From: a virus
Direction: 5' to 3' (one strand)
IMG/VR virus record: IMGVR_UViG_3300002835_000416
Location: 1 to 40,758 of that record
Length of the DNA: 40,758 bases
The translations under genes were made by a program, and so were the position numbers. Below the pieces are notes generated by a model. That model saw only the letters and a list, made by a program, of their open reading frames with translations, was not told the DNA's origin and made no database searches. Positions 1 through 40,758 of this stretch are shown here, piece by piece (within the stretch, counting starts at the first letter, position 1; the number at the start of each line of letters is the position of its first letter).

Positions 1-186
1 ACATTCACATATGCCGTCTTAAAAAATCTTCCAATTGATGCTAAACCAGCAGTGAAAAGATATTTGACATCAAACATACGTTCAAGATTCATAAAAATAG
101 ATGCAAGTGAATGGGATATTGCGGCGTCATTGCCTGTTGAAAGTTTCATATATCCTGAAAAAAATAAAAATGCTTCGCCAATCTAA
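1..186 (+). CDS. C-terminal fragment of a tail/baseplate protein (partial)
   Basis: Open from the first base of the window in frame 1 and ends at TAA 184-186, giving 61 visible residues that include EWDIAASLPVESFIYPEK. It lies 12 nt before a T4 gp19/gp54-type tube gene on the same strand, so it is probably a baseplate or tail-completion protein. The family cannot be recognised from this tail end alone. The N-terminus is outside the window. Confidence 0.7.
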   Translation, partial: TFTYAVLKNLPIDAKPAVKRYLTSNIRSRFIKIDASEWDIAASLPVESFIYPEKNKNASPI

Positions 187-198
187 AAGGAAATAAAG

Positions 199-858
199 AT
201 GGCAGATATCAATAAATTTCTATCAGCTATAAACAAGTACTCTGATTTTCAAAGACAAAGTAGATTTCAAGTAAGATTTCCACAAGGAATTCCTGGATCA
301 TTATCTTCCGATTCACAACTTGAGTATAAATGTGAATCCGTAGAAATACCAGGTAGAAGTCTCAACACATTTGAACATAGAACCTATGGTCCTGTAGTTA
401 AATATCCAGTACAGTCATTTTTTAGTGAAATAACTTGTATGTTTTTTTGCACAGGAAATATTAGTAAACAACCTTTAACAGGAATGGTAGAAAAAAGAGT
501 TTTTGAAGATTGGATGAATTGGATTAATACTTATCCAGTATCAGCCTCACAAAAACCAGAAATCGCGTATCACAATTTCAAATACAAGACTGAGTACGCA
601 AAAGAAATTATAATAGAGTGCTTCGATGTAAATCAGGGTCGTAGCTATTCAATTTACATTGTAAATGCGTATCCAGTATCTGTTAGTCCTGTGACAATGA
701 GTTGGACAAGTGAAGAAATAACTCGCGTTGCCGTATCGTTTAGTTATGACTATTTTTATTATTCAAATGAGTATAGCCCTTATGAAAATACAAAATATGT
801 TTCTTCAACGCAACCTCCTAGAACAGCACGAGAAACAAATCCTGGTCGACAAAGATAA
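199..858 (+). CDS. T4 gp19/gp54-family tail tube or tube-initiator protein
   Basis: 219 aa, with AAGGAAATAAAG just before the ATG. The fold signature of the T4 gp19 family is visible: an EIPGRS motif (about residues 49-54) followed by a YGPVVKYP segment, a central FEDWMNWI helix (about 103-110), and a C-terminal strand set containing NAYPVSVSPVTMSW. Proteins of this family form the inner tube of the contractile tail (gp19) or the initiator layer at the baseplate (gp54). At 219 aa it is longer than T4 gp19 and shorter than gp54, so which of the two roles applies is not settled. It is followed 20 nt later by the gp26-type gene in the same late operon. Confidence 0.8.
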   Translation: MADINKFLSAINKYSDFQRQSRFQVRFPQGIPGSLSSDSQLEYKCESVEIPGRSLNTFEHRTYGPVVKYPVQSFFSEITCMFFCTGNISKQPLTGMVEKRVFEDWMNWINTYPVSASQKPEIAYHNFKYKTEYAKEIIIECFDVNQGRSYSIYIVNAYPVSVSPVTMSWTSEEITRVAVSFSYDYFYYSNEYSPYENTKYVSSTQPPRTARETNPGRQR

Positions 859-878
859 AGAAAGGATAAATCTAAATC

Positions 879-1625
879 ATGAATTTACCTAAAATTGATT
901 TGCCAATATATGAGTTTGAATTACCTTCAACAGGCAAAAAACTAAAGTTTAGACCATTTCTAGTAAAAGAACAAAAAATTCTATTGATGGCACTTGAAGA
1001 ACAAAAAACGGAATCAAACGAAAAATCAATCGTTGACGCCGTAAGACAAATTGTCAAAAATTGTATAGTCGAAACCAACTTTGATATAAATGAAATGTCT
1101 TCATTTGACATAGAATATTTCTTCATTCATTTAAGAGCAAGATCAATAAATGAAAAAGTAAATATGTCATTTCGTTGTAAAAATACAGTAGAAGACAAAG
1201 AATGCAATAATCTAATGCAATTTGAACACGATATTTTAAATTCAACCGTCATTGAAAAGAAACCAAATCATAACAAGACAATATTCTTTACAAAAGATGT
1301 TGGTGTCATGATGAAATATCCTTCATTCAATGCTGTTGAAACGCTTGCAAGCAAAAACAAAAAAACTTCAATAGAAACTGCTTTGGATATGATTATCAAT
1401 AGTATCGACTATTTCTTCGATAAAGATGGTATATACTATATCAAAGAAATGGAAAAAAAAGATGTTTTAGAATACATTGAAAATATTCCAAAATCAAGTT
1501 TTGACAAAATCGACAATTTTTTCAAAACAATGCCAAGTATAAAATCAAACATTGAACATACATGCAACAAGTGCGGATTTAATCATGTAATACCTTTGGA
1601 GGGCCTGACAAGTTTTTTCGCATAA
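879..1625 (+). CDS. gp26-type baseplate hub / tail-assembly chaperone protein
   Basis: 248 aa. The N-terminus contains FELPSTGKKLKFRPFLVKEQ (about 14-33), typical of T4-like gp26 baseplate hub assembly proteins. Two cysteine pairs (about residues 101/111 and 231/234, the second CNKC) suggest a zinc site. The gene ends in a slippery heptamer T TTT TTC two codons before its TAA, and the -1 frame is open into a gp51-like extension. That is the arrangement used by many phages to make short and long forms of tail-assembly chaperones. The RBS is AAAGGATAAA upstream. Confidence 0.8.
   Translation: MNLPKIDLPIYEFELPSTGKKLKFRPFLVKEQKILLMALEEQKTESNEKSIVDAVRQIVKNCIVETNFDINEMSSFDIEYFFIHLRARSINEKVNMSFRCKNTVEDKECNNLMQFEHDILNSTVIEKKPNHNKTIFFTKDVGVMMKYPSFNAVETLASKNKKTSIETALDMIINSIDYFFDKDGIYYIKEMEKKDVLEYIENIPKSSFDKIDNFFKTMPSIKSNIEHTCNKCGFNHVIPLEGLTSFFA
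1613..1619 (+). promoter_or_regulatory. Predicted -1 ribosomal frameshift site (T TTT TTC)
   Basis: In the gp26 frame the codons are AGT TTT TTC GCA TAA. Positions 1613-1619 read T_TTT_TTC, an exact X_XXY_YYZ slippery heptamer sitting just before the zero-frame stop at 1623-1625. Slipping back one base moves translation into a frame that stays open to 1813. No downstream stimulatory structure was computed. Confidence 0.7.
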
Positions 1626-1672
1626 GCCTTGGTCATGAAAGTTTGACAAATTATTTTCAAACTAACTTTACG

Positions 1673-1813
1673 ATGATGCACAATTATCATTATAGTCTAA
1701 GTGAACTAGAAAATATGATACCCTGGGAAAGAGATGTCTATGTAATATTGCTAGCCCAGCACATCGAAAAAGAAAATCAAAGACTAAAAGATATGGCAGC
1801 ACAAAGAAAGTAA
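1673..1813 (+). CDS. gp51-like ORF; probable frameshift extension of the gp26-type gene
   Basis: From its first ATG this ORF gives 46 aa (includes YSLSELENMIPWERDVYVIL). The frame is already open from the slippery site at 1613-1619, where it reads RISLGHESLTNYFQTNF before the ATG pair. A 63-residue C-terminal extension of the gp26-type protein is therefore the more natural product. The sequence has the helix plus PWERD pattern of the second half of tail-assembly chaperones. No convincing Shine-Dalgarno precedes 1673, which favours expression by frameshifting. In T4, genes 26 and 51 are neighbours with linked baseplate roles. Confidence 0.7.
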   Translation: MMHNYHYSLSELENMIPWERDVYVILLAQHIEKENQRLKDMAAQRK

Positions 1814-1840
1814 AACTACTAGATCAAGGCAAAGATAAAA

Positions 1841-3364
1841 ATGGAAAACGAACAAATCAATAGAAATAGTCCAATAAAAGATTTAGCCGATACTGTTACA
1901 GAAAACGTAACAAATACCTATTCAAAGATATTTGGAGATCCATCTGTTGAAAGAAGGGATCAAGAAAAAAGTCGAAACTCTTTCGAAGATGTGAGAAATA
2001 ATCCAACATTTAGAAATAAACAAGAAGAAAATTTAGGTCTTGCAGGAACAAACAAGACAATACAAAACATGACTAACATGCTAACAGCACTTACTGAAAA
2101 CTTGGAAGAAAAAGATAGCAACAATCAACCACAAATAAATTTGGAAAAAATGGTTGATTTCTTTAAAAATAATGAAGATGAAAATTCAAATGTTGAATCA
2201 CCACAATCTTCAATGACTCCACAATCATCTCCAGTTTTACAGTCAACATCATTGCAGCAACAAAAACCAGAAAACAACGTACAAGAACAAAAAAAATCAA
2301 ATCCACGCGAAGACTTTCACAAAAAAATGTACGATTCCATTTATCAAACAGCTCTTGATAAGGGACTGCAAAATGCAGATGTTCTTGCGCGACTGGGTGC
2401 ATCTCAAGCATCGCTTGAAAGCGGGCATGGAAAAAAAATGCCAAAAGATTCAAACAATCCTTTTGGTATAAAGGAAACAAGAGAAAACAAACCCTCATCA
2501 ACCTCAGCAACTAAAGAAGTCGTTGAAGGAAAAGAGATCAGTAAACGTGAAAAATTTAGAAAATATGAAAAAGTAGAAGATGCCGGAAAAGACTGGCTCA
2601 ATCTTATTGAAAAAGATTCAAGATACAAGGATGTTTTACAATCAAAAGATTTCAAAGCTGCAACTGATGCTTTAGGCAAATCTGGATATTTTACAGCAGA
2701 TCCTGGAAAATATTTAAAGGATATAAATTCAATTAGTGAGAAATACGGAAAAAATATTCCAAAGCCACAACCAACCCAAATGGCGCAACAACTACCACAA
2801 AAAGAAGAAACGCCCAATCGACCATTGACAAATGAATTGCCAAAAGAAGTTGCTCAAGTTCAACCTCAAGAGGTAAAACCACAACTACAATCAACTTTCT
2901 TTACTCCTGGCGAACAAAACTACGGAAAAGTGACTTTGAATCCTCAAGGACAGCCGTCGGCCGAAAAAGAGCCAACTAATGAAAATCCAGTAAATCAACC
3001 ATATATGATGCAGCAACAAGGATCGCTAACGAGGGATCTCAATCTTCAAACCATGCCAGCAACAGGAATGGCAATTCCGGAACAAATGAAACCTGCACCA
3101 ATTGCAGCTGAAATGCAGCAGCAACCACAAAGACAAACAGGTGAGGTTTTATCAAACATGTCTGAGGAAAGACAGACGAAAAGAGATCAAATGAATCAAT
3201 CTCAGGCGCCAGTAATCAATAACATCAACAATGGAGGTGGTGGAAATCAAATTCCATCTCCACCTCAATCTTCTGCCGCCAATGCTCCGGTAGCAAGTGT
3301 GAGAAATGAAGACAACACATTGATGCGTGTTCAAAATATGATGGGAATACAATCCATGTCATAA
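1841..3364 (+). CDS. Tail-associated peptidoglycan hydrolase with glucosaminidase domain
   Basis: 507 aa. Residues about 160-300 match the FlgJ/LytF-type glucosaminidase fold: RLGASQASLESGHGKKM carries the catalytic Glu of the ASLESG motif, followed by NNPFGIK, FRKYEKVEDAGKDWLNLI and SGYFTADPGKYLKDI. The flanks (about 90-155 and 300-500) are Gln/Pro/Asn-rich, low-complexity linkers, as expected for a virion protein tethered to the baseplate hub. Its position after the gp26/gp51 genes supports a tail lysozyme role, locally cutting the cell wall during DNA injection. Last gene of the + strand late operon in this window. Confidence 0.8.
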   Translation: MENEQINRNSPIKDLADTVTENVTNTYSKIFGDPSVERRDQEKSRNSFEDVRNNPTFRNKQEENLGLAGTNKTIQNMTNMLTALTENLEEKDSNNQPQINLEKMVDFFKNNEDENSNVESPQSSMTPQSSPVLQSTSLQQQKPENNVQEQKKSNPREDFHKKMYDSIYQTALDKGLQNADVLARLGASQASLESGHGKKMPKDSNNPFGIKETRENKPSSTSATKEVVEGKEISKREKFRKYEKVEDAGKDWLNLIEKDSRYKDVLQSKDFKAATDALGKSGYFTADPGKYLKDINSISEKYGKNIPKPQPTQMAQQLPQKEETPNRPLTNELPKEVAQVQPQEVKPQLQSTFFTPGEQNYGKVTLNPQGQPSAEKEPTNENPVNQPYMMQQQGSLTRDLNLQTMPATGMAIPEQMKPAPIAAEMQQQPQRQTGEVLSNMSEERQTKRDQMNQSQAPVINNINNGGGGNQIPSPPQSSAANAPVASVRNEDNTLMRVQNMMGIQSMS

Positions 3365-3365
3365 A

Positions 3366-3393
3366 AAAGAGGGGAGCTTTCACTCCCCTCTTT
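3366..3393. terminator. Bidirectional intrinsic terminator between converging operons
   Basis: Perfect 11-bp stem AAAGAGGGGAG / CTCCCCTCTTT with a 6-nt loop. Read on the - strand it is followed by a run of T, so it is strongest as the terminator of the gp32 operon. It also sits directly after the stop codon of the + strand tail hydrolase. Confidence 0.85.
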
Positions 3394-3410
3394 CGCTACT
3401 CGCTCAGTAC

Positions 3411-4283
3411 TTAGTCCTCGCGAGCCAACTTCTCAAACAACTTCATGTCATCGTCTTCGTCGTCAGTCCAAGGAGGTGTCTCCTTTGATGCCGGCTTCTC
3501 ATCCGATGCCTTGCTCTTTGAGGCAGCTGGTGCTCCGTCAAGACCAAGAACACGATTTAGCTTGGTCTTCAGCTCATCATAGCTCTTGAAGTGCTTTGGA
3601 TCAAGGAAATCCTTGAGTGAATACTCGGACTTCCAAAGCTTCTCCAGCTTTGTATCATCACCATCATAAAGCGCAGAAGGCTTGTCGAACTCAGACTTGT
3701 CATAGTTCGGATAACCTTCAAACTTGCGAATCTTAAGCTTGAAGTTTGCGCCAGCCCAGAAATCAAATGGATTGACAGCCTTCTCGTCTTCAAACTGTGG
3801 ATTCATTGCTTCGGTGATCTTGTCAAAGATCTTTTTGCCATACTTGAACAAAAAGATCTTACCCTCGTTGTCAGGATTCTTTGGATCGCTAACGACAAGA
3901 ATGTTGGAGATATACTTCAAGCGACGCTTCTGCTTACGAGCAATCTCCTTGTTAGCTTCGATTCCAGAATTCCATAGAATCGAATTGTACTCTGAGACAG
4001 GATCCTTCTGACCGATAGTCGTCAGAGAGTTCTCAATGTACCAACCGCCAGGTCCTTGAAAGCCATGATCAAAGACGCGAACCCAAGGAAGAGCATCGTC
4101 ACCATCAGCAGCAGGTGCTGCAAGGAAACGAATCGTAGCAAAGCCGTTACCAGCCTTGTCAAGTTCTGGCTTCCAGAAACGAGTATCTTCCGATGAATTG
4201 GTTGCAGGTGTATTAAGCTTTTCTAGCTCGCGCGCCAGCTTGTCAATAGAACCGCTGGCCTTTTTTAGTGATGCAAAAGACAT
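3411..4283 (-). CDS. 32: Single-stranded DNA-binding protein, T4 gp32-like
   Basis: 290 aa. The N-terminal basic/LAST-like segment is followed by an OB-fold core with FWKPELDKAGNGFATIRFL and WVRVFDHGFQGPGGWYIENS, then KIFLFKYGKKIFDKI and a GYPNYDKSEF segment, and ends in the acidic tail DDEDDDMKLFEKLARED used for protein contacts. It binds ssDNA cooperatively and recruits gp59 in the T4 system. There is no cysteine in the protein, so the zinc site of T4 gp32 is absent. RBS AAAGGAAAT; it has its own sigma70-like promoter at 4352-4381. Confidence 0.92.
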   Translation of the reverse strand: MSFASLKKASGSIDKLARELEKLNTPATNSSEDTRFWKPELDKAGNGFATIRFLAAPAADGDDALPWVRVFDHGFQGPGGWYIENSLTTIGQKDPVSEYNSILWNSGIEANKEIARKQKRRLKYISNILVVSDPKNPDNEGKIFLFKYGKKIFDKITEAMNPQFEDEKAVNPFDFWAGANFKLKIRKFEGYPNYDKSEFDKPSALYDGDDTKLEKLWKSEYSLKDFLDPKHFKSYDELKTKLNRVLGLDGAPAASKSKASDEKPASKETPPWTDDEDDDMKLFEKLARED

Positions 4284-4351
4284 TGTATTTCCTTTCGTAT
4301 GCGTTGTATGTTTCGTATTACATCTTGTTCACATGATGCATAATATTCACT

Positions 4352-4381
4352 ATTATATATCATGCGTTGATTCGAAGTCAA
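4352..4381 (-). promoter_or_regulatory. Sigma70-type promoter for the gp32 gene
   Basis: On the - strand, -35 TTGACT (4376-4381) and -10 TATAAT (4352-4357) with an 18-nt spacer, about 70 nt before the gp32 ATG. The -35 box overlaps the stop codon of the upstream gp59 gene, allowing gp32 to be transcribed separately. Confidence 0.75.
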
Positions 4382-4986
4382 GGAAAAAACTCACTTTTCA
4401 GAATCTTTTTCATGTTCTTCAAATCAACTCGCTGCAAAACAAATGGAGCATATTTCTCGCACTTGATTGCAAACTTTGGCCAAATGATCTCATCATTTAT
4501 TTTTCTTTTCCACATGGGGAGAAAATCGATGACACCATTTAGAATGACAAATGTCTCCATGGAAATTTCATTTCTCATGACCATTGTCAGTAACGGAGGA
4601 TAAGAATCGCCAGGGACAAAAGCACGATCCAAAAAAACACCGTGTTCGTGCGACCAATCCAAAAGCTTTTTCAAGTCCTGCTTGAAATTATATGTGAGCG
4701 ACTCCAGTCTCTTTTGATATTCGACTAGATTATCTGCAGCTTCTGGCTCAAGCAAATTCATTGACCACAACGAATCATTCTTGAGAATGTTCGCCAGAGT
4801 CAGGGAGATAAATTGATCACGATCATACTCTTTCGCCAATCGATAAAATGCAAATCTATCGCGACGAGAAAGAAAAGCTTTCTCCGAAATCTTTACTCTA
4901 CTCTTGAAAAAGTCAAATGACTGACGAGTAAAGTGAAGCTTGATCGAATGAAATAGCTTGTATGCTTCTAGAGCAACAATTTTCAT
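4378..4986 (-). CDS. 59: Replicative helicase loader, T4 gp59-like
   Basis: 202 aa, all-helical in appearance, starting MKIVALEAYKLFHSIKLHF and containing FFKSRVKISEKAFLSRRDRF and a C-terminal segment ending KSEFFP. Length and pattern fit T4 gp59, which loads the gp41 helicase onto gp32-coated forks. The 33-59-32 gene order is the T4 order. Its ATG overlaps the gp33 stop by 4 nt (ATGA), so the two are translationally coupled. Confidence 0.85.
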   Translation of the reverse strand: MKIVALEAYKLFHSIKLHFTRQSFDFFKSRVKISEKAFLSRRDRFAFYRLAKEYDRDQFISLTLANILKNDSLWSMNLLEPEAADNLVEYQKRLESLTYNFKQDLKKLLDWSHEHGVFLDRAFVPGDSYPPLLTMVMRNEISMETFVILNGVIDFLPMWKRKINDEIIWPKFAIKCEKYAPFVLQRVDLKNMKKILKSEFFP

Positions 4987-5204
4987 ACTGGCAATGTATT
5001 GCTTTTGGGTAAAAGATTGAGCTGTGACGCATCATATGCAATCTTGGCCTTCAATGATTGATTGATCAGATTTGTAACTGACTCAATCTCCAAAGAATTG
5101 ATCTCGCAAAAATGCGTCACAGCATCAATATAGTTTAGATCCTTTTCCTTGACTATCTGCTCAATAGTCTTGGCAAAGGATAGCATTTCATCTTTTGTTG
5201 GCAT
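4983..5204 (-). CDS. 33: Late transcription coactivator, gp33-like
   Basis: 73 aa, starting MPTKDEMLSFAKTIEQIV, a helical acidic small protein of the size and position of gp33 in T4-like phages. gp33 bridges host RNA polymerase to the sliding clamp and is needed for transcription from TATAAATA late promoters; three such elements are present in this window. It shares one base with the stop of the upstream hydrolase gene (TAATG). Confidence 0.75.
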   Translation of the reverse strand: MPTKDEMLSFAKTIEQIVKEKDLNYIDAVTHFCEINSLEIESVTNLINQSLKAKIAYDASQLNLLPKSNTLPV

Positions 5205-5815
5205 TACATGGACCTCAAACGATAGAATATATGATCATCAATACGAACGGTGCGTTCAACTTTCTTCCACTTTGACCAATCAGGTCTCACATAATGAGCA
5301 TGAAAGAAGACTGCACCCTTCGTTATATCTTCAATGTCATTATACTCTATGAGAAGTTCATTTGCAAGAGCAATCGCCTCAGCCCATGCAATTTTTTCGT
5401 TCTCGTTCGTTAGCTTGTAGAGGTTTCTTTTACCCTTACCTTCACAGACCCAAGAGAATTGACAACCCTGATAGACAACGCCACAGATGGAGTCTTTCCA
5501 CAGACCAGCATTGACACGATTGATTACAACGTATCCTACAGCGACTTTTCCATCAAGAGATTGGTTGCGAGCCTCCCAATATATGGCTTTGGCTAAACAC
5601 TCCCTCTCTTTAGGATCGACGTTGACTACTTTTGTCTCCTGCTCATCGGGCAATGGTTCATCTGGAACAAATGATAGCAACAAATGCTCGTATTCGTAAA
5701 TCCTTTCATATCCAGGAATTTGCGCTACAGCATTTGTTGTTGTATCATATGGATACAGTCTTGCACCAAAGAACCCGATGAGTAGGAATATTCCTACCAT
5801 CAGAGTTTTATACAT
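5204..5815 (-). CDS. SleB-type cell-wall hydrolase with N-terminal membrane anchor
   Basis: 203 aa. Residues 4-20 form a hydrophobic segment (LMVGIFLLIGFFGARLY), a signal anchor or signal-arrest-release sequence. The C-terminal half carries the SleB/Hydrolase_2 motifs: ECLAKAIYWEARNQSLDGKV with the catalytic Glu, VVINRVN, and GCQFSWVCEGK. This family cleaves peptidoglycan as a lytic transglycosylase or amidase-like enzyme. A tethered, exported hydrolase in a phage early/middle block could be the endolysin. Its ATG shares a base with the stop of the gene upstream. Confidence 0.8.
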   Translation of the reverse strand: MYKTLMVGIFLLIGFFGARLYPYDTTTNAVAQIPGYERIYEYEHLLLSFVPDEPLPDEQETKVVNVDPKERECLAKAIYWEARNQSLDGKVAVGYVVINRVNAGLWKDSICGVVYQGCQFSWVCEGKGKRNLYKLTNENEKIAWAEAIALANELLIEYNDIEDITKGAVFFHAHYVRPDWSKWKKVERTVRIDDHIFYRLRSM

Positions 5816-6003
5816 CAGTCGAAATCTCGTGTTGCCACATAAGAAACATGGTTGGAACTTCCGTATTGTCCATACGAAAGCTTATATACTCCACGATGCT
5901 TCTTTGCTCGTTTCAAATCAACCGAACGCAAATTCTTGAACGTGCATTCGTTATCGGTTGCATAAGAAAGGGGTTTCATAACATAACAAGATACTTCACT
6001 CAT
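5815..6003 (-). CDS. Small conserved-looking protein downstream of the tmRNA gene
   Basis: 62 aa, basic, beginning MSEVSCYVMKPLSYATD; no family recognised. It has the best Shine-Dalgarno of the region (AGGAGGT, 6 nt before ATG) and lies about 20 nt downstream of the tmRNA coding piece, so it may be expressed from the tmRNA promoter. It couples to the wall hydrolase gene through a shared stop/start (TGATG). Confidence 0.6.
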   Translation of the reverse strand: MSEVSCYVMKPLSYATDNECTFKNLRSVDLKRAKKHRGVYKLSYGQYGSSNHVSYVATRDFD

Positions 6004-6024
6004 CGATACCTCCTACGATTGATG

Positions 6025-6331
6025 AAAGTGGTGGGATTCTGTTGCCAGGTCCCCACCGAACCCCGTTCAGGCAGCTAGTGCCATCTCAGATGCGTAATTA
6101 TCGTTTGCATCTATTGTTTTGGACTAATTGTCGGTCGTTCCTTACCGATTACCTCCGCAACCTTTACACTTCTGTCGAATCCCTTTCACCCCCATTAGCC
6201 AACACACTTAATCCCTCACTTTTGGGGTTTCTCAAGCAGCTGCTTGGGTTACGGCCCTAGTGTGTTGACTGGTGGAGGTGGCGGCATTGAAGCCGCGTCC
6301 AGACAGTTTATTACGTTGTTATCAACAGTAA
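6025..6331 (-). ncRNA. ssrA: Circularly permuted two-piece tmRNA (transfer-messenger RNA)
   Basis: Read on the - strand, the acceptor piece comes first: TSS about 6331, T arm GCGGCTTCAATGCCGC (6281-6296), then CACCTCCACCA ending at 6270. After a 76-nt intervening segment the coding piece starts at 6193 with GGGGGTGAAAGGGATTCGAC. GGGGGTG pairs with CACCTCC to form a complete 7-bp acceptor stem with one G-U. The tag ORF (6108 to 6067) reads ANDNYASEMALAA plus TGA, ending in the ALAA degron recognised by ClpXP. The 3' side has CCTGGCAACAGAA in a hairpin (GGTGGG/CCCACC), as in alphaproteobacterial tmRNAs. GACAG after TTC in the coding piece can pair with CTGTC in the acceptor piece (P2). The T loop is 6 nt rather than 7. 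tmRNA rescues stalled ribosomes and tags the nascent peptide for proteolysis. Exact mature ends are estimates. Confidence 0.92.
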
Positions 6332-6337
6332 TATCGT

Positions 6338-6366
6338 ATTATATTACATTATTTAGTGCTTGTCAA
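6338..6366 (-). promoter_or_regulatory. Consensus sigma70 promoter of the tmRNA gene
   Basis: TTGACA (6361-6366), 17-nt spacer, TATAAT (6338-6343): a perfect consensus promoter about 7 nt upstream of the predicted acceptor piece. The -35 box is inside the last codons of the exonuclease gene. Confidence 0.85.
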
Positions 6367-7005
6367 CAAAGAAATGAATTGAGTCTTGTACTTAGTCAAA
6401 TTTGCAGGAATGCAGCTAGATTCAGTTTCTGCCGATGCAAATAACAATACCCCCAAATCAATTTTTACGCCAGTTCTTTCTTCATATGCCAAAGAATATG
6501 CCGACAACTGCATGAAATATTTCTTGACCTTATCCATGCTGGAATCAGCTTCCGACTTGGTCGTCTTGAAATCAATGATCGCCGGATATCCATCAAATGT
6601 ACCTATTGCATCACATCTTCCTGCAAACTTATATTGATCAGAATATAAAGGCGCTTCAACGGCGTATACTTCATCAATTCGATCAATATGTTTTCTTAAC
6701 TCAAGAAACATAAATGAAACATCTGGCATATGACCGCGCGTAGGCTTTTCTTCATTGAGCAAATATCGCTCACAGACTTGATGAAGATTTTTTCCGCGTC
6801 GAGCTGATACGCCAGATACTCGCTTGGCTTCTTCTTCTCCAACTCTATTTTGCCATTCTTTCAAACTCTCGTTTGGCAATCGTGACAAAATAGTAGTGAC
6901 GGAAGGATACACATTTCCCTCTGGAGTTCTATAATGCCTCCTTCCGTCAATATACTCTTCCTCAAGATTTGGAAGATTCACAAATGAATGATGAAACTTT
7001 TTCAT
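6349..7005 (-). CDS. PD-(D/E)XK exonuclease (MGME1/RecB-like)
   Basis: 218 aa. GRRHYRTPEGNVYPSVTTIL near the N-terminus and GRCDAIGTFDGYPAIIDFKT (about 128-147) give the D...DxK active site of the MGME1/Cas4/RecB nuclease group often found in T4-like phages; the final helix QLSAYSLAYEERTG fits motif IV. It probably processes DNA ends during replication or recombination. The start overlaps the stop of the small membrane gene upstream by one base (TAATG). Confidence 0.8.
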   Translation of the reverse strand: MKKFHHSFVNLPNLEEEYIDGRRHYRTPEGNVYPSVTTILSRLPNESLKEWQNRVGEEEAKRVSGVSARRGKNLHQVCERYLLNEEKPTRGHMPDVSFMFLELRKHIDRIDEVYAVEAPLYSDQYKFAGRCDAIGTFDGYPAIIDFKTTKSEADSSMDKVKKYFMQLSAYSLAYEERTGVKIDLGVLLFASAETESSCIPANLTKYKTQFISLLTSTK

Positions 7006-7166
7006 TAACTTATAAGCTTTACCAGAAAATTAAAAATGATCCCGCCCATGACGATTGTGGTGATCACACACATCCATGCATTGAATGCATTGGGCCAAGT
7101 GAGTATGATCTTTCTCATTAGACGCATGATCATCCAAATGATCGCAGGTGCAGCATAAATCAACAT
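7005..7166 (-). CDS. Small membrane protein
   Basis: 53 aa, too short for routine ORF calling. It starts 1 nt after the PhoH stop codon and ends by sharing a base with the exonuclease start, so all three are one coupled unit. Two hydrophobic stretches (LIYAAPAIIWMIM and VITTIVMGGIIFNFLV) flank a short basic loop, predicting two membrane passes. Function unknown. Confidence 0.65.
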   Translation of the reverse strand: MLIYAAPAIIWMIMRLMRKIILTWPNAFNAWMCVITTIVMGGIIFNFLVKLIS

Positions 7167-7167
7167 A

Positions 7168-7866
7168 TCAAACGTATCCTAACTCCAGTTTAGAGATGAT
7201 GTAGGATTTTACCAATGCACTACGCACGATATCTTCCTTACCAAACTCAATTTTTTCAAAGCAAGACATTTTATCAAGAATATTCATGAATGTCAAGAGT
7301 CCTCTGCGTTCTTCATGCTTTGCCAAATCAGTCTGACGAAAATCTCCGCAGAACACGATACGACAATTGTTACCAACACGAGTCATGACAGTATCCAACT
7401 CTTGTTGAATCATGTTTTGACATTCATCGACAATGATGATTGCATCATTGAATGTAACTCCGCGCAAGAATGAAGTCGTGGTAAAATCCAACATGCGCTT
7501 CATCTTGAGTATATCATAGCCATCGCCACGACCAAATAAATCATCGCAAATCATCTTGTATGGCTCTTCATACACTTTTGCTTTTTCCTTTGCGGAGCCT
7601 GGCAGAAATCCCATATCGCGAGAAGGAACTACGCTGCGTATGACGACAATGTGTTTGTATCTGGATTTGTTTAGAACTTCATTTAGTGCCAGATATAGAG
7701 AGATGTATGTTTTACCTGTTCCGGCAACGCCGTGTAGAAGAAGATGTTTGCCTTGCTCAAAGGCCTTGAATGTTGATGATTGATTTAGTGTTAGTGGTGA
7801 TATTGTTCGTAGAGAGAAATGATTTTGTTGCTGTTGTTGATTTAACTTCTTCTTTTTCTTTGACAT
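7168..7866 (-). CDS. phoH: PhoH-like P-loop ATPase
   Basis: 232 aa. Walker A GVAGTGKT (about 46-53) and Walker B IIIVDECQN (about 145-153) are present, with the PhoH-typical PGSAKEKAKVYEEPY segment and CGDFRQTDL (about 171-179). It starts with a Lys/Gln-rich tract. PhoH-family proteins are ATPases linked to RNA metabolism and phosphate starvation and are common in T4-like phages. RBS GAGAGG. A hairpin at 7887-7920 lies just upstream. Confidence 0.88.
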   Translation of the reverse strand: MSKKKKKLNQQQQQNHFSLRTISPLTLNQSSTFKAFEQGKHLLLHGVAGTGKTYISLYLALNEVLNKSRYKHIVVIRSVVPSRDMGFLPGSAKEKAKVYEEPYKMICDDLFGRGDGYDILKMKRMLDFTTTSFLRGVTFNDAIIIVDECQNMIQQELDTVMTRVGNNCRIVFCGDFRQTDLAKHEERRGLLTFMNILDKMSCFEKIEFGKEDIVRSALVKSYIISKLELGYV

Positions 7867-7886
7867 GTACGCCTCTCTGAAATGAC

Positions 7887-7920
7887 AAAGAGGACCTTGC
7901 GTTTTCGCGAGATCCTCTTT
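7887..7920 (-). terminator. Hairpin between the FmdB-like gene and phoH
   Basis: Inverted repeat AAAGAGGA...TCCTCTTT with inner GCG/CGC around an AAAA loop, followed on the - strand by TGTCATTT. It probably terminates or attenuates transcripts coming from 7967-8829. The T-run is weak. Confidence 0.5.
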
Positions 7921-7966
7921 GCGTGTTGAATACTGTTTTATACACGGGAGAAATGGGACTAATCAC

Positions 7967-8227
7967 TCACCACTCTCTTGGAATGTTGAATTTCGAAGTC
8001 TTCAGATTATTGCCATGAACTTTTTCCTTCATGCGACCAATAACTCCTTTTTGAAAATCTGCTGGCGGCTTGGTGATTCCTAGACGAACCGAATCACCTA
8101 AAGTCATTCTGGTGACAGCCTGCTTGATATGTTTGTTCTTTTTGAGATACTTTTCCATGTCTGCAATAGACATCTGCATCTCAAATGTTTCACCAGTTTC
8201 TTCATTGATAAAATCATACGTTGGCAT
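7967..8227 (-). CDS. FmdB-like conserved phage protein lacking the zinc cysteines
   Basis: 86 aa, starting MPTYDFINEETGETFEMQM, the same opening as FmdB-type zinc ribbons, but the CxxC cysteines are absent. The C-terminal half (DSVRLGITKPPADFQKGVIG and a basic KEKVHGNN segment) resembles a family often present in T4-like cyanophages. Role unknown; a regulatory function is only inference. Confidence 0.6.
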   Translation of the reverse strand: MPTYDFINEETGETFEMQMSIADMEKYLKKNKHIKQAVTRMTLGDSVRLGITKPPADFQKGVIGRMKEKVHGNNLKTSKFNIPREW

Positions 8228-8259
8228 AATATAATCCTGGTTTGAGGTTGAACATACTC

Positions 8260-8829
8260 TTATTTAGTAAACCAAGACGGTACATCACGATTCTTCCATG
8301 ATGCCATACGAGCCTTAGCACCACGGTAATAATTGTGATATGACGCAATGCTGTCGCCAGTAACCTTGTACTCATCTGGCATTGCAGGTGTCGGCTCCGT
8401 GAATCCCTTATGAGGAAAATCCTTCATGGGAGGAGTCGCAAGATGACGAGCAACAATTTCGCACTTGTGATCCTTACCATATCGATACTTGTATTCATTG
8501 ATAAGGGCAAATGTTAGATCCGACAACCAAACATAGTTCTCCAATGACTGACGAACCCACACAGCCGACGGATGATTTACATGCGTAGCCTGATAGATGA
8601 TCTTGTCAGCTTCTGGATGATCTTCCAGCACCCATCGCTTGATATTACGAAAACGTGCCGGATGCAATGATCCTGCAACATATCGTTTTTCAATTGTTGG
8701 AACACCGTCAATCAAACGACGAGCCGTAGAAAGCAACTGACAGCTTTCCAGAATCATCTTGACTACATGTTTGTCCACATGCCATTGGGCACACTGAGCA
8801 TGATCGTGAGAAAGATAAAAGATATTCAT
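8260..8829 (-). CDS. Conserved T4-superfamily protein (MNIFYL...HVDKHVVKMILE family)
   Basis: 189 aa, starting MNIFYLSHDHAQCAQWHVDK, then HVVKMILESCQLLSTARRLIDG, with a conserved NHPSAVWVRQSLENYVWLS (about 84-102) and a C-terminal WKNRDVPSWF. Relatives are common in T4-like phages and are sometimes labelled pyrimidine-dimer glycosylase-like; I do not see evidence for that activity. The His-rich N-terminal segment could bind metal. Driven by the early promoter at 8837-8865. Confidence 0.65.
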   Translation of the reverse strand: MNIFYLSHDHAQCAQWHVDKHVVKMILESCQLLSTARRLIDGVPTIEKRYVAGSLHPARFRNIKRWVLEDHPEADKIIYQATHVNHPSAVWVRQSLENYVWLSDLTFALINEYKYRYGKDHKCEIVARHLATPPMKDFPHKGFTEPTPAMPDEYKVTGDSIASYHNYYRGAKARMASWKNRDVPSWFTK

Positions 8830-8832
8830 GAT

Positions 8833-8840
8833 TATAAATA
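8833..8840 (+). promoter_or_regulatory. T4-type late promoter (TATAAATA) for dps
   Basis: Exact TATAAATA consensus on the + strand, about 28 nt before the preferred dps start. The predicted transcription start is near 8846. It overlaps the -10 box of the divergent early promoter. Confidence 0.8.
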
Positions 8841-8865
8841 TATCATACCTCTAGAGGAATGTCAA
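8837..8865 (-). promoter_or_regulatory. Sigma70-type promoter for the 8260-8829 gene
   Basis: TTGACA (8860-8865), 17-nt spacer, TATATT (8837-8842) on the - strand, ending about 8 nt before the ATG, so the leader is extremely short. It overlaps the + strand TATAAATA and the first codons upstream of dps. Confidence 0.7.
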
Positions 8866-8867
8866 CT

Positions 8868-9428
8868 ATGTCCGAAAATGAAAATGTGATTCAAGAAGAA
8901 GTCCAAGATACAACAGAAACTGTTCTAAATGAGGAACTTCTGGAAGAACAATTGGGCAAACCAGATCTTGTGCGTACAATGCACATTGTACTAGCAAATA
9001 CATTCAGCATGTATCTTCTCGCACACAAGTATCATTGGAATGTTGAAGGTCCATTCTTTTCAGCCTATCATGATTTCTTCTCCAAGGTCTATGTGCAACT
9101 GTTTGAAGAAGTCGATACTGCTGCCGAACAAATTCGCGCACTTGGTTCATATGCACCAGGAACAATGAAGGAATTTGAATCGCTATCGACAATGTCGGAC
9201 ACGGCAGAAATTCCTGGATCAAAAAATATGTTCGCTCGTCTGCTAGCCGCTAATTCCGCATTGGTCGATTCAATCAATGCAGCAAGAGGGCTAGCAGAAC
9301 GCGAAGACAATTACGGTCTCGTCAATTACTTGGAAGACCGCCTTGATAAACATGCAAAACTAGCATGGATGATCAAGAGCCATATGGTTGGTCAAGAACG
9401 CACAATGGGTATGCGACCAACCGACTAA
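8868..9428 (+). CDS. dps: Dps-like ferritin (DNA protection / iron storage)
   Basis: 186 aa from the ATG at 8868, preferred over 8859 because the AGAGG Shine-Dalgarno is 10 nt from the former and abuts the latter. The Dps core is clear: LAHKYHWNVEGPFFSAYHDF (His ligand region), VQLFEEVDTAAEQIRALG (D/E ferroxidase ligands), and C-terminal LEDRLDKHAKLAWMIKSHM. Dps oxidises Fe(II) with peroxide and shields DNA. An acidic extension precedes the core. It is alone on the + strand in this block and under a late promoter, suggesting a virion-assembly-time or late protective role. Confidence 0.88.
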   Translation: MSENENVIQEEVQDTTETVLNEELLEEQLGKPDLVRTMHIVLANTFSMYLLAHKYHWNVEGPFFSAYHDFFSKVYVQLFEEVDTAAEQIRALGSYAPGTMKEFESLSTMSDTAEIPGSKNMFARLLAANSALVDSINAARGLAEREDNYGLVNYLEDRLDKHAKLAWMIKSHMVGQERTMGMRPTD

Positions 9429-9722
9429 TTACTTGGTATCTTTAGTTGGTGTCACAGACACATACTTGTCTTCTGTGGAATCCTTATTGACAATCATTGA
9501 ATCATCAATCGTCAATTCACTATCGTCAAGTTCATCAAACTCTGAATCATCATACTCCTTGACGATCTCAAGACTCTCTACCCAGGTAAATCCTACTGCG
9601 CGCATGAACTGAGCAAGATGCCATGTGACATTGTCAGCCAGATCGGACTGAAACTCATACGTCACAGTAGCTGCCATATCGTCGGCAGTATCATCAACAG
9701 ACTTTAGAATATACTTGACCAT
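9429..9722 (-). CDS. Acidic hypothetical protein converging on dps
   Basis: 97 aa. The N-terminal half is ordered (MVKYILKSVDDTADDM...FMRAVGFTWVESLEIV); the C-terminal half is Asp/Glu/Ser-rich. Its stop codon directly abuts the dps stop with no intergenic space. RBS AAAGG. No family recognised. Confidence 0.6.
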   Translation of the reverse strand: MVKYILKSVDDTADDMAATVTYEFQSDLADNVTWHLAQFMRAVGFTWVESLEIVKEYDDSEFDELDDSELTIDDSMIVNKDSTEDKYVSVTPTKDTK

Positions 9723-9734
9723 GATATAAACCTT

Positions 9735-10769
9735 TCATTTCATTGGTGTTAGTGTAAGAGCATTTTTACGCACAAGCTCTCTCTGTGCCTTCGTCAATGG
9801 CACAAGACCCTTTTTCTCAAGGTATCCATTCTCAGCCATGGAACGATCTGAAACATACTCAGCTATGAAATCTCTAATGCCAGGAATAACTTCAGCATGA
9901 GCATTCTTGACATAGACAAACAAGGAACGAGCGACTGGATATTTCTGTGTAGAGATATTTTCAAACTCTGGCTCTACCTCATCAATCTTTAATCCAATAA
10001 GCTTGTCTACGTTTTCTTCCAAGAACGAGTATCCAAAGACTCCAATAATTAGATTGTTCTTGTTAGAGACCAGTCTCTGAACAATTAGATTATCATTTTC
10101 ACCAGCCTCAATGAACTTGCCATCTTCACGAATTGAAGAGCAGGCAGCTTGCTTCTGTCTTGCATCTTGCAGAGACTTGATTTCATCGAAACTCTTGCAG
10201 CCATGATCCATTACCATTTCAACAAATGCATCGCGCGTTCCAGAAGTCGGAGGCGGTCCCATGACTTCAATTGGAGCGTTTGGTAGTTTAGGATCAATCT
10301 CATTCCATTTCTGGTAGAAATTATTTACAAGCTTACCGTCCTTTGGCACCTGACGAGCCAAAGCAAGCCAAACGTGTTCGCGTGTCAAACTAAAAGGCTT
10401 TACATCCTTGCGAACCGCAAATACGATGCCATCATATCCAATCATTACTTCAGTAATGCTCGTTACACCATTCTTGGCGCAAAGTTCAATTTCTGATTTA
10501 GTGATCGGACGAGATGCATTTGAAATGTCTGGGTGCTGTGTTCCTATACCGGCACAGAACAGACGAAATCCACCACCCGTTCCAGTAGATTCTACAATAG
10601 GCGCCTTCAGACCTGATGTTCGACTGAAATTTTCAGCAACCGTTGTAGTAAATGGAAAAACTGTCGATGATCCAACAGCACGAATTTGATCTCTTGCGTT
10701 TTGTGCATATGCTGCAAATGAAATGCAAAGTATTGCTAAGACAGTAGTAAAAATCGTCTTGATATTCAT
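9735..10769 (-). CDS. pstS: PstS-like periplasmic phosphate-binding protein
   Basis: 344 aa from the ATG at 10769, chosen for its GAGGTG Shine-Dalgarno. Residues 1-22 are a Sec signal peptide (MNIKTIFTTVLAILCISFAA, cleavage near AYA/QN). The phosphate-binding loops of PstS are visible: VGSSTVFPFT (about 32-41), STGTGGGFRLFCAG (about 61-74), NASRPIT (84-90), and PPTSGTRDAFVE. PstS captures phosphate for the host PstCAB transporter; phage copies are thought to boost uptake during infection. Codons 63-85 are duplicated in an unrelated gene at 20429-20495. Confidence 0.9.
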   Translation of the reverse strand: MNIKTIFTTVLAILCISFAAYAQNARDQIRAVGSSTVFPFTTTVAENFSRTSGLKAPIVESTGTGGGFRLFCAGIGTQHPDISNASRPITKSEIELCAKNGVTSITEVMIGYDGIVFAVRKDVKPFSLTREHVWLALARQVPKDGKLVNNFYQKWNEIDPKLPNAPIEVMGPPPTSGTRDAFVEMVMDHGCKSFDEIKSLQDARQKQAACSSIREDGKFIEAGENDNLIVQRLVSNKNNLIIGVFGYSFLEENVDKLIGLKIDEVEPEFENISTQKYPVARSLFVYVKNAHAEVIPGIRDFIAEYVSDRSMAENGYLEKKGLVPLTKAQRELVRKNALTLTPMK

Positions 10770-10881
10770 GTGACACCTCAATTATCTTTTTGTGAACGAA
10801 ACAAGTGTTCAACAAGTATGTATGCCTTAGACGGCGTCAATTGAACTTCCTGGATATAATTTCATGAAACTGTAATCTTGA

Positions 10882-11139
10882 TCACCATTCGCCGACCTGC
10901 TTCTTTAGACGATAGTAATCATTCGCCAGTTCTTCCAATGTCAAATGTTCGCCATCAGGAAATGTAAATGCATATTGAATTTGAAAAATCAATTGACCAT
11001 TTTGCTTTTCAAGATATTCAATCTCGGCAACAGCGTTATCCAATGCTTGCTGATGTGCGGCAATAGCAGCCGATAATTCGCGCAGCGAATCCTTGACCTG
11101 CTTCGTGACTTCAATCTTCTGAGAACTAGGTTTGTCCAC
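10882..11139 (-). CDS. Coiled-coil hypothetical protein, GTG start
   Basis: 85 aa; starts with GTG overlapping the end of the upstream gene, with AAGGGCG as Shine-Dalgarno. Residues 9-52 form a heptad-like helix (SLRELSAAIAAHQQALDNAV), followed by a short LTLEELANDYYRLKKQ helix. Function unknown. Confidence 0.6.
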   Translation of the reverse strand: MDKPSSQKIEVTKQVKDSLRELSAAIAAHQQALDNAVAEIEYLEKQNGQLIFQIQYAFTFPDGEHLTLEELANDYYRLKKQVGEW

Positions 11140-11338
11140 AGTATTCGCCCTTTCTTCCCATGGTCAAGTTCTTTTCGCCGCGAATCTCAGCATTGCGATA
11201 TGACCAACATTGACCATTTGAATCAAGAAAGCAAACCCAAATAAGATCATGCTCAGGACCATAGTCAATCAATGCTACGGCCTGAGCACGACCTTTTGGT
11301 GTAATCACGGGGATCGTAGGATTCAGTTGCAGAATCAT
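11126..11338 (-). CDS. Conserved short phage protein (LNPxIPVxTPKG family)
   Basis: 70 aa, starting MILQLNPTIPVITPKGRAQA, then DYGPEHDLIWVCFLDSNGQC. The same opening and DYGPEH/WVCFLD pattern recur in many phages; function not known. Overlaps both neighbours by 4-14 nt. Confidence 0.65.
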   Translation of the reverse strand: MILQLNPTIPVITPKGRAQAVALIDYGPEHDLIWVCFLDSNGQCWSYRNAEIRGEKNLTMGRKGEYCGQT

Positions 11339-11811
11339 ACGACCACCACAAGATTGTTTTCGACAACCTTTACCTGGACGAGTGGGGTCCGAATATCACC
11401 CACATCAGGATCAACACTATTACGGCCATACTTAGTATAGTCTCGGCCGCCATCAATGAATACAGTTCCATCCTTGCTTCTCCGATAATCGTGTCGATAC
11501 CCAGAAACGACAATCTCTCCATCATCCGCAACAGCACCCAGTATCGGATGCTCAAATGCGGACATCGCATTCGTGATCATTACATGCTTCGTCAGAGGAT
11601 GACGATACATGCCAAAGTAATGCGTATGGCCCTTGATGACATCAGGATACGGCTGATAGAATACATCAACCGGCGTATCATTCCAAGATCCATCAGTTCT
11701 CTTGATACAAAAAGAACCAACGAACTTGCCGCCGTAATGATCTTCAATAGTCTTTATACCGTCGGCTGAGAAATGATACCCTTCGGAAGGCTTGGTGAAG
11801 TATCTTTCCAT
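11335..11811 (-). CDS. Hypothetical phage protein
   Basis: 158 aa, starting MERYFTKPSEGYHFSADGIK; beta-rich in appearance with paired hydrophobic strands (GEIVVSGYRHDYRRSKDGTV, VQVKVVENNLVVVV). No family recognised. Its first 58 nt overlap the 3' end of the next gene upstream, and its ATG is 4 nt into the overlap with the downstream gene's stop. Confidence 0.6.
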   Translation of the reverse strand: MERYFTKPSEGYHFSADGIKTIEDHYGGKFVGSFCIKRTDGSWNDTPVDVFYQPYPDVIKGHTHYFGMYRHPLTKHVMITNAMSAFEHPILGAVADDGEIVVSGYRHDYRRSKDGTVFIDGGRDYTKYGRNSVDPDVGDIRTPLVQVKVVENNLVVVV

Positions 11812-12077
11812 GGTATATTGAACCTTTCACAAATCGTATTCACAAATCTATTGTAGTCTATTCTATCGGCGCCGTCAAGAACTTTTTTCTCTGGATTCTC
11901 GCATTCGCGCAATGTCGCAAGCAAATCCAATACGACCAATTTCGTATAGAATTCAATGCTTGGTTCGGGACAGAAATAATCGGTGCCTTCGCGGCAATAC
12001 CACTTTTTGGAAGAATTGTCATAAACGAAAAGGTCTTGTCTTGGATCTCTCAGGATCCGATCTATGTTTATGTTCAT
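11754..12077 (-). CDS. Hypothetical phage protein
   Basis: 107 aa, MNINIDRILRDPRQDLFVYD at the start, three cysteines, Pro-rich C-terminus. The 58-nt overlap with the following gene suggests either coupled translation or a shorter true C-terminus in one of them. No family recognised. Confidence 0.5.
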   Translation of the reverse strand: MNINIDRILRDPRQDLFVYDNSSKKWYCREGTDYFCPEPSIEFYTKLVVLDLLATLRECENPEKKVLDGADRIDYNRFVNTICERFNIPWKDTSPSLPKGIISQPTV

Positions 12078-12146
12078 GTTCTGAAATCCACATCATTGGA
12101 GTGTGTATATGTTTCATCAGATACATGATATGCGAAACTTATTTAT

Positions 12147-12329
12147 TCATTCATCATCAAATGGCAGATATCCATCATACTCGGTAACATACTGCATCGC
12201 CGCCTCATATGCACGATCACGGCTCTCAAAAACTGGAGCCCTTGGTTCCTCGATACCACCTTCATATAGATGAAGCTTGTAGCTACGATGGAGAGAATCA
12301 ACCATTTCAACAATCTTGTAGGATCTCAT
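12147..12329 (-). CDS. Small hypothetical protein
   Basis: 60 aa, MRSYKIVEMVDSLHRSYKLH; acidic C-terminus. It begins 1 nt after the stop of the late-promoter gene at 12331-12927 and is probably co-transcribed with it. Confidence 0.5.
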   Translation of the reverse strand: MRSYKIVEMVDSLHRSYKLHLYEGGIEEPRAPVFESRDRAYEAAMQYVTEYDGYLPFDDE

Positions 12330-12330
12330 T

Positions 12331-12927
12331 TCAAACTCTCTTCAAACTCTTTCCGGGTGTACCAAACATCAACTTTGTGTGCCAATGGTCGCCAATTTTT
12401 CTTTGATAGAAATGTTCAGCGAACTCGGGATGGCGTTGTATCTCAGGATCATCTGCGGGTGGACGACGTATCTCCGTGTCACCACCCAAGGTCTTTTGGA
12501 CATGTTCATATGGAATTATATGCTTCTTCAAATGCTCGGCTCCAACAACCTTCTTGGTGAACGATAGAGCCGAAGCAGATCTCTCGCCATATGCACGACC
12601 GCGAACAACATCATCACGATAGATCTGAGCTACGCCCTTCTTGCCTTCTTCAGAACCATCAGTCGCTGTAGCCACGGACTTGCGTCCATTTGTATCCTTA
12701 TAGAGGACAACGCCACGAATCTTGCCGCCCTGTCGATGGATCTTCCACATCGGAATATTCTTGTCCATGTCTTCGGGGCTACGAAAGCCAGATCCCTGTA
12801 TGCCACCAATCTTTGCATAGGCCTTTTGCAGCATATCATGGATCTCGGCGGCATGTTGCTGCCTGCGCGGATCACCGGGAAAAAGATTGATGAATCGTTC
12901 TTGTAGAAAATGCTTGAATGTCTTCAT
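12331..12927 (-). CDS. Conserved phage protein with MKTFKHFLQE start, possibly GNAT-like
   Basis: 198 aa from the ATG at 12927. The opening MKTFKHFLQE is typical of T4-superfamily structural or late proteins. The body (LFPGDPRRQQHAAEIHDMLQ, KAYAKIGGIQGSGFRSPEDM, GGKIRGVVLYKDTNGRKSVA) resembles an acetyltransferase-like phage family, though the catalytic role is unproven. An exact TATAAATA lies 5 nt before the start, predicting a leaderless late transcript. An alternative ATG at 12933 lies inside the promoter and is rejected. Confidence 0.65.
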   Translation of the reverse strand: MKTFKHFLQERFINLFPGDPRRQQHAAEIHDMLQKAYAKIGGIQGSGFRSPEDMDKNIPMWKIHRQGGKIRGVVLYKDTNGRKSVATATDGSEEGKKGVAQIYRDDVVRGRAYGERSASALSFTKKVVGAEHLKKHIIPYEHVQKTLGGDTEIRRPPADDPEIQRHPEFAEHFYQRKIGDHWHTKLMFGTPGKSLKRV

Positions 12928-12932
12928 GGACA

Positions 12933-12940
12933 TATTTATA
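12933..12940 (-). promoter_or_regulatory. T4-type late promoter with zero leader
   Basis: TATAAATA on the - strand, followed by TGTCC and then ATG. T4 late transcription starts about 6 nt after this element, which would be the A of the ATG. The element lies inside the end of the 12936-13169 gene. Confidence 0.7.
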
Positions 12941-13169
12941 CATCGGAAGGAATACGAATCTCACGCTCCTGCTTCCATATGACGGAATTTGCGGGGAATC
13001 CGTCAGCAAAGTATCCAGCGACATAATCCCTACCAAACTCCTCGGCATCTTCCTTCGTCGCAAAGAACTGTTCCCACACGCAGTCATCATCTTCGAAGCA
13101 GAAGATTTGATAACCACAGCGACCAGGAAACTCTTCAAGCACCGGATCAACGAAATACGAAAGAATCAT
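12936..13169 (-). CDS. Small acidic hypothetical protein
   Basis: 77 aa, contains FCFEDDDCVWEQFFATKEDA and EEFGRDYVAGYFADG, suggesting an alpha/beta fold with an ATKEDAEEF helix. RBS GAGGAAAT; own promoter at 13199-13227. No family recognised. Confidence 0.6.
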   Translation of the reverse strand: MILSYFVDPVLEEFPGRCGYQIFCFEDDDCVWEQFFATKEDAEEFGRDYVAGYFADGFPANSVIWKQEREIRIPSDV

Positions 13170-13198
13170 GTTATTTCCTCATTGCGACTGACATTATA

Positions 13199-13227
13199 AT
13201 AATAAGACATCGCACTGGTAATGTCAA
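13199..13227 (-). promoter_or_regulatory. Sigma70-type promoter
   Basis: TTGACA (13222-13227), 17-nt spacer, TATTAT (13199-13204), 30 nt before the ATG of the 12936-13169 gene. The -35 lies just inside the upstream gene's stop region. Confidence 0.7.
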
Positions 13228-13394
13228 GCACTTTCCAAATCACGATGACGCATTTCTTTTTCCAGCAAAAGGGAATTGATCGTGTAATATGCTTCCATCA
13301 TCGCACGACCCTTTTCGGTAAGGATCTCGTCAACGGTCTCCGAATTCCTTACATGAAATAGCAAATCCTCAAGTACCCGCTCTTCCCTTGTCAT
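13224..13394 (-). CDS. Small helical hypothetical protein
   Basis: 56 aa from ATG 13394 (AAGGGCG Shine-Dalgarno); a longer GTG start at 13418 is possible. MTREERVLEDLLFHVRNSET and LLLEKEMRHRDLESA look helical. Overlaps the end of the DUF1289 gene. Confidence 0.5.
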   Translation of the reverse strand: MTREERVLEDLLFHVRNSETVDEILTEKGRAMMEAYYTINSLLLEKEMRHRDLESA

Positions 13395-13578
13395 TTCTTT
13401 CGCCCTTTCCCTTTCCACGAGTCATCTCGGTCAATCGAACAAGACAGGTCGCCATCACGGTCAACCGCTCATTCTTGGTCAATCCAGTCCACTCGGCAAT
13501 CTCACGCCGCGTTCGACCACATCCAATGCAGTATCCACTTCCTTCGATACGACAAACCTTCACGCATGGAGTATCCAT
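13369..13578 (-). CDS. DUF1289-family cysteine-rich small protein
   Basis: 69 aa. DTPCVKVCRIEGSGYCIGCG followed by RTRREIAEWTGLTKNER is the DUF1289 signature, with four cysteines in CxxxC...CxxC spacing that likely bind metal. Bacterial relatives are short, uncharacterised proteins. The C-terminus is Lys/Arg/Gly-rich. It starts right after the stop of the oxygenase-like gene. Confidence 0.75.
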   Translation of the reverse strand: MDTPCVKVCRIEGSGYCIGCGRTRREIAEWTGLTKNERLTVMATCLVRLTEMTRGKGKGERNDKGRAGT

Positions 13579-13579
13579 C

Positions 13580-14224
13580 TTATGGACAAACGCTTCCCGT
13601 GATCGTCATGATGAACCTATCCTCGTAACCAAGATTAGCCGCAGTATGCAATTCATGCGTCTCCCATGTCACAATCGATCCCTGCTCCAGCCAATAAAAA
13701 GGCTTGTCCTCAACGATCAATACGTGCCCAAAGCGAGGCTTGGTCAATGTAATCCACAACCTGATGACATCAACGCCATTCATGGAATCCTTGGGCATGT
13801 ATTCCACATTACCATTATTGTCAACGAGATGATACTTGTAGTTGATGTAGTAATCCTTATGTGGAATGTGTATCTTTCCGGGAGTCGACCTCTTTACGTC
13901 GATGCGACAGTCTTCGCGGCGCAGCTTGAAATAATCAAGAATCTCCGACGGAACCAAACCATCAATCTCAGCCGACGTATAATTCGTATATCCAGATTCC
14001 TGGTGATTCTCGTAATTCTTTAAAATCAAATACTCGCGGTGATCGGCAAACATATCCATGTCCTTCACCGCCGAAGATTCCTTGATCCCACCCTTCGTGC
14101 GACTGATGAAGGCTGGAGTACCATCACGATCCCCGCGCGTCTCCTCAGCCATCTCCATGCTCATTGCACATGCAACCAACTTGTCGCAGGTTTCCTTGCT
14201 CATTCTCAAATCATGCAGCTTCAT
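13580..14224 (-). CDS. 2OG-Fe(II) oxygenase-like / aspartyl-hydroxylase-fold protein
   Basis: 214 aa. GKIHIPHKDYYINYKYHL (about 127-144) supplies an HxD motif and VTWETHELHTAANLGYEDRF (about 185-204) the distal His and a possible 2OG-binding Arg, with the strand pair FGHVLIVEDKPFYWLEQGSI between. This order fits the cupin-like double-stranded beta-helix of Fe(II)/2-oxoglutarate dioxygenases of the aspartyl beta-hydroxylase type. Substrate unknown. RBS GGAAGGA. Confidence 0.6.
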   Translation of the reverse strand: MKLHDLRMSKETCDKLVACAMSMEMAEETRGDRDGTPAFISRTKGGIKESSAVKDMDMFADHREYLILKNYENHQESGYTNYTSAEIDGLVPSEILDYFKLRREDCRIDVKRSTPGKIHIPHKDYYINYKYHLVDNNGNVEYMPKDSMNGVDVIRLWITLTKPRFGHVLIVEDKPFYWLEQGSIVTWETHELHTAANLGYEDRFIMTITGSVCP

Positions 14225-14255
14225 GTCATTTCATCCTTCCAGACAGATATTCAGA

Positions 14256-14441
14256 TTATCTACTAACTCGCACCGAAACAGCGCCACTCAGAACAAGAGC
14301 AGCAAACCACGTGAACAAGCTATACTCAATACTTAGCGCAAACAAAGTATTCAGGGACCAAATGATCAAAAGCGGTCCAAAGATAATTATGCCAACAATC
14401 AGGGCAATAATAGCAAAACCAACAACGACACCATTAGTCAT
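14256..14441 (-). CDS. Small membrane protein, two predicted spans
   Basis: 61 aa from ATG 14441, preceded by GAGGAAG. Residues 5-30 (VVVGFAIIALIVGIIIFGPL) and 40-56 (LFTWFAALVLSGAVSV) are hydrophobic spans. Function unknown. Confidence 0.6.
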   Translation of the reverse strand: MTNGVVVGFAIIALIVGIIIFGPLLIIWSLNTLFALSIEYSLFTWFAALVLSGAVSVRVSR

Positions 14442-14452
14442 GTCACACTTCC

Positions 14453-14872
14453 TCAAAAATTGGCTTCATTCTTGAGTGGCACTATTGATACGCCATGAGG
14501 ATTCACATGCACCAAATCAACGCCTATGGAATAGTAGCCATTCGATTCACCATACCAACGAATCGTCACAGACCCCTTGATCGTAGCAAACTCATAGAAC
14601 GTCCACATATATGCATCATCTCTAAAAGCATCCGGATCAGAATCTTCTGAAGTGTCAGAAGTACGCTCCTCAGCACGAACCAAGGGCGAACCAACAAGAT
14701 CATCCAGATCCCCAACGATGTCCTCGACATAAACTCTCTCGCAGCAATCCTGGGAATGATACATGCGATAATGAGTACCGTCTACCATGTGAAAATGCAG
14801 CTCATCATCGCTGCCGATGCGTTCAATACGACCAAAGGTCTTTCCAACCATCTCAGAAACATTCACATACAT
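14453..14872 (-). CDS. DUF7448-like conserved phage protein
   Basis: 139 aa from ATG 14872 (RBS AGGAG, 8 nt). GKTFGRIERIGSDDELHFHM, then YRMYHSQDCCERVYVEDIVG and DLDDLVGSPLVRAEE, form a motif set seen in many phages and bacteria with adjacent cysteines. C-terminal half is beta-rich. Function unknown. Confidence 0.7.
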   Translation of the reverse strand: MYVNVSEMVGKTFGRIERIGSDDELHFHMVDGTHYRMYHSQDCCERVYVEDIVGDLDDLVGSPLVRAEERTSDTSEDSDPDAFRDDAYMWTFYEFATIKGSVTIRWYGESNGYYSIGVDLVHVNPHGVSIVPLKNEANF

Positions 14873-14897
14873 CAGATATTCTCCTCTCAATGAGTGT

Positions 14898-14926
14898 ATG
14901 ATAACATATAAGATTGGTAATGTACA
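14898..14926 (-). promoter_or_regulatory. Possible promoter for the DUF7448-like gene
   Basis: TGTACA (14921-14926), 17-nt spacer, TATCAT (14898-14903). The -35 is weaker than elsewhere; the position and spacer match the other - strand promoters. Confidence 0.45.
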
Positions 14927-15026
14927 GGGAGAACTTAAAGGAATAAACTCAGAATTTGACGGGGGGTGTCAAAGTACGGGGTAGAACTTAACGGAATTCC
15001 ACCAGAAACTGACGGGGGGGCCAAAT

Positions 15027-15069
15027 CGTGCAGAATATACACAGAATACGTGCAGAATATACACAGAAT
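15027..15069. repeat. Two tandem 21-bp direct repeats
   Basis: The 21-nt unit beginning CGTGCAGAATATAC occurs at 15027-15047 and 15049-15069 with one base between. It might be a protein-binding repeat or a replication slip; no function can be assigned. Confidence 0.8.
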
Positions 15070-15179
15070 GCTTTTGCAGACCTCCACAGCGAAAAAATAG
15101 GCTAGCGTCTGAACCGGCATGGTCGCTAAAAGAGTGTCTACGCAAACCTGGTATATTTTTCGCCGCCGCGCCCCTAAGG

Positions 15180-15206
15180 CCTCCCCCGGCCGGCCGGAGG
15201 GGGGGA
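15180..15206 (-). terminator. GC-rich hairpin ending the GC-rich island
   Basis: CCTCCCCCGGCC pairs with GGCCGGAGGGGG. It lies downstream (on the - strand) of the last gene of the island. There is no strong T-run after it, so termination is only likely, not certain. Confidence 0.4.
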
Positions 15207-15255
15207 GGAGGAGCCCCCGCCCACCGGGGGGATGAGGTGTGCTGGTGTTCGAGGC

Positions 15256-15372
15256 TTACTTGCTGCGCCGGCGCTCCATGATATATCCGGCGACCATCAC
15301 GACAGCGAAGCCCCAGCCGGCGAGCAGCACGGTAGCCCCAATGGTGTGCGCGAGGAAGGTTGCGAGGTTCAT
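15256..15372 (-). CDS. Small single-span membrane protein
   Basis: 38 aa, MNLATFLAHTIGATVLLAGW followed by a second hydrophobic run and a basic C-terminus (MERRRSK). RBS AAGGGATGATC 4 nt before ATG. It follows the AAA+ gene by 12 nt and is probably co-transcribed. Function unknown. Confidence 0.6.
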   Translation of the reverse strand: MNLATFLAHTIGATVLLAGWGFAVVMVAGYIMERRRSK

Positions 15373-15384
15373 GGTGATCATCCC

Positions 15385-16290
15385 TTACTGGTTCATGACG
15401 TAAAGCGCGAGGCGAGCCCAGTTGCTGTCGGCGCCGTGGGCGTGACGGATCTTGGAGACCTGGATGAGGGTACGCAGCGAGAGGTTGCGAACCTTGGGCA
15501 GGTTCTCCTTGATCAGCTGGAGCGCGTCGGCCTTGACCTTCGCCGACATATCGGGCTGGAAGTCCTTGTCAGCCACGAGCTGAGCCATGCGCTCCAGCTT
15601 CTGGTCAGCGTTCATCGACAGGTCGACGCAGAGCGCGCGGGTACGCACGGCTTGGTCGAGCGAAGTCAGCGTGTGGTTGCTGATGAAGATGACGCCACCC
15701 TTGAATTCGAACGAGGTGGGGAGGTCGGAACCCTTGACCTCGGACTGCCAGCAGACGACACGCTTGGCATAGCTGTCGAGCGCAGCCTTCAGGAGGTTGA
15801 TCGCCGTCGCATCCTTCAGGATGCTGTCGCAGTCGTCAAAGATGATGACCCGATCCTGGTTCTCGAACAGCGTGCGGTACAGCGCATAGGGGGTCGAGTA
15901 GCCCTTGATCATGACGTACTGCTTGGTGGGCGCGACATGCACGGCCTCGGGCTCCAGGGAATTCACGAACCCGTTGGCAGCCAGAACCTTGCAGATGGTG
16001 TAGGTCTTGCCGATGCCACCCTCACCCGTGACGATGGCGGAGGGGGACTGGCCCTTGGCCACCATCTGCGCGAGGGCCTCAGTGAAGGCGAAGCGGTCGG
16101 CGACCGAGAACGAAAGGCCCGACGCGACCTCGTCGCGCGCGACCTCCTTGAGACCCGCGAGATGGGCCTTGAGCAGGCGCTTGGCGCGGTTCATGGACTT
16201 GGTCTTGGTCACGACCTTGCCGTCGGCCATCGCGACATACTTGCCACTTGTGCGGTCGAACGTGACGGAGGACTGGATGGTCTGGGACAT
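15385..16290 (-). CDS. AAA+ family ATPase
   Basis: 301 aa. Walker A GEGGIGKT and Walker B RVIIFDDCDS are clear, with ISNHTLTSLDQAVRTRALCV giving sensor-1 and an arginine-finger-like segment. The C-terminal helices (VRNLSLRTLIQVSKIRHAHG) fit an AAA+ lid. The start at 16290 (MSQTIQ) has the AAGGA Shine-Dalgarno; a start at 16350 would be leaderless. It could remodel DNA or protein complexes. It is the largest gene of the GC-rich island. Confidence 0.75.
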   Translation of the reverse strand: MSQTIQSSVTFDRTSGKYVAMADGKVVTKTKSMNRAKRLLKAHLAGLKEVARDEVASGLSFSVADRFAFTEALAQMVAKGQSPSAIVTGEGGIGKTYTICKVLAANGFVNSLEPEAVHVAPTKQYVMIKGYSTPYALYRTLFENQDRVIIFDDCDSILKDATAINLLKAALDSYAKRVVCWQSEVKGSDLPTSFEFKGGVIFISNHTLTSLDQAVRTRALCVDLSMNADQKLERMAQLVADKDFQPDMSAKVKADALQLIKENLPKVRNLSLRTLIQVSKIRHAHGADSNWARLALYVMNQ

Positions 16291-16356
16291 GGAGGGATCC
16301 TTCTGAGAGGTGGCGGAGAGGGTGGAGGCCTTGGTGGATCGCTTGATCATGTGGTC

Positions 16357-16385
16357 AGTATAGGCGGCTTCCCGGGAATTGTCAA
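16357..16385 (-). promoter_or_regulatory. Promoter cassette copy 1
   Basis: TTGACA (16380-16385), 17 nt, TATACT (16357-16362), driving the AAA+ gene. The TGA inside the -35 box is the stop codon of the 16382-16570 gene. Confidence 0.85.
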
Positions 16386-16570
16386 GGGCCTATTTTGGGC
16401 CGCGGCACGGCCAACTGTACCGCGTCCTCCCCTCCATCCAGGAAATGGGCAATCGCGTTCCCATCCTGGTCGCCAAACAGGAGCACGTTATGCTTGGCAC
16501 ACAGGGCGCTAAGCTTGGCGACGAAGGCCGCGCGGGACTTGGGGGTCGATTTCCTGGTGGCCTTGGTCAT
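16382..16570 (-). CDS. Small basic hypothetical protein
   Basis: 62 aa from ATG 16570, placed 6 nt after the AAGGAGA of the cassette; the in-frame ATGATCACC upstream is part of the leader. Lys/Arg-rich N-terminus (MTKATRKSTPKSRAAF), then an alpha/beta-looking AKHNVLLFGDQDGNAIAHFL. The last residues PKIGP are encoded by the next gene's promoter cassette. Confidence 0.6.
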   Translation of the reverse strand: MTKATRKSTPKSRAAFVAKLSALCAKHNVLLFGDQDGNAIAHFLDGGEDAVQLAVPRPKIGP

Positions 16571-16597
16571 CGCTGTCTCCTTGGTGATCATGAGGTC

Positions 16598-16626
16598 AGT
16601 ATAGGCGGCTTCCCGGGAATTGTCAA
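16598..16626 (-). promoter_or_regulatory. Promoter cassette copy 2
   Basis: TTGACA (16621-16626), 17 nt, TATACT (16598-16603), then AAGGAGACAGCG and ATG 16570. Nearly identical to copies 1 and 3. Confidence 0.85.
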
Positions 16627-16910
16627 GGGCCTATTTTGGGCCACCTACGCACGTCGTGGCGCGCGACCTCGGCGGCCATGCCCGCCTCGCCGAGGGGCAG
16701 CTCGAGGATAACGTACCTCTGGCAGTCGGGGGTGATGTGGCTGCCGACGCCCCTCGACAGCCACTTCCACTGGGCCTCGGCCTCCTCCATGAGGTCATAG
16801 ACCCCGAGGACGGTCGCGCGGCTGTCGCGGGTGTACAGCGGCCTGGTGTCGAGGAGAACCCATCTGGGATCAAGTCTGGCATCAAGCGTGCGGGTGGTGG
16901 CGTCGGTCAT
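16623..16910 (-). CDS. Hypothetical protein
   Basis: 95 aa from ATG 16910. Contains DPRWVLLDTRPLYTRDSRAT and YDLMEEAEAQWKWLSRGVGS. Ends PKIGP with its TGA inside the -35 of copy 2. No family recognised. Confidence 0.6.
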   Translation of the reverse strand: MTDATTRTLDARLDPRWVLLDTRPLYTRDSRATVLGVYDLMEEAEAQWKWLSRGVGSHITPDCQRYVILELPLGEAGMAAEVARHDVRRWPKIGP

Positions 16911-16937
16911 TCCGGTCTCCTTGGTGATCATGAGGTC

Positions 16938-16966
16938 AGTATAGGCGGCTTCCCGGGAATTGTCAA
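16938..16966 (-). promoter_or_regulatory. Promoter cassette copy 3
   Basis: TTGACA (16961-16966), 17 nt, TATACT (16938-16943), upstream of the 16623-16910 gene. Confidence 0.85.
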
Positions 16967-16975
16967 GGGCCTATT

Positions 16976-17212
16976 TCAGTTCTTGGTCTCCTTCAGCTCG
17001 ACCTCGAGCGCGAGACGCTCTTCGGCGGCGCGCCTTTCCGCCACGGCGCGCGCCTTCGCGGCGGCGCGCCTTTCCGCCAGCGCGGCGTCATGCGCAGCGA
17101 GCGGATCCATGCGGAGGCGCTTGACCTCGCGCTGTAGCGCCTTGTTCTGGCGCTTCAGAGCGGCGATCTGTGCATCCTTGCACGCCAGCTGCTCCATCTG
17201 GTACTTGACCAT
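16976..17212 (-). CDS. Coiled-coil protein, Ala/Arg-rich
   Basis: 78 aa from ATG 17212 (GAGG Shine-Dalgarno; ATG 17218 is an alternative). A long helix from QLACKDAQIAALKRQNKALQ through two copies of an AERRAA(A/E) segment. It lacks its own cassette and follows the 17224-17481 gene closely, so the two form an operon; both contain heptad helices and may interact. Confidence 0.55.
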   Translation of the reverse strand: MVKYQMEQLACKDAQIAALKRQNKALQREVKRLRMDPLAAHDAALAERRAAAKARAVAERRAAEERLALEVELKETKN

Positions 17213-17223
17213 CTTCATCTCCC

Positions 17224-17481
17224 TCACATATATCCGCCGGTAGCGTCGGAGAACCACTTCCAGTCCTTTTCCGACTTCTGCTTCAGGCGCTCGACCTCGC
17301 GTTCCAGCACCTGGACGTGGGCGCGGAGGCGGTTGATCTCATCCACCAGAGGGTTCACATCCTCGACCTTTACATAATCGCCCTCTTCCACAGGCACCTC
17401 GACGAGGAGCCCTATATAGCCATCATAGTCGCAAGCCAGATCCCACCGCTGGGGCATCTGGACGGTGGTGGCGTCGGTCAT
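17224..17481 (-). CDS. Hypothetical protein with C-terminal coiled coil
   Basis: 85 aa from ATG 17481. An acidic N-terminal half (VEVPVEEGDYVKVEDVNPLV) precedes a leucine-rich helix DEINRLRAHVQVLEREVERL. The upstream MITKEIA codons are cassette leader and are excluded. Confidence 0.6.
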   Translation of the reverse strand: MTDATTVQMPQRWDLACDYDGYIGLLVEVPVEEGDYVKVEDVNPLVDEINRLRAHVQVLEREVERLKQKSEKDWKWFSDATGGYM

Positions 17482-17508
17482 CGCTATCTCCTTGGTGATC
17501 ATGTGGTC

Positions 17509-17537
17509 AGTATAGGGCATCCTTGACCTAAAGTCAA
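17509..17537 (-). promoter_or_regulatory. Promoter cassette copy 4 (variant -35)
   Basis: TTGACT (17532-17537), 17 nt, TATACT (17509-17514). The spacer differs from copies 1-3 and includes a second TCAAGG-like stretch. Confidence 0.8.
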
Positions 17538-17598
17538 GGGCCTATCTTGGTTAGCTGCGCGTCAGCCAGTCCTGGAAATCCAGGCGCTCCTTTTCGAA

Positions 17599-17937
17599 CT
17601 ACTTGGTCATGCGCTCGACCTTGCGCTCCAGCGCGGCGATCTTCGCATCCTTGCGAGCCAGCTGCTCCTTCTGGTACTGCAACATCTGCCTGGTGTACTC
17701 ATCCCACTCCCTCGTCGTCGGCGGCGAGGCCTTGCGGCTCAGATTCGGCATCTTGGTCTTGGTCTTGGTCATGCGCTCGACCTTGCCCGCCAGCGCGTCA
17801 ATCTTCGCATCCTTGCGCGCCAGCTGCTCCTTAGTGTACTGCACCATCTGCCTGCTGTACTCATCCCATTCCCTCTGACTCGGGGGCGAGAGGCTTGGCG
17901 CGCGCATCTTCGGCATCTTGGTCTTGGCCTTGGTCAT
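17599..17937 (-). CDS. Coiled-coil protein made of two tandem copies, possibly cut by an amber codon
   Basis: 112 aa from ATG 17937. Two near-identical halves of about 55 residues, each with TKMP, REWDEY(S/T)RQM and KEQLARKDAKI followed by a KVERMTK heptad, show an internal gene duplication. After the TAG at 17599-17601 the frame stays open for FEKERLDFQDWLTRS and ends at TAA near 17553, so the amber may be a recent nonsense change in a longer protein. Confidence 0.65.
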   Translation of the reverse strand: MTKAKTKMPKMRAPSLSPPSQREWDEYSRQMVQYTKEQLARKDAKIDALAGKVERMTKTKTKMPNLSRKASPPTTREWDEYTRQMLQYQKEQLARKDAKIAALERKVERMTK

Positions 17938-17964
17938 TCCGGTCTCCTTGGTGATCATGTGGTC

Positions 17965-17993
17965 AGTATAGGCGGCTTCTTGGACAATGTCAA
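17965..17993 (-). promoter_or_regulatory. Promoter cassette copy 5
   Basis: TTGACA (17988-17993), 17 nt, TATACT (17965-17970), followed by AAGGAGACC and ATG 17937. Confidence 0.85.
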
Positions 17994-18015
17994 GGGCCTA
18001 TCTAGCGCGAACCCC

Positions 18016-18267
18016 TTATGCGGCGCAGCGGAACTGATACTTGCCGAAGGCGAGGGGCTTCAGGTACCCCTTGTGAGCCAGCTCCGAGCAGGAAACCTTG
18101 GCGTACTGCGGGCGCTTGAACCCCTCTTCGGCGAGCCACAGCTCGACGGTGGCATACCCGATCACGGCGCTCGGGCGCGCCTTGAAGTAGGCGATCACGG
18201 CGACATCCATGTCGGTAAGACCTTCGATACGACGGGGGCGGGGGGCAGTCATCTGGATCTTGGTCAT
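18016..18267 (-). CDS. Small winged-helix-like protein
   Basis: 83 aa. DMDVAVIAYFKARPSAVIGY, then VELWLAEEGFKRPQYAKVSC and SELAHKGYLKPLAFGKYQF, are spaced like the helices and wing of a winged-HTH domain, preceded by a Pro/Arg-rich arm. This suggests a DNA-binding regulator, by inference only. RBS AAGGAG. Confidence 0.55.
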   Translation of the reverse strand: MTKIQMTAPRPRRIEGLTDMDVAVIAYFKARPSAVIGYATVELWLAEEGFKRPQYAKVSCSELAHKGYLKPLAFGKYQFRCAA

Positions 18268-18297
18268 CGCTGGCTCCTTGTTTCCGATCTTGATACC

Positions 18298-18326
18298 AGT
18301 ATAGGTGGCTTCCCGGACAATGTCAA
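18298..18326 (-). promoter_or_regulatory. Promoter cassette copy 6
   Basis: TTGACA (18321-18326), 17 nt, TATACT (18298-18303); leader switches to the ATCGGAAACAAGGAG form. Confidence 0.85.
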
Positions 18327-18335
18327 GGGCCTATC

Positions 18336-18653
18336 TCAGGCCACCTGGAGCACCTTGTCGGGATGACTGATCTTGCCATCCCACTTCAGCTGGTCGCGTT
18401 CGAACTGGCTCAGGTAGTCGTCGGCCTCGACCGACCAGGAGATGATGTACTCCCGCCAGTAGTGGTCGTCGGCCTCCACCTGCGGCCGCAGGGTGTCGAC
18501 CAGCGCGGTCAGATCGGCGTTCAGGTCGACGCCGGGCACCTTGTACTCCGAGCCACCCTTCGGCTTCCAGTACTGCGGGCACTCGCCCTCGCCCTCCCAG
18601 GCATGCGCGCCATAGTTTTCATAGACCTGGGTCTGGATCACAAGCATCGCCAT
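18336..18653 (-). CDS. Conserved phage protein (VIQTQVYENYGAHAW family)
   Basis: 105 aa from ATG 18653. VIQTQVYENYGAHAWEGEGE and CPQYWKPKGGSEYKVPGVDL are a pattern repeated in many phage small proteins of unknown role. Longer upstream frame is promoter/leader sequence. Confidence 0.7.
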   Translation of the reverse strand: MAMLVIQTQVYENYGAHAWEGEGECPQYWKPKGGSEYKVPGVDLNADLTALVDTLRPQVEADDHYWREYIISWSVEADDYLSQFERDQLKWDGKISHPDKVLQVA

Positions 18654-18685
18654 GTCGCTGTCTCCTTGTTTCCGATTCTGGTACC

Positions 18686-18714
18686 AGTATGCCAGGCCTC
18701 TGGGCAATTGTCAA
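18686..18714 (-). promoter_or_regulatory. Promoter cassette copy 7
   Basis: TTGACA (18709-18714), 17 nt, CATACT (18686-18691). Confidence 0.8.
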
Positions 18715-18757
18715 GGGCTGATTCGGTGGCGTCGGACGCCACCTTCTCAGAAACCCT

Positions 18758-18919
18758 TTATTCCTCGTCGTAGGTGGGGAACAGCTCGTTCTGCTCAGCC
18801 ATCTTGCCGACATCGCGATCCGACATCCACATCAGACACGCGCGGATCACAGCGTCCTTGTCGAGGACGCCATCCTCGATCAGCTCCAGCAGGGTGTTGG
18901 TGTTCTGACGAACCGTCAT
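18758..18919 (-). CDS. Small acidic hypothetical protein
   Basis: 53 aa from ATG 18919: MTVRQNTNTLLELIEDGVLD, DAVIRACLMWMSDRDVGKMA, acidic end. No family recognised. Confidence 0.55.
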   Translation of the reverse strand: MTVRQNTNTLLELIEDGVLDKDAVIRACLMWMSDRDVGKMAEQNELFPTYDEE

Positions 18920-18948
18920 CTCTGTCTCCTCTTTCCGATCTTGGTACC

Positions 18949-18977
18949 AGTATATGCTATCCCTGGACAATTGTCAA
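18949..18977 (-). promoter_or_regulatory. Promoter cassette copy 8
   Basis: TTGACA (18972-18977), 17 nt, TATACT (18949-18954), then the palindrome TGGTACCA and AGAGGAGACAGAG before ATG. Confidence 0.85.
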
Positions 18978-19007
18978 GGGCCTAAATTGCCCAGGGATTT
19001 CAAGGGC

Positions 19008-19748
19008 TTAGGCGGCGCGCACGAACCCGGTCGTGTCACGCTTCGCCTTCCCCTTCGCCTTCAGCCCGACGACAACGCCCACCGGATCCAGGAACCGCAG
19101 ATCCGTCTCGTCGCCGTCGATCACCGAGCGACCCATGAAGGTGGCGGGCAGCTTGCCCTTGAACACCGCAGCGACGTTCAGACCAGACGCCCACGCAGCC
19201 AGGTCGTTGTTCTCGGCCAGCGAGAACGTCAGACGATAGTTCGCGGGGAGCGCCTTGCGGTTGACCAGCTTGGTGTAGTCATAGAATTGCACGGTCGGGA
19301 ACATCTCCATGATGTTCGCGTGACCATCGACCTCGACGGCCTCCCAGCGGATGTCCGACGTGCCATTGAGGCGGAACACCGGGATCAGGCCCTGGCGCTC
19401 GGCATACGCGATGCCAGCGGCAATCTCCTTGACCAGCTGAGCCATGAAGGACGCGCGATCCTGGAAGAACCACACGGTCTTGGCGATGCGCGCCGCCTGG
19501 ATCACGTTCGGCACCGTCACCTCGCCATGACGCGCGGCCACCTTGACGGCCTTGCTGTTCGGGATGCCACCACGACCAGCCGTATTCAGGCACGCCAGCT
19601 TGCAGCCGTCGGTCGCCATCGCGCAGACATTGTAGCCCGACACCGACGCCGGAGCGAGGTGAAGGATGAAGGTGATGTAACCCCTCTTGGTGCCCTTCAG
19701 GATCTTGGGGTTCCCTTTTGTCAGAAGCATCTTCGGTCGAACAGTCAT
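19008..19748 (-). CDS. Gp88-family protein
   Basis: 246 aa from ATG 19748. GNPKILKGTKRGYITFILHL, SGYNVCAMATDGCKLACLNT with AGRGG, and FYDYTKLVNRKALPANYRLT followed by FSLAENN match the Gp88 family first seen in mycobacteriophages. The four cysteines around CAMATDGCKLAC suggest a metal or Fe-S centre, reminiscent of radical or nuclease-like folds, but no activity is established. Confidence 0.7.
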   Translation of the reverse strand: MTVRPKMLLTKGNPKILKGTKRGYITFILHLAPASVSGYNVCAMATDGCKLACLNTAGRGGIPNSKAVKVAARHGEVTVPNVIQAARIAKTVWFFQDRASFMAQLVKEIAAGIAYAERQGLIPVFRLNGTSDIRWEAVEVDGHANIMEMFPTVQFYDYTKLVNRKALPANYRLTFSLAENNDLAAWASGLNVAAVFKGKLPATFMGRSVIDGDETDLRFLDPVGVVVGLKAKGKAKRDTTGFVRAA

Positions 19749-19772
19749 CTCTGTCTCCTTCATTCTGGTACC

Positions 19773-19800
19773 AGTATACACGGTTACCAGGAATTGTCAA
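19773..19800 (-). promoter_or_regulatory. Promoter cassette copy 9 (16-nt spacer)
   Basis: TTGACA (19795-19800), 16 nt, TATACT (19773-19778), driving the Gp88-like gene. Confidence 0.8.
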
Positions 19801-19871
19801 GGACTAAAATTGTCAATGGAATCAAAGAGTTAGCGGGAAATGCAAAGATTGCATAGCAGCTATGCGAAAAG

Positions 19872-20087
19872 TTATGTCTTTTTGCTTGTCTGAAGACGAT
19901 TGAAAACATCTTCGGCGAAGATTTCTTCCTTGATTTCTTTTACCAACACCCGCTTGCCATTTACAGACCAAGCAGCTTTGGCAGTCCAATGATCCTTAAA
20001 TGCTCGAATTGCTTCCGTGTCCGAAGCGGGAACAGGAGTGATCTTCATCCTGCCGTTCGGATGTTTTATGTAATACACGACCGTCAT
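19872..20087 (-). CDS. Small hypothetical protein
   Basis: 71 aa from ATG 20087: MTVVYYIKHPNGRMKITPVP, AIRAFKDHWTAKAAWSVNGK, then an acidic helix. Less GC-rich than its neighbours, so probably from another source. No family recognised. Confidence 0.55.
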   Translation of the reverse strand: MTVVYYIKHPNGRMKITPVPASDTEAIRAFKDHWTAKAAWSVNGKRVLVKEIKEEIFAEDVFNRLQTSKKT

Positions 20088-20117
20088 CGCTGTCTCCTTC
20101 ATTCCGATCTTGGTACC

Positions 20118-20146
20118 AGTATGCCAGGCTTCCTGGCAATTGTCAA
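20118..20146 (-). promoter_or_regulatory. Promoter cassette copy 10 with internal palindrome
   Basis: TTGACA (20141-20146), 17 nt, CATACT (20118-20123). The spacer holds GCCAGG-AAG-CCTGGC (20123-20137). Confidence 0.85.
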
Positions 20147-20155
20147 GGGACTATC

Positions 20156-20341
20156 TCAGGCCGCGTCGCACTCAACCTTCACCAGCTCGGTGCCCATGAT
20201 GGAGGGATGCTCTGCGGTGATATAGTGACGCGCCGGCTCCACCTTTGACACCACTTCATCCACATCAGCATCCTTGCTGATGATCATGGCGAAAGTGACA
20301 TAGACCACGCGCGGTGATGGACTGGTCTTCTGATTGATCAT
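20156..20341 (-). CDS. Small hypothetical protein
   Basis: 61 aa, MINQKTSPSPRVVYVTFAMI then SKDADVDEVVSKVEPARHYI. RBS AAGGAGACGG. No family recognised. Confidence 0.55.
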   Translation of the reverse strand: MINQKTSPSPRVVYVTFAMIISKDADVDEVVSKVEPARHYITAEHPSIMGTELVKVECDAA

Positions 20342-20371
20342 CGCCGTCTCCTTGTTTCCGATCTTGGTAGC

Positions 20372-20400
20372 AGTATGCCAGGCTTCCTGGCAATTGTCAA
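20372..20400 (-). promoter_or_regulatory. Promoter cassette copy 11 with internal palindrome
   Basis: TTGACA (20395-20400), 17 nt, CATACT (20372-20377); same GCCAGG-AAG-CCTGGC spacer as copy 10. Confidence 0.85.
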
Positions 20401-20426
20401 GGGCTTACTTGGCGCCCTTGACGGCA

Positions 20427-20702
20427 TCATGCATTTGAAATGTCTGGATGCTGTGTTCCTATACCAGCACAGAACAGACGAAATCCACCACCCGTATCCA
20501 CATGGATCGACAACTCATTGACAAGCCAGCCCGTGGAATCCGTCAGCGCCTCGACCAGCGGCTCATCCGACAGGTCAAGGATCATCCCCTTGACCACCTT
20601 TGCCGTATCCTCGGTGAGAAACTCGTCGCCATTGACGGTGCTGATCTCGCCCGTGTCATAGTCCACGTAGACAGTCACCGGGATGGTCACTTGAACACGC
20701 AT
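20427..20702 (-). CDS. Chimeric protein: small early protein with a pstS-derived C-terminus
   Basis: 91 aa from ATG 20702. The first part (MRVQVTIPVTVYVDYDTGEI, FLTEDTAKVVKGMILDLSDE) is an ordinary small early protein. The last 22 residues, TGGGFRLFCAGIGTQHPDIS plus NA, are identical to PstS residues 64-85 and come from a 67-nt insert or conversion. After the chimeric TGA the sequence reads GCC GTC AAG GGC GCC AAG TAA in another frame, probably the original C-terminus. Likely altered or inactive. Confidence 0.7.
   Translation of the reverse strand: MRVQVTIPVTVYVDYDTGEISTVNGDEFLTEDTAKVVKGMILDLSDEPLVEALTDSTGWLVNELSIHVDTGGGFRLFCAGIGTQHPDISNA
20429..20495 (-). repeat. 67-nt ectopic copy of pstS
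   Basis: 65 of 67 bases match 10514-10580 inside pstS, in the same orientation. The two differences are both purine transitions (G to A on the + strand). The piece is AT-richer than its surroundings. Confidence 0.92.
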
Positions 20703-20731
20703 CTCTGTCTCCTCTTTCCGATCTTGATACC

Positions 20732-20760
20732 AGTATGCCAGGCTTCCTGGCAATTGTCAA
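20732..20760 (-). promoter_or_regulatory. Promoter cassette copy 12 with internal palindrome
   Basis: TTGACA (20755-20760), 17 nt, CATACT (20732-20737); palindromic spacer; its -35 overlaps the stop of the 20757-21086 gene. Confidence 0.85.
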
Positions 20761-21086
20761 GGGCCTATCTTGGTCAATTGTTCCGCAAGGTCAACCCGAA
20801 GGCGAACGTTGAACACCCGCAGCTTCAGCTCGGGGTCCTTGGATACAAAGTCCACCCACAGCACAACACGCTCCTCCGAGCGATGCTCCTTCACCAGCTT
20901 GAACCACAGCTTCCGACCCGTGCGATGGGACTCCATGAAGAACCCCCACTGGCCATCGCGATACTGAAGACGATGTCGTGAACCATCCGGCAGCGCCTTC
21001 TCCAGCTCCGAGGCCTCGGCCGTGAACATTCCATCGGTCTCGGTCTTGTTCCAGGTGAACAGCTTGCTCGAAAGAACCAGATCCAT
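20757..21086 (-). CDS. Hypothetical protein, paralogue of the 29243-29512 product
   Basis: 109 aa from ATG 21086. SKLFTWNKTETDGMFTAEAS, GFFMESHRTGRKLWFKLVKE and VVLWVDFVSKDPELKLRVFN. The F.W.K and F...SH.TG....F..V spacing recurs in the 29243-29512 protein, so both probably share a fold. Ends TKIGP in the next cassette. Confidence 0.6.
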   Translation of the reverse strand: MDLVLSSKLFTWNKTETDGMFTAEASELEKALPDGSRHRLQYRDGQWGFFMESHRTGRKLWFKLVKEHRSEERVVLWVDFVSKDPELKLRVFNVRLRVDLAEQLTKIGP

Positions 21087-21116
21087 CTCCGTCTCCCTCT
21101 TTCCGATCATGATCCC

Positions 21117-21145
21117 AGTATAGGCGGCTTCCTGGACAATGTCAA
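21117..21145 (-). promoter_or_regulatory. Promoter cassette copy 13
   Basis: TTGACA (21140-21145), 17 nt, TATACT (21117-21122); -35 overlaps the stop of the 21142-21387 gene. Confidence 0.85.
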
Positions 21146-21387
21146 GGGCCTATTTTGCCCTCATGCACCAAAATACCAGCACCTGCACCCCTCTGCGTAT
21201 CGATCACATGGGACGATTCGTGCAAATACCATTCTTCGCGCTGCCAGTCCTCGGCTTCAGGATCAACGAGGTTGTTTGCAACCTTGATCGCCTCCCGCTT
21301 GGAGCCAAAGCTGCACTTGAAGTCTTTCCATCCACCAAGCGCGGGGCCCAAGGTGGCAAACACCAGATACCGCTTGACCTTGACCAT
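21142..21387 (-). CDS. Conserved short phage protein (LVFA..GGWKDF family)
   Basis: 81 aa from ATG 21387, which shares a base with the upstream stop (TGATG). KRYLVFATLGPALGGWKDFK followed by CSFGSKREAIKVANNLV resembles a widespread small phage family with a YLVFA...GGW.DF...F opening. Ends GKIGP inside the next cassette. Confidence 0.6.
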   Translation of the reverse strand: MVKVKRYLVFATLGPALGGWKDFKCSFGSKREAIKVANNLVDPEAEDWQREEWYLHESSHVIDTQRGAGAGILVHEGKIGP

Positions 21388-21557
21388 CAACCAGCCTCCA
21401 CCTGATCTGCCACCTCATCGGTGTATAGGAAAGCCAGAGCCTTCCACACCGAGTCGTGGACGTTGAAATGCTCGCGAAGACGAGTGTATACATCAGAGAA
21501 CCAATGCTCATCCCCACGGTCTTCGGCATACTTTGCAGCCCGCTTCAGATAGTCCAT
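21387..21557 (-). CDS. Small helical hypothetical protein
   Basis: 56 aa from ATG 21557 (RBS AAGGAGACGG). MDYLKRAAKYAEDRGDEHWF, then a DVYTRLREHFNVHDSVWKAL helix. First gene of a coupled pair behind a long structured leader. Confidence 0.55.
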   Translation of the reverse strand: MDYLKRAAKYAEDRGDEHWFSDVYTRLREHFNVHDSVWKALAFLYTDEVADQVEAG

Positions 21558-21574
21558 CACCGTCTCCTTCATTC

Positions 21575-21765
21575 CAACGTTAGTTCTGGGGGCCTCACAG
21601 GTGCACCTGGAGGCCTAACCGACGTTCCCCTAGACAGGATTCTTCCCCATACCAGGGACACTACCTGCATTTCCCACTTCTTAGGCGAGCGTCCTTCTTG
21701 GACGACTAGGGCACCGGCTGTCGCCGGGGTCGGCAGGGCTTTCGCCCGCCCAATCTCATCGTGTT
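21575..21765 (-). ncRNA. Long structured leader between promoter copy 14 and its gene
   Basis: About 190 nt lie between TATACT and the GAATGAAGGAGAC of the 21387-21557 gene, whereas other cassettes have about 30. The insert has self-complementary blocks: GGGCGGGCGAAAGCCCTGCC, CCGGCGACAGCCGG, and GGCCTC-AGGTGCACCT-GAGGCC, plus GCCTAA pairing with TTAGGC. It might be a riboregulator, a small RNA or an inserted element. One frame is open but lacks an ATG near the promoter; an ORF starting MRLGGRKPC is only 17 codons. Confidence 0.45.
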
Positions 21766-21768
21766 CTC

Positions 21769-21797
21769 AGTATAGTGGGCCCTCGACCTATTGTCAA
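21769..21797 (-). promoter_or_regulatory. Promoter cassette copy 14
   Basis: TTGACA (21792-21797), 17 nt, TATACT (21769-21774), upstream of the long leader. Confidence 0.8.
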
Positions 21798-21810
21798 GGG
21801 CCCTTCTACA

Positions 21811-22455
21811 TCACTCGTCAGCCAGCTTCGGCGACTTGTCCGTCTGGATCCGCAGGAAGTCCGGAATCTCCAGCAGGTCATTCGCATCCTTCGGAGGAGT
21901 CACCTCATCCGACACCCGCTTGACCTTCACGGGGCCACGCGGAAGCGCCGCAGCCTTCTTCGTCGGCACCGTAGCAGTCGCAGCCAGCTCGGCCTTGATC
22001 ATGTCGGTGACCGACGGCTTCGGAGTCGCCACAGGCGCCATCTCCGGGTTCTCCGCGACGACCTTCGCGATCCGAGCATTGGACGCAGCGTGCAGATCCT
22101 TCGCCGGCGCCTTCGCCTTCGCCTTCGCAGCAGCCTTCACGACCGCCTTGCGCGTCGCCTTCGCCTTCGGGTTGACCTTGCGGAACAGCGGCCCACCCGT
22201 CTTGGTCTCAGGCTTCCACGACTTGAACTTGTCCACATTGACCAGTCGCAGCGTCTCGGCCTCCTTGGCACGGGCGGTCTTGATCACCGCACCAGCCTTC
22301 ATCAGCTCGATCTCAGCACCCGCCAGATACTTGGCGCGAGCCACATACTTGTGCATATTCCACCACTCGAGACCGGGAAGCTCCGCCTTGAGATCTGCCA
22401 TCGTCATCGCCTTGCCAGACTTCAGAGCCTGGAGTACCATCTCATAGTTACGCAT
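21811..22455 (-). CDS. Ala/Lys-rich DNA-binding-like protein
   Basis: 214 aa from ATG 22455 (RBS AAGGAAAG). The N-terminal 70 residues (MRNYEMVLQALKSGKAMTMA, DLKAELPGLEWWNMHKYVAR) look like a winged helix. The middle (KAKATRKAVVKAAAKAKAKA) is histone H1-like. A second segment, SVTDMIKAELAATATVPTKK, precedes a Pro-rich end. A nucleoid-associated or host-chromatin-mimicking role is plausible but unproven. Confidence 0.55.
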   Translation of the reverse strand: MRNYEMVLQALKSGKAMTMADLKAELPGLEWWNMHKYVARAKYLAGAEIELMKAGAVIKTARAKEAETLRLVNVDKFKSWKPETKTGGPLFRKVNPKAKATRKAVVKAAAKAKAKAPAKDLHAASNARIAKVVAENPEMAPVATPKPSVTDMIKAELAATATVPTKKAAALPRGPVKVKRVSDEVTPPKDANDLLEIPDFLRIQTDKSPKLADE

Positions 22456-22511
22456 CAGTCTTTCCTTTCCATCCAAGCGGCTTTGCCGCGAATCGTTCAG
22501 CGTATGATACC

Positions 22512-22540
22512 ATCTTACTGGGTATCCGACCAATTGTCAA
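22512..22540 (-). promoter_or_regulatory. Promoter cassette copy 15 (weaker -10)
   Basis: TTGACA (22535-22540), 17 nt, TAAGAT (22512-22517). Confidence 0.65.
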
Positions 22541-22549
22541 GGGCCTATT

Positions 22550-22768
22550 TTACCCAGCGTTTTCAAGGCTTTGCCGAGCCCGGATGAAGCGCGGATCACG
22601 CATCAGCTCCTGCAGCACCGCCGGATGCTTTCGCGCGAGACTAGCCAGCCAGGAGGCCATGTAGCCGAATCCATACGCCCTGGTCTCCGCCGGCGACCAT
22701 CCGGTAGGGCCCTCATCATGCACTACCTGGACAAGCGTCGCCATGAGCTGTTCGTGGGTGAGATCCAT
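22550..22768 (-). CDS. Small hypothetical protein
   Basis: 72 aa from ATG 22768 (GGAG, 6 nt). MDLTHEQLMATLVQVVHDEG, then GWSPAETRAYGFGYMASWLA; helical. No family recognised. Confidence 0.55.
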   Translation of the reverse strand: MDLTHEQLMATLVQVVHDEGPTGWSPAETRAYGFGYMASWLASLARKHPAVLQELMRDPRFIRARQSLENAG

Positions 22769-22793
22769 CACCTTCTCCATCGTTTCTGATACC

Positions 22794-22822
22794 AGTCTAC
22801 CCGGCATCCTGGCAATTGTCAA
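22794..22822 (-). promoter_or_regulatory. Promoter cassette copy 16
   Basis: TTGACA (22817-22822), 17 nt, TAGACT (22794-22799). Confidence 0.75.
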
Positions 22823-22852
22823 GGGCCTATTTTACCCAGCAAATGCAAGGGC

Positions 22853-23281
22853 TTACGCCGCCCTTGCACTCGCCACCAGCTTGTACGGCTTGCCCGGCTT
22901 GCCGATCTTGATGTGGATGTACCAGCCGACATTGTTGCCCCAATTGCCATCATTCATCGCATCGCGCAGCTCCATCAGCGCCTTACGGCACTTGCCGGTG
23001 TGCTGCGACTGAAGGTGGTACACACTCTGGGCCAGGTGCAGCGCCGCCGCATCCATGTAGCCATCACGGCGCAGCTGCGTCGCAATCTGATCAAAGCGAT
23101 TCTGAGGCGCCTGCTGCAGCACCGCCACAGCGTCGCCGATGAAGTCCAGTGGCCCCTCGGTGATCGTCAGCGTGATCGAATGGGGCGACGTGCGCAGCGT
23201 ACCCTTCAGCCGGTACTTGGCTAGCGCCGCCTTGATGCCGGGCGCCAGCTCGGCCTTGATCGTCTGGTTCATGAACGCCAT
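22853..23281 (-). CDS. Conserved phage protein (GNWxNNxGWYIHIKIGKP family)
   Basis: 142 aa. KAALAKYRLKGTLRTSPHSI followed by TLTITEGPLDFIG, and near the C-terminus MNDGNWGNNVGWYIHIKIGK. This N-terminal KY..KGTL...HSITLTI and C-terminal NW..N..VGWY motif pair is shared by a phage family of unknown function. RBS GGAGAAC. Confidence 0.65.
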   Translation of the reverse strand: MAFMNQTIKAELAPGIKAALAKYRLKGTLRTSPHSITLTITEGPLDFIGDAVAVLQQAPQNRFDQIATQLRRDGYMDAAALHLAQSVYHLQSQHTGKCRKALMELRDAMNDGNWGNNVGWYIHIKIGKPGKPYKLVASARAA

Positions 23282-23312
23282 GTCTGTTCTCCGTGTTTCC
23301 GACTATGATCCC

Positions 23313-23341
23313 AGTCTATACGGTGTCCTGGCTATTGTCAA
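23313..23341 (-). promoter_or_regulatory. Promoter cassette copy 17
   Basis: TTGACA (23336-23341), 17 nt, TAGACT (23313-23318), the most upstream copy of the 15-23 kb block. Confidence 0.75.
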
Positions 23342-23487
23342 GGGCGCTTCTGAAACCCTTGTGAATGACCGGTTCCTGGCGCTTTCCATGGTCTCAGAGT
23401 CTTCCCAATCTTTCCTGGAAACGCTACTTTGTGCATCGACATATGCGGAATTCTTTATATGCTCTGAACAGGCCTATTTGGTCGATA

Positions 23488-23673
23488 CTAGGTCTTTATG
23501 TCTATCTGGAATATAGCCATGAATCCAGACTTGACGCAGACTTGATCCCAGACTTTATAATAGACTTCATCCAAGACTTGACCATAGACTTGACCATCAT
23601 GGACTTGATCATTGACTTGATCATAGGCTTTATCTCTGACTTGAAGATAGACTTGGTCTTTGACTGATTTCAT
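23488..23673 (-). CDS. Tetrapeptide-repeat protein, last of array 1
   Basis: 61 aa. After eleven or so QV tetrads it reads DGQV (an in-frame extra residue) and ends with a unique tail CVKSGFMAIFQIDIKT instead of the DKARTxP end, because the array stops here. About 145 nt downstream (23342-23487) hold no gene. Confidence 0.6.
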   Translation of the reverse strand: MKSVKDQVYLQVRDKAYDQVNDQVHDGQVYGQVLDEVYYKVWDQVCVKSGFMAIFQIDIKT

Positions 23674-23843
23674 TGTTTGGTTCTCAATACTTGATACAAG
23701 ACTTGACTCTCGACTTGACTCTCGACTTGATCCCAGACTTGATTCCAGGCTTGATTCCAGACTTGATCCCAGACTTGATGTCTGACTTGATGTCTGACTT
23801 GACCATAGACTTGATTTCTGACTTGGTTTATGACTGATTTCAT
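23670..23843 (-). CDS. Tetrapeptide-repeat protein
   Basis: 57 aa, MKSVINQVRNQVYGQVRHQV opening, two ESQV tetrads near the end and terminus VLRTKQ. ATGA overlap at both ends. Confidence 0.65.
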   Translation of the reverse strand: MKSVINQVRNQVYGQVRHQVRHQVWDQVWNQAWNQVWDQVESQVESQVLYQVLRTKQ

Positions 23844-24022
23844 GGTTCGGTTCTCGCTTTATGCCTGACTTTATCCAAGACTTGTCCTCTGACTTGATCC
23901 CAGACTTGACGATAGACTTGATCTCTGACTTGATCTTGGACTTGAATCCAGACTTGATCATAGACTTGATCTTGGACTTGAATCCAGACTTGATCCCAGA
24001 CTTGACGCCTGACTGGTTTCAT
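23840..24022 (-). CDS. Tetrapeptide-repeat protein
   Basis: 60 aa, MKPV start, uninterrupted tetrads including two WIQVQDQV doublets, ending HKARTEP. Confidence 0.65.
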   Translation of the reverse strand: MKPVRRQVWDQVWIQVQDQVYDQVWIQVQDQVRDQVYRQVWDQVRGQVLDKVRHKARTEP

Positions 24023-24080
24023 TGTTTGGTTCTCGCTTTATTCAAGACGTTACGCATGACTTCCTGCCAGCTGCCAGACT

Positions 24081-24221
24081 TTATACGAGTCTGGCGCGCC
24101 AGACTTGATCGCCGACTTGATCCCAGACTTGCTCCGTAACTTGATGCAAGACTTGATGTCTAACTTGATCCAAGACTTGACGCCTGACTTGATCTCGGAC
24201 TTGGATTATGACTGATTTCAT
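24081..24221 (-). pseudogene. Truncated tetrapeptide-repeat member
   Basis: 46 aa. Tetrads run to GDQVWRARLV and a TAA stops the frame early. The following 58 nt to the next unit are diverged (they include CTGGCAGCTGGCAGGAAG) and no longer connect by an ATGA join. Confidence 0.6.
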
Positions 24222-24400
24222 GGATTGGTTCTCAATTTGGACAAGACTTGACGCCCAACTTGAATCCAGACTTGAGACCTGACTTGATTCCGGACTTGAT
24301 CATTGACTTGACCATAGGCTTTATCTCTGACTTGATTCCAAACTTGATCATGGGCTTGAAAATAGCCTTGATCTCTGACTTGGTTTTTGACGGATTTCAT
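24218..24400 (-). CDS. Tetrapeptide-repeat protein
   Basis: 60 aa; contains degenerate tetrads DQGY, FQAH and DKAY among the QV units, ending SKLRTNP. Confidence 0.65.
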   Translation of the reverse strand: MKSVKNQVRDQGYFQAHDQVWNQVRDKAYGQVNDQVRNQVRSQVWIQVGRQVLSKLRTNP

Positions 24401-24579
24401 GATTTGGATCTCGCTTTATCCAAGACTTTACGCGAGACTTGAACATAGACTTGACGATAGACTTGAACCACGACTTGATCCCAGACTGGTTCCTCAACTT
24501 GGTCCAAGACTTTACGCCTGACTTGACCATAGGCTTTATCTCTGACTTTATTCCTGACTTGATTTATGACTGATTTCAT
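24397..24579 (-). CDS. Tetrapeptide-repeat protein
   Basis: 60 aa with several Lys-for-Gln tetrads (RNKV, RRKV, SRKV) and EEPV; ends DKARSKS. Confidence 0.65.
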   Translation of the reverse strand: MKSVINQVRNKVRDKAYGQVRRKVLDQVEEPVWDQVVVQVYRQVYVQVSRKVLDKARSKS

Positions 24580-24721
24580 GGATTGGTTCTCGCTTTATGC
24601 CAGACTTGACGCGGACTTGATCACAGACTTTATAATAGACTTCATCAAAGACTTGACAATAGACTTGATCTCGGACTTGATCATAGACTTGATCTCGGAC
24701 TTGGATTATGACTGATTTCAT
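24548..24721 (-). pseudogene. Frameshifted tetrapeptide-repeat member
   Basis: 57 aa as read, but after CDQVR the frame switches to VKSGIKREPIHEISHKSSQE and overruns into the next gene by 32 nt. A single missing base within GTCCGCGTCAAGTC accounts for it; restoring one base recovers an HKARTNP-type end with the usual ATGA join at 24576-24579. Confidence 0.65.
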
Positions 24722-24924
24722 GGATTGATTCCCAATTTGGACAAGACTTTACGCCCAACTTGATGCCAGACTTGAGACTTGACTTGATCTTGGACTTGAA
24801 TCCAGACTTGACCATAGACTTGATCTTGGACTTGATGTCTGGCTTGATTCCGGACTTGATCATTGACTTGATCCCAGACTTTATCCCTGACTTGATCTCT
24901 GACTTGTTTTCTGACGGATTTCAT
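24718..24924 (-). CDS. Tetrapeptide-repeat protein
   Basis: 68 aa, one of the longest; tetrads include RNQARHQVQDQV and KSQV; ends SKLGINP. Confidence 0.65.
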   Translation of the reverse strand: MKSVRKQVRDQVRDKVWDQVNDQVRNQARHQVQDQVYGQVWIQVQDQVKSQVWHQVGRKVLSKLGINP

Positions 24925-25103
24925 GGTTCGGTTCTCGTTTTATCCCAGACTTTATCCCAGACTTGATCCTCGACTTGATCAGAGACTTGATTCCGAACTT
25001 GATTCCAGATTTGACGATTGACTTGAAGCTGAACTTGATCCCTGACTTGATCTGTAAATTGATCCGTGACTTTATACCAGACTTTGTTTCTGACTGGTTT
25101 CAT
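24921..25103 (-). CDS. Tetrapeptide-repeat protein
   Basis: 60 aa, MKPV start; Phe and Ile replace Val in TDQF and RQIW; ends DKTRTEP. Confidence 0.65.
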   Translation of the reverse strand: MKPVRNKVWYKVTDQFTDQVRDQVQLQVNRQIWNQVRNQVSDQVEDQVWDKVWDKTRTEP

Positions 25104-25282
25104 TGTTTGTACCTGACTTTATGCAAGACTTGAATCCAGACTTGACCATAGACTTGATCTTGGACTTGATCCAAGACTTGACCATAGACTTGATCCCAGA
25201 CTTGATTCAAGACTTGATCATCGACTTTATCGCAGACTTGATCCAAGACTTGATCCAAGACTTGACGCCTGACTGATTTCAT
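25100..25282 (-). CDS. Tetrapeptide-repeat protein
   Basis: 60 aa; carries a DQVCDKVDDQV stretch, the only Cys-containing tetrad in this member; ends VRYKQ. Confidence 0.65.
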   Translation of the reverse strand: MKSVRRQVLDQVLDQVCDKVDDQVLNQVWDQVYGQVLDQVQDQVYGQVWIQVLHKVRYKQ

Positions 25283-25473
25283 TGTTTGGCTCTCGCTTTA
25301 TGCCTGACTTTATGCAAGACTTGATCTCTGACTTGACCATAGACTTGATCCCAGACTTGACGCCAGACTTGATTCCAGACTTGATCATTGACTTGATTTC
25401 TGACTTGTTCTCTGACTTGACCATAGACTTGATCCCAGACTTGAACTCTGACTTGATTTCTGATTGATTTCAT
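25279..25473 (-). CDS. Tetrapeptide-repeat protein
   Basis: 64 aa from the family-type ATG 25473 (MKSIRNQV). A GTG four codons upstream overlaps the previous stop but is a by-product of that gene's nonsense change. Ends HKARAKQ. Confidence 0.65.
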   Translation of the reverse strand: MKSIRNQVRVQVWDQVYGQVREQVRNQVNDQVWNQVWRQVWDQVYGQVRDQVLHKVRHKARAKQ

Positions 25474-25481
25474 GGATTGAT

Positions 25482-25664
25482 TCACAATTTGGACAAGACT
25501 TGAACATAGACTTGATACCAGACTTGATGCCTGACTTGATTCCAGACTTGATTCAAGACTTGTTCTCTGACTTGATCATAGATTTGAAATCTGACTTGAT
25601 CCTCGACTTGACGCCAGACTTGGCGGTCGACTTGATTTCTGACTTGATTTATGACGGATTTCAT
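25482..25664 (-). CDS. Tetrapeptide-repeat protein, shortened end
   Basis: 60 aa. Ends VLSKL because GGA became TGA relative to the SKLGINP end of its homologue at 24718-24924; it therefore stops 9 nt before the next ATG, without the ATGA join. Confidence 0.6.
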   Translation of the reverse strand: MKSVINQVRNQVDRQVWRQVEDQVRFQIYDQVREQVLNQVWNQVRHQVWYQVYVQVLSKL

Positions 25665-25684
25665 GGTTTGGTACTCGCTTTGGA

Positions 25685-25867
25685 TCAGCCTTCACCCCTG
25701 ACTTGAATCTCGACTTTACGCCAGACTTGATCATTGACTTGATCCCAGACTTTATCCCAGACTTGAACCCTGACTGAAACCAAGACTTTATGTCCGACTG
25801 GACCATAGAATTGACGCCAGACTTGATTTACGACTTGATCTTTGACTTGATCTTTGACTGATTTCAT
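25685..25867 (-). CDS. Diverged tetrapeptide-repeat protein
   Basis: 60 aa; the middle (RQFYGPVGHKVLVSVRVQV) departs from Q-V and the end is VRGEG. The frame leaves the canonical join, so a 20-nt gap separates it from the next ORF. Confidence 0.55.
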   Translation of the reverse strand: MKSVKDQVKDQVVNQVWRQFYGPVGHKVLVSVRVQVWDKVWDQVNDQVWRKVEIQVRGEG

Positions 25868-26046
25868 GATTCGGTTTTCGCTTTATCCAAGATTTTATCT
25901 CTGAGTTGATTCCAGACTTGATTTTGGACCTGATTCTGGACTTGATGCCAGACTTGACGCATGATTTGATAATGGACTTGATCCCAGAATTGATGTTCGA
26001 CTTTATTCACGACTGTTCCCGTGACTTGACGCCTGACTGATTTCAT
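25864..26046 (-). CDS. Diverged tetrapeptide-repeat protein
   Basis: 60 aa; opens [20 protein letters not shown], with aliphatic residues still every fourth position, then regular tetrads; ends DKAKTES. Confidence 0.6.
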   Translation of the reverse strand: MKSVRRQVTGTVVNKVEHQFWDQVHYQIMRQVWHQVQNQVQNQVWNQLRDKILDKAKTES

Positions 26047-26120
26047 TGTTTGGTTCTCAATACTTGATCCAAGACTTGATCCCAGACTTGACGATAGACT
26101 TGACTTTTGACTGATTTCAT
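26043..26120 (-). CDS. Very short tetrapeptide-repeat protein
   Basis: 25 aa ([20 protein letters not shown], ending LRTKQ), with ATGA joins on both sides. It looks like an in-frame deletion of most tetrads; its ends are intact. Confidence 0.6.
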
Positions 26121-26299
26121 GGTTCTTCTCTCGCTTTGGACAAGACTTTGTAGCCGACTCGACTCCAGACTTGATTCCGGACTTGAGACCTGACTTGATC
26201 TTGGACTTGAATCCAGACTTGAGACCTGACTTGATCTTGGACTTGACGCCAGACTTGATTCCCGACTTGATCTCTGATTTGATTTACGACTGATTTCAT
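26117..26299 (-). CDS. Tetrapeptide-repeat protein
   Basis: 60 aa with a duplicated QDQVRSQV block; ends LSKAREEP. Confidence 0.65.
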
Positions 26300-26481
26300 G
26301 ATTTGGTTCTCGCTTTGTCCAAGACTTGATCGCAGACTTGACGCAAGACTTGTTTTTCGATTTGATCCAAGGCTTGATACTGGACTTGATTATAAACTTG
26401 GATATCAACTTGTTTCAGGACTTCGCCTATGACTCGACGCATGACTTGATTAATTGTGATCTGAAATTTGGTGGATTTCAT
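26296..26481 (-). CDS. Diverged tetrapeptide-repeat protein
   Basis: 61 aa, opens MKSTKFQITINQVMRRVIGE; spacing slips by one residue near the start and tetrads become regular later; ends DKARTKS. Confidence 0.6.
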   Translation of the reverse strand: MKSTKFQITINQVMRRVIGEVLKQVDIQVYNQVQYQALDQIEKQVLRQVCDQVLDKARTKS

Positions 26482-26659
26482 GATTCGGCACTCGCTTTAG
26501 ACAGACTTTATTCCTAACTTGATTCTCAGCTTGATCCCAGACTTGATCCTCGACTTGACGCCTGACTTGATTCCAGACTTGTTTCTCGACTTGATCATAG
26601 ATTTGAAATCTGACTTGATCCTCGACTTGACGCCAGACTTGTTTCTCGACTGATTTCAT
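26450..26659 (-). CDS. Tetrapeptide-repeat protein with shifted C-terminus
   Basis: 69 aa. Regular tetrads up to NQVRNKV, then CLKRVPNHEIHQISDHN: the frame has moved off the canonical KAR(T) end and overlaps the next gene by 32 nt instead of 4. Confidence 0.55.
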   Translation of the reverse strand: MKSVEKQVWRQVEDQVRFQIYDQVEKQVWNQVRRQVEDQVWDQAENQVRNKVCLKRVPNHEIHQISDHN

Positions 26660-26697
26660 GGTTTGGTTCCATCGGTAAGTGCATCTAGAATCTGACC

Positions 26698-26838
26698 CTA
26701 GACTCTGCCACAAGCCGGATCAGTATCAAAGATCACATGATATGATAAAGTAAAATCATCAGAAGCCACTTGACTTACGACTTCTTTGAGGACACAGTCT
26801 CTGACCCAATATGCAATTTCATCTTTGACAGGATTCAT
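26698..26838 (-). CDS. Array-leading member without perfect repeats
   Basis: 46 aa, MNPVKDEIAYWVRDCVLKEV then VSQV. Val/Ile still falls every fourth residue although the DNA shows no 12-nt repeat; C-terminus unrelated. ATGA join to its upstream neighbour. Confidence 0.55.
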   Translation of the reverse strand: MNPVKDEIAYWVRDCVLKEVVSQVASDDFTLSYHVIFDTDPACGRV

Positions 26839-27020
26839 GATCTGTATACGTCTATATTTCGTAGTGCTGTCAATACTGTTCCCATGGGGTTTTGGTCCCA
26901 GACTGGGTCTGATATTTTCCCCCAAATCTCATGATGCACCGCAACGTTGGTTTCTTTTACGACCTGTCTTTCGATTAAAAACTTGGTGTGATTTTGAATT
27001 TCATCCGCGACTGGTTTCAT
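26835..27020 (-). CDS. Array-leading member without perfect repeats
   Basis: 61 aa, MKPVADEIQNHTKFLIERQV opening; partial period-4 pattern (EIWGKISDPV) in the middle. ATGA joins on both sides. Confidence 0.55.
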   Translation of the reverse strand: MKPVADEIQNHTKFLIERQVVKETNVAVHHEIWGKISDPVWDQNPMGTVLTALRNIDVYRS

Positions 27021-27205
27021 AGCTTCATCGAATCCATCTTATCAAAGATCTTGTTTCTAACTTGCGAAGCGTGTTGTTCCCATACTGGCAAATTGATTTT
27101 TCTCCAGGTTAAATTCCAGATTTTGGGACTAACTTGCTTTTGAATTTGCCGCGAAACGTCATAGGAGGGATGATCAAAAATCTTCGCAAGGACTGTGTTA
27201 TTCAT
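27017..27205 (-). CDS. First member of array 1, degenerate repeat
   Basis: 62 aa, MNNTVLAKIFDHPSYDVSRQ then IQKQVSPKIWNL; period-4 aliphatics and Trp are still recognisable. Joined by ATGA to the 27202-27414 gene upstream. Confidence 0.55.
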   Translation of the reverse strand: MNNTVLAKIFDHPSYDVSRQIQKQVSPKIWNLTWRKINLPVWEQHASQVRNKIFDKMDSMKL

Positions 27206-27414
27206 CCAAAGGCATATTCCTCGACAGACAAGATATTGTCCGCTGACAGATCAGCCATGCCCATTGCAGTAGCAAATTTCTCGGTGAATTGATCGCAAGC
27301 ACCATCGATGCTTGTGGCATAAATGGTAATCTGCACCGACCAAGAATTGTCGCCAACATTGAAAATATACTTGTTCATTGTTTTCCTATTCATTTTTGGA
27401 TAATTGCTTGTCAT
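27202..27414 (-). CDS. Hypothetical protein upstream of array 1
   Basis: 70 aa from ATG 27414 (AAAGGA Shine-Dalgarno, ATGA overlap with the gene before). ATG 27378 (MNKYIFNVGDNSWSVQITIY) with AGGAAAAC is an alternative start. The protein is not repetitive. It heads the coupled series leading into array 1. Confidence 0.55.
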   Translation of the reverse strand: MTSNYPKMNRKTMNKYIFNVGDNSWSVQITIYATSIDGACDQFTEKFATAMGMADLSADNILSVEEYAFG

Positions 27415-27794
27415 GATGTGGTATCCTTTAGGGCTCCGCGAGCCTTTTCTCCGCGATCAATCGTAGCTCTAGAGTTTCCGTCATGACCACACATGAAGAC
27501 CGATGCAGACTTCCATGTGTGAATGTCCGCGTAAAACCGAACTACCTCTTCCAACACCACAACGCGGTCGCGGAGGCGCTCATTTTCGTCGCGTTCGGCG
27601 CGCAGTTCCGCCAATTCAAAAGCTACTTCAGAGCGGGCTTTCCAAACATTATCTACCCCCATATCCTCCATCCTCTTGTGTATGTATCGGAGGCGCTTGA
27701 TCTCCTCCGCCATCCTCATCTCCGCGCCAGTCGGTCCTGCGTTCTCGCTGTCGCGCAGAACATCGACCCCGAATTCATAGTAAATGTCGCTCAT
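27411..27794 (-). CDS. Hypothetical protein with coiled coil
   Basis: 127 aa. A helical region about residues 48-90 (RSEVAFELAELRAERDENER) has leucine heptads. GC-richer than the array next to it. A short paralogous leucine-rich piece is encoded at 28968-29045. Confidence 0.55.
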   Translation of the reverse strand: MSDIYYEFGVDVLRDSENAGPTGAEMRMAEEIKRLRYIHKRMEDMGVDNVWKARSEVAFELAELRAERDENERLRDRVVVLEEVVRFYADIHTWKSASVFMCGHDGNSRATIDRGEKARGALKDTTS

Positions 27795-27821
27795 GGCTTG
27801 GCCTCCTTCGGCGCGCGACCG

Positions 27822-28367
27822 CTACTCGCAAGAGTAGATCTGTTCCGACCGCCGCAGCGGCAGCCATCGCGGCACGGTCGTGAATGACTTGTCGCGGAAC
27901 AGGACTCGGTTGGTCGGCTGGATGGTCAGGCGACCGCCATCGGTTCGCAGGAACATGAACTCCTTCGCCTGAGCCGGCGCGTGTGTGTAGGCGTCACCGA
28001 CAGGGATGGCCGTGAACAGGTATTCCGCGCCCAGCTCGGCGTCTGCCGCGCGCACGATCGCGGTGAGGCCGTCGAGGTAGTCGTAGATGTGCAGGGAGAA
28101 CTGCGAGCTGTAGCAGTCCCATTCCTGCGCGTCCTTGATCGTCCACGGATCGGGGTCGCTGCAGAACGCCAGCGCGTGGGGCGGAAGGTCTCGGTAGACC
28201 GCGCCGGACTCTAGCAGCACTGTGCATCCCCATGCGCGGCCAGGATGGCTGTGCAAGCCGAACCAGACCGCAGGGAACCATTCGTCGGCGCCGAAGCCGA
28301 TGAAAGCCCCGCAGACCGAAACGTACTGATGGTGCGGCAGGCTGCCGCTGGCGGTGAAGAGCGTCAT
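27822..28367 (-). CDS. GC-rich hypothetical protein
   Basis: 181 aa, MTLFTASGSLPHHQYVSVCG then AFIGFGADEWFPAVWFGLHS. Strongly GC-rich compared with the flanking genes, suggesting separate origin. No family recognised. Coupled to the upstream gene by ATGA. Confidence 0.55.
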   Translation of the reverse strand: MTLFTASGSLPHHQYVSVCGAFIGFGADEWFPAVWFGLHSHPGRAWGCTVLLESGAVYRDLPPHALAFCSDPDPWTIKDAQEWDCYSSQFSLHIYDYLDGLTAIVRAADAELGAEYLFTAIPVGDAYTHAPAQAKEFMFLRTDGGRLTIQPTNRVLFRDKSFTTVPRWLPLRRSEQIYSCE

Positions 28368-28561
28368 GATACATCATCCTTCTGAAGCCTATCAGCTTCA
28401 ATGGTAAAGTGTAAAACAAGCGAGGTCATTTCCTGGAATGCCTCGTATTCATCATTCGATAGATCCATGTCCGAAATGCTGGATGCTTTACGCATTGCAT
28501 TCAGACAATCTCGCAGATTCTTCTCTGTGTTCTGGAAACGACAGTACGACATATTAGACAT
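28364..28561 (-). CDS. Conserved small phage protein (MSYCRFxNT family)
   Basis: 65 aa from ATG 28561 (GAGG, 6 nt). MSYCRFQNTEKNLRDCLNAM is the hallmark of a widespread short phage protein of unknown function. Confidence 0.7.
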   Translation of the reverse strand: MSNMSYCRFQNTEKNLRDCLNAMRKASSISDMDLSNDEYEAFQEMTSLVLHFTIEADRLQKDDVS

Positions 28562-28569
28562 TTGATTCC

Positions 28570-28896
28570 TCACGCGGACCAGTAGGATTCGGAAGAAGGC
28601 GAGCAAAAGGAAGGCGTATCATACCTCTCCTGATACTCTTCACCAGACATCAGGTTCTTGTTGGTCACATAGGTCTGATGCACCTTGAAGTGCAGCTTGT
28701 CCAGTCCACGATGCTTGTGCGCCTGCTTTGCCAGCTCCTCGGCTTCCTTTTCGGAATCAACCTGAAAATCCATGGCCTCGATAAAACGAAAACCACGAAA
28801 GTTCTTGGAAAGCCAGTCAATGCTTCGACGAGTCATCTTTCCGCGAATTCGGGCATCGCGGATGTAAACCTCAACTGTGAAACCAGTATACGACAT
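28570..28896 (-). CDS. Hypothetical protein
   Basis: 108 aa from ATG 28896 (AAGGAG). GFTVEVYIRDARIRGKMTRR and SEKEAEELAKQAHKHRGLDK; alpha/beta in appearance, ends Ser-rich. No family recognised. Confidence 0.55.
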   Translation of the reverse strand: MSYTGFTVEVYIRDARIRGKMTRRSIDWLSKNFRGFRFIEAMDFQVDSEKEAEELAKQAHKHRGLDKLHFKVHQTYVTNKNLMSGEEYQERYDTPSFCSPSSESYWSA

Positions 28897-28923
28897 TTCC
28901 AACTCCTTGGTTATCATATGCAT

Positions 28924-28952
28924 ATGATGACATAGACCCGGGCTATTGTCAA
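28924..28952 (-). promoter_or_regulatory. Weak promoter-cassette relative
   Basis: TTGACA (28947-28952), 17 nt, CATCAT (28924-28929); spacer and leader have drifted, AAGGAG retained. Confidence 0.5.
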
Positions 28953-28967
28953 GCGTTAGTTTGTCGC

Positions 28968-29045
28968 TCATGGCTTGACCTCCAGCGCGGCGCGGGCTCG
29001 GAGGCGCTCATTTTCCTCGCGCAGATTCTTTTCCAAGACAGACAT
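28968..29045 (-). CDS. 25-aa leucine-rich mini-ORF (possible gene relic)
   Basis: MSVLEKNLREENERLRARAA then LEVKP, with TGATG overlap upstream and an ATGA overlap downstream. The LREENERLRAR stretch echoes the coiled coil of the 27411-27794 protein, and the sequence just after (CAAGCCATGAGCGACA) is shared with that gene's start, so this looks like the seam of a duplication. Confidence 0.45.
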   Translation of the reverse strand: MSVLEKNLREENERLRARAALEVKP

Positions 29046-29239
29046 CAGTACACCACACCCATTCGAACAGGCGACCAACCATTGGAATCATACGCAGCAA
29101 CGCGCAGCCGATTCCTATGATCCTCATTCTCGCACGACCGATCAATATACTCCACAGCACCTTCCATCGTTAGGAACATCTCATCCCAAACGATATAGTT
29201 GATACCAACGGATTCCTCAATTCGATAATAGATTGCCAT
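29045..29239 (-). CDS. Small hypothetical protein
   Basis: 64 aa: MAIYYRIEESVGINYIVWDE, then EGAVEYIDRSCENEDHRNRL. No family recognised; its stop shares a base with the start of the mini-ORF. Confidence 0.55.
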   Translation of the reverse strand: MAIYYRIEESVGINYIVWDEMFLTMEGAVEYIDRSCENEDHRNRLRVAAYDSNGWSPVRMGVVY

Positions 29240-29242
29240 TGA

Positions 29243-29512
29243 TCAACCCCTGCAGAGCGCAGCATAATTGACATTCGGAACATTACCAGACGGACGATAC
29301 ACCATCTGCACGCCATCCCACAGATCCTGATCATACAGAACATCATGCACGGAAACGCGCACGAACCGCACTTCCTTACCAGTATGATGCGAACGCACCA
29401 TGAACTCGTTAGGGAACTGGTGATTGAAATTCCGCATCACCAGAGAACCACGATCCTTGTTCCAATCAAAGAGCGAAAGATCGAAGTTGGCCATCTCGTA
29501 ATATCCAGGCAT
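29243..29512 (-). CDS. Hypothetical protein, paralogue of the 20757-21086 product
   Basis: 89 aa from ATG 29512 (AAGGAGACAGCG). LFDWNKDRGSLVMRNFNHQF and FMVRSHHTGKEVRFVRVSVH align with the F.W.K and SH.TG....F motifs of the GC-island paralogue. Much less GC-rich than that copy. Confidence 0.6.
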   Translation of the reverse strand: MPGYYEMANFDLSLFDWNKDRGSLVMRNFNHQFPNEFMVRSHHTGKEVRFVRVSVHDVLYDQDLWDGVQMVYRPSGNVPNVNYAALCRG

Positions 29513-29536
29513 CGCTGTCTCCTTCATCATGTGGTT

Positions 29537-29565
29537 AGTATAGACGGCATCCTGAACAATGTCAA
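29537..29565 (-). promoter_or_regulatory. Promoter cassette copy 18
   Basis: TTGACA (29560-29565), 17 nt, TATACT (29537-29542); downstream leader AAGGAGACAGCG. Confidence 0.85.
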
Positions 29566-29568
29566 GGG

Positions 29569-29814
29569 TCAATCTTCCTGTTTGCGCCAGTCGTCCCTGA
29601 CCTTGCGCCAGTCTGCGATATCCTTATCTGGATTTAGCATCGCCACGAGCCGTTCAATCTGCTCAGATGCTATCCTATCCAGCACCGCGCAGCGACGATA
29701 AAAAGGATCGTCTGTATCAAGTTTCTCGAAAGCCTCGGCGCGACTAAGCAAGCGTCCAGAGATCTCGGCACTTGAGCGATCTTTCAGCATAAGGTATAAA
29801 TGCAAAGGAGTCAT
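29569..29814 (-). CDS. Helical hypothetical protein
   Basis: 81 aa: MTPLHLYLMLKDRSSAEISG, RLLSRAEAFEKLDTDDPFYR, DWRKVRDDWRKQED. No family recognised. Confidence 0.55.
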   Translation of the reverse strand: MTPLHLYLMLKDRSSAEISGRLLSRAEAFEKLDTDDPFYRRCAVLDRIASEQIERLVAMLNPDKDIADWRKVRDDWRKQED

Positions 29815-29844
29815 TATTGATTATCCTGCCGTCAAGCGCCGATC

Positions 29845-30237
29845 CTACTCAGATTCTGCCTTGATTGCATCTTCAATGGTCTTCCATTCCTCGACATAAT
29901 CGCCACGCGGGTACCCGAGGCGCCATGGCCGGCACATCCACTCGGATGTGTAAAGATACATCCAATCAGCACCACAGTCAAGGGAAACGGAACGCAGATC
30001 TTCCATGGAATCATGGACCTGAGCATCAACGTCCGTTTCGCCCTTGGAACGATAAGACACCAGAGGAGAGAGGGTGCTCAGATCACCATGCTCCATCAGC
30101 GCGCGCGCAGCCTGCTCGCCGTTATGCTCATTCAGAAGATCCTTTCCAACTCCACGGGGATATCCGTCCCAATGACAGTAGATGGAAAGAAAAGTGCCAT
30201 CGGCATTCTGAACAGCAATGCGTGAACGGGTAGCCAT
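29845..30237 (-). CDS. Conserved phage protein (MATRSRIAVxNADG family)
   Basis: 130 aa. MATRSRIAVQNADGTFLSIY followed by CHWDGYPRGVGKDLL is a motif found in many unrelated phages; the LSIYCHWDGYP segment is invariant there. Function unknown. Confidence 0.75.
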   Translation of the reverse strand: MATRSRIAVQNADGTFLSIYCHWDGYPRGVGKDLLNEHNGEQAARALMEHGDLSTLSPLVSYRSKGETDVDAQVHDSMEDLRSVSLDCGADWMYLYTSEWMCRPWRLGYPRGDYVEEWKTIEDAIKAESE

Positions 30238-30248
30238 GATTTATCTCC

Positions 30249-30572
30249 TCACAGGCCGTAGTAGCTATGATACTGATAGGTATGCGGCCGCAGCACATTG
30301 CCGCGCGCAAAGTTGGTGGCAGGCGTCTTCCACGAAGCAGGCTTCAGAATATCACCGACCTGAAACTTACCGGTGTTTCGCAGCACGATGAAAGCATACG
30401 CGGACCTCGAGGATCCGTCCGACTTCACCACACGCATATATTTGGAACCGCGTTCAAACGAAACATTGGGCTTGCTGAATGGCGCCTTGCCAATCAGGCT
30501 ATCGGCGAACATCGTCAGCGCGATGTCCATGTCATATTCTGGCATGGTGGCATTCATTTCCAGGACCTGCAT
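30249..30572 (-). CDS. Conserved phage protein (GDILKPASWKTPATNFARGN family)
   Basis: 107 aa from ATG 30572. KYMRVVKSDGSSRSAYAFIV and FQVGDILKPASWKTPATNFA with RGN are shared with a family of short phage proteins; ends HSYYGL. Function unknown. Confidence 0.7.
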   Translation of the reverse strand: MQVLEMNATMPEYDMDIALTMFADSLIGKAPFSKPNVSFERGSKYMRVVKSDGSSRSAYAFIVLRNTGKFQVGDILKPASWKTPATNFARGNVLRPHTYQYHSYYGL

Positions 30573-30596
30573 CGTTGTCTCCCTCATCATGTGGTC

Positions 30597-30625
30597 AGTA
30601 TAGATGGCACACCGAACAATGTCAA
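30597..30625 (-). promoter_or_regulatory. Promoter cassette copy 19
   Basis: TTGACA (30620-30625), 17 nt, TATACT (30597-30602). The stop codon of the SWIM-type gene lies in the -35. Confidence 0.85.
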
Positions 30626-31014
30626 GGGCCCAAAACGTGCTTGCAAGATGACCTAAACGTAAACCCTGGACAGGTGCAGCTACGCTTTCCAGCAACCTCA
30701 GTCAGCGTATACACGGCACCCTTGGATCCCTGGACAGTCCACACGCGCGTCTGCGGCACCCGACGCTCGACCTTCTTGGCCAGCTTGCCATTCATGGCTA
30801 CGACACGATCCAGATCAATCGTTCGGAATGGAAAGCTTGGACGACCCGTTGCAAGATTGAAGACCTTGCGAGGATCCTGCCACTTCTGAAGAGGATAGAC
30901 GGTGCCAGAGACAATGCTGTGCTCGGCAATGACACCGTCCGCATACAGATGCCTATGATCCGCCATTGGATTGCGGATCTTGACCGTGATCTCTGTGCCA
31001 ACCTTGGGAATCAT
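30622..31014 (-). CDS. SWIM zinc-finger-like protein
   Basis: 130 aa. C-terminal CTCPGFTFRSSCKHVLGP gives the CxC...CxH zinc ligands of a SWIM finger, preceded by VYTLTEVAGKRS strands. SWIM domains bind DNA or protein partners. N-terminal half (MIPKVGTEITVKIRNPMADH) is beta-rich. The TGA is in promoter copy 19. Confidence 0.7.
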   Translation of the reverse strand: MIPKVGTEITVKIRNPMADHRHLYADGVIAEHSIVSGTVYPLQKWQDPRKVFNLATGRPSFPFRTIDLDRVVAMNGKLAKKVERRVPQTRVWTVQGSKGAVYTLTEVAGKRSCTCPGFTFRSSCKHVLGP

Positions 31015-31029
31015 TTTGGTTCTCCTACC

Positions 31030-31689
31030 TCAGGCGTAGTAGTTGGTACGATACTGATTGGAGGTGAGCTGCTCGACCAGCGAGTCAGCCTCCTCCTTCG
31101 CACGACGCTCGACAGAGTCAACATCGACCTTGGGATTGGCCACGTCGCAGTTCTTCGACCAGACCCAAACGACGTTGGTGAAACGATCAAAGGTTTTGCC
31201 ATACTTACCCTGCACCTGAGTCTTGGTGCCATCCAAAGCAACGCACAGCTTGGGAAGATAGTACGAACGATAGCCAGCCTGGTAGGGCATCTGCTTGATG
31301 AAGACGACCTTACCGACCTTGCCAAGATCCTTGCGACCGCGCTTCACGATGACAACGGAGCCCGGCTGAGCAACATTGGAATCCTCCTCAGCCCTCTGAA
31401 GGAACACGGCGCGCGCACGATCATAGTTCGCCTTGCGATAAGCCTCGATTACCTCGGGCGTCGCATCGACCTTGCCACCGACGCCGGGATTGCCATCGCT
31501 CACCAGGAGAATGTCGATGGCCTTGCCAGTATCGGCATCCCACACCAGAGCGTGGAGGCGATGTTCCCAGATATCGGACATCACGCGGTCACAGGACGTG
31601 AAGATGGAAAGGGTGGCGCCCTGGTAAGCATTCTCGACCAGGTACGGCTCCGCGGGATAGCCGGGGTACTTCATGTATGAAACAGGCAT
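31030..31689 (-). CDS. Hypothetical protein of the GC-rich early set
   Basis: 219 aa: FTSCDRVMSDIWEHRLHALV near the N-terminus and PGSVVIVKRGRKDLGKVGKV in the middle, where GRKDLGKVGKVVFIK resembles a KOW-like beta segment. Ends QYRTNYYA. RBS GGAG. No firm family. Confidence 0.6.
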   Translation of the reverse strand: MPVSYMKYPGYPAEPYLVENAYQGATLSIFTSCDRVMSDIWEHRLHALVWDADTGKAIDILLVSDGNPGVGGKVDATPEVIEAYRKANYDRARAVFLQRAEEDSNVAQPGSVVIVKRGRKDLGKVGKVVFIKQMPYQAGYRSYYLPKLCVALDGTKTQVQGKYGKTFDRFTNVVWVWSKNCDVANPKVDVDSVERRAKEEADSLVEQLTSNQYRTNYYA

Positions 31690-31735
31690 TTTTGCATAAG
31701 CTCCTTTGAGGGGTCTCTGTCTCGACTATGTGGTC

Positions 31736-31764
31736 AGTGTAGGTGGTGTTCGGGGAATTGTCAA
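31736..31764 (-). promoter_or_regulatory. Promoter cassette copy 20
   Basis: TTGACA (31759-31764), 17 nt, TACACT (31736-31741), about 46 nt before the 31030-31689 gene. Confidence 0.8.
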
Positions 31765-31772
31765 GGGCTAAG

Positions 31773-31910
31773 TTAGATCTCCTTCTTCACTCGCTTGCGC
31801 GAATAGACCTTCTTGGAAGGAACTATTCGCTTACGGTACTTCGGGGTCATAAGATCCGCGAAGATCGGGTGGCGGCGCGCGGGGCGCGTCTTGGATTTCA
31901 TCTTGATCAT
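31773..31910 (-). CDS. Small Lys/Arg-rich protein
   Basis: 45 aa (MIKMKSKTRPARRHPIFADL, ending KVYSRKRVKKEI), over one third basic. ATG 31910 is at the predicted transcription start of promoter copy 21, so translation may be leaderless or begin at ATG 31901. Similar short basic proteins with a RK.V.SKK.YSRK pattern occur in other phages; they might bind nucleic acid. Confidence 0.6.
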   Translation of the reverse strand: MIKMKSKTRPARRHPIFADLMTPKYRKRIVPSKKVYSRKRVKKEI

Positions 31911-31916
31911 GGACAC

Positions 31917-31945
31917 AGTATGTCAGGTGTCTTGGGTAATGTCAA
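31917..31945 (-). promoter_or_regulatory. Promoter cassette copy 21
   Basis: TTGACA (31940-31945), 17 nt, CATACT (31917-31922). Confidence 0.8.
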
Positions 31946-31967
31946 GGGCCTAAATTGCCCAATGAAA

Positions 31968-32150
31968 TCAATCTTCTTTTTCGATTTCGCGAAGAACTGC
32001 GTGTAGACAATTTCTCAGTCCACATTTCTTGACTTCAAAAATAGTTTCAGCACGAATTTTGTTTCGTGCTTTTTTACTTGTTTGAAGAGACACCTCATTC
32101 CAACAATTCATAGTCGGATCGGAAAACAATTTATCATGGACTGATTTCAT
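31968..32150 (-). CDS. Last ORF of array 2, non-repetitive
   Basis: 60 aa; keeps the MKSV start and ATGA join but then reads HDKLFSDPTMNCWNEVSLQT and a Cys-containing acidic end. It is either a captured gene fused to the array's start signal or a strongly diverged member. Confidence 0.55.
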   Translation of the reverse strand: MKSVHDKLFSDPTMNCWNEVSLQTSKKARNKIRAETIFEVKKCGLRNCLHAVLREIEKED

Positions 32151-32353
32151 GATTTGGTTCTCGCTTTATGCAAGATTTGATTATTGACTTGATCCACGAC
32201 TTGATCTCCAACTTGTGCCCAGACTTGATCTCTAACTTTATCTCGGACTTGATCTCTAACTTTATCTTGGACTTGATCCAAGACTTGATCCAATACTTGA
32301 CCATAGACTTGAATCATGACTTGATCCCAGACTTGGTTCACGACACATTTCAT
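32147..32353 (-). CDS. Tetrapeptide-repeat protein
   Basis: 68 aa, MKCVVNQV start; alternating DKV and DQV tetrads (QDKVRDQVRDKVRDQV); ends HKARTKS. Confidence 0.65.
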   Translation of the reverse strand: MKCVVNQVWDQVMIQVYGQVLDQVLDQVQDKVRDQVRDKVRDQVWAQVGDQVVDQVNNQILHKARTKS

Positions 32354-32526
32354 GATTCGGTTCTCGCTTTATGCAAGACTTTAAACGCGACTTGATCCCG
32401 GATTTGACTCCAGACTTGAGCTTGAGCATGGACTTGAAGGTCTACTTGATCCTCGACTTGATCGGTAACTTGATCATGGACTTGATTCCAGACTTGATCA
32501 TAGAATTGACTTTTGACTGATTTCAT
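32350..32526 (-). CDS. Tetrapeptide-repeat protein
   Basis: 58 aa (MKSVKSQFYDQVWNQVHDQV start), includes a two-residue insertion HAQAQV that offsets the period; ends HKARTES. Confidence 0.65.
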   Translation of the reverse strand: MKSVKSQFYDQVWNQVHDQVTDQVEDQVDLQVHAQAQVWSQIRDQVAFKVLHKARTES

Positions 32527-32729
32527 GGTTCTGTTTTCGCTTTATTCGCGACTTTACGCCCAACTTGAATCCAGACTTGATTCCAGACTTGATGTCTGAC
32601 TTGATGCCAGACTTGATCTCTGACTTGACCCTCGACTTGATCCCTGAGTTGAATCTGGACTTGAATCTGGACTTGATCTCTGACTTGATCCAAGACTTGT
32701 TCTCTGACTTGTTTTCTGACTGATTTCAT
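32523..32729 (-). CDS. Tetrapeptide-repeat protein
   Basis: 68 aa with QIQVQIQLRDQV in the middle; ends NKAKTEP. Confidence 0.65.
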   Translation of the reverse strand: MKSVRKQVREQVLDQVRDQVQIQVQIQLRDQVEGQVRDQVWHQVRHQVWNQVWIQVGRKVANKAKTEP

Positions 32730-32896
32730 GGTTTGGATCTCGCTTTATTCCCGACTTTACGCCCAACTTGATCCCAGACTTGACCATAGACTTGATCCCA
32801 GACTTGATCTCGGACTTGGTCCGAGACTTTACGCGAGACTTGAACACAGACTTGATCTCTGACTTGAATCCAGACTTGATCTTTGACTGATTTCAT
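32726..32896 (-). CDS. Tetrapeptide-repeat protein
   Basis: 56 aa ([20 protein letters not shown] start); GRKV tetrads near the end; ends NKARSKP. Confidence 0.65.
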   Translation of the reverse strand: MKSVKDQVWIQVRDQVCVQVSRKVSDQVRDQVWDQVYGQVWDQVGRKVGNKARSKP

Positions 32897-33075
32897 GGTT
32901 CGGTTCTCGCTTTATCCAAGACTTTATCATGGATTTGATCCCAGACTTCAACCTCGACTTGATTCCAGACTTGATCCCAGATTTGGTACCAGACTTGATC
33001 CCAGACTTGTTCCTCGATTTTATCCCGGACTTCATCCAAGACATCATACCAGACTTTGTTTCTGACCGATTTCAT
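32893..33075 (-). CDS. Tetrapeptide-repeat protein
   Basis: 60 aa, more acidic than its neighbours ([19 protein letters not shown]); ends DKARTEP. Confidence 0.65.
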
Positions 33076-33266
33076 GGTTCGGTTCTCGCTTTGTCCAAGA
33101 CTTTATCTCTGATTCGAATCCCGACTTGAATCAAGACTTGATCCCCGACTTGATGCCAGACTTGATTCCCGACTTGAATCAAGACTTGATTCCCGACTTG
33201 AATCAAGACTTGATCCCAGACTTGTTCCTCGACTTGATCTCTGACTTGATCTTTGACTGATTTCAT
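33072..33266 (-). CDS. Tetrapeptide-repeat protein (identical twin A)
   Basis: 64 aa, identical in protein and DNA to the next unit; alternates LIQVGNQV blocks and ends with the non-tetrad [16 protein letters not shown]. Confidence 0.7.
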
Positions 33267-33453
33267 GGTTCGGTTCTCGCTTTGTCCAAGACTTTATCTC
33301 TGATTCGAATCCCGACTTGAATCAAGACTTGATCCCCGACTTGATGCCAGACTTGATTCCCGACTTGAATCAAGACTTGATTCCCGACTTGAATCAAGAC
33401 TTGATCCCAGACTTGTTCCTCGACTTGATCTCTGACTTGATCTTTGACTGATT
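33072..33453 (-). repeat. Perfect 191-bp tandem duplication
   Basis: 33072-33262 and 33263-33453 show no difference on direct comparison; about 83 nt of the next unit are also identical. Confidence 0.9.
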
Positions 33454-33457
33454 TCAT
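33263..33457 (-). CDS. Tetrapeptide-repeat protein (identical twin B)
   Basis: 64 aa; second copy of a 191-bp tandem duplication. Start and stop joins are both ATGA. Confidence 0.7.
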
Positions 33458-33636
33458 GGTTCGGTTCTCGCTTTGTCCAAGACTTTATCTCTGATTCGAA
33501 TCCCGACTTGAATCAAGACTTGATCCCCGACTTGATACCAGACTTGATTCCGGACTTGAACTCTGACTTGATCATCGACTTGATAGAAGACTTGACCCTC
33601 GACTTGATCCCTGACTTGATCTTTGACTGATTTCAT
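33454..33636 (-). CDS. First tetrapeptide-repeat protein of array 2
   Basis: 60 aa from ATG 33636. Its last 27 or so codons match the twin units exactly, the first part differs (VEGQVFYQVDDQVRVQV). No clear Shine-Dalgarno precedes it; a GTG at 33684 upstream lies in the terminator and is rejected. Confidence 0.65.
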   Translation of the reverse strand: MKSVKDQVRDQVEGQVFYQVDDQVRVQVRNQVWYQVGDQVLIQVGIRIRDKVLDKARTEP

Positions 33637-33640
33637 GGCA

Positions 33641-33671
33641 CAAAAGAAAACAGCGGCTTTCGCCGCTGTTT
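33641..33671 (-). terminator. Intrinsic terminator after the DUF6745-like gene
   Basis: 10-bp stem AAACAGCGGC/GCCGCTGTTT with a 4-nt loop, followed on the - strand by TTTTCTTTT. It stands between the 33685-34548 gene and array 2. Confidence 0.88.
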
Positions 33672-33684
33672 CCCTCACCCTCAC

Positions 33685-34548
33685 TCAGGTACGAACCTCT
33701 GGAACATACTCAGCGGGCTTCAGACCATAGCTCCATGCGTTGGCCTCAAGAGCAGTCTTCATGTCAGGCGGAACAGGAAGCGCAAAGTTACGTCCCGTGC
33801 CACACTTCACGAAAAGAAACTTCTCCTTGCCAATGTCTGGAATATCAACCTCCAGCAGTGTGCCGATCATCTCATCAGCATCCTCATCAATCACCGTGGA
33901 ATCAAGCTGATCGATGACATTAGCCCAACCCAGGATCTCACACGCAGCACGACGCAGCTCCGCGTTGGTCTGACCAAGAGCAACCTTCGCGGTCAGGCTC
34001 TTGCGGTCCTTGATCCACTCGTCAGGAATGGTCTGACCATGCCACGAATAGATCTCAAAGCCATCGCGATACCGAATTGCTGGACCAGTCTCGCAATGCG
34101 AGAGACGACGATCATCAAACTTGATGACCTCGGGACGATCATGAATAATCGCCTCGGTCTCGCCACAGTAAACCCAGCCACAGTTCCGAGCCAGCTCCTG
34201 CATGTAGCTGATGTCAGTCAGTTCGATATTGGTCTCGTTACGATAGTAATCGTAATAGGAAAGCCAAGAAGCTTCCATCGAACCGAACATGCAACCAGCC
34301 GTATAGTCCGAACGGCTCTTGTTGCCAGAACGCTTCTTGAAGATCTTAAAGCCCTCATCTGGACCCTTCGCGAAATGATACATCTTCGGCTCAGGAAGAC
34401 CAACGGCAGTATATGCCCTTGCTACGAGACCCTTGGCCTTCTTGAAATCGACAGGCTCCGTGGCAAGGCCGATGTCAACCCACTTGGTGACATACTTCGG
34501 CATCGCCTCGGTCTGGTTCTTGGTAAGACTGGTAAGCTTCTTCGTCAT
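33685..34548 (-). CDS. DUF6745-like protein
   Basis: 287 aa. LSHCETGPAIRYRDGFEIYS followed by WHGQTIPDEWI (about 149-179) is the DUF6745 hallmark; the C-terminal half has DIGKEKFLFVKCGTGRNFAL and PPDMKTALEANAW. Such proteins occur in phages and bacteria, often beside the family encoded by the next gene upstream (34678-35037). Function unknown. Confidence 0.7.
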   Translation of the reverse strand: MTKKLTSLTKNQTEAMPKYVTKWVDIGLATEPVDFKKAKGLVARAYTAVGLPEPKMYHFAKGPDEGFKIFKKRSGNKSRSDYTAGCMFGSMEASWLSYYDYYRNETNIELTDISYMQELARNCGWVYCGETEAIIHDRPEVIKFDDRRLSHCETGPAIRYRDGFEIYSWHGQTIPDEWIKDRKSLTAKVALGQTNAELRRAACEILGWANVIDQLDSTVIDEDADEMIGTLLEVDIPDIGKEKFLFVKCGTGRNFALPVPPDMKTALEANAWSYGLKPAEYVPEVRT

Positions 34549-34577
34549 GTTTTCCTCTGTATGATTAGTGTCAATGT

Positions 34578-34606
34578 ATGATACGATGTATGATTGGTAT
34601 TGTCAA
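34578..34606 (-). promoter_or_regulatory. Sigma70-type promoter
   Basis: TTGACA (34601-34606), 17 nt, TATCAT (34578-34583), about 30 nt before the DUF6745-like gene, with GAGGAAAAC as RBS. Confidence 0.75.
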
Positions 34607-34610
34607 GCAG

Positions 34611-34647
34611 AAAAAATGCGGTTCGCGAGAACTAATTCTCCAACCGC
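34611..34647 (-). terminator. Intrinsic terminator after the 34678-35037 gene
   Basis: GCGGTT...AACCGC outer stem with inner GAGAA/TTCTC, followed by ATTTTTT on the - strand and directly by the next promoter. Confidence 0.8.
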
Positions 34648-34677
34648 TCTAAGCAAACATCGCTCAGGAATTCAGGA

Positions 34678-35037
34678 TCAGTCAGCAGCCTTGCGAAAAC
34701 CCTCCGGCACATACTCACGCTGACGACGGATCTTGTACTTTCCAGGAGGAACAAGCAGAGTCTCATGGGTGTCCCATGCGCGCCTATGCTCAATCGGAGT
34801 ATCCTCCGTTACCAGCAGAAACATCTCATAGAGATCAACGTCGCTGGCACCCTTCTCCTTGAAAGCCTCGACGGTGCCAGGACGCTCCATGACCATCACG
34901 TGGTCATGACCAGTCTCCGAATGTGCCACCGTATAGGTGTTGTTCTTTGGATCGATCTTCTCAAGTCCCTTGGGAAGGTTGTCCACGCGCATGATGACGA
35001 AATCACCCTGCGCAGCCATGTTCTTGAAAGTCTTCAT
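34678..35037 (-). CDS. DUF6745-partner conserved protein
   Basis: 119 aa. VAHSETGHDHVMVMERPGTV, AWDTHETLLVPPGKYKIRRQ and REYVPEGFRKAAD are conserved in a small family usually found next to DUF6745 genes, as here. The His-rich SETGHDH segment could bind metal in a cupin-like fold. Function unknown. Confidence 0.7.
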   Translation of the reverse strand: MKTFKNMAAQGDFVIMRVDNLPKGLEKIDPKNNTYTVAHSETGHDHVMVMERPGTVEAFKEKGASDVDLYEMFLLVTEDTPIEHRRAWDTHETLLVPPGKYKIRRQREYVPEGFRKAAD

Positions 35038-35067
35038 TTCACTTCTCCTTATTGAGTTTGTATTCAG

Positions 35068-35096
35068 ATTATATCTTGGTTCGTTGGATATGTCAA
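35068..35096 (-). promoter_or_regulatory. Perfect-consensus sigma70 promoter
   Basis: TTGACA (35091-35096), 17 nt, TATAAT (35068-35073), then AAGGAGAAG and the ATG at 35037. Confidence 0.88.
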
Positions 35097-35100
35097 CTAC

Positions 35101-35262
35101 TTATTTAAGTTCCCACTCAAAGGTCAGTTTGTGTTCTGTGGCGTCCATCTTGACTTTGGATCTTTCCATTGGCATGACGATTTTCTTGGTATCATGGATG
35201 AACAGGCGAACTGCCTCATAGAATTCATCCATGCTGATTTCCACTTTTCGCTTCTCAATCAT
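35101..35262 (-). CDS. Small hypothetical protein
   Basis: 53 aa (MIEKRKVEISMDEFYEAVRL, ending HKLTFEWELK); its ATG shares a base with the upstream stop (TAATG). Its stop lies next to the promoter at 35068-35096. No family recognised. Confidence 0.6.
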   Translation of the reverse strand: MIEKRKVEISMDEFYEAVRLFIHDTKKIVMPMERSKVKMDATEHKLTFEWELK

Positions 35263-35510
35263 TAGTCATCCATTGCAGTATGTGTATCTAACGTTGGCGG
35301 CGTGTTCTTTATTTCGTTTTCTTCCAACATATCGTGATGCAAATACAGGGTATTTTGCATGACTACAATCGAAGTGAGCATCATGTCATACATCATCGTA
35401 AACATGAAGCTGTGTTTGGAAGCTTCAAAATTGTGTGGAGAAAAATTCTCCATCAAATCCAAAATCGAATCACAAACTTCAAGCAGATGTTCGGTTTGTT
35501 TCTTGTTCAT
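35262..35510 (-). CDS. Small helical hypothetical protein
   Basis: 82 aa from ATG 35510, chosen because it overlaps the upstream stop as ATGA. Met/His-rich helices (HSFMFTMMYDMMLTSIVVMQ) and an acidic tail. No family recognised. Confidence 0.55.
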   Translation of the reverse strand: MNKKQTEHLLEVCDSILDLMENFSPHNFEASKHSFMFTMMYDMMLTSIVVMQNTLYLHHDMLEENEIKNTPPTLDTHTAMDD

Positions 35511-35698
35511 CTTACATCCATCGAATCGTAGAGTGCAATATTCGCATGATTTGTAGCCGCAATGAACTGCTCGACTTCGCTTCGCCAAAATCTCTTGGCT
35601 TCATCATTCAGCTTGTCCCATGCATCATCAGCAAGACCAAGCTTCATGACATACATTGAACGTGCAATTCTATCTATAAACATTCTATCGTCTATCAT
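35507..35698 (-). CDS. Small helical hypothetical protein
   Basis: 63 aa from ATG 35698, which has GGAG 6 nt upstream; ATG 35710 is an alternative. MIDDRMFIDRIARSMYVMKL and WRSEVEQFIAATNHANIALY. Divergent from the zinc-finger gene at 35709. Confidence 0.55.
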   Translation of the reverse strand: MIDDRMFIDRIARSMYVMKLGLADDAWDKLNDEAKRFWRSEVEQFIAATNHANIALYDSMDVR

Positions 35699-35703
35699 AA
35701 ATA
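35696..35703 (+). promoter_or_regulatory. Late-promoter-like element (CATAAATA) with zero leader
   Basis: CATAAATA, then TCTCC and ATG, on the + strand: one mismatch from the T4 late consensus and the same layout as the - strand element at 12933-12940. Confidence 0.6.
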
Positions 35704-35708
35704 TCTCC

Positions 35709-36029
35709 ATGAGAAAATATTACGTCAAAACAAATCGTCCTGTTGGTCGTCCTGCAACATCACGCACAACGAAAGTTTGTCAGTACTGTGATGCTGAGTT
35801 TACTACTCGTACCAAGGCGAGATTCTGTTCCAAGCCTTGTGCTGCTAAAAATCGTGGTATGCAAAAGTTTACTCCCGAACAGGAACAAAAGCGCAGAGAA
35901 GCAGTTCGCCGAAACAATTTATCCGAAGTTCATCTTGATAGACTCAGAGAGTCTAGCTACAAGAATCATTACGGATATTATGAACCTCTTGATCCTATCT
36001 TCCCGTCGGACGATAACGAATCCTTTTAG
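35709..36029 (+). CDS. Zinc-finger protein (CxxC...CxxxC)
   Basis: 106 aa from ATG 35709. TTKVCQYCDAEFTTRTKARF followed by CSKPCAAKNRG provides four cysteines of a treble-clef/HNH-type zinc site, though no HNH catalytic residues are evident. The N-terminus has a GRPATSRTTK basic arm. One of two lone + strand genes in the right part, probably late. Its stop overlaps the converging 36026-36295 gene. Confidence 0.65.
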   Translation: MRKYYVKTNRPVGRPATSRTTKVCQYCDAEFTTRTKARFCSKPCAAKNRGMQKFTPEQEQKRREAVRRNNLSEVHLDRLRESSYKNHYGYYEPLDPIFPSDDNESF

Positions 36030-36295
36030 TAATACATTTCCTTGTATTCTGGATCAAGATGATTGGAATCTGAATCCCAATTCATATTGACTCGCGTCAT
36101 GATCTGAGCCAGAGTCTCCTGCACCTCAATGATGTTTGATGCTCCCGTGGCATTTCTTAGCACGACATGAACGTAGGTATTACGTTTTGTGTTTCTTTCA
36201 TATGCCTGAATCACATCGGATGCGCGAACAAGCATTCGGCGCGTATGCATTTCTGAGGTCTTTGGATCAACAATGACCTCGTTTAGAATTATCAT
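36026..36295 (-). CDS. Small hypothetical protein
   Basis: 89 aa from ATG 36295, 1 nt after the stop of the upstream gene, so probably translationally coupled; longer starts lie inside that gene. MIILNEVIVDPKTSEMHTRR and TYVHVVLRNATGASNIIEVQ. No family recognised. Confidence 0.55.
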   Translation of the reverse strand: MIILNEVIVDPKTSEMHTRRMLVRASDVIQAYERNTKRNTYVHVVLRNATGASNIIEVQETLAQIMTRVNMNWDSDSNHLDPEYKEMYY

Positions 36296-36296
36296 T

Positions 36297-36464
36297 TTAT
36301 CTGGCGTAAAATTCATCGTCATATTCATCATCTTCTTCAGCATCTTGCCACTTCTTCAATAGGCTTTTGGAATTCTGTCGCTTTGCTTTGCGAACCGCCT
36401 TGTCTGCATCAAAGTCAATTTCATCATCTTCTTCATAATTCTCATTATACTTACGCTTAGACAT
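36297..36464 (-). CDS. Small highly charged protein
   Basis: 55 aa: MSKRKYNENYEEDDEIDFDA, a basic KAVRKAKRQNSKSLLKKWQD helix and an acidic EEDDEYDDEFYAR end. Probably disordered; function unknown. Confidence 0.6.
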   Translation of the reverse strand: MSKRKYNENYEEDDEIDFDADKAVRKAKRQNSKSLLKKWQDAEEDDEYDDEFYAR

Positions 36465-36482
36465 GTTTGATAATTCTACTCC

Positions 36483-36878
36483 TTATGCTGTCAGGGTGAC
36501 GTTGTATTTGGCGAGCTTTGGTTTCCATGAGAAGAATGTTTCGCCGTGTGTCATTGTATTCTCATGTATCCATTGATAATGGTGAACCATTTCGTGTATC
36601 AGAACTTCAATGAAATGCTTTTTGGATTTTTGGTAATGGTTGAGGGAAAGATCAGAGTATCTGCCTTTCGTCTTGCTAGTGTCTCCAATACACTCACCCC
36701 AACAACCATGGCGGCGACGTATTTCAATTTTTCTAAATTGCGGAAGATCATTCTTGAAAATCTCACGATTGATTATATTGAACCAACGAATGACTTCATC
36801 TTCCGTGGGAACGTATTTGCACTTTTCATGCGCGCGAGACATTTCCTTTGCTAGCTTTGATTTGGTACGATTTCGCAT
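36483..36878 (-). CDS. SprT-like zinc metalloprotease domain protein
   Basis: 131 aa. HFIEVLIHEMVHHYQWIHEN (about 88-107) contains the HEMVH motif with catalytic Glu and two His ligands, and MTHGETFFSWKPKL supplies the third His. The N-terminal WFNIINREIFKNDLPQFRKI matches the SprT-like helix. SprT/Spartan proteases act on DNA-bound proteins; phage versions are uncharacterised. Confidence 0.8.
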   Translation of the reverse strand: MRNRTKSKLAKEMSRAHEKCKYVPTEDEVIRWFNIINREIFKNDLPQFRKIEIRRRHGCWGECIGDTSKTKGRYSDLSLNHYQKSKKHFIEVLIHEMVHHYQWIHENTMTHGETFFSWKPKLAKYNVTLTA

Positions 36879-36908
36879 TTGGAAGGCTCCTTCTTGCGTT
36901 CATCATAA

Positions 36909-37352
36909 TCAAATACTCTCGTTCAAGACATTTGGGAATGCAGCTTTAGCAATTTCTTGCGTTAGTCCTTTGACCTTCAGGTTCTTGCCCATCATGTTCA
37001 ATAGCACGATGGCATCACCTTGAGGCATGATCTCAAGCATCTGGATAAGCAGTTCATTTGAACGCTTCTCTGCCAGAGTCGGAGGACGCTTTGGATGATT
37101 TGCAATAAACAGATACATGCGATCAAACTCGCGATGTAGATCTGAATAGGTTACGCCAGTTGGTACATCCGATGGCTTCCAATTTGGCCAGCGTCCTTCA
37201 GTCGTAAACTGAATGTTTGGATTGAATGCACAGGCGAGAACCTTGCGTAGGGTTCTGGTATTGTTTGCGCGAAGAACATTGATGCGATCAGCATCCGTTT
37301 CCGCCTTTTCAAATTTTTCAAACACTTCGGAAATTGTCAATATCATTTTCAA
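36909..37352 (-). CDS. DUF6433-like conserved T4-superfamily protein
   Basis: 147 aa. DRINVLRANNTRTLRKVLAC, AFNPNIQFTTEGRWPNWKPS, and C-terminal NLKVKGLTQEIAKAAFPNVL follow the DUF6433 pattern common in T4-like phages near replication genes. Starts with an ATGA overlap to RNase H. Function unknown. Confidence 0.7.
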   Translation of the reverse strand: MKMILTISEVFEKFEKAETDADRINVLRANNTRTLRKVLACAFNPNIQFTTEGRWPNWKPSDVPTGVTYSDLHREFDRMYLFIANHPKRPPTLAEKRSNELLIQMLEIMPQGDAIVLLNMMGKNLKVKGLTQEIAKAAFPNVLNESI

Positions 37353-38191
37353 AACTCATCAATAGAGGAAATTAGATTGGTTAGTTTGGATGCCATGAAA
37401 TAATTGATCATGGCAGCACGAGGCTTCGGAGCAATGGATTCGTATTGATCAGTAATGGCCTGCGAGATGTTTGTCGGAATGTTGTCGAGGTCGATTAGCA
37501 TTCTGTTACGAGTAAATCCATGTCCAAGTTGGCTATGCTGAGCGAGGTCATCATACGAAAGTTCTAACCACTCAGCCAGTTTCTTGCTATTTAGCGTCTT
37601 CTGACGTTCGCCCTTCACGAAAGAATCGTCGTCAGATAGCGCATTAGGAATGCCATCACCCTTATCACCCCGCAGAATATGCTCCAGCTTGTCGCGCTGC
37701 GGAGAATCCGTAGTGACAAACTTACCAAGAATAGGTGACCACTGCTTCACGCTCTTGTTGACATGAAGCTGAACGAAATCCTTGTCCGAAGACACGATCA
37801 TGATATTCTCATGCGGCGCATACTTCTTGGTCAGCACGGCAATGATATCGTCAGCCTCGGCGCCTTCAACGCGAATAACCTTGTATGGCATATGCTGGGA
37901 GATCTCTTCACGAATCTTGTGCAGAATGGTGAAGATGGCAGTCCAATCGTGTCCGGACTTCTCGCGATCCTTCTTGCGATGCTGCTTATACTGAGGATAT
38001 ACGTCGCGACGCCAATAAGTCGGACCGTCACAGGCGATTACTATATCGCCATGATTGCGAAACTTCTTGGAAATTGCACGAATGGAATTGAGAACCATGT
38101 GACGCACAAGGCCCTCTTCCAGATTTTGAGAATTTGAAGTTTGCTTCATCAAGTTGGAAATGGCCAACTGATTATAATCAATAAGAATCAT
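37349..38191 (-). CDS. rnh: RNase H / 5'-3' exonuclease, T4 Rnh-like
   Basis: 280 aa. MILIDYNQLAISNLMKQ (first metal-binding Asp), DIVIACDGPTYWRRDVYPQY with KQHRKK, VEGAEADDIIAVLTKKY, and VSSDKDFVQL with a GDKGDGIPN H3TH region give the full FEN-1/T4 RNase H acidic set. It removes RNA primers and 5' flaps on the lagging strand together with gp32. Confidence 0.9.
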   Translation of the reverse strand: MILIDYNQLAISNLMKQTSNSQNLEEGLVRHMVLNSIRAISKKFRNHGDIVIACDGPTYWRRDVYPQYKQHRKKDREKSGHDWTAIFTILHKIREEISQHMPYKVIRVEGAEADDIIAVLTKKYAPHENIMIVSSDKDFVQLHVNKSVKQWSPILGKFVTTDSPQRDKLEHILRGDKGDGIPNALSDDDSFVKGERQKTLNSKKLAEWLELSYDDLAQHSQLGHGFTRNRMLIDLDNIPTNISQAITDQYESIAPKPRAAMINYFMASKLTNLISSIDEF

Positions 38192-38233
38192 AAATGTATC
38201 TTACTTCATTATGTTGGAAAGATCAAGAACTTT

Positions 38234-38623
38234 TTACTTGTCTTCGTCATCATTCTTTTCCATATACTCTTCATAGTCTTCCATCTCTTCCGTCTGTGGT
38301 GCAGCTTCAAAGTTTTCATCAACGAACTTCTGGAGAGAATGTTCCAGACCACACTGACGAAGCATGGCCGACTTCAATGCTTCCACGACGAAGCAAAAAT
38401 CGGTGAAGAATGCATCGTCTTCGGTGTTGAATCCTTCTGCTGCCATACGACCATATAGTTGATTCATCGTGCGAGCGAGAACCATGTCAACGTATCGTTC
38501 CTTGTTTTCTCCCAGCTGCTTGACAAACTCTTCCTTTGACTGAGCTGCCGAAAGAGACACTGGCTGCTTGTGCTTGGGAAACTTTAGTACATTCGTAGGC
38601 TTGTTTTCATTCTCGGTTGTCAC
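38234..38623 (-). CDS. Hypothetical protein with acidic tail
   Basis: 129 aa; helical centre (MNQLYGRMAAEGFNTEDDAF, FCFVVEALKSAMLRQCGLEH) and an acidic end EEMEDYEEYMEKNDDEDK. Resembles small T4-superfamily proteins adjacent to replication genes, but no family is recognised. Confidence 0.6.
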   Translation of the reverse strand: MTTENENKPTNVLKFPKHKQPVSLSAAQSKEEFVKQLGENKERYVDMVLARTMNQLYGRMAAEGFNTEDDAFFTDFCFVVEALKSAMLRQCGLEHSLQKFVDENFEAAPQTEEMEDYEEYMEKNDDEDK

Positions 38624-38637
38624 ATGAAGTCTCCATT

Positions 38638-38979
38638 TTATGGATTGTTTTCAAAACTTTTCTTTTTCTTTTTTAAAGAGTTACAGTGTGGTATGACCAG
38701 GTCGACAATTATATGGGCACAAATCTTGACGCATTTCACTGTCGATTCCATAAATTCTGGTGTACACATCTTAACGATAAAGTCTACAAACCAAGCAAGA
38801 TCTTTTGGCTGAGTTACATGGGGATACATTTGCATATATAGAGCCCAATACTCAAGCTGCACTCCTTGTAGTCTATTGTCTGTCATAGTATAAGCCAACT
38901 GCAGTAGTTTATCAAGACGCTCTATCTCACCTAAGGTCATTGGCCTATACCAATCATACCTATTTTTAAATCCAGTCAT
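38638..38979 (-). CDS. Hypothetical protein
   Basis: 113 aa: MTGFKNRYDWYRPMTLGEIE, LEYWALYMQMYPHVTQPKDL, and a Cys-containing C-terminal helix ending in a lysine run. ATGA overlap with the upstream gene. No family recognised. Confidence 0.55.
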   Translation of the reverse strand: MTGFKNRYDWYRPMTLGEIERLDKLLQLAYTMTDNRLQGVQLEYWALYMQMYPHVTQPKDLAWFVDFIVKMCTPEFMESTVKCVKICAHIIVDLVIPHCNSLKKKKKSFENNP

Positions 38980-39314
38980 TTAGAAATCTCTATCACACCA
39001 TCAGGAAATTCCGTGCATGCAATGAGGTATGACTTGACGAAATCTACAAGGTTGTTATAGTCCCCCCAACCGTTTGAGGGATTGTGTTGCTTGTATTCCT
39101 CGGGAAAGGTCATTAGCATTGAAAGACCCACTCGAAGATAAGGCAAGATGTCTCCTCCTGTCTTCAATCCAAGTTCTTCTGGATACCAAAGAACCTTGTA
39201 CAGAGTTGTGTTACTCACCTTCACTGCATCTGCCATGGTATTTAGATTGTGAGTGATGTTCTCGGTCCACACAGAGGTTGGACGAAGAGCTGTAAGGGTA
39301 ATGTCGAGGCTCAT
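38976..39314 (-). CDS. Conserved phage protein (MSLDITLTA...NITHNL family)
   Basis: 112 aa. MSLDITLTALRPTSVWTENI followed by THNLNTMADA, with PEELGLKTGGDILPYLRVGL and NGWGDYNNLVDFVKSYLIAC, matches a small family present in many phages. Function unknown. Confidence 0.75.
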   Translation of the reverse strand: MSLDITLTALRPTSVWTENITHNLNTMADAVKVSNTTLYKVLWYPEELGLKTGGDILPYLRVGLSMLMTFPEEYKQHNPSNGWGDYNNLVDFVKSYLIACTEFPDGVIEISK

Positions 39315-39550
39315 CTTTTATATCCCATCTCTCTCTTTTCATCATCTGATAATGTGTTCAACCATTCAACTGCATCGACGCATCTCATGCACAGATCCTT
39401 GTATTTTGAATGCGTCCCAACTTCTCGTAGAACTTTCCAACATCTCTCGCATTTATTACCAGTGGCGAGGTAGCCGTAAATCGACACACCAGGAACATTT
39501 GGATCGTGATACCATCCATGTTCATCAAAATAACCTTTTCCTTTGCTCAT
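39311..39550 (-). CDS. Small protein with an IleRS-type zinc finger
   Basis: 79 aa from ATG 39550. NKCERCWKVLREVGTHSKYK followed by DLCMRCVDAVEWL is the CxxC...CxxC finger found at the C-terminus of isoleucyl-tRNA synthetase (KCxRCW...VG...LCxRC). The rest of the synthetase is absent. An upstream GYFDEHGWYHDPNVPG arm is unique. It may bind tRNA or nucleic acid; unproven. Confidence 0.7.
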   Translation of the reverse strand: MSKGKGYFDEHGWYHDPNVPGVSIYGYLATGNKCERCWKVLREVGTHSKYKDLCMRCVDAVEWLNTLSDDEKREMGYKR

Positions 39551-39557
39551 TTCTGAT

Positions 39558-39743
39558 TCACACCATGCGCCCACTCATATCGTTATAGCCCCAAGTTTCA
39601 GCATCTTCAAGTATTTTGTGTGCTGCTTTGCCAACTATCCATTCCACAGGAGGTCCCATTCCAACTTCTGGATATCTTCTATCATAGTGATAGATATCAA
39701 ATGCCTTCTCTGTTAGCAATTTAATTAGTTGATGCTTGTTCAT
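39558..39743 (-). CDS. Small hypothetical protein
   Basis: 61 aa from ATG 39743, sharing a base with the upstream stop (TGATG). MNKHQLIKLLTEKAFDIYHY and WIVGKAAHKILEDAETWG. Its opening resembles the MNxxIxxL starts of the FGVE paralogues next to it. Confidence 0.6.
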   Translation of the reverse strand: MNKHQLIKLLTEKAFDIYHYDRRYPEVGMGPPVEWIVGKAAHKILEDAETWGYNDMSGRMV

Positions 39744-39994
39744 CACTCAACTCCGAAATGTTCTTTGATCTCATCGCCGCAAGAATACGCTGTATCTCTA
39801 CCCTCGCTATCGTGACAACCTGCTCTATCTTTAGCAATCGAATTGCATACATCAACACATTCCCTGACAATCAACTCAGCAAAGAGTTGATTGTATAGAT
39901 AAAACCAATCTTCATCATAGGGAAATTCTTTTTCTGTGGCCAAATAATTTGCATGTTCGGCAAGTTCTGTAATTAGCTCATTTATCTTGTTCAT
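39743..39994 (-). CDS. FGVE-family paralogue 1
   Basis: 83 aa from ATG 39994. The last 46 residues (FAELIVRECVDVCNSIAKDR, EIKEHFGVE) are nearly identical to paralogue 2; the first 37 differ. No domain is recognised. Confidence 0.65.
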   Translation of the reverse strand: MNKINELITELAEHANYLATEKEFPYDEDWFYLYNQLFAELIVRECVDVCNSIAKDRAGCHDSEGRDTAYSCGDEIKEHFGVE

Positions 39995-40227
39995 CACTCA
40001 ACTCCGAAATGTTCTTTGATCTCATCGCCGCAAGAATACGCTGTATCTCTACCCTCGCGATCATGATAACTTGCTCTATCTTTAGCAATCGAATTGCATA
40101 CATCAACACATTCCCTGACAATCAACTCGGCAAACTTTTGCATTGTTTCAGAACCCACATACCAATGGTATTTGTGGTCCCAACCTGCCCCAGCCTGTTC
40201 AGCAAGTTGTTTAATTCGTGTGTTCAT
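39994..40227 (-). CDS. FGVE-family paralogue 2
   Basis: 77 aa, MNTRIKQLAEQAGAGWDHKY then the same C-terminal module as paralogue 1, with YHDREG in place of CHDSEG. Starts inside the end of the 40211-40357 gene. Confidence 0.65.
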   Translation of the reverse strand: MNTRIKQLAEQAGAGWDHKYHWYVGSETMQKFAELIVRECVDVCNSIAKDRASYHDREGRDTAYSCGDEIKEHFGVE

Positions 40228-40357
40228 TTAATACCTCTCTACATTCTATCAACAGATCTCTCACAGCAAGATGATTGGCAAATTCTGGATTAAACAATCC
40301 TCCATTGGATAAGTATTCCGTAATACTATCTGAAAGCTCTTTAATTCTTTCGTTCAT
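40211..40357 (-). CDS. Short relative of the FGVE cluster
   Basis: 48 aa, MNERIKELSDSITEYLSNGG then a RDLLIECREVL segment that parallels LIVRECVDV; lacks the HFGVE end. Probably a truncated or divergent family member. Confidence 0.55.
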   Translation of the reverse strand: MNERIKELSDSITEYLSNGGLFNPEFANHLAVRDLLIECREVLNEHTN

Positions 40358-40568
40358 CGCTCACTCCAAAACGTTCCAGAAATGAGTTATCTGGAGATAT
40401 CTCTATCTCTTGAATGTTATATTGGTCAAGCGGTACATATGCATAACCGCATCTACAGTAATCCTCCATCAGAATATTCCTACATCTTTCTGCTGTTTCT
40501 TTTGATTTAAAAGCATAAAGAGTATTGTATCCAAGATCAACTCGTTCATTTACTAGATAGATTATCAT
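40341..40568 (-). CDS. Hypothetical protein in the FGVE cluster
   Basis: 75 aa, MIIYLVNERVDLGYNTLYAF, SKETAERCRNILMEDYCRCG, and near the end FLERFGVSDERKN, a motif close to the HFGVE end of its neighbours. No family recognised. Confidence 0.6.
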   Translation of the reverse strand: MIIYLVNERVDLGYNTLYAFKSKETAERCRNILMEDYCRCGYAYVPLDQYNIQEIEISPDNSFLERFGVSDERKN

Positions 40569-40574
40569 CTTGCT

Positions 40575-40758
40575 TCACTCAACTCCAAAATGCTGTTTGA
40601 TATCGTCTCTAATTTGCCACAATGCATCGTGCGTCCATTCGGCTGCCATCTCGCCCACAGCACTATTGCCTACAGGAATGCGATATGTTTCGATCTTGTC
40701 AACACATTCTCTGACAATCAACTCAGCAAAGATTTGATTGAACAAATCTTCGCGCGAA
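40575..40758 (-). CDS. FGVE-family paralogue 3 (5' end outside window)
   Basis: Open to the window edge; visible part ends IFAELIVRECVDKIETYRIP then a MAAEWTHDALWQIRDDIKQH FGVE end. The shared FAELIVRECVD and HFGVE bracket a different middle, showing segmental divergence within the family. Confidence 0.65.
   Translation of the reverse strand, partial: SREDLFNQIFAELIVRECVDKIETYRIPVGNSAVGEMAAEWTHDALWQIRDDIKQHFGVE

Follow-up and report, generated by a model that had tools for sequence, protein, structure and literature searches.

The window analyzed here is the whole of a 40.8-kb virus record that encodes T4-type gp32 and gp59, PhoH, and an exonuclease-family protein. T4-like phages recombine heavily, and the window's gp32, gp59, and exonuclease-family protein belong to that kind of recombination machinery. 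The closest relatives of its gp32 come from a marine virus, Pelagibacter phage HTVC008M, and cyanophages (~56 to 65% identity), and a megablast search with the first 25 kb of the window against named phages gave no match. The virus looks lytic and of the T4 type, and its host is probably an alphaproteobacterium, our best guess from sequence. A permuted tmRNA of the alphaproteobacterial type lies at 6027-6382, and the repeated promoter described below, CTTGAC-N17-CTATAC(T), is one letter off a Sinorhizobium meliloti sigma70 query, CTTGAC(N17)CTATAT (PMC2573895).

The minus strand of this T4-like phage window carries 22 near-copies of AAATAGGCCCTTGACA-N17-TATACTG followed by a short leader, here called cassettes, 17 of them at 16.35 to 23.35 kb and five at 28.9 to 31.95 kb. 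The cassettes and the three cargo genes discussed most below are as follows.

31911-31955, minus strand: cassette; -35 starts at 31945; ATG at 31910, 6 nt past the -10, opens the gene
31690-31774, minus strand: cassette; -35 at 31764; gene 31030-31689
30573-30635, minus strand: cassette; -35 at 30625 holds the TGA stop of gene 30622-31014; gene 30249-30572, with an in-frame ATG at predicted +1
29513-29575, minus strand: cassette; -35 at 29565; gene 29243-29512, with an in-frame ATG at predicted +1
28897-28962, minus strand: diverged cassette; -35 at 28952; gene 28570-28896, with an in-frame ATG at predicted +1
23282-23351, minus strand: cassette; -35 at 23341; gene 22853-23281
22769-22832, minus strand: cassette; -35 at 22822; gene 22550-22768
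22456-22550, minus strand: cassette; -35 at 22540; gene 21811-22455
21558-21807, minus strand: cassette with long structured leader; -35 at 21797; gene 21387-21557
21087-21155, minus strand: cassette; -35 at 21145 holds the stop of ORF 21142-21390; gene 20757-21086, with an in-frame ATG at predicted +1
20703-20770, minus strand: cassette; -35 at 20760 holds the stop of gene 20757-21086; gene 20427-20702
20342-20410, minus strand: cassette; -35 at 20400; gene 20156-20341
20088-20156, minus strand: cassette; -35 at 20146; gene 19872-20087
19749-19810, minus strand: cassette with 16-nt spacer; -35 at 19800; GP88-family gene 19008-19748 (PF17338)
18920-18987, minus strand: cassette; -35 at 18977; gene 18758-18919
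18654-18724, minus strand: cassette; -35 at 18714; gene 18336-18653
18268-18336, minus strand: cassette; -35 at 18326; gene 18016-18267
17938-18003, minus strand: cassette; -35 at 17993; gene 17599-17937, with an in-frame ATG at predicted +1
17482-17547, minus strand: cassette (TTGACT); -35 at 17537; gene 17224-17481, with an in-frame ATG at predicted +1; promoter type found before the ATPase gene in relative L027
16911-16976, minus strand: cassette; -35 at 16966; gene B, with an in-frame ATG at predicted +1
16571-16636, minus strand: cassette; -35 at 16626 holds the stop of gene B; gene A, with an in-frame ATG at predicted +1
16351-16395, minus strand: cassette; -35 at 16385 holds the stop of gene A; ATG at 16350, at predicted +1, opens the ATPase gene
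15385-16350, minus strand: cargo gene, AAA ATPase-like (phrog_1250); relocated in relative L048
16382-16570, minus strand: cargo gene A; precedes gene B in L027, follows it in the window; protein ends in PKIGP and the stop
16623-16910, minus strand: cargo gene B; follows gene A in L027, precedes it in the window; protein ends in PKIGP and the stop

The exact pattern TTGACA-N15-19-TATACT occurs 11 times in the window and not once in 100 dinucleotide-preserving shuffles. When -10 variants (CATACT, TAGACT, TACACT) and one TTGACT are admitted, 21 cassettes carry CCTTGAC, and a 22nd, more diverged copy lies at about 28947-28952. The array reported in an earlier note on this DNA is thus real, including its count of at least 21 near-copies; that note had left unstated that all copies lie on the minus strand. 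Its description of the control elements as identical goes too far: the copies share the consensus caAaATaGGCCCTTGACAaTtgCCaGGAagCCgcctATACTG and fall mainly into two leader subtypes, GACCACATGATCACCAAGGAGACAGCG-ATG and GGTAYCAAGATCGGAAACAAGGAGACAGCG-ATG, and outside both hexamers their mean identity is 57%, against 25% when letters are shuffled within copies. Long identical stretches are confined to some copies, those at 16357, 16598, and 16938 having 43 bases identical in all three and about 62 in two of them. The leader motif AAGGAGAC is confined to the minus strand, where nine of its 11 occurrences fall within cassette leaders; AGGAGAC, GGGAGAC, or GGAG takes its place in other copies. The proposed arrangement in single-gene units describes most copies, but at least two ORFs precede the next cassette after those at 21797, 31764, 30625, 29565, 28952, and 17537. 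Most cargo genes have no known family, and the suggestion that they are of different origin is unsupported. An Rfam search with the long leader at 21558-21768 gave no convincing match.

The cassette also reaches into the neighboring coding sequences. In five copies the TGA within TTGACA is the stop codon of the upstream gene, and because this stop sits in the cassette, four different proteins share the C-terminus KIGP, encoded together with the stop by AAAATAGGCCCTTGA or a close variant. On the other side, several otherwise differing proteins begin with MTDATT. The joint therefore appears to take in the closing codons of the upstream gene and the opening codons of the downstream one, which is what recombination within the repeat would lead one to expect. 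We found no published description of a cassette that supplies the ends of its neighboring coding sequences.

Gene order behind the cassettes in related phages

A close relative, L027 (IMGVR_UViG_3300008448_001707), is 98.2% identical to the window over 4452-13584 and 91% identical over 14451-16395. In the direction of transcription the window reads B, A, ATPase and L027 reads A, B, C, ATPase, gene C being absent from the window, and the changes of partner are located at cassettes. The ATPase promoter in L027 is of the type that serves a different gene in the window (cassette 17537), and L027 differs further in its cassette sequences and in the end of gene A.

The more distant relative L048 carries 23 cassettes with a sequence flavor of their own and matches L049 letter for letter over 20.7 kb; the two come from long contigs (142 and 197 kb) in two metagenome data sets whose samples are possibly related. 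Genes at 27.4 to 31.9 kb and 13.4 to 14.2 kb of the window form colinear flanks in L048, with the exceptions of 31030-31689 and 30622-31014. Between these flanks, the eight shared core genes are permuted, from i j k l m n o p in the window (i being gene 22853 and p the ATPase gene at 15385) to i p j l o k n m in L048, and gene 31030-31689 has been relocated into the core. All keep their orientation, and each core gene in L048 stands behind its own cassette. In the 197-kb record, 17 of the 19 matches to the cassette pattern lie on a single strand within 72.5 to 84.3 kb, forming a 12-kb island. A peptide-pattern search of viral contigs with protein 31030-31689 found no relative, although a 46% homologue is present in L048. 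Because relatives carry the same genes behind such switches in another order, the cassettes look like gene-swapping joints. The predicted exchange of cargo at cassette boundaries is thus seen in both L027 and L048, and it is matched by an enrichment of breakpoints in seven pairs of related phages. Among 200 ends of DNA similarity in those pairs, 68 lie inside a cassette or no more than 25 bp away, with 26.4 expected for random places (2.6-fold), an enrichment exceeding that at gene starts without a cassette (42 against 30.8 expected; 1.4-fold).

Cassettes within the window are more alike (mean identity, 0.64) than those of orthologous genes in the window and L048 (0.56) or random cross pairs (0.51). 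The slight excess of orthologs over random cross pairs (permutation P = 0.014) implies that any exchange between copies has been incomplete. Homogenization is clearer in the window than in L048, where the mean (0.562) hardly differs from the value for ortholog pairs (0.559). In Mantel tests for local homogenization, the similarity of cassettes in the window did not drop with distance (P = 0.37), and in L048 it did. Similar repeats recur elsewhere: many loci with relatives of the cargo genes (e.g., L040, L174, L189, L197, and L034) have 5 to 26 repeated promoters on one strand, and each lineage has its own consensus, identity reaching 0.56 within a locus against 0.30 between loci. A 270-bp unit has moved between L174 and L185. 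The cassette sequence itself appears to be lineage specific, since a scan of viral contigs with the exact window pattern GGCCCTTGACA-N16-18-TANACTG gave contigs with one or two matches only and no arrays.

We consider it quite probable that these observations have a joint explanation, in which an early-type promoter cassette doubles as a recombination joint that shuffles small genes and possibly allows translation from the 5' end of the transcript. Each copy would be an early-type promoter read by the host primary sigma factor, and would provide the -35, the -10, the transcription start, the ribosome-binding site, the start codon, and often the stop of the preceding gene. With about 22 near-copies head to tail in one gene island, the cassettes could serve as short shared sequences for recombination, which would join, delete, insert, and reorder small genes with their expression signals unbroken. 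Exchange between copies would also keep the cassettes of one phage more alike than those of the same gene across phages. Homologous recombination had been put forward earlier as the means by which genes are swapped; the junctions at cassettes bear this out as to place, and as to agent they suggest it.

Alternatively, the cassettes might be just early promoters whose similarity is maintained by selection for binding of the host RNA polymerase and which were duplicated together with small genes, gene order being altered by illegitimate recombination at gene ends with only whole-gene products surviving, so that the repeats play no causal part. Repeated early promoters are common in phages (the 41-nt repeats of PAK_P1-like phages provide an example; PMC4309531), selection would tolerate junctions at gene ends, and the mild enrichment of breakpoints at cassette-free gene starts is in line with this view. 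We nevertheless regard it as unlikely, given the higher enrichment at the cassettes themselves, the placement of junctions inside the repeat by the KIGP tails and shared first codons, and the spacer, upstream, and leader positions, which have no known role in promoter strength and yet are conserved within a phage and different between phages. It is very improbable that the repeats are mainly operators through which a phage repressor or activator switches the small genes together, with shuffling as a by-product. Positions outside the promoter boxes are indeed conserved and some spacers contain palindromes (GACAATTGTC, CCAGG-N3-CCTGG), but the operator reading of these was rejected because they are not common to all copies, and they are absent from the otherwise equivalent cassettes of L048; moreover, the virus looks lytic (T4 type), and no regulator was identified. 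Finally, since all compared genomes are metagenome assemblies and two window cassettes share the ~62 identical bases noted above, single junctions could be wrong, but the chance that the differing gene orders as a whole are assembly artifacts of the repeats is close to negligible, because L027, with its other cassette sequences, other end of gene A, and extra gene C, is not a reordering of the same reads, L048 and L049 agree, and the pattern recurs in independent lineages, as in the L174/L185 unit.

In-frame ATGs at predicted transcription starts

Ten of the 22 window cassettes have an ATG precisely 6 nt past the -10, the usual start point of sigma70 transcription, and each of these ATGs is in frame with the gene. 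The ATGs at 31910 and 16350 open their genes, with no SD-led start nearby; from the others, the frame continues across the SD, where Lys-Glu or Arg-Glu is encoded, to an SD-led ATG 18 to 24 nt on. Leaders without a +1 ATG do not hold this distance to multiples of three. The relatives agree, the +1 ATG being in frame in three of three cases in L027 and five of five in L048. Across related loci, 1,572 distinct promoter-like sites have 155 ATGs at the +1 offset, against ~18 to 58 at other offsets up to 15, and 71% of those at +1 open at least 50 codons. The distance to the following SD-led start is in frame in 41 of 54 such leaders, compared with 170 of 505 leaders without the ATG (Fisher P = 2e-9). 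When one leader per locus is counted the effect is weaker (14 of 27; P = 0.036); the window's clade, L034, and L174 show it most strongly. RB49 has no excess of +1 ATGs (2 of 102 sites).

An in-frame ATG at the predicted +1 leads us to predict leaderless or dual translation starts. In about half of the copies, ribosomes could initiate on the transcript both at its 5' end and at the SD-led start. Sinorhizobium meliloti has 171 leaderless mRNAs with an AUG at the transcription start (PMC3616915). The phage arrangement resembles these in having its AUG at the transcription start, here a predicted one, and in an inferred host of the same class, the alphaproteobacteria. It differs in that the 5' AUG lies within a repeated promoter cassette and is usually followed by an in-frame SD and a second AUG. 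In our literature search, which was incomplete, we came across no phage whose repeated promoter cassettes are described as carrying a 5' AUG of their own. A bolder reading, to which we give slightly less than an even chance, is that the cassette is a complete expression socket: it would supply the stop to the gene upstream and, to the gene downstream, a promoter, a +1 start codon, an SD, and a second in-frame start, so that any ORF recombined in would be translated both leaderless and SD led, and this design would be common to a number of uncultured T4-like phages with lineage-specific sequences.

Terminators and comparison with known promoter repeats

A hairpin followed by T residues was found upstream of two of the 22 window cassettes (both weak, one inside coding sequence) and two of the 23 in L048, with shuffled maxima of 2 and 3, and a simple terminator scan of 15.2 to 33.7 kb gave 13 terminator-like sites against 16 in shuffles. 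The same hairpin scan on RB49 found GC-rich tetraloop terminators near seven of 52 promoters. A weak stem upstream of L048 cassettes (GCCC...GGGC-AATT) was discarded as inconsistent between copies. With no detectable terminators, read-through from cassette to cassette is expected and downstream genes would be served by several promoters; insulated expression of the units is not supported.

The original studies of the promoter early stem-loop (PeSL) are reportedly those of Arbiol et al. in 2010 and Comeau et al. in 2014, and in the former, small circular DNAs are said to be formed by exchange between neighboring PeSL copies. According to secondary descriptions (PMC4503421, PMC3950731), the PeSL is a composite promoter-terminator motif of T4-like phages such as RB49 and phi1. 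As far as those descriptions go, PeSLs and our cassettes have in common a repeated sigma70-like promoter, early in PeSLs and putatively early here, a location in variable, gene-dense parts of T4-like genomes, and shuffling between close relatives at the repeats. In the window there are 22 predicted promoters with boxes of the TTGACA-N17-TATACT type, the location in a variable region of a T4-like genome is indicated by gp32 and gp59 and by the 12-kb island of the 197-kb relative, and genes have been shuffled at the repeats in L027 and L048 relative to the window. The same descriptions give the PeSL a terminator half, and none is detectable in the window cassettes; hairpins do precede some promoters in some related lineages, as expected of PeSLs. 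The window cassette differs further in extending into both adjacent coding sequences and often having an ATG at the predicted start, unlike RB49 with its lack of an ATG excess. The comparison with mobile promoter elements of T4-like phages made earlier is therefore apt apart from the terminator half, and since that half is undetectable and the behavior is alike, we call the cassette a terminator-less PeSL variant.

Two other repeats are comparable. PAK_P1-like Pseudomonas phages have 41-nt repeats with a sigma70 promoter, TTGACA-N17-TAgAAT, in five or six copies per genome; like the cassettes, these have conserved surroundings, a putative early region, and clade-specific sequence, and they differ in their low copy number and in that cargo shuffling is not described in the part of the source drawn on here (PMC4309531). 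In the haloarchaeal virus HGTV-1, a promoter-like motif before most genes of one part of the genome has been proposed as a mediator of shuffling; this repeated motif is archaeal TATA-box-like with an inverted repeat, and is unrelated to the cassette in sequence and host (PMC3950731).

Two phages with 98% identity over a neighboring 9 kb thus differ in gene order at their promoter repeats, and the controlled breakpoint test carries the PeSL concept over to uncultured phages, with no need of the terminator half. For leaderless or dual initiation in T4-like phages, the ATG found in frame at the predicted start offers a sign that can be tested. If this sign is real, the annotated starts of many small phage genes would shift, and the cassettes would be an example of how a virus tolerates constant gene swapping.

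Cargo genes and a copied fragment

Behind the cassettes, the repeated promoter-plus-leader units, lie small cargo genes, and part of one gene from this region recurs elsewhere.

17599-17937, minus strand: cargo protein containing an internally duplicated segment
18336-18653, minus strand: small cargo protein, TQVYENYGAH...GEGECPQYWKPK
20431-20500, minus strand: 70-bp piece, 3' end of a cassette-region gene

The duplicated segment of the first protein, MTKxKTKMP...REWDEYxRQM...RKDAKI...KVERMTK, is present twice. Relatives of the second occur in at least 166 viral-contig stretches, many of which bear repeated promoters of their own; it is a widespread phage gene. The 70-bp piece recurs, with 96% identity, at 5569-5637 of the close relative IMGVR_UViG_3300008448_001707, a position corresponding to about 10.6 kb in the window; this is a stray copied fragment.

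A long cassette leader

21558-21768, minus strand: cassette leader of about 210 nt

This leader is predicted to fold strongly (-83.8 kcal/mol, z -2.45) and may possibly be a structured RNA; an Rfam search with it gave no convincing match.

Tandem repeat arrays and a terminator-like hairpin

23488-26659, minus strand: first tandem array of overlapping small ORFs
32147-33684, minus strand: second tandem array of overlapping small ORFs
33649-33667, minus strand: clear terminator-like hairpin, AGCGGCGAAAGCCGCTGTT-TTCTTTTG

The two arrays together contain some 25 ORFs that overlap one another and are roughly 46-76 aa long; these ORFs are made of a repeated 12-bp unit (GATCAAGTCTGG-like) and encode xQVx repeats such as DQVWDQVYGQV. 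Most begin with MKSV, and the start of most overlaps the stop of the preceding ORF as ATGA. Arrays of the same kind are present in four related loci (L048, L128, L129, and L130). The hairpin follows the gene at 33685-34548 and lies directly ahead of the second array.

A phage-encoded tmRNA

6027-6382, minus strand: permuted tmRNA of alphaproteobacterial type (Rfam RF01849 and RF04321; ARAGORN)

ARAGORN gives its tag peptide as ANDNYASEMALAA. The alphaproteobacterial type of this tmRNA serves as a pointer to the class of the host.

Follow-up and report, generated by a model that had tools for sequence, protein, structure and literature searches.

Introduction

The internal-protein (IP1) locus of T4-like phages consists of hypervariable small accessory genes tied to host defence, whose products carry an N-terminal capsid-targeting peptide, are packaged in the head and, to our knowledge, lack a tetrapeptide repeat. 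Polymorphic toxins are adjoined by arrays of immunity genes. Pentapeptide-repeat proteins are recognised by a period of five residues with an A(D/N)LXX pattern. DUF6745 (PF20530) is a protein family without known function, of which no mention was found in the literature searched.

Here we analyse a 40,758-nt stretch of DNA (the window; IMG/VR record IMGVR_UViG_3300002835_000416) from a T4-like virus that carries 26 tiny, fast-changing genes of a four-amino-acid repeat, set in two arrays (Table 1). Like the IP1 locus, the arrays are hypervariable small genes of a T4-like phage, but their products bear a tetrapeptide repeat. As in the immunity-gene arrays, a conserved gene stands beside small partners that have diversified in tandem; we recognised no toxin domain here, however, and the small genes encode repeat rods like the partner's own insert. 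With pentapeptide and other short-period repeat proteins the arrays share a very short unit and hypervariable positions flanking a fixed pair, whereas the QV units that we analysed have a period of four residues (12 nt), the predicted structure is a helix rather than a beta-solenoid, and no pentapeptide family appeared among the Pfam matches of 51 array proteins scanned. Finally, the gene adjoining array 2 is a DUF6745 member, and fused members of that family bear the same period-4 hypervariable repeat; here, in contrast, DUF6745 lacks the repeat, which instead makes up 26 genes of its own.

Table 1. Coordinates of the repeat arrays and related genes in the window.
Feature	Position	Strand	Description
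Array 1	23488..26659	(-)	18 ORFs, 25-69 aa, xxQV repeats
Array 1, ORFs 1-6	26659-26450, 26481-26296, 26299-26117, 26120-26043, 26046-25864, 25867-25685	(-)	
Array 1, ORFs 7-12	25664-25482, 25473-25279, 25282-25100, 25103-24921, 24924-24718, 24721-24548	(-)	
Array 1, ORFs 13-18	24579-24397, 24400-24218, 24221-24081, 24022-23840, 23843-23670, 23673-23488	(-)	
Diverged array-gene relative	26835..27020	(-)	61 aa, begins with MKPV; every 4th residue hydrophobic, no longer spelt CAAGTC
Diverged array-gene relative	27017..27205	(-)	62 aa, ATGA join to next gene
Degenerate last member of array 2	31968..32150	(-)	MKSV start and ATGA join kept, repeat mostly gone
Array 2	32147..33636	(-)	8 ORFs, 56-68 aa, every join ATGA
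Array 2, neighbouring pair	33457-33263, 33266-33072	(-)	identical encoded proteins
DUF6745 protein	33685..34548	(-)	287 aa, without the repeat; lies immediately upstream of array 2

Architecture of the arrays

The initial annotation described array 1 as 18 consecutive minus-strand ORFs, reading from 26659 down to 23488 and built on the 12-nt repeat NNN NNT CAA GTC, and our analysis confirmed this. The commonest ORF length is 60 aa; ORF 24221-24081 is shortened by a break in the repeat, and ORF 26120-26043 has only 25 aa. All ORFs start with ATGAAATC or ATGAAACC (MKSV, MKPV, MKSI or MKST), and most end in a DKARTEP-like C-terminal tail. Twelve of the 17 joins are 4-nt ATGA overlaps, two overlap by 32 nt and three leave small gaps (+20, +8 and +58), which supports the suggested polycistronic run with coupled starts and stops; translation may proceed along the array message by re-initiation. 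Across the 231 xxQV units of both arrays, CAA is used in 230 and GTC in 212, against 54% and 30% for the same codons in other genes. We counted 18 different amino acids at position 1 of the unit (W 50, R 50, Y 25, L 22) and 14 at position 2 (D 95, N 35, I 21, R 16).

Period-4 hydrophobicity was significant against shuffles in both diverged relatives (p = 0.02 for the 61-aa protein and p = 0.0002 for the 62-aa protein), and the period-4 test gave p = 0.16 for the degenerate last member of array 2. The diverged genes sit upstream of array 1. A further flanking gene (27822-28367) was found in otherwise unrelated contigs and was useless as an anchor for array orthologues.

Protein-level conservation of the repeat

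Expected stop counts were obtained for each frame by shuffling the variable columns among adjacent unit pairs. Over the 141 pairs of the window, the QV frame contained no stop against 25.7 ± 3.2 expected, whereas the other two frames were at expectation (9 vs 6.5 and 12 vs 15.0 stops). The same pattern was obtained for other QV arrays (0 stops vs 62.7 ± 5.6 expected in 19 strand-blocks, other frames at expectation). Since stops are absent from the QV frame alone, chance is excluded and this frame is translated, as first claimed; the result also sets the locus apart from CRISPR and other non-coding repeat arrays. Ribosome-binding-like sequence was enriched upstream of array starts (duplex energy ≤ -4 in 44%, vs 27% inside genes; p = 2e-8).

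The Q-V spelling is mostly homogeneous within each array and differs between arrays at synonymous sites only (TCAAGTC, TCAGGTC, CCAGGTC, CCAAGTG, CCAAGTC, TCAGGTT and GCAAGTC). Because each array has its own synonymous spelling, the Q-V motif belongs to the protein. In relatives the reading frames and joins are retained and the DNA spelling changes; this is the opposite of a repeat that outlives its frames and joins, the pattern that would have counted against the initial annotation. A DNA- or RNA-level element (binding sites, a recombination target or a guide-like array) with incidental coding would match the 7-nt core TCAAGTC, which is nearly invariant within the window. Yet this core varies between arrays at synonymous sites only, other repeat flavours have unrelated DNA, stop avoidance is confined to the QV frame, and the diverged genes retain the hydrophobic period with the core lost. 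This explanation is already contradicted: the stop test and the spelling differences rule out a DNA element, and we hold it to be extremely improbable. A universal DNA motif had been suggested by an exact-pattern scan biased to CAAGTC and was gone in a codon-neutral search.

Spread and turnover

The same arrangement recurs in dozens of other viruses, over about a hundred viral loci. Among 345 array ORFs whose termini are unrelated, the median length is 61 aa (quartiles 54-67). Most single-hit bacterial loci were discarded, as they appear to be chance matches or other proteins, e.g. TPQV repeats in helicase-like regulators. When an array was used as query against cultured phages no similarity match was obtained, in a search where low-complexity filters may hide such arrays.

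The rapid variation that had been predicted is borne out by strains 98-99.9% identical in their flanks. At locus L245 the flanks are 98% identical and array content is different, and L043 and L070 share 11 kb at 99.9% identity adjoining arrays of unequal gene number and length; in-frame length change by 12-nt steps is likewise supported. Against close relatives, pN/pS was about 1.25 for array genes (three orthologous pairs only, ranging from 0.44 to 2.95) vs 0.15 and 0.19 for neighbouring genes. In L245, array pS (about 0.07, two pairs) equals flanking-gene pS (0.07), so that the surplus lies in pN; for the same reason, purifying selection on the DNA, as read from invariant synonymous sites, was rejected. 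Diversity-generating retroelements have a reverse transcriptase close to template and variable repeats; no reverse transcriptase was found among the window proteins scanned, a subset of the ORFs.

The 12-nt steps, the homogeneous spelling within arrays and the recent identical copies indicate an active repeat-generating process, as would be expected of selfish or neutral expansion in which slippage and recombination yield in-frame copies of little function. However, stops are wholly absent, in one frame only, gene length is fixed, joins are maintained, and the linkage to a repeat-free DUF6745 holds over deep divergence. We consider neutral expansion quite unlikely.

Fused and split forms of DUF6745

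The protein upstream of array 2 matches DUF6745 at 102.8 bits (E = 2e-29; curated cut-off 27 bits) and is a family member; its orthologues are likewise repeat-free and adjoin arrays. In the fused form of the family, a hypervariable 4-residue repeat (xxQV, xxAT, xxAV or xSSL) separates the N-terminal helices from the main domain, and these flavours of unrelated sequence all occupy this one place. In the split form, a repeat-free DUF6745 adjoins arrays of ~61-aa repeat genes. Among the loci examined, full-size DUF6745 proteins sharing a locus with a free QV array were repeat-free in 31 of 31 cases, and none of 21 repeat-bearing proteins had an array (Fisher p = 1e-9, valid if loci are independent, which those of the main QV-split clade are not because the tree makes it essentially one event; SH-aLRT 97). 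In many loci DUF6745 and array lie <100 nt apart on the same strand, and in several they overlap. DUF6745 was present in all four array contigs >140 kb searched whole and in none of 20 unrelated viral contigs.

Repeat-free DUF6745 genes at L252 and L382/L383 are flanked by genes of 61-89 aa with an xNAT repeat, most of them overlapping, and the 149-kb L383 contig yielded ten matches to xNAT-type small genes. Their relatives at L254, L256, L386-L388, L390, L398, L405 and L406 have the fused form, in which the repeats are of AT type. The xNAT split is a second, independent split from DUF6745. The 51 array proteins scanned against Pfam contained no DUF6745 domain; their kinship to the family is to the repeat insert only.

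For several repeat-free DUF6745s the DNA examined contains no array (the L247 group, L381, L384, L385 and Ma-LMM01, the last with only 8.7 kb examined), so the repeat is not always needed. These cases, and the fast diversification and multi-copy layout that suit arms-race proteins, would agree with stand-alone decoys or inhibitors of host-defence or rival-phage proteins, linked to DUF6745 by shared ancestry only. But repeat-free DUF6745 stays beside arrays across the split clade, and the xNAT split again retains it there, which leaves stand-alone decoys possible but doubtful.

Structure and family searches

AlphaFold2 modelled one repeat protein as a single long helix (pLDDT 91, pTM 0.47). The repeat fold is nevertheless uncertain because confidence is low (53-69) for the repeat within the fused protein. 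Higher-order periodicity of the variable position, as solenoid turns would produce, was weak in free arrays (W at lag 3, z = 3.1) and absent from fused repeats. In a fold search with the fused DUF6745 model, nothing in the PDB passed E ≤ 0.001 (on a second look the best Z was 5.4, over part of the C-terminal sheet), and a viral library yielded only DUF6745 or unnamed phage proteins at the same threshold.

The small proteins had been said to belong to no recognised family, and none in Pfam or NCBIfam clearly covers them: the window array protein had no Pfam match above cut-off and no PDB match by sequence, and NCBIfam gave nothing useful. DUF4816 (PF16086) matched a window protein at 19.7 bits (E = 8e-4), below its curated cut-off of 29.4 bits, and, at E ≤ 0.01, 16 of the 51 array proteins (lowest E 3.5e-6), in short, repeat-like matches. 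Neither DUF6745 nor the array protein matched a known anti-phage defence protein in PADLOC-DB (E ≤ 0.01).

The predicted helix, the uniform ~61-aa length over unrelated arrays and the many copies per genome might suggest self-assembling rods that polymerise or co-assemble as filaments or as a structural layer, capped or anchored by DUF6745, with variation setting which rods pair. Structural polymers are usually conserved, however, whereas these arrays differ between near-identical strains with pN/pS >1, and the fused form puts the repeat inside a soluble-looking protein. We regard such polymers as unlikely.

Discussion

The initial annotation was right on coding, the coupled run, 12-nt steps, variation and the lack of a known family; it missed the DUF6745 partner, the fused and split forms, the other flavours of repeat and the spread. 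Our computations show that the small genes are coding, that the two-part architecture is real and recurs, that turnover is fast and that pN/pS is elevated. The arrays look like detached, multiplied copies of DUF6745's variable arm. We lean towards reading them as the detached variable half of a two-part DUF6745 system, serving as exchangeable binding arms. A multivalent binder, a scaffold and a decoy are each possible, and the evidence favours a variable binding arm working with DUF6745. Such arms would interact physically with DUF6745 and bind other partners, the probable setting being a conflict with the host or with competing phages.

Under this two-part reading, DUF6745 would be the conserved half and act as a hub, and the variable half would be a rod-like 4-residue repeat with one variable and one semi-variable residue followed by a fixed pair such as Q-V. 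The fused form would hold one repeat block within DUF6745; in the split form the block would have been excised, fixed at ~60 aa (~15 units) and copied to give many overlapping genes, read from one message by re-initiation. Whole 12-nt units would be added, lost or exchanged, and the first two codons of the unit would diversify, apparently by positive selection, so that the repeat proteins could track fast-changing partners (host defences or rival phages). More tentatively, this may amount to viral combinatorial recognition. One conserved hub would work with dozens of rods that recombine, are under positive selection and are made from one message by chained re-initiation, and new binding specificities would arise within 99.9%-identical strains. 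Repeat genes of this kind would have left the hub on two or more occasions, starting from different flavours.

If true, phages would possess a widespread, unstudied variable-protein system, built from a four-residue unit, whose change outpaces that of the remaining genome and yet preserves the frame. DUF6745 would gain a set of natural partners, and its fused and split forms would make the DUF6745-array interaction directly testable. The arrays would also offer a compact natural source of repeat binders.

Tandem arrays of small repeat genes are protein coding

The array of consecutive tiny genes proposed in the initial annotation was borne out: 18 ORFs of 25–69 aa (array 1) follow one another, built from the unit NNN NNT CAA GTC. 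They start with ATGAAATC or ATGAAACC, and most end near DKARTEP. Their 17 joins are ATGA overlaps (12/17), 32-nt overlaps (2/17) or small gaps (3/17). The window also holds a second array and, upstream of array 1, two diverged genes that have lost the DNA core and kept the hydrophobic period of four (see table).

Features of the window
Feature	Position	Strand	Remarks
tmRNA	6027-6382	-	alphaproteobacterial type, permuted; Rfam alpha_tmRNA, 135 bits; ARAGORN tag ANDNYASEMALAA
Ferritin/Dps-like protein	8859-9428	+	PF00210; phage-borne
PstS-like phosphate-binding protein	9735-10781	-	PF12849; phage-borne
Array 1	26659 down to 23488	-	18 ORFs in series
Diverged gene	26835-27020	-	hydrophobic at each fourth position, p = 0.02 versus shuffles
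Diverged gene	27017-27205	-	hydrophobic at each fourth position, p = 0.0002 versus shuffles
181-aa gene	27822-28367	-	without Pfam family
Degenerate ninth member of array 2	31968-32150	-	
Array 2	32147-33636	-	eight genes of array 1 kind
DUF6745 gene	33685-34548	-	repeat-free, 287 aa
Paralogue pair	39743-40227	-	neighbouring; common C-terminal half (FAELIVRECVDVCNSIAKDRA...)

Expected stops per frame were obtained by shuffling the variable columns among the 141 adjacent unit pairs of the window. The QV frame, named after the fixed residues of the repeat unit, contained 0 stops against 25.7 ± 3.2 expected, and the other two frames 9 (6.5 expected) and 12 (15.0 expected). In other arrays (700 unit pairs), QV-frame stops numbered 0 against 62.7 expected, with the remaining frames near expectation. 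This absence of stops upholds the suggested coding nature of the ORFs, and we conclude that the repeat arrays are protein coding. Ribosome-binding-like pairing was enriched 5' of array starts, and in xNAT-flavoured arrays the codons of a conserved tail (ELEHV, EELKDV) contain a GGAA-like stretch ahead of the next ATG.

In the window, Q is spelled CAA in 230 of 231 units (54% in other genes) and V is spelled GTC in 212 of 231 (30% in other genes). A first pattern scan returned >100 viral stretches spelled as in the window, a spelling they share by design since the scan demanded it. A codon-neutral search recovered further arrays spelled TCAGGTC, CCAGGTC, CCAAGTG, CCAAGTC, TCAGGTT and GCAAGTC, each mostly homogeneous in its own spelling; similarity searches for arrays were limited by low-complexity filters. 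The repeat is a protein feature with uniform spelling inside each array. Different genomes share Q-V, whereas its DNA spelling is conserved only inside a genome, a pattern that amplification within each genome would produce.

The repeats are either fused to DUF6745 or split from it

Immediately upstream of array 2 lies a DUF6745 gene (PF20530, E = 2e-29), of a family that the literature searched does not mention. Elsewhere, in other viruses and a few bacterial genomes, DUF6745 carries a long period-4 repeat at the junction of N-terminal helices and main domain, of flavour xxQV (L034, L052, L061, L133, L229 and other loci), xSAT (L254), xxAT (L256), xxAV (L255) or xSSL (L261). W and R dominate position 1 of the QV unit in free and fused proteins, together with G and S, and with Y in the free ones; 3–4 codons are used there in fused proteins versus 4–28 in free arrays.

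Loci, which are contig fragments and in many cases related, were classed according to whether they contained a full-size DUF6745 and whether they contained free-standing QV genes. DUF6745 was repeat-free at 31 loci with free QV arrays and 9 without, and repeat-bearing at 21 loci without such arrays and 0 with them. Several of the 9 are not true exceptions: array ORFs are visible in L183, and repeat sequence in L064 and L055 is cut by contig ends or the length filter. DUF6745 was present in 4/4 array contigs >140 kb searched whole and absent from 20/20 unrelated viral contigs searched. Its distance to the array is often <100 nt, and several overlap.

Three loci showed further particularities. 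A very long fused QV repeat runs on in shifted frames ahead of DUF6745 in L122 (1-1400), and L402 (3435-5711) encodes a 758-aa fused DUF6745 with very long AT-type repeats. L183, with QV arrays and a repeat-free DUF6745, belongs to a MAG binned as Bacteroidetes in which a separate contig carries a phage gp32; phage contigs were probably binned with the bacterium.

In a tree built without the repeat, QV-split DUF6745s formed essentially one supported clade plus two long-branch outliers, and the Fisher value of 1e-9 for the locus counts above therefore overstates independence. A stronger point is a second split, in L252 and L382/L383, where a repeat-free DUF6745 is flanked by xNAT-repeat genes of 61–89 aa, most overlapping; on the L383 contig (149 kb), all ten matches to these genes lie inside one 6-kb stretch. 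Many relatives of these loci have fused DUF6745 with AT-type repeats. A split of this kind therefore seems to have occurred at least two times, starting from distinct repeat flavours. Split genes of both origins are mostly about 60–75 aa (QV median 61). The L247 group, L381, L384 and L385, with repeat-free DUF6745 and no detected array, show that DUF6745 can occur without arrays, or that these are located outside the sequence covered.

AlphaFold2 predicted a single helix (residues 3–58; pLDDT 91, pTM 0.47) for one window array protein, and confident flanking domains with a helical, low-confidence repeat for fused DUF6745. A period of four residues is at odds with a classical coiled coil, and for repeats of this kind AlphaFold2 is prone to return helices; the helix of the array protein is therefore a tentative prediction. 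Solved structures searched with the DUF6745 model included none clearly similar.

The window derives from a T4-like myovirus

The 40,758-base virus record encodes tail tube, baseplate hub, gp32, exonuclease and PhoH, which mark it as a T4-like myovirus. The closest cultured relatives of its gp32 include Pelagibacter phage HTVC008M and cyanophages, and the tmRNA hints at an alphaproteobacterial host. The 181-aa gene has 95 relatives across viral contigs, about twenty of them at 94–97% identity, and these contigs otherwise barely match the window; in this respect, the gene resembles mobile cargo. The paralogue pair reflects a recent partial duplication.

Array genes turn over rapidly

The flanks of locus L245 match those in the window at 98% identity, yet most of its array genes lack a close counterpart. 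Similarly, L043 and L070 have 11 kb in common at 99.9% identity, with array genes differing in number and length. Length differences within one array are mostly 4-aa steps. Three orthologous array pairs gave pN 0.112 and pS 0.090 (individual pN/pS 0.44 to 2.95), and flanking genes pN/pS of 0.15 and 0.19. Array variation is rapid and non-synonymous. Turnover of this kind is usually driven by conflict with hosts or rival phages, and may be so here. The arrays combine overlapping gene layout, diversification and a fused or split architecture, and we infer that the repeat proteins work with DUF6745, a putative hub, as exchangeable putative binding arms.

Follow-up and report, generated by a model that had tools for sequence, protein, structure and literature searches.

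Diversity-generating retroelements vary chosen residues while the scaffold is kept constant, and the variation arises at template adenines only. A tetrapeptide repeat occurs inside the DUF6745 protein of some phages, of a prophage of M. abscessus and of Nocardia farcinica. In these fused forms the repeat is found at one fixed place, between the N-terminal and C-terminal DUF6745 parts; in phage cta39025 its unit is SSLx instead of xDQV. In the segmental amplification of phage T4 tifA, one gene is amplified under selection (PMC9391042). No paper describing DUF6745, DUF4816 or the DQVWDQV motif was found in the open-access collection searched, itself only part of the literature. The PADLOC models gave no match for the DUF6745 protein or the partner protein encoded in the window, that is, the whole stretch of viral DNA that was analysed (a virus record of 40,758 bases, which may be a fragment). 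The window carries the tetrapeptide repeat in two arrays of small separate ORFs.

Layout of the arrays and their neighbourhood

The record is that of a T4-like phage, with genes for a tail tube, a baseplate hub, a gp32-like and an RNase H-like protein. A tmRNA of the alphaproteobacterial type (5976-6382, minus strand; tag peptide ANDNYASEMALAA) and a PF12849 phosphate-binding-protein-like gene with a signal-peptide-like start (9735-10781, minus strand) were also observed. The repeat region comprises the following features.

34678-35037, minus strand: partner gene of DUF6745 (phrog_27831), 119 aa, conserved
34578-34606, minus strand: sigma-70-like promoter TTGACA-17-TATCAT upstream of the DUF6745 gene, a consensus match only (11/12)
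33685-34548, minus strand: DUF6745 gene of the split form, free of internal repeats (PF20530, 2e-29)
33649-33667, minus strand: hairpin resembling an intrinsic terminator, between DUF6745 and array 2
33454-33636, minus strand: array 2 unit 1, 60 aa; ortholog at L010:3913-4104
33263-33457, minus strand: array 2 unit 2, 64 aa; same sequence as unit 3
33072-33266, minus strand: array 2 unit 3, 64 aa; residues 4-62 predicted to form one helix
32893-33075, minus strand: array 2 unit 4, 60 aa; ortholog in L009, 95% identical in nucleotides
32726-32896, minus strand: array 2 unit 5, 56 aa
32523-32729, minus strand: array 2 unit 6, 68 aa
32350-32526, minus strand: array 2 unit 7, 58 aa; outside the 12-nt length register
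32147-32353, minus strand: array 2 unit 8, 68 aa
31968-32150, minus strand: ninth ATGA-coupled ORF, with an MKSV start (MKSVHDKL...) and without repeats
26835-27205, minus strand: pair of degenerate, unit-like ORFs with ATGA coupling, upstream of array 1
23500-26713, minus strand: array 1, with about 18 starts of units of the array 2 kind, several units being broken

Array 2 is a genuine row of coupled small genes and not a product of chance. As the preliminary description had reported, eight repeat-bearing ORFs of 56-68 aa form an unbroken row at 32147-33636 on the minus strand, and each stop codon overlaps the next start codon by 4 nt (ATGA). The same description had called these ORFs in frame, which is correct inside each ORF; with a 4-nt overlap, the frame changes from each ORF to the next. 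Their proteins follow the pattern MKSV-(xDQV)n-KARTEP, in which xDQV is encoded by the 12-nt unit NNG RAT CAA GTC. The ORF length is 12n+3 nt in seven of the eight units, the exception (32350-32526) being 177 nt long, and a 191-nt unit is identical in 33072-33266 and 33263-33457. Tandem repeat scores (TRF) reach 1048. Among 1000 base shuffles, 944 contained no such coupled ORF and the maximum was five, against ten in the real DNA counted by the same procedure, nested ATGs included.

The start and end signals are common to both arrays, and array 1 indeed has several disrupted members. While most of its units are intact, the unit 25685-25867 is interrupted by a stop codon, the units starting at 24721, 26659 and 23673 have frameshifts, and the unit starting at 24221 carries a non-repeat insert. 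The hairpin at 33649-33667 (-27.5 kcal/mol; z -5.8 with flanks) is conserved in the related locus L010. Since this strong hairpin precedes unit 1, expression of array 2 may rely on transcripts that start at the DUF6745 promoter and read through it, and the array may be expressed little, or separately from DUF6745. Several promoter-like TTGACA-17-TANACT sites were seen at 29530-31945 on the minus strand, ahead of small genes of the intervening region.

Coding of the repeats and their association with DUF6745

Judging by their stop codons, the array repeats are translated as xDQV coding units. Units were picked by DNA anchors alone from the window and from related loci, so that not all 2183 are independent; the DQV frame is free of stops in all of them, and the remaining two frames contain stops in 55 and 258 units. 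For the X codon of 1698 units about 124 stops are expected from base composition and none was observed; TGG is the most frequent X codon (440 of 1698 contexts), and TAG and TGA are absent. ATGA is the most frequent junction between array ORFs (88 cases).

The gene at 33685-34548 is a member of PF20530 (102.8 bits against a curated cut-off of 27) and the only DUF6745 copy in the record; a PF20530 scan of the array unit proteins gave no such match. Array 2 comes directly after this gene, and the partner gene precedes it. In a survey of 80 viral loci, for which the query was the DUF6745 protein and not the repeat, repeat runs were found within 6 kb of DUF6745 in 50 loci, compared with 0 of 80 shuffled ones; the other 30 loci had no repeat run, a few of them carrying weaker repeats. 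The partner gene adjoins DUF6745 in 73 of the 80 survey loci, in five of eight fused viral loci and in 23 of 24 further phage, plasmid or bacterial loci. A scan of genome contigs yielded no relative in the first run and 19 loci with a Nocardia query. A Blattabacterium plasmid match was rejected as a relative of the repeat, being an unrelated simple repeat, and a Streptomyces plasmid match (H16/L145) was set aside, its run being short and located at the margin of an annotated gene that is unrelated.

Other neighbours of DUF6745 were noted in passing. The window contains a phrog_1250 AAA ATPase-like gene (15385-16350, minus strand), relatives of which lie near DUF6745 in about 12 other loci. An 18-nt repeat (GNAEVY/GNAKVY-like) is located at L097:7463-7963 close to a DUF6745 gene lacking an xDQV array. 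In Streptomyces and relatives (L152, L162 and L147), DUF6745 and its partner adjoin STM4011-STM4015-like genes, as judged by eye.

The array repeats share the characters of the insert in fused DUF6745 proteins: both are tandem tetrapeptides with Q/S and V/L fixed and with X rich in W/R/G/E. Separate arrays accompany none of eight fused and 28 of 39 split DUF6745 clusters formed at 80% identity (p=0.0002); by single loci, the counts are 0/8 and 61/94. Mainly because fused repeats and separate arrays exclude each other, the array ORFs can be regarded as a putative detached DUF6745 insert, and we infer from these distributions that their products may physically associate with DUF6745. In the AlphaFold2 models, residues 4-62 of one array unit form a single helix (pLDDT 84) and the repeats of a fused DUF6745 protein form long helices with low pLDDT in mid-repeat, helix prediction being weak evidence for a repetitive protein. 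In a fold search with the fused model, in which one domain could mask another, no solved structure reached E <= 0.001 or Z >= 5.

Turnover of units and history of the two arrays

Comparison of contigs indicates that the arrays gain, lose and reshuffle units beside an unchanged gene. The contigs compared are metagenome assemblies, in which repeats can be assembled wrongly; in five of them DUF6745 has no differences (0/864), yet the number and content of the units differ, and all array units stay open. L009 is 97-98% identical to the window across most of 33722-39576, yet its array units differ. In this contig homologs of array-1 unit 25867 and array-2 unit 33075 are immediate neighbours, in that order, and this joining of the two types shows that units shuffle. 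In 18 arrays, H at codon positions 1 and 2 of the variable residues is mostly 0.4-0.7, compared with mostly 0-0.3 at the fourfold-degenerate valine site, and nearly all of these arrays have the excess of variation at the two variable codons. This pattern is consistent with diversifying selection that acts on two residues in each unit, plus frequent homogenisation; possible alternative sources are position-specific mutation and a constraint on the nucleic acid.

The preliminary description had proposed that the two arrays arose either by block duplication or by insertion of the genes at 27.2-31.9 kb into one ancestral array, and had suggested a unit-by-unit alignment and an inspection of related phages. 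The common start and end signals and some best-match unit pairs across the arrays favour such a history. The arrays do form one family, with units as similar between arrays (mean nucleotide identity 0.68) as within them (0.67 and 0.68-0.71). The order of their units, however, is not collinear (p=0.17). Furthermore, the syntenic relatives L139 and L140 keep most of the intervening genes in the same order (orthologs of 30622, 30249, 29243, 29045, 28570, 28364 and 27411), and 62 bp separate the orthologs of 27411 and 22853, with the site of array 1 empty. Of the three units in these relatives, a single one occupies the array-2 site and the other two are located at a third site, past the 22853 ortholog; each begins with MNIDD, a start different from that in the window. 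Because of this synteny, the lack of collinearity and the equal identities, neither the insertion nor the block copy is supported, and we consider either history very improbable. Separate expansions of the two window arrays from one pool fit better, and array 1 may possibly have been lost in L139 and L140. A search with the segment 31030-31689 of the window found no related viral loci.

Possible role of the array proteins and known systems

We propose, with a probability of about 0.55, that the array proteins are detached DUF6745 helical inserts acting in trans, and that the arrays are separate expansions of one pool. A trans-acting helical insert is the likely state of the proteins, which would function together with DUF6745 and its partner. 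Every unit would present a helical surface of its own, and new surfaces would continually arise by recombination that respects the 12-nt register. Such a pattern could fit phage-host conflict or some other fast-changing binding partner, and our best guess is that the array proteins serve as exchangeable helical binding surfaces. We speculate, much more tentatively, that the phage encodes an ever-renewed repertoire of interchangeable helical subunits plugging into a DUF6745-partner core, which would constitute an undescribed combinatorial system of recognition or decoy.

The same arrays could be a coding minisatellite, in which a 12-nt repeat has grown by slippage and recombination and is tolerated as an open frame with no selected function. 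The strong homogeneity within each genome, the identity of neighbouring units, the presence of arrays at other sites in relatives and the broken units of array 1 agree with this origin. It is nevertheless unlikely, given that stops are wholly absent though TGG is the commonest X codon, that ATGA coupling is maintained, that the arrays are placed beside DUF6745, that repeats in cis and in trans exclude each other, and that two residues carry surplus variation. The coding capacity would be secondary if the fixed core (TCAAGTC in the window) were a DNA or RNA site. The wobble positions are almost fixed while the amino acids vary, and in comparison with L010 the third positions of unit W33457 diverge in 5 of ~64 codons, against 71 of 288 in DUF6745. 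Avoidance of stops in one frame only and the genome-specific choice of fixed bases (CAA or CAG; GTC, GTA, CTC or CTG; wobble T or C) make this explanation improbable. TCAAGTC as a universal DNA motif was rejected: the first search had favoured it, and since the fixed bases differ between genomes, there is no single universal motif.

The apparent variability of the arrays could also result from repeat collapse or chimerism, as the sequences are metagenome contigs and identical 191-nt copies are difficult to assemble from short reads. However, the coupled ORFs are intact in every variant, arrays with genome-specific start and end signals occur in many independent contigs, and the repeat is also present within annotated Nocardia and M. 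abscessus prophage proteins; we therefore expect an assembly artefact hardly at all.

DUF6745, a family of viruses and actinobacteria, is thus tied to a conserved partner and a hypervariable third component in a testable three-part system. The arrays exemplify very fast, frame-preserving gene turnover in phages beside an unchanged gene, and provide a natural system for the study of binding-surface diversification by viruses, apparently without reverse transcriptase. The two arrays together occupy nearly 5 kb of the window, a large cost that needs a reason.

Among known families and systems, DUF4816 (PF16086) matches one array-1 unit weakly (E 0.0007), with a score of 19.9 under the cut-off of 29.4; the remaining array units tested scored lower than 19.9. 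Like diversity-generating retroelements, the arrays vary chosen residues on a constant scaffold; unlike them, they vary at both codon bases and in length. A reverse transcriptase (PF00078) was not found in the 40.8 kb record, which may be a fragment, and control genomes were positive. The arrays resemble T4 tifA (PMC9391042) in the recombination-driven change of copy number of a small phage gene, but the window keeps many diverged units that change at the 12-nt level. The fused DUF6745 proteins (gp38 of Mycobacterium phage prophiGD102-1 and the Nocardia farcinica protein) have the tetrapeptide pattern, the preferred X residues and the partner gene in common with the arrays; their repeat lies within one protein, whereas the window distributes it among many separate coupled ORFs.
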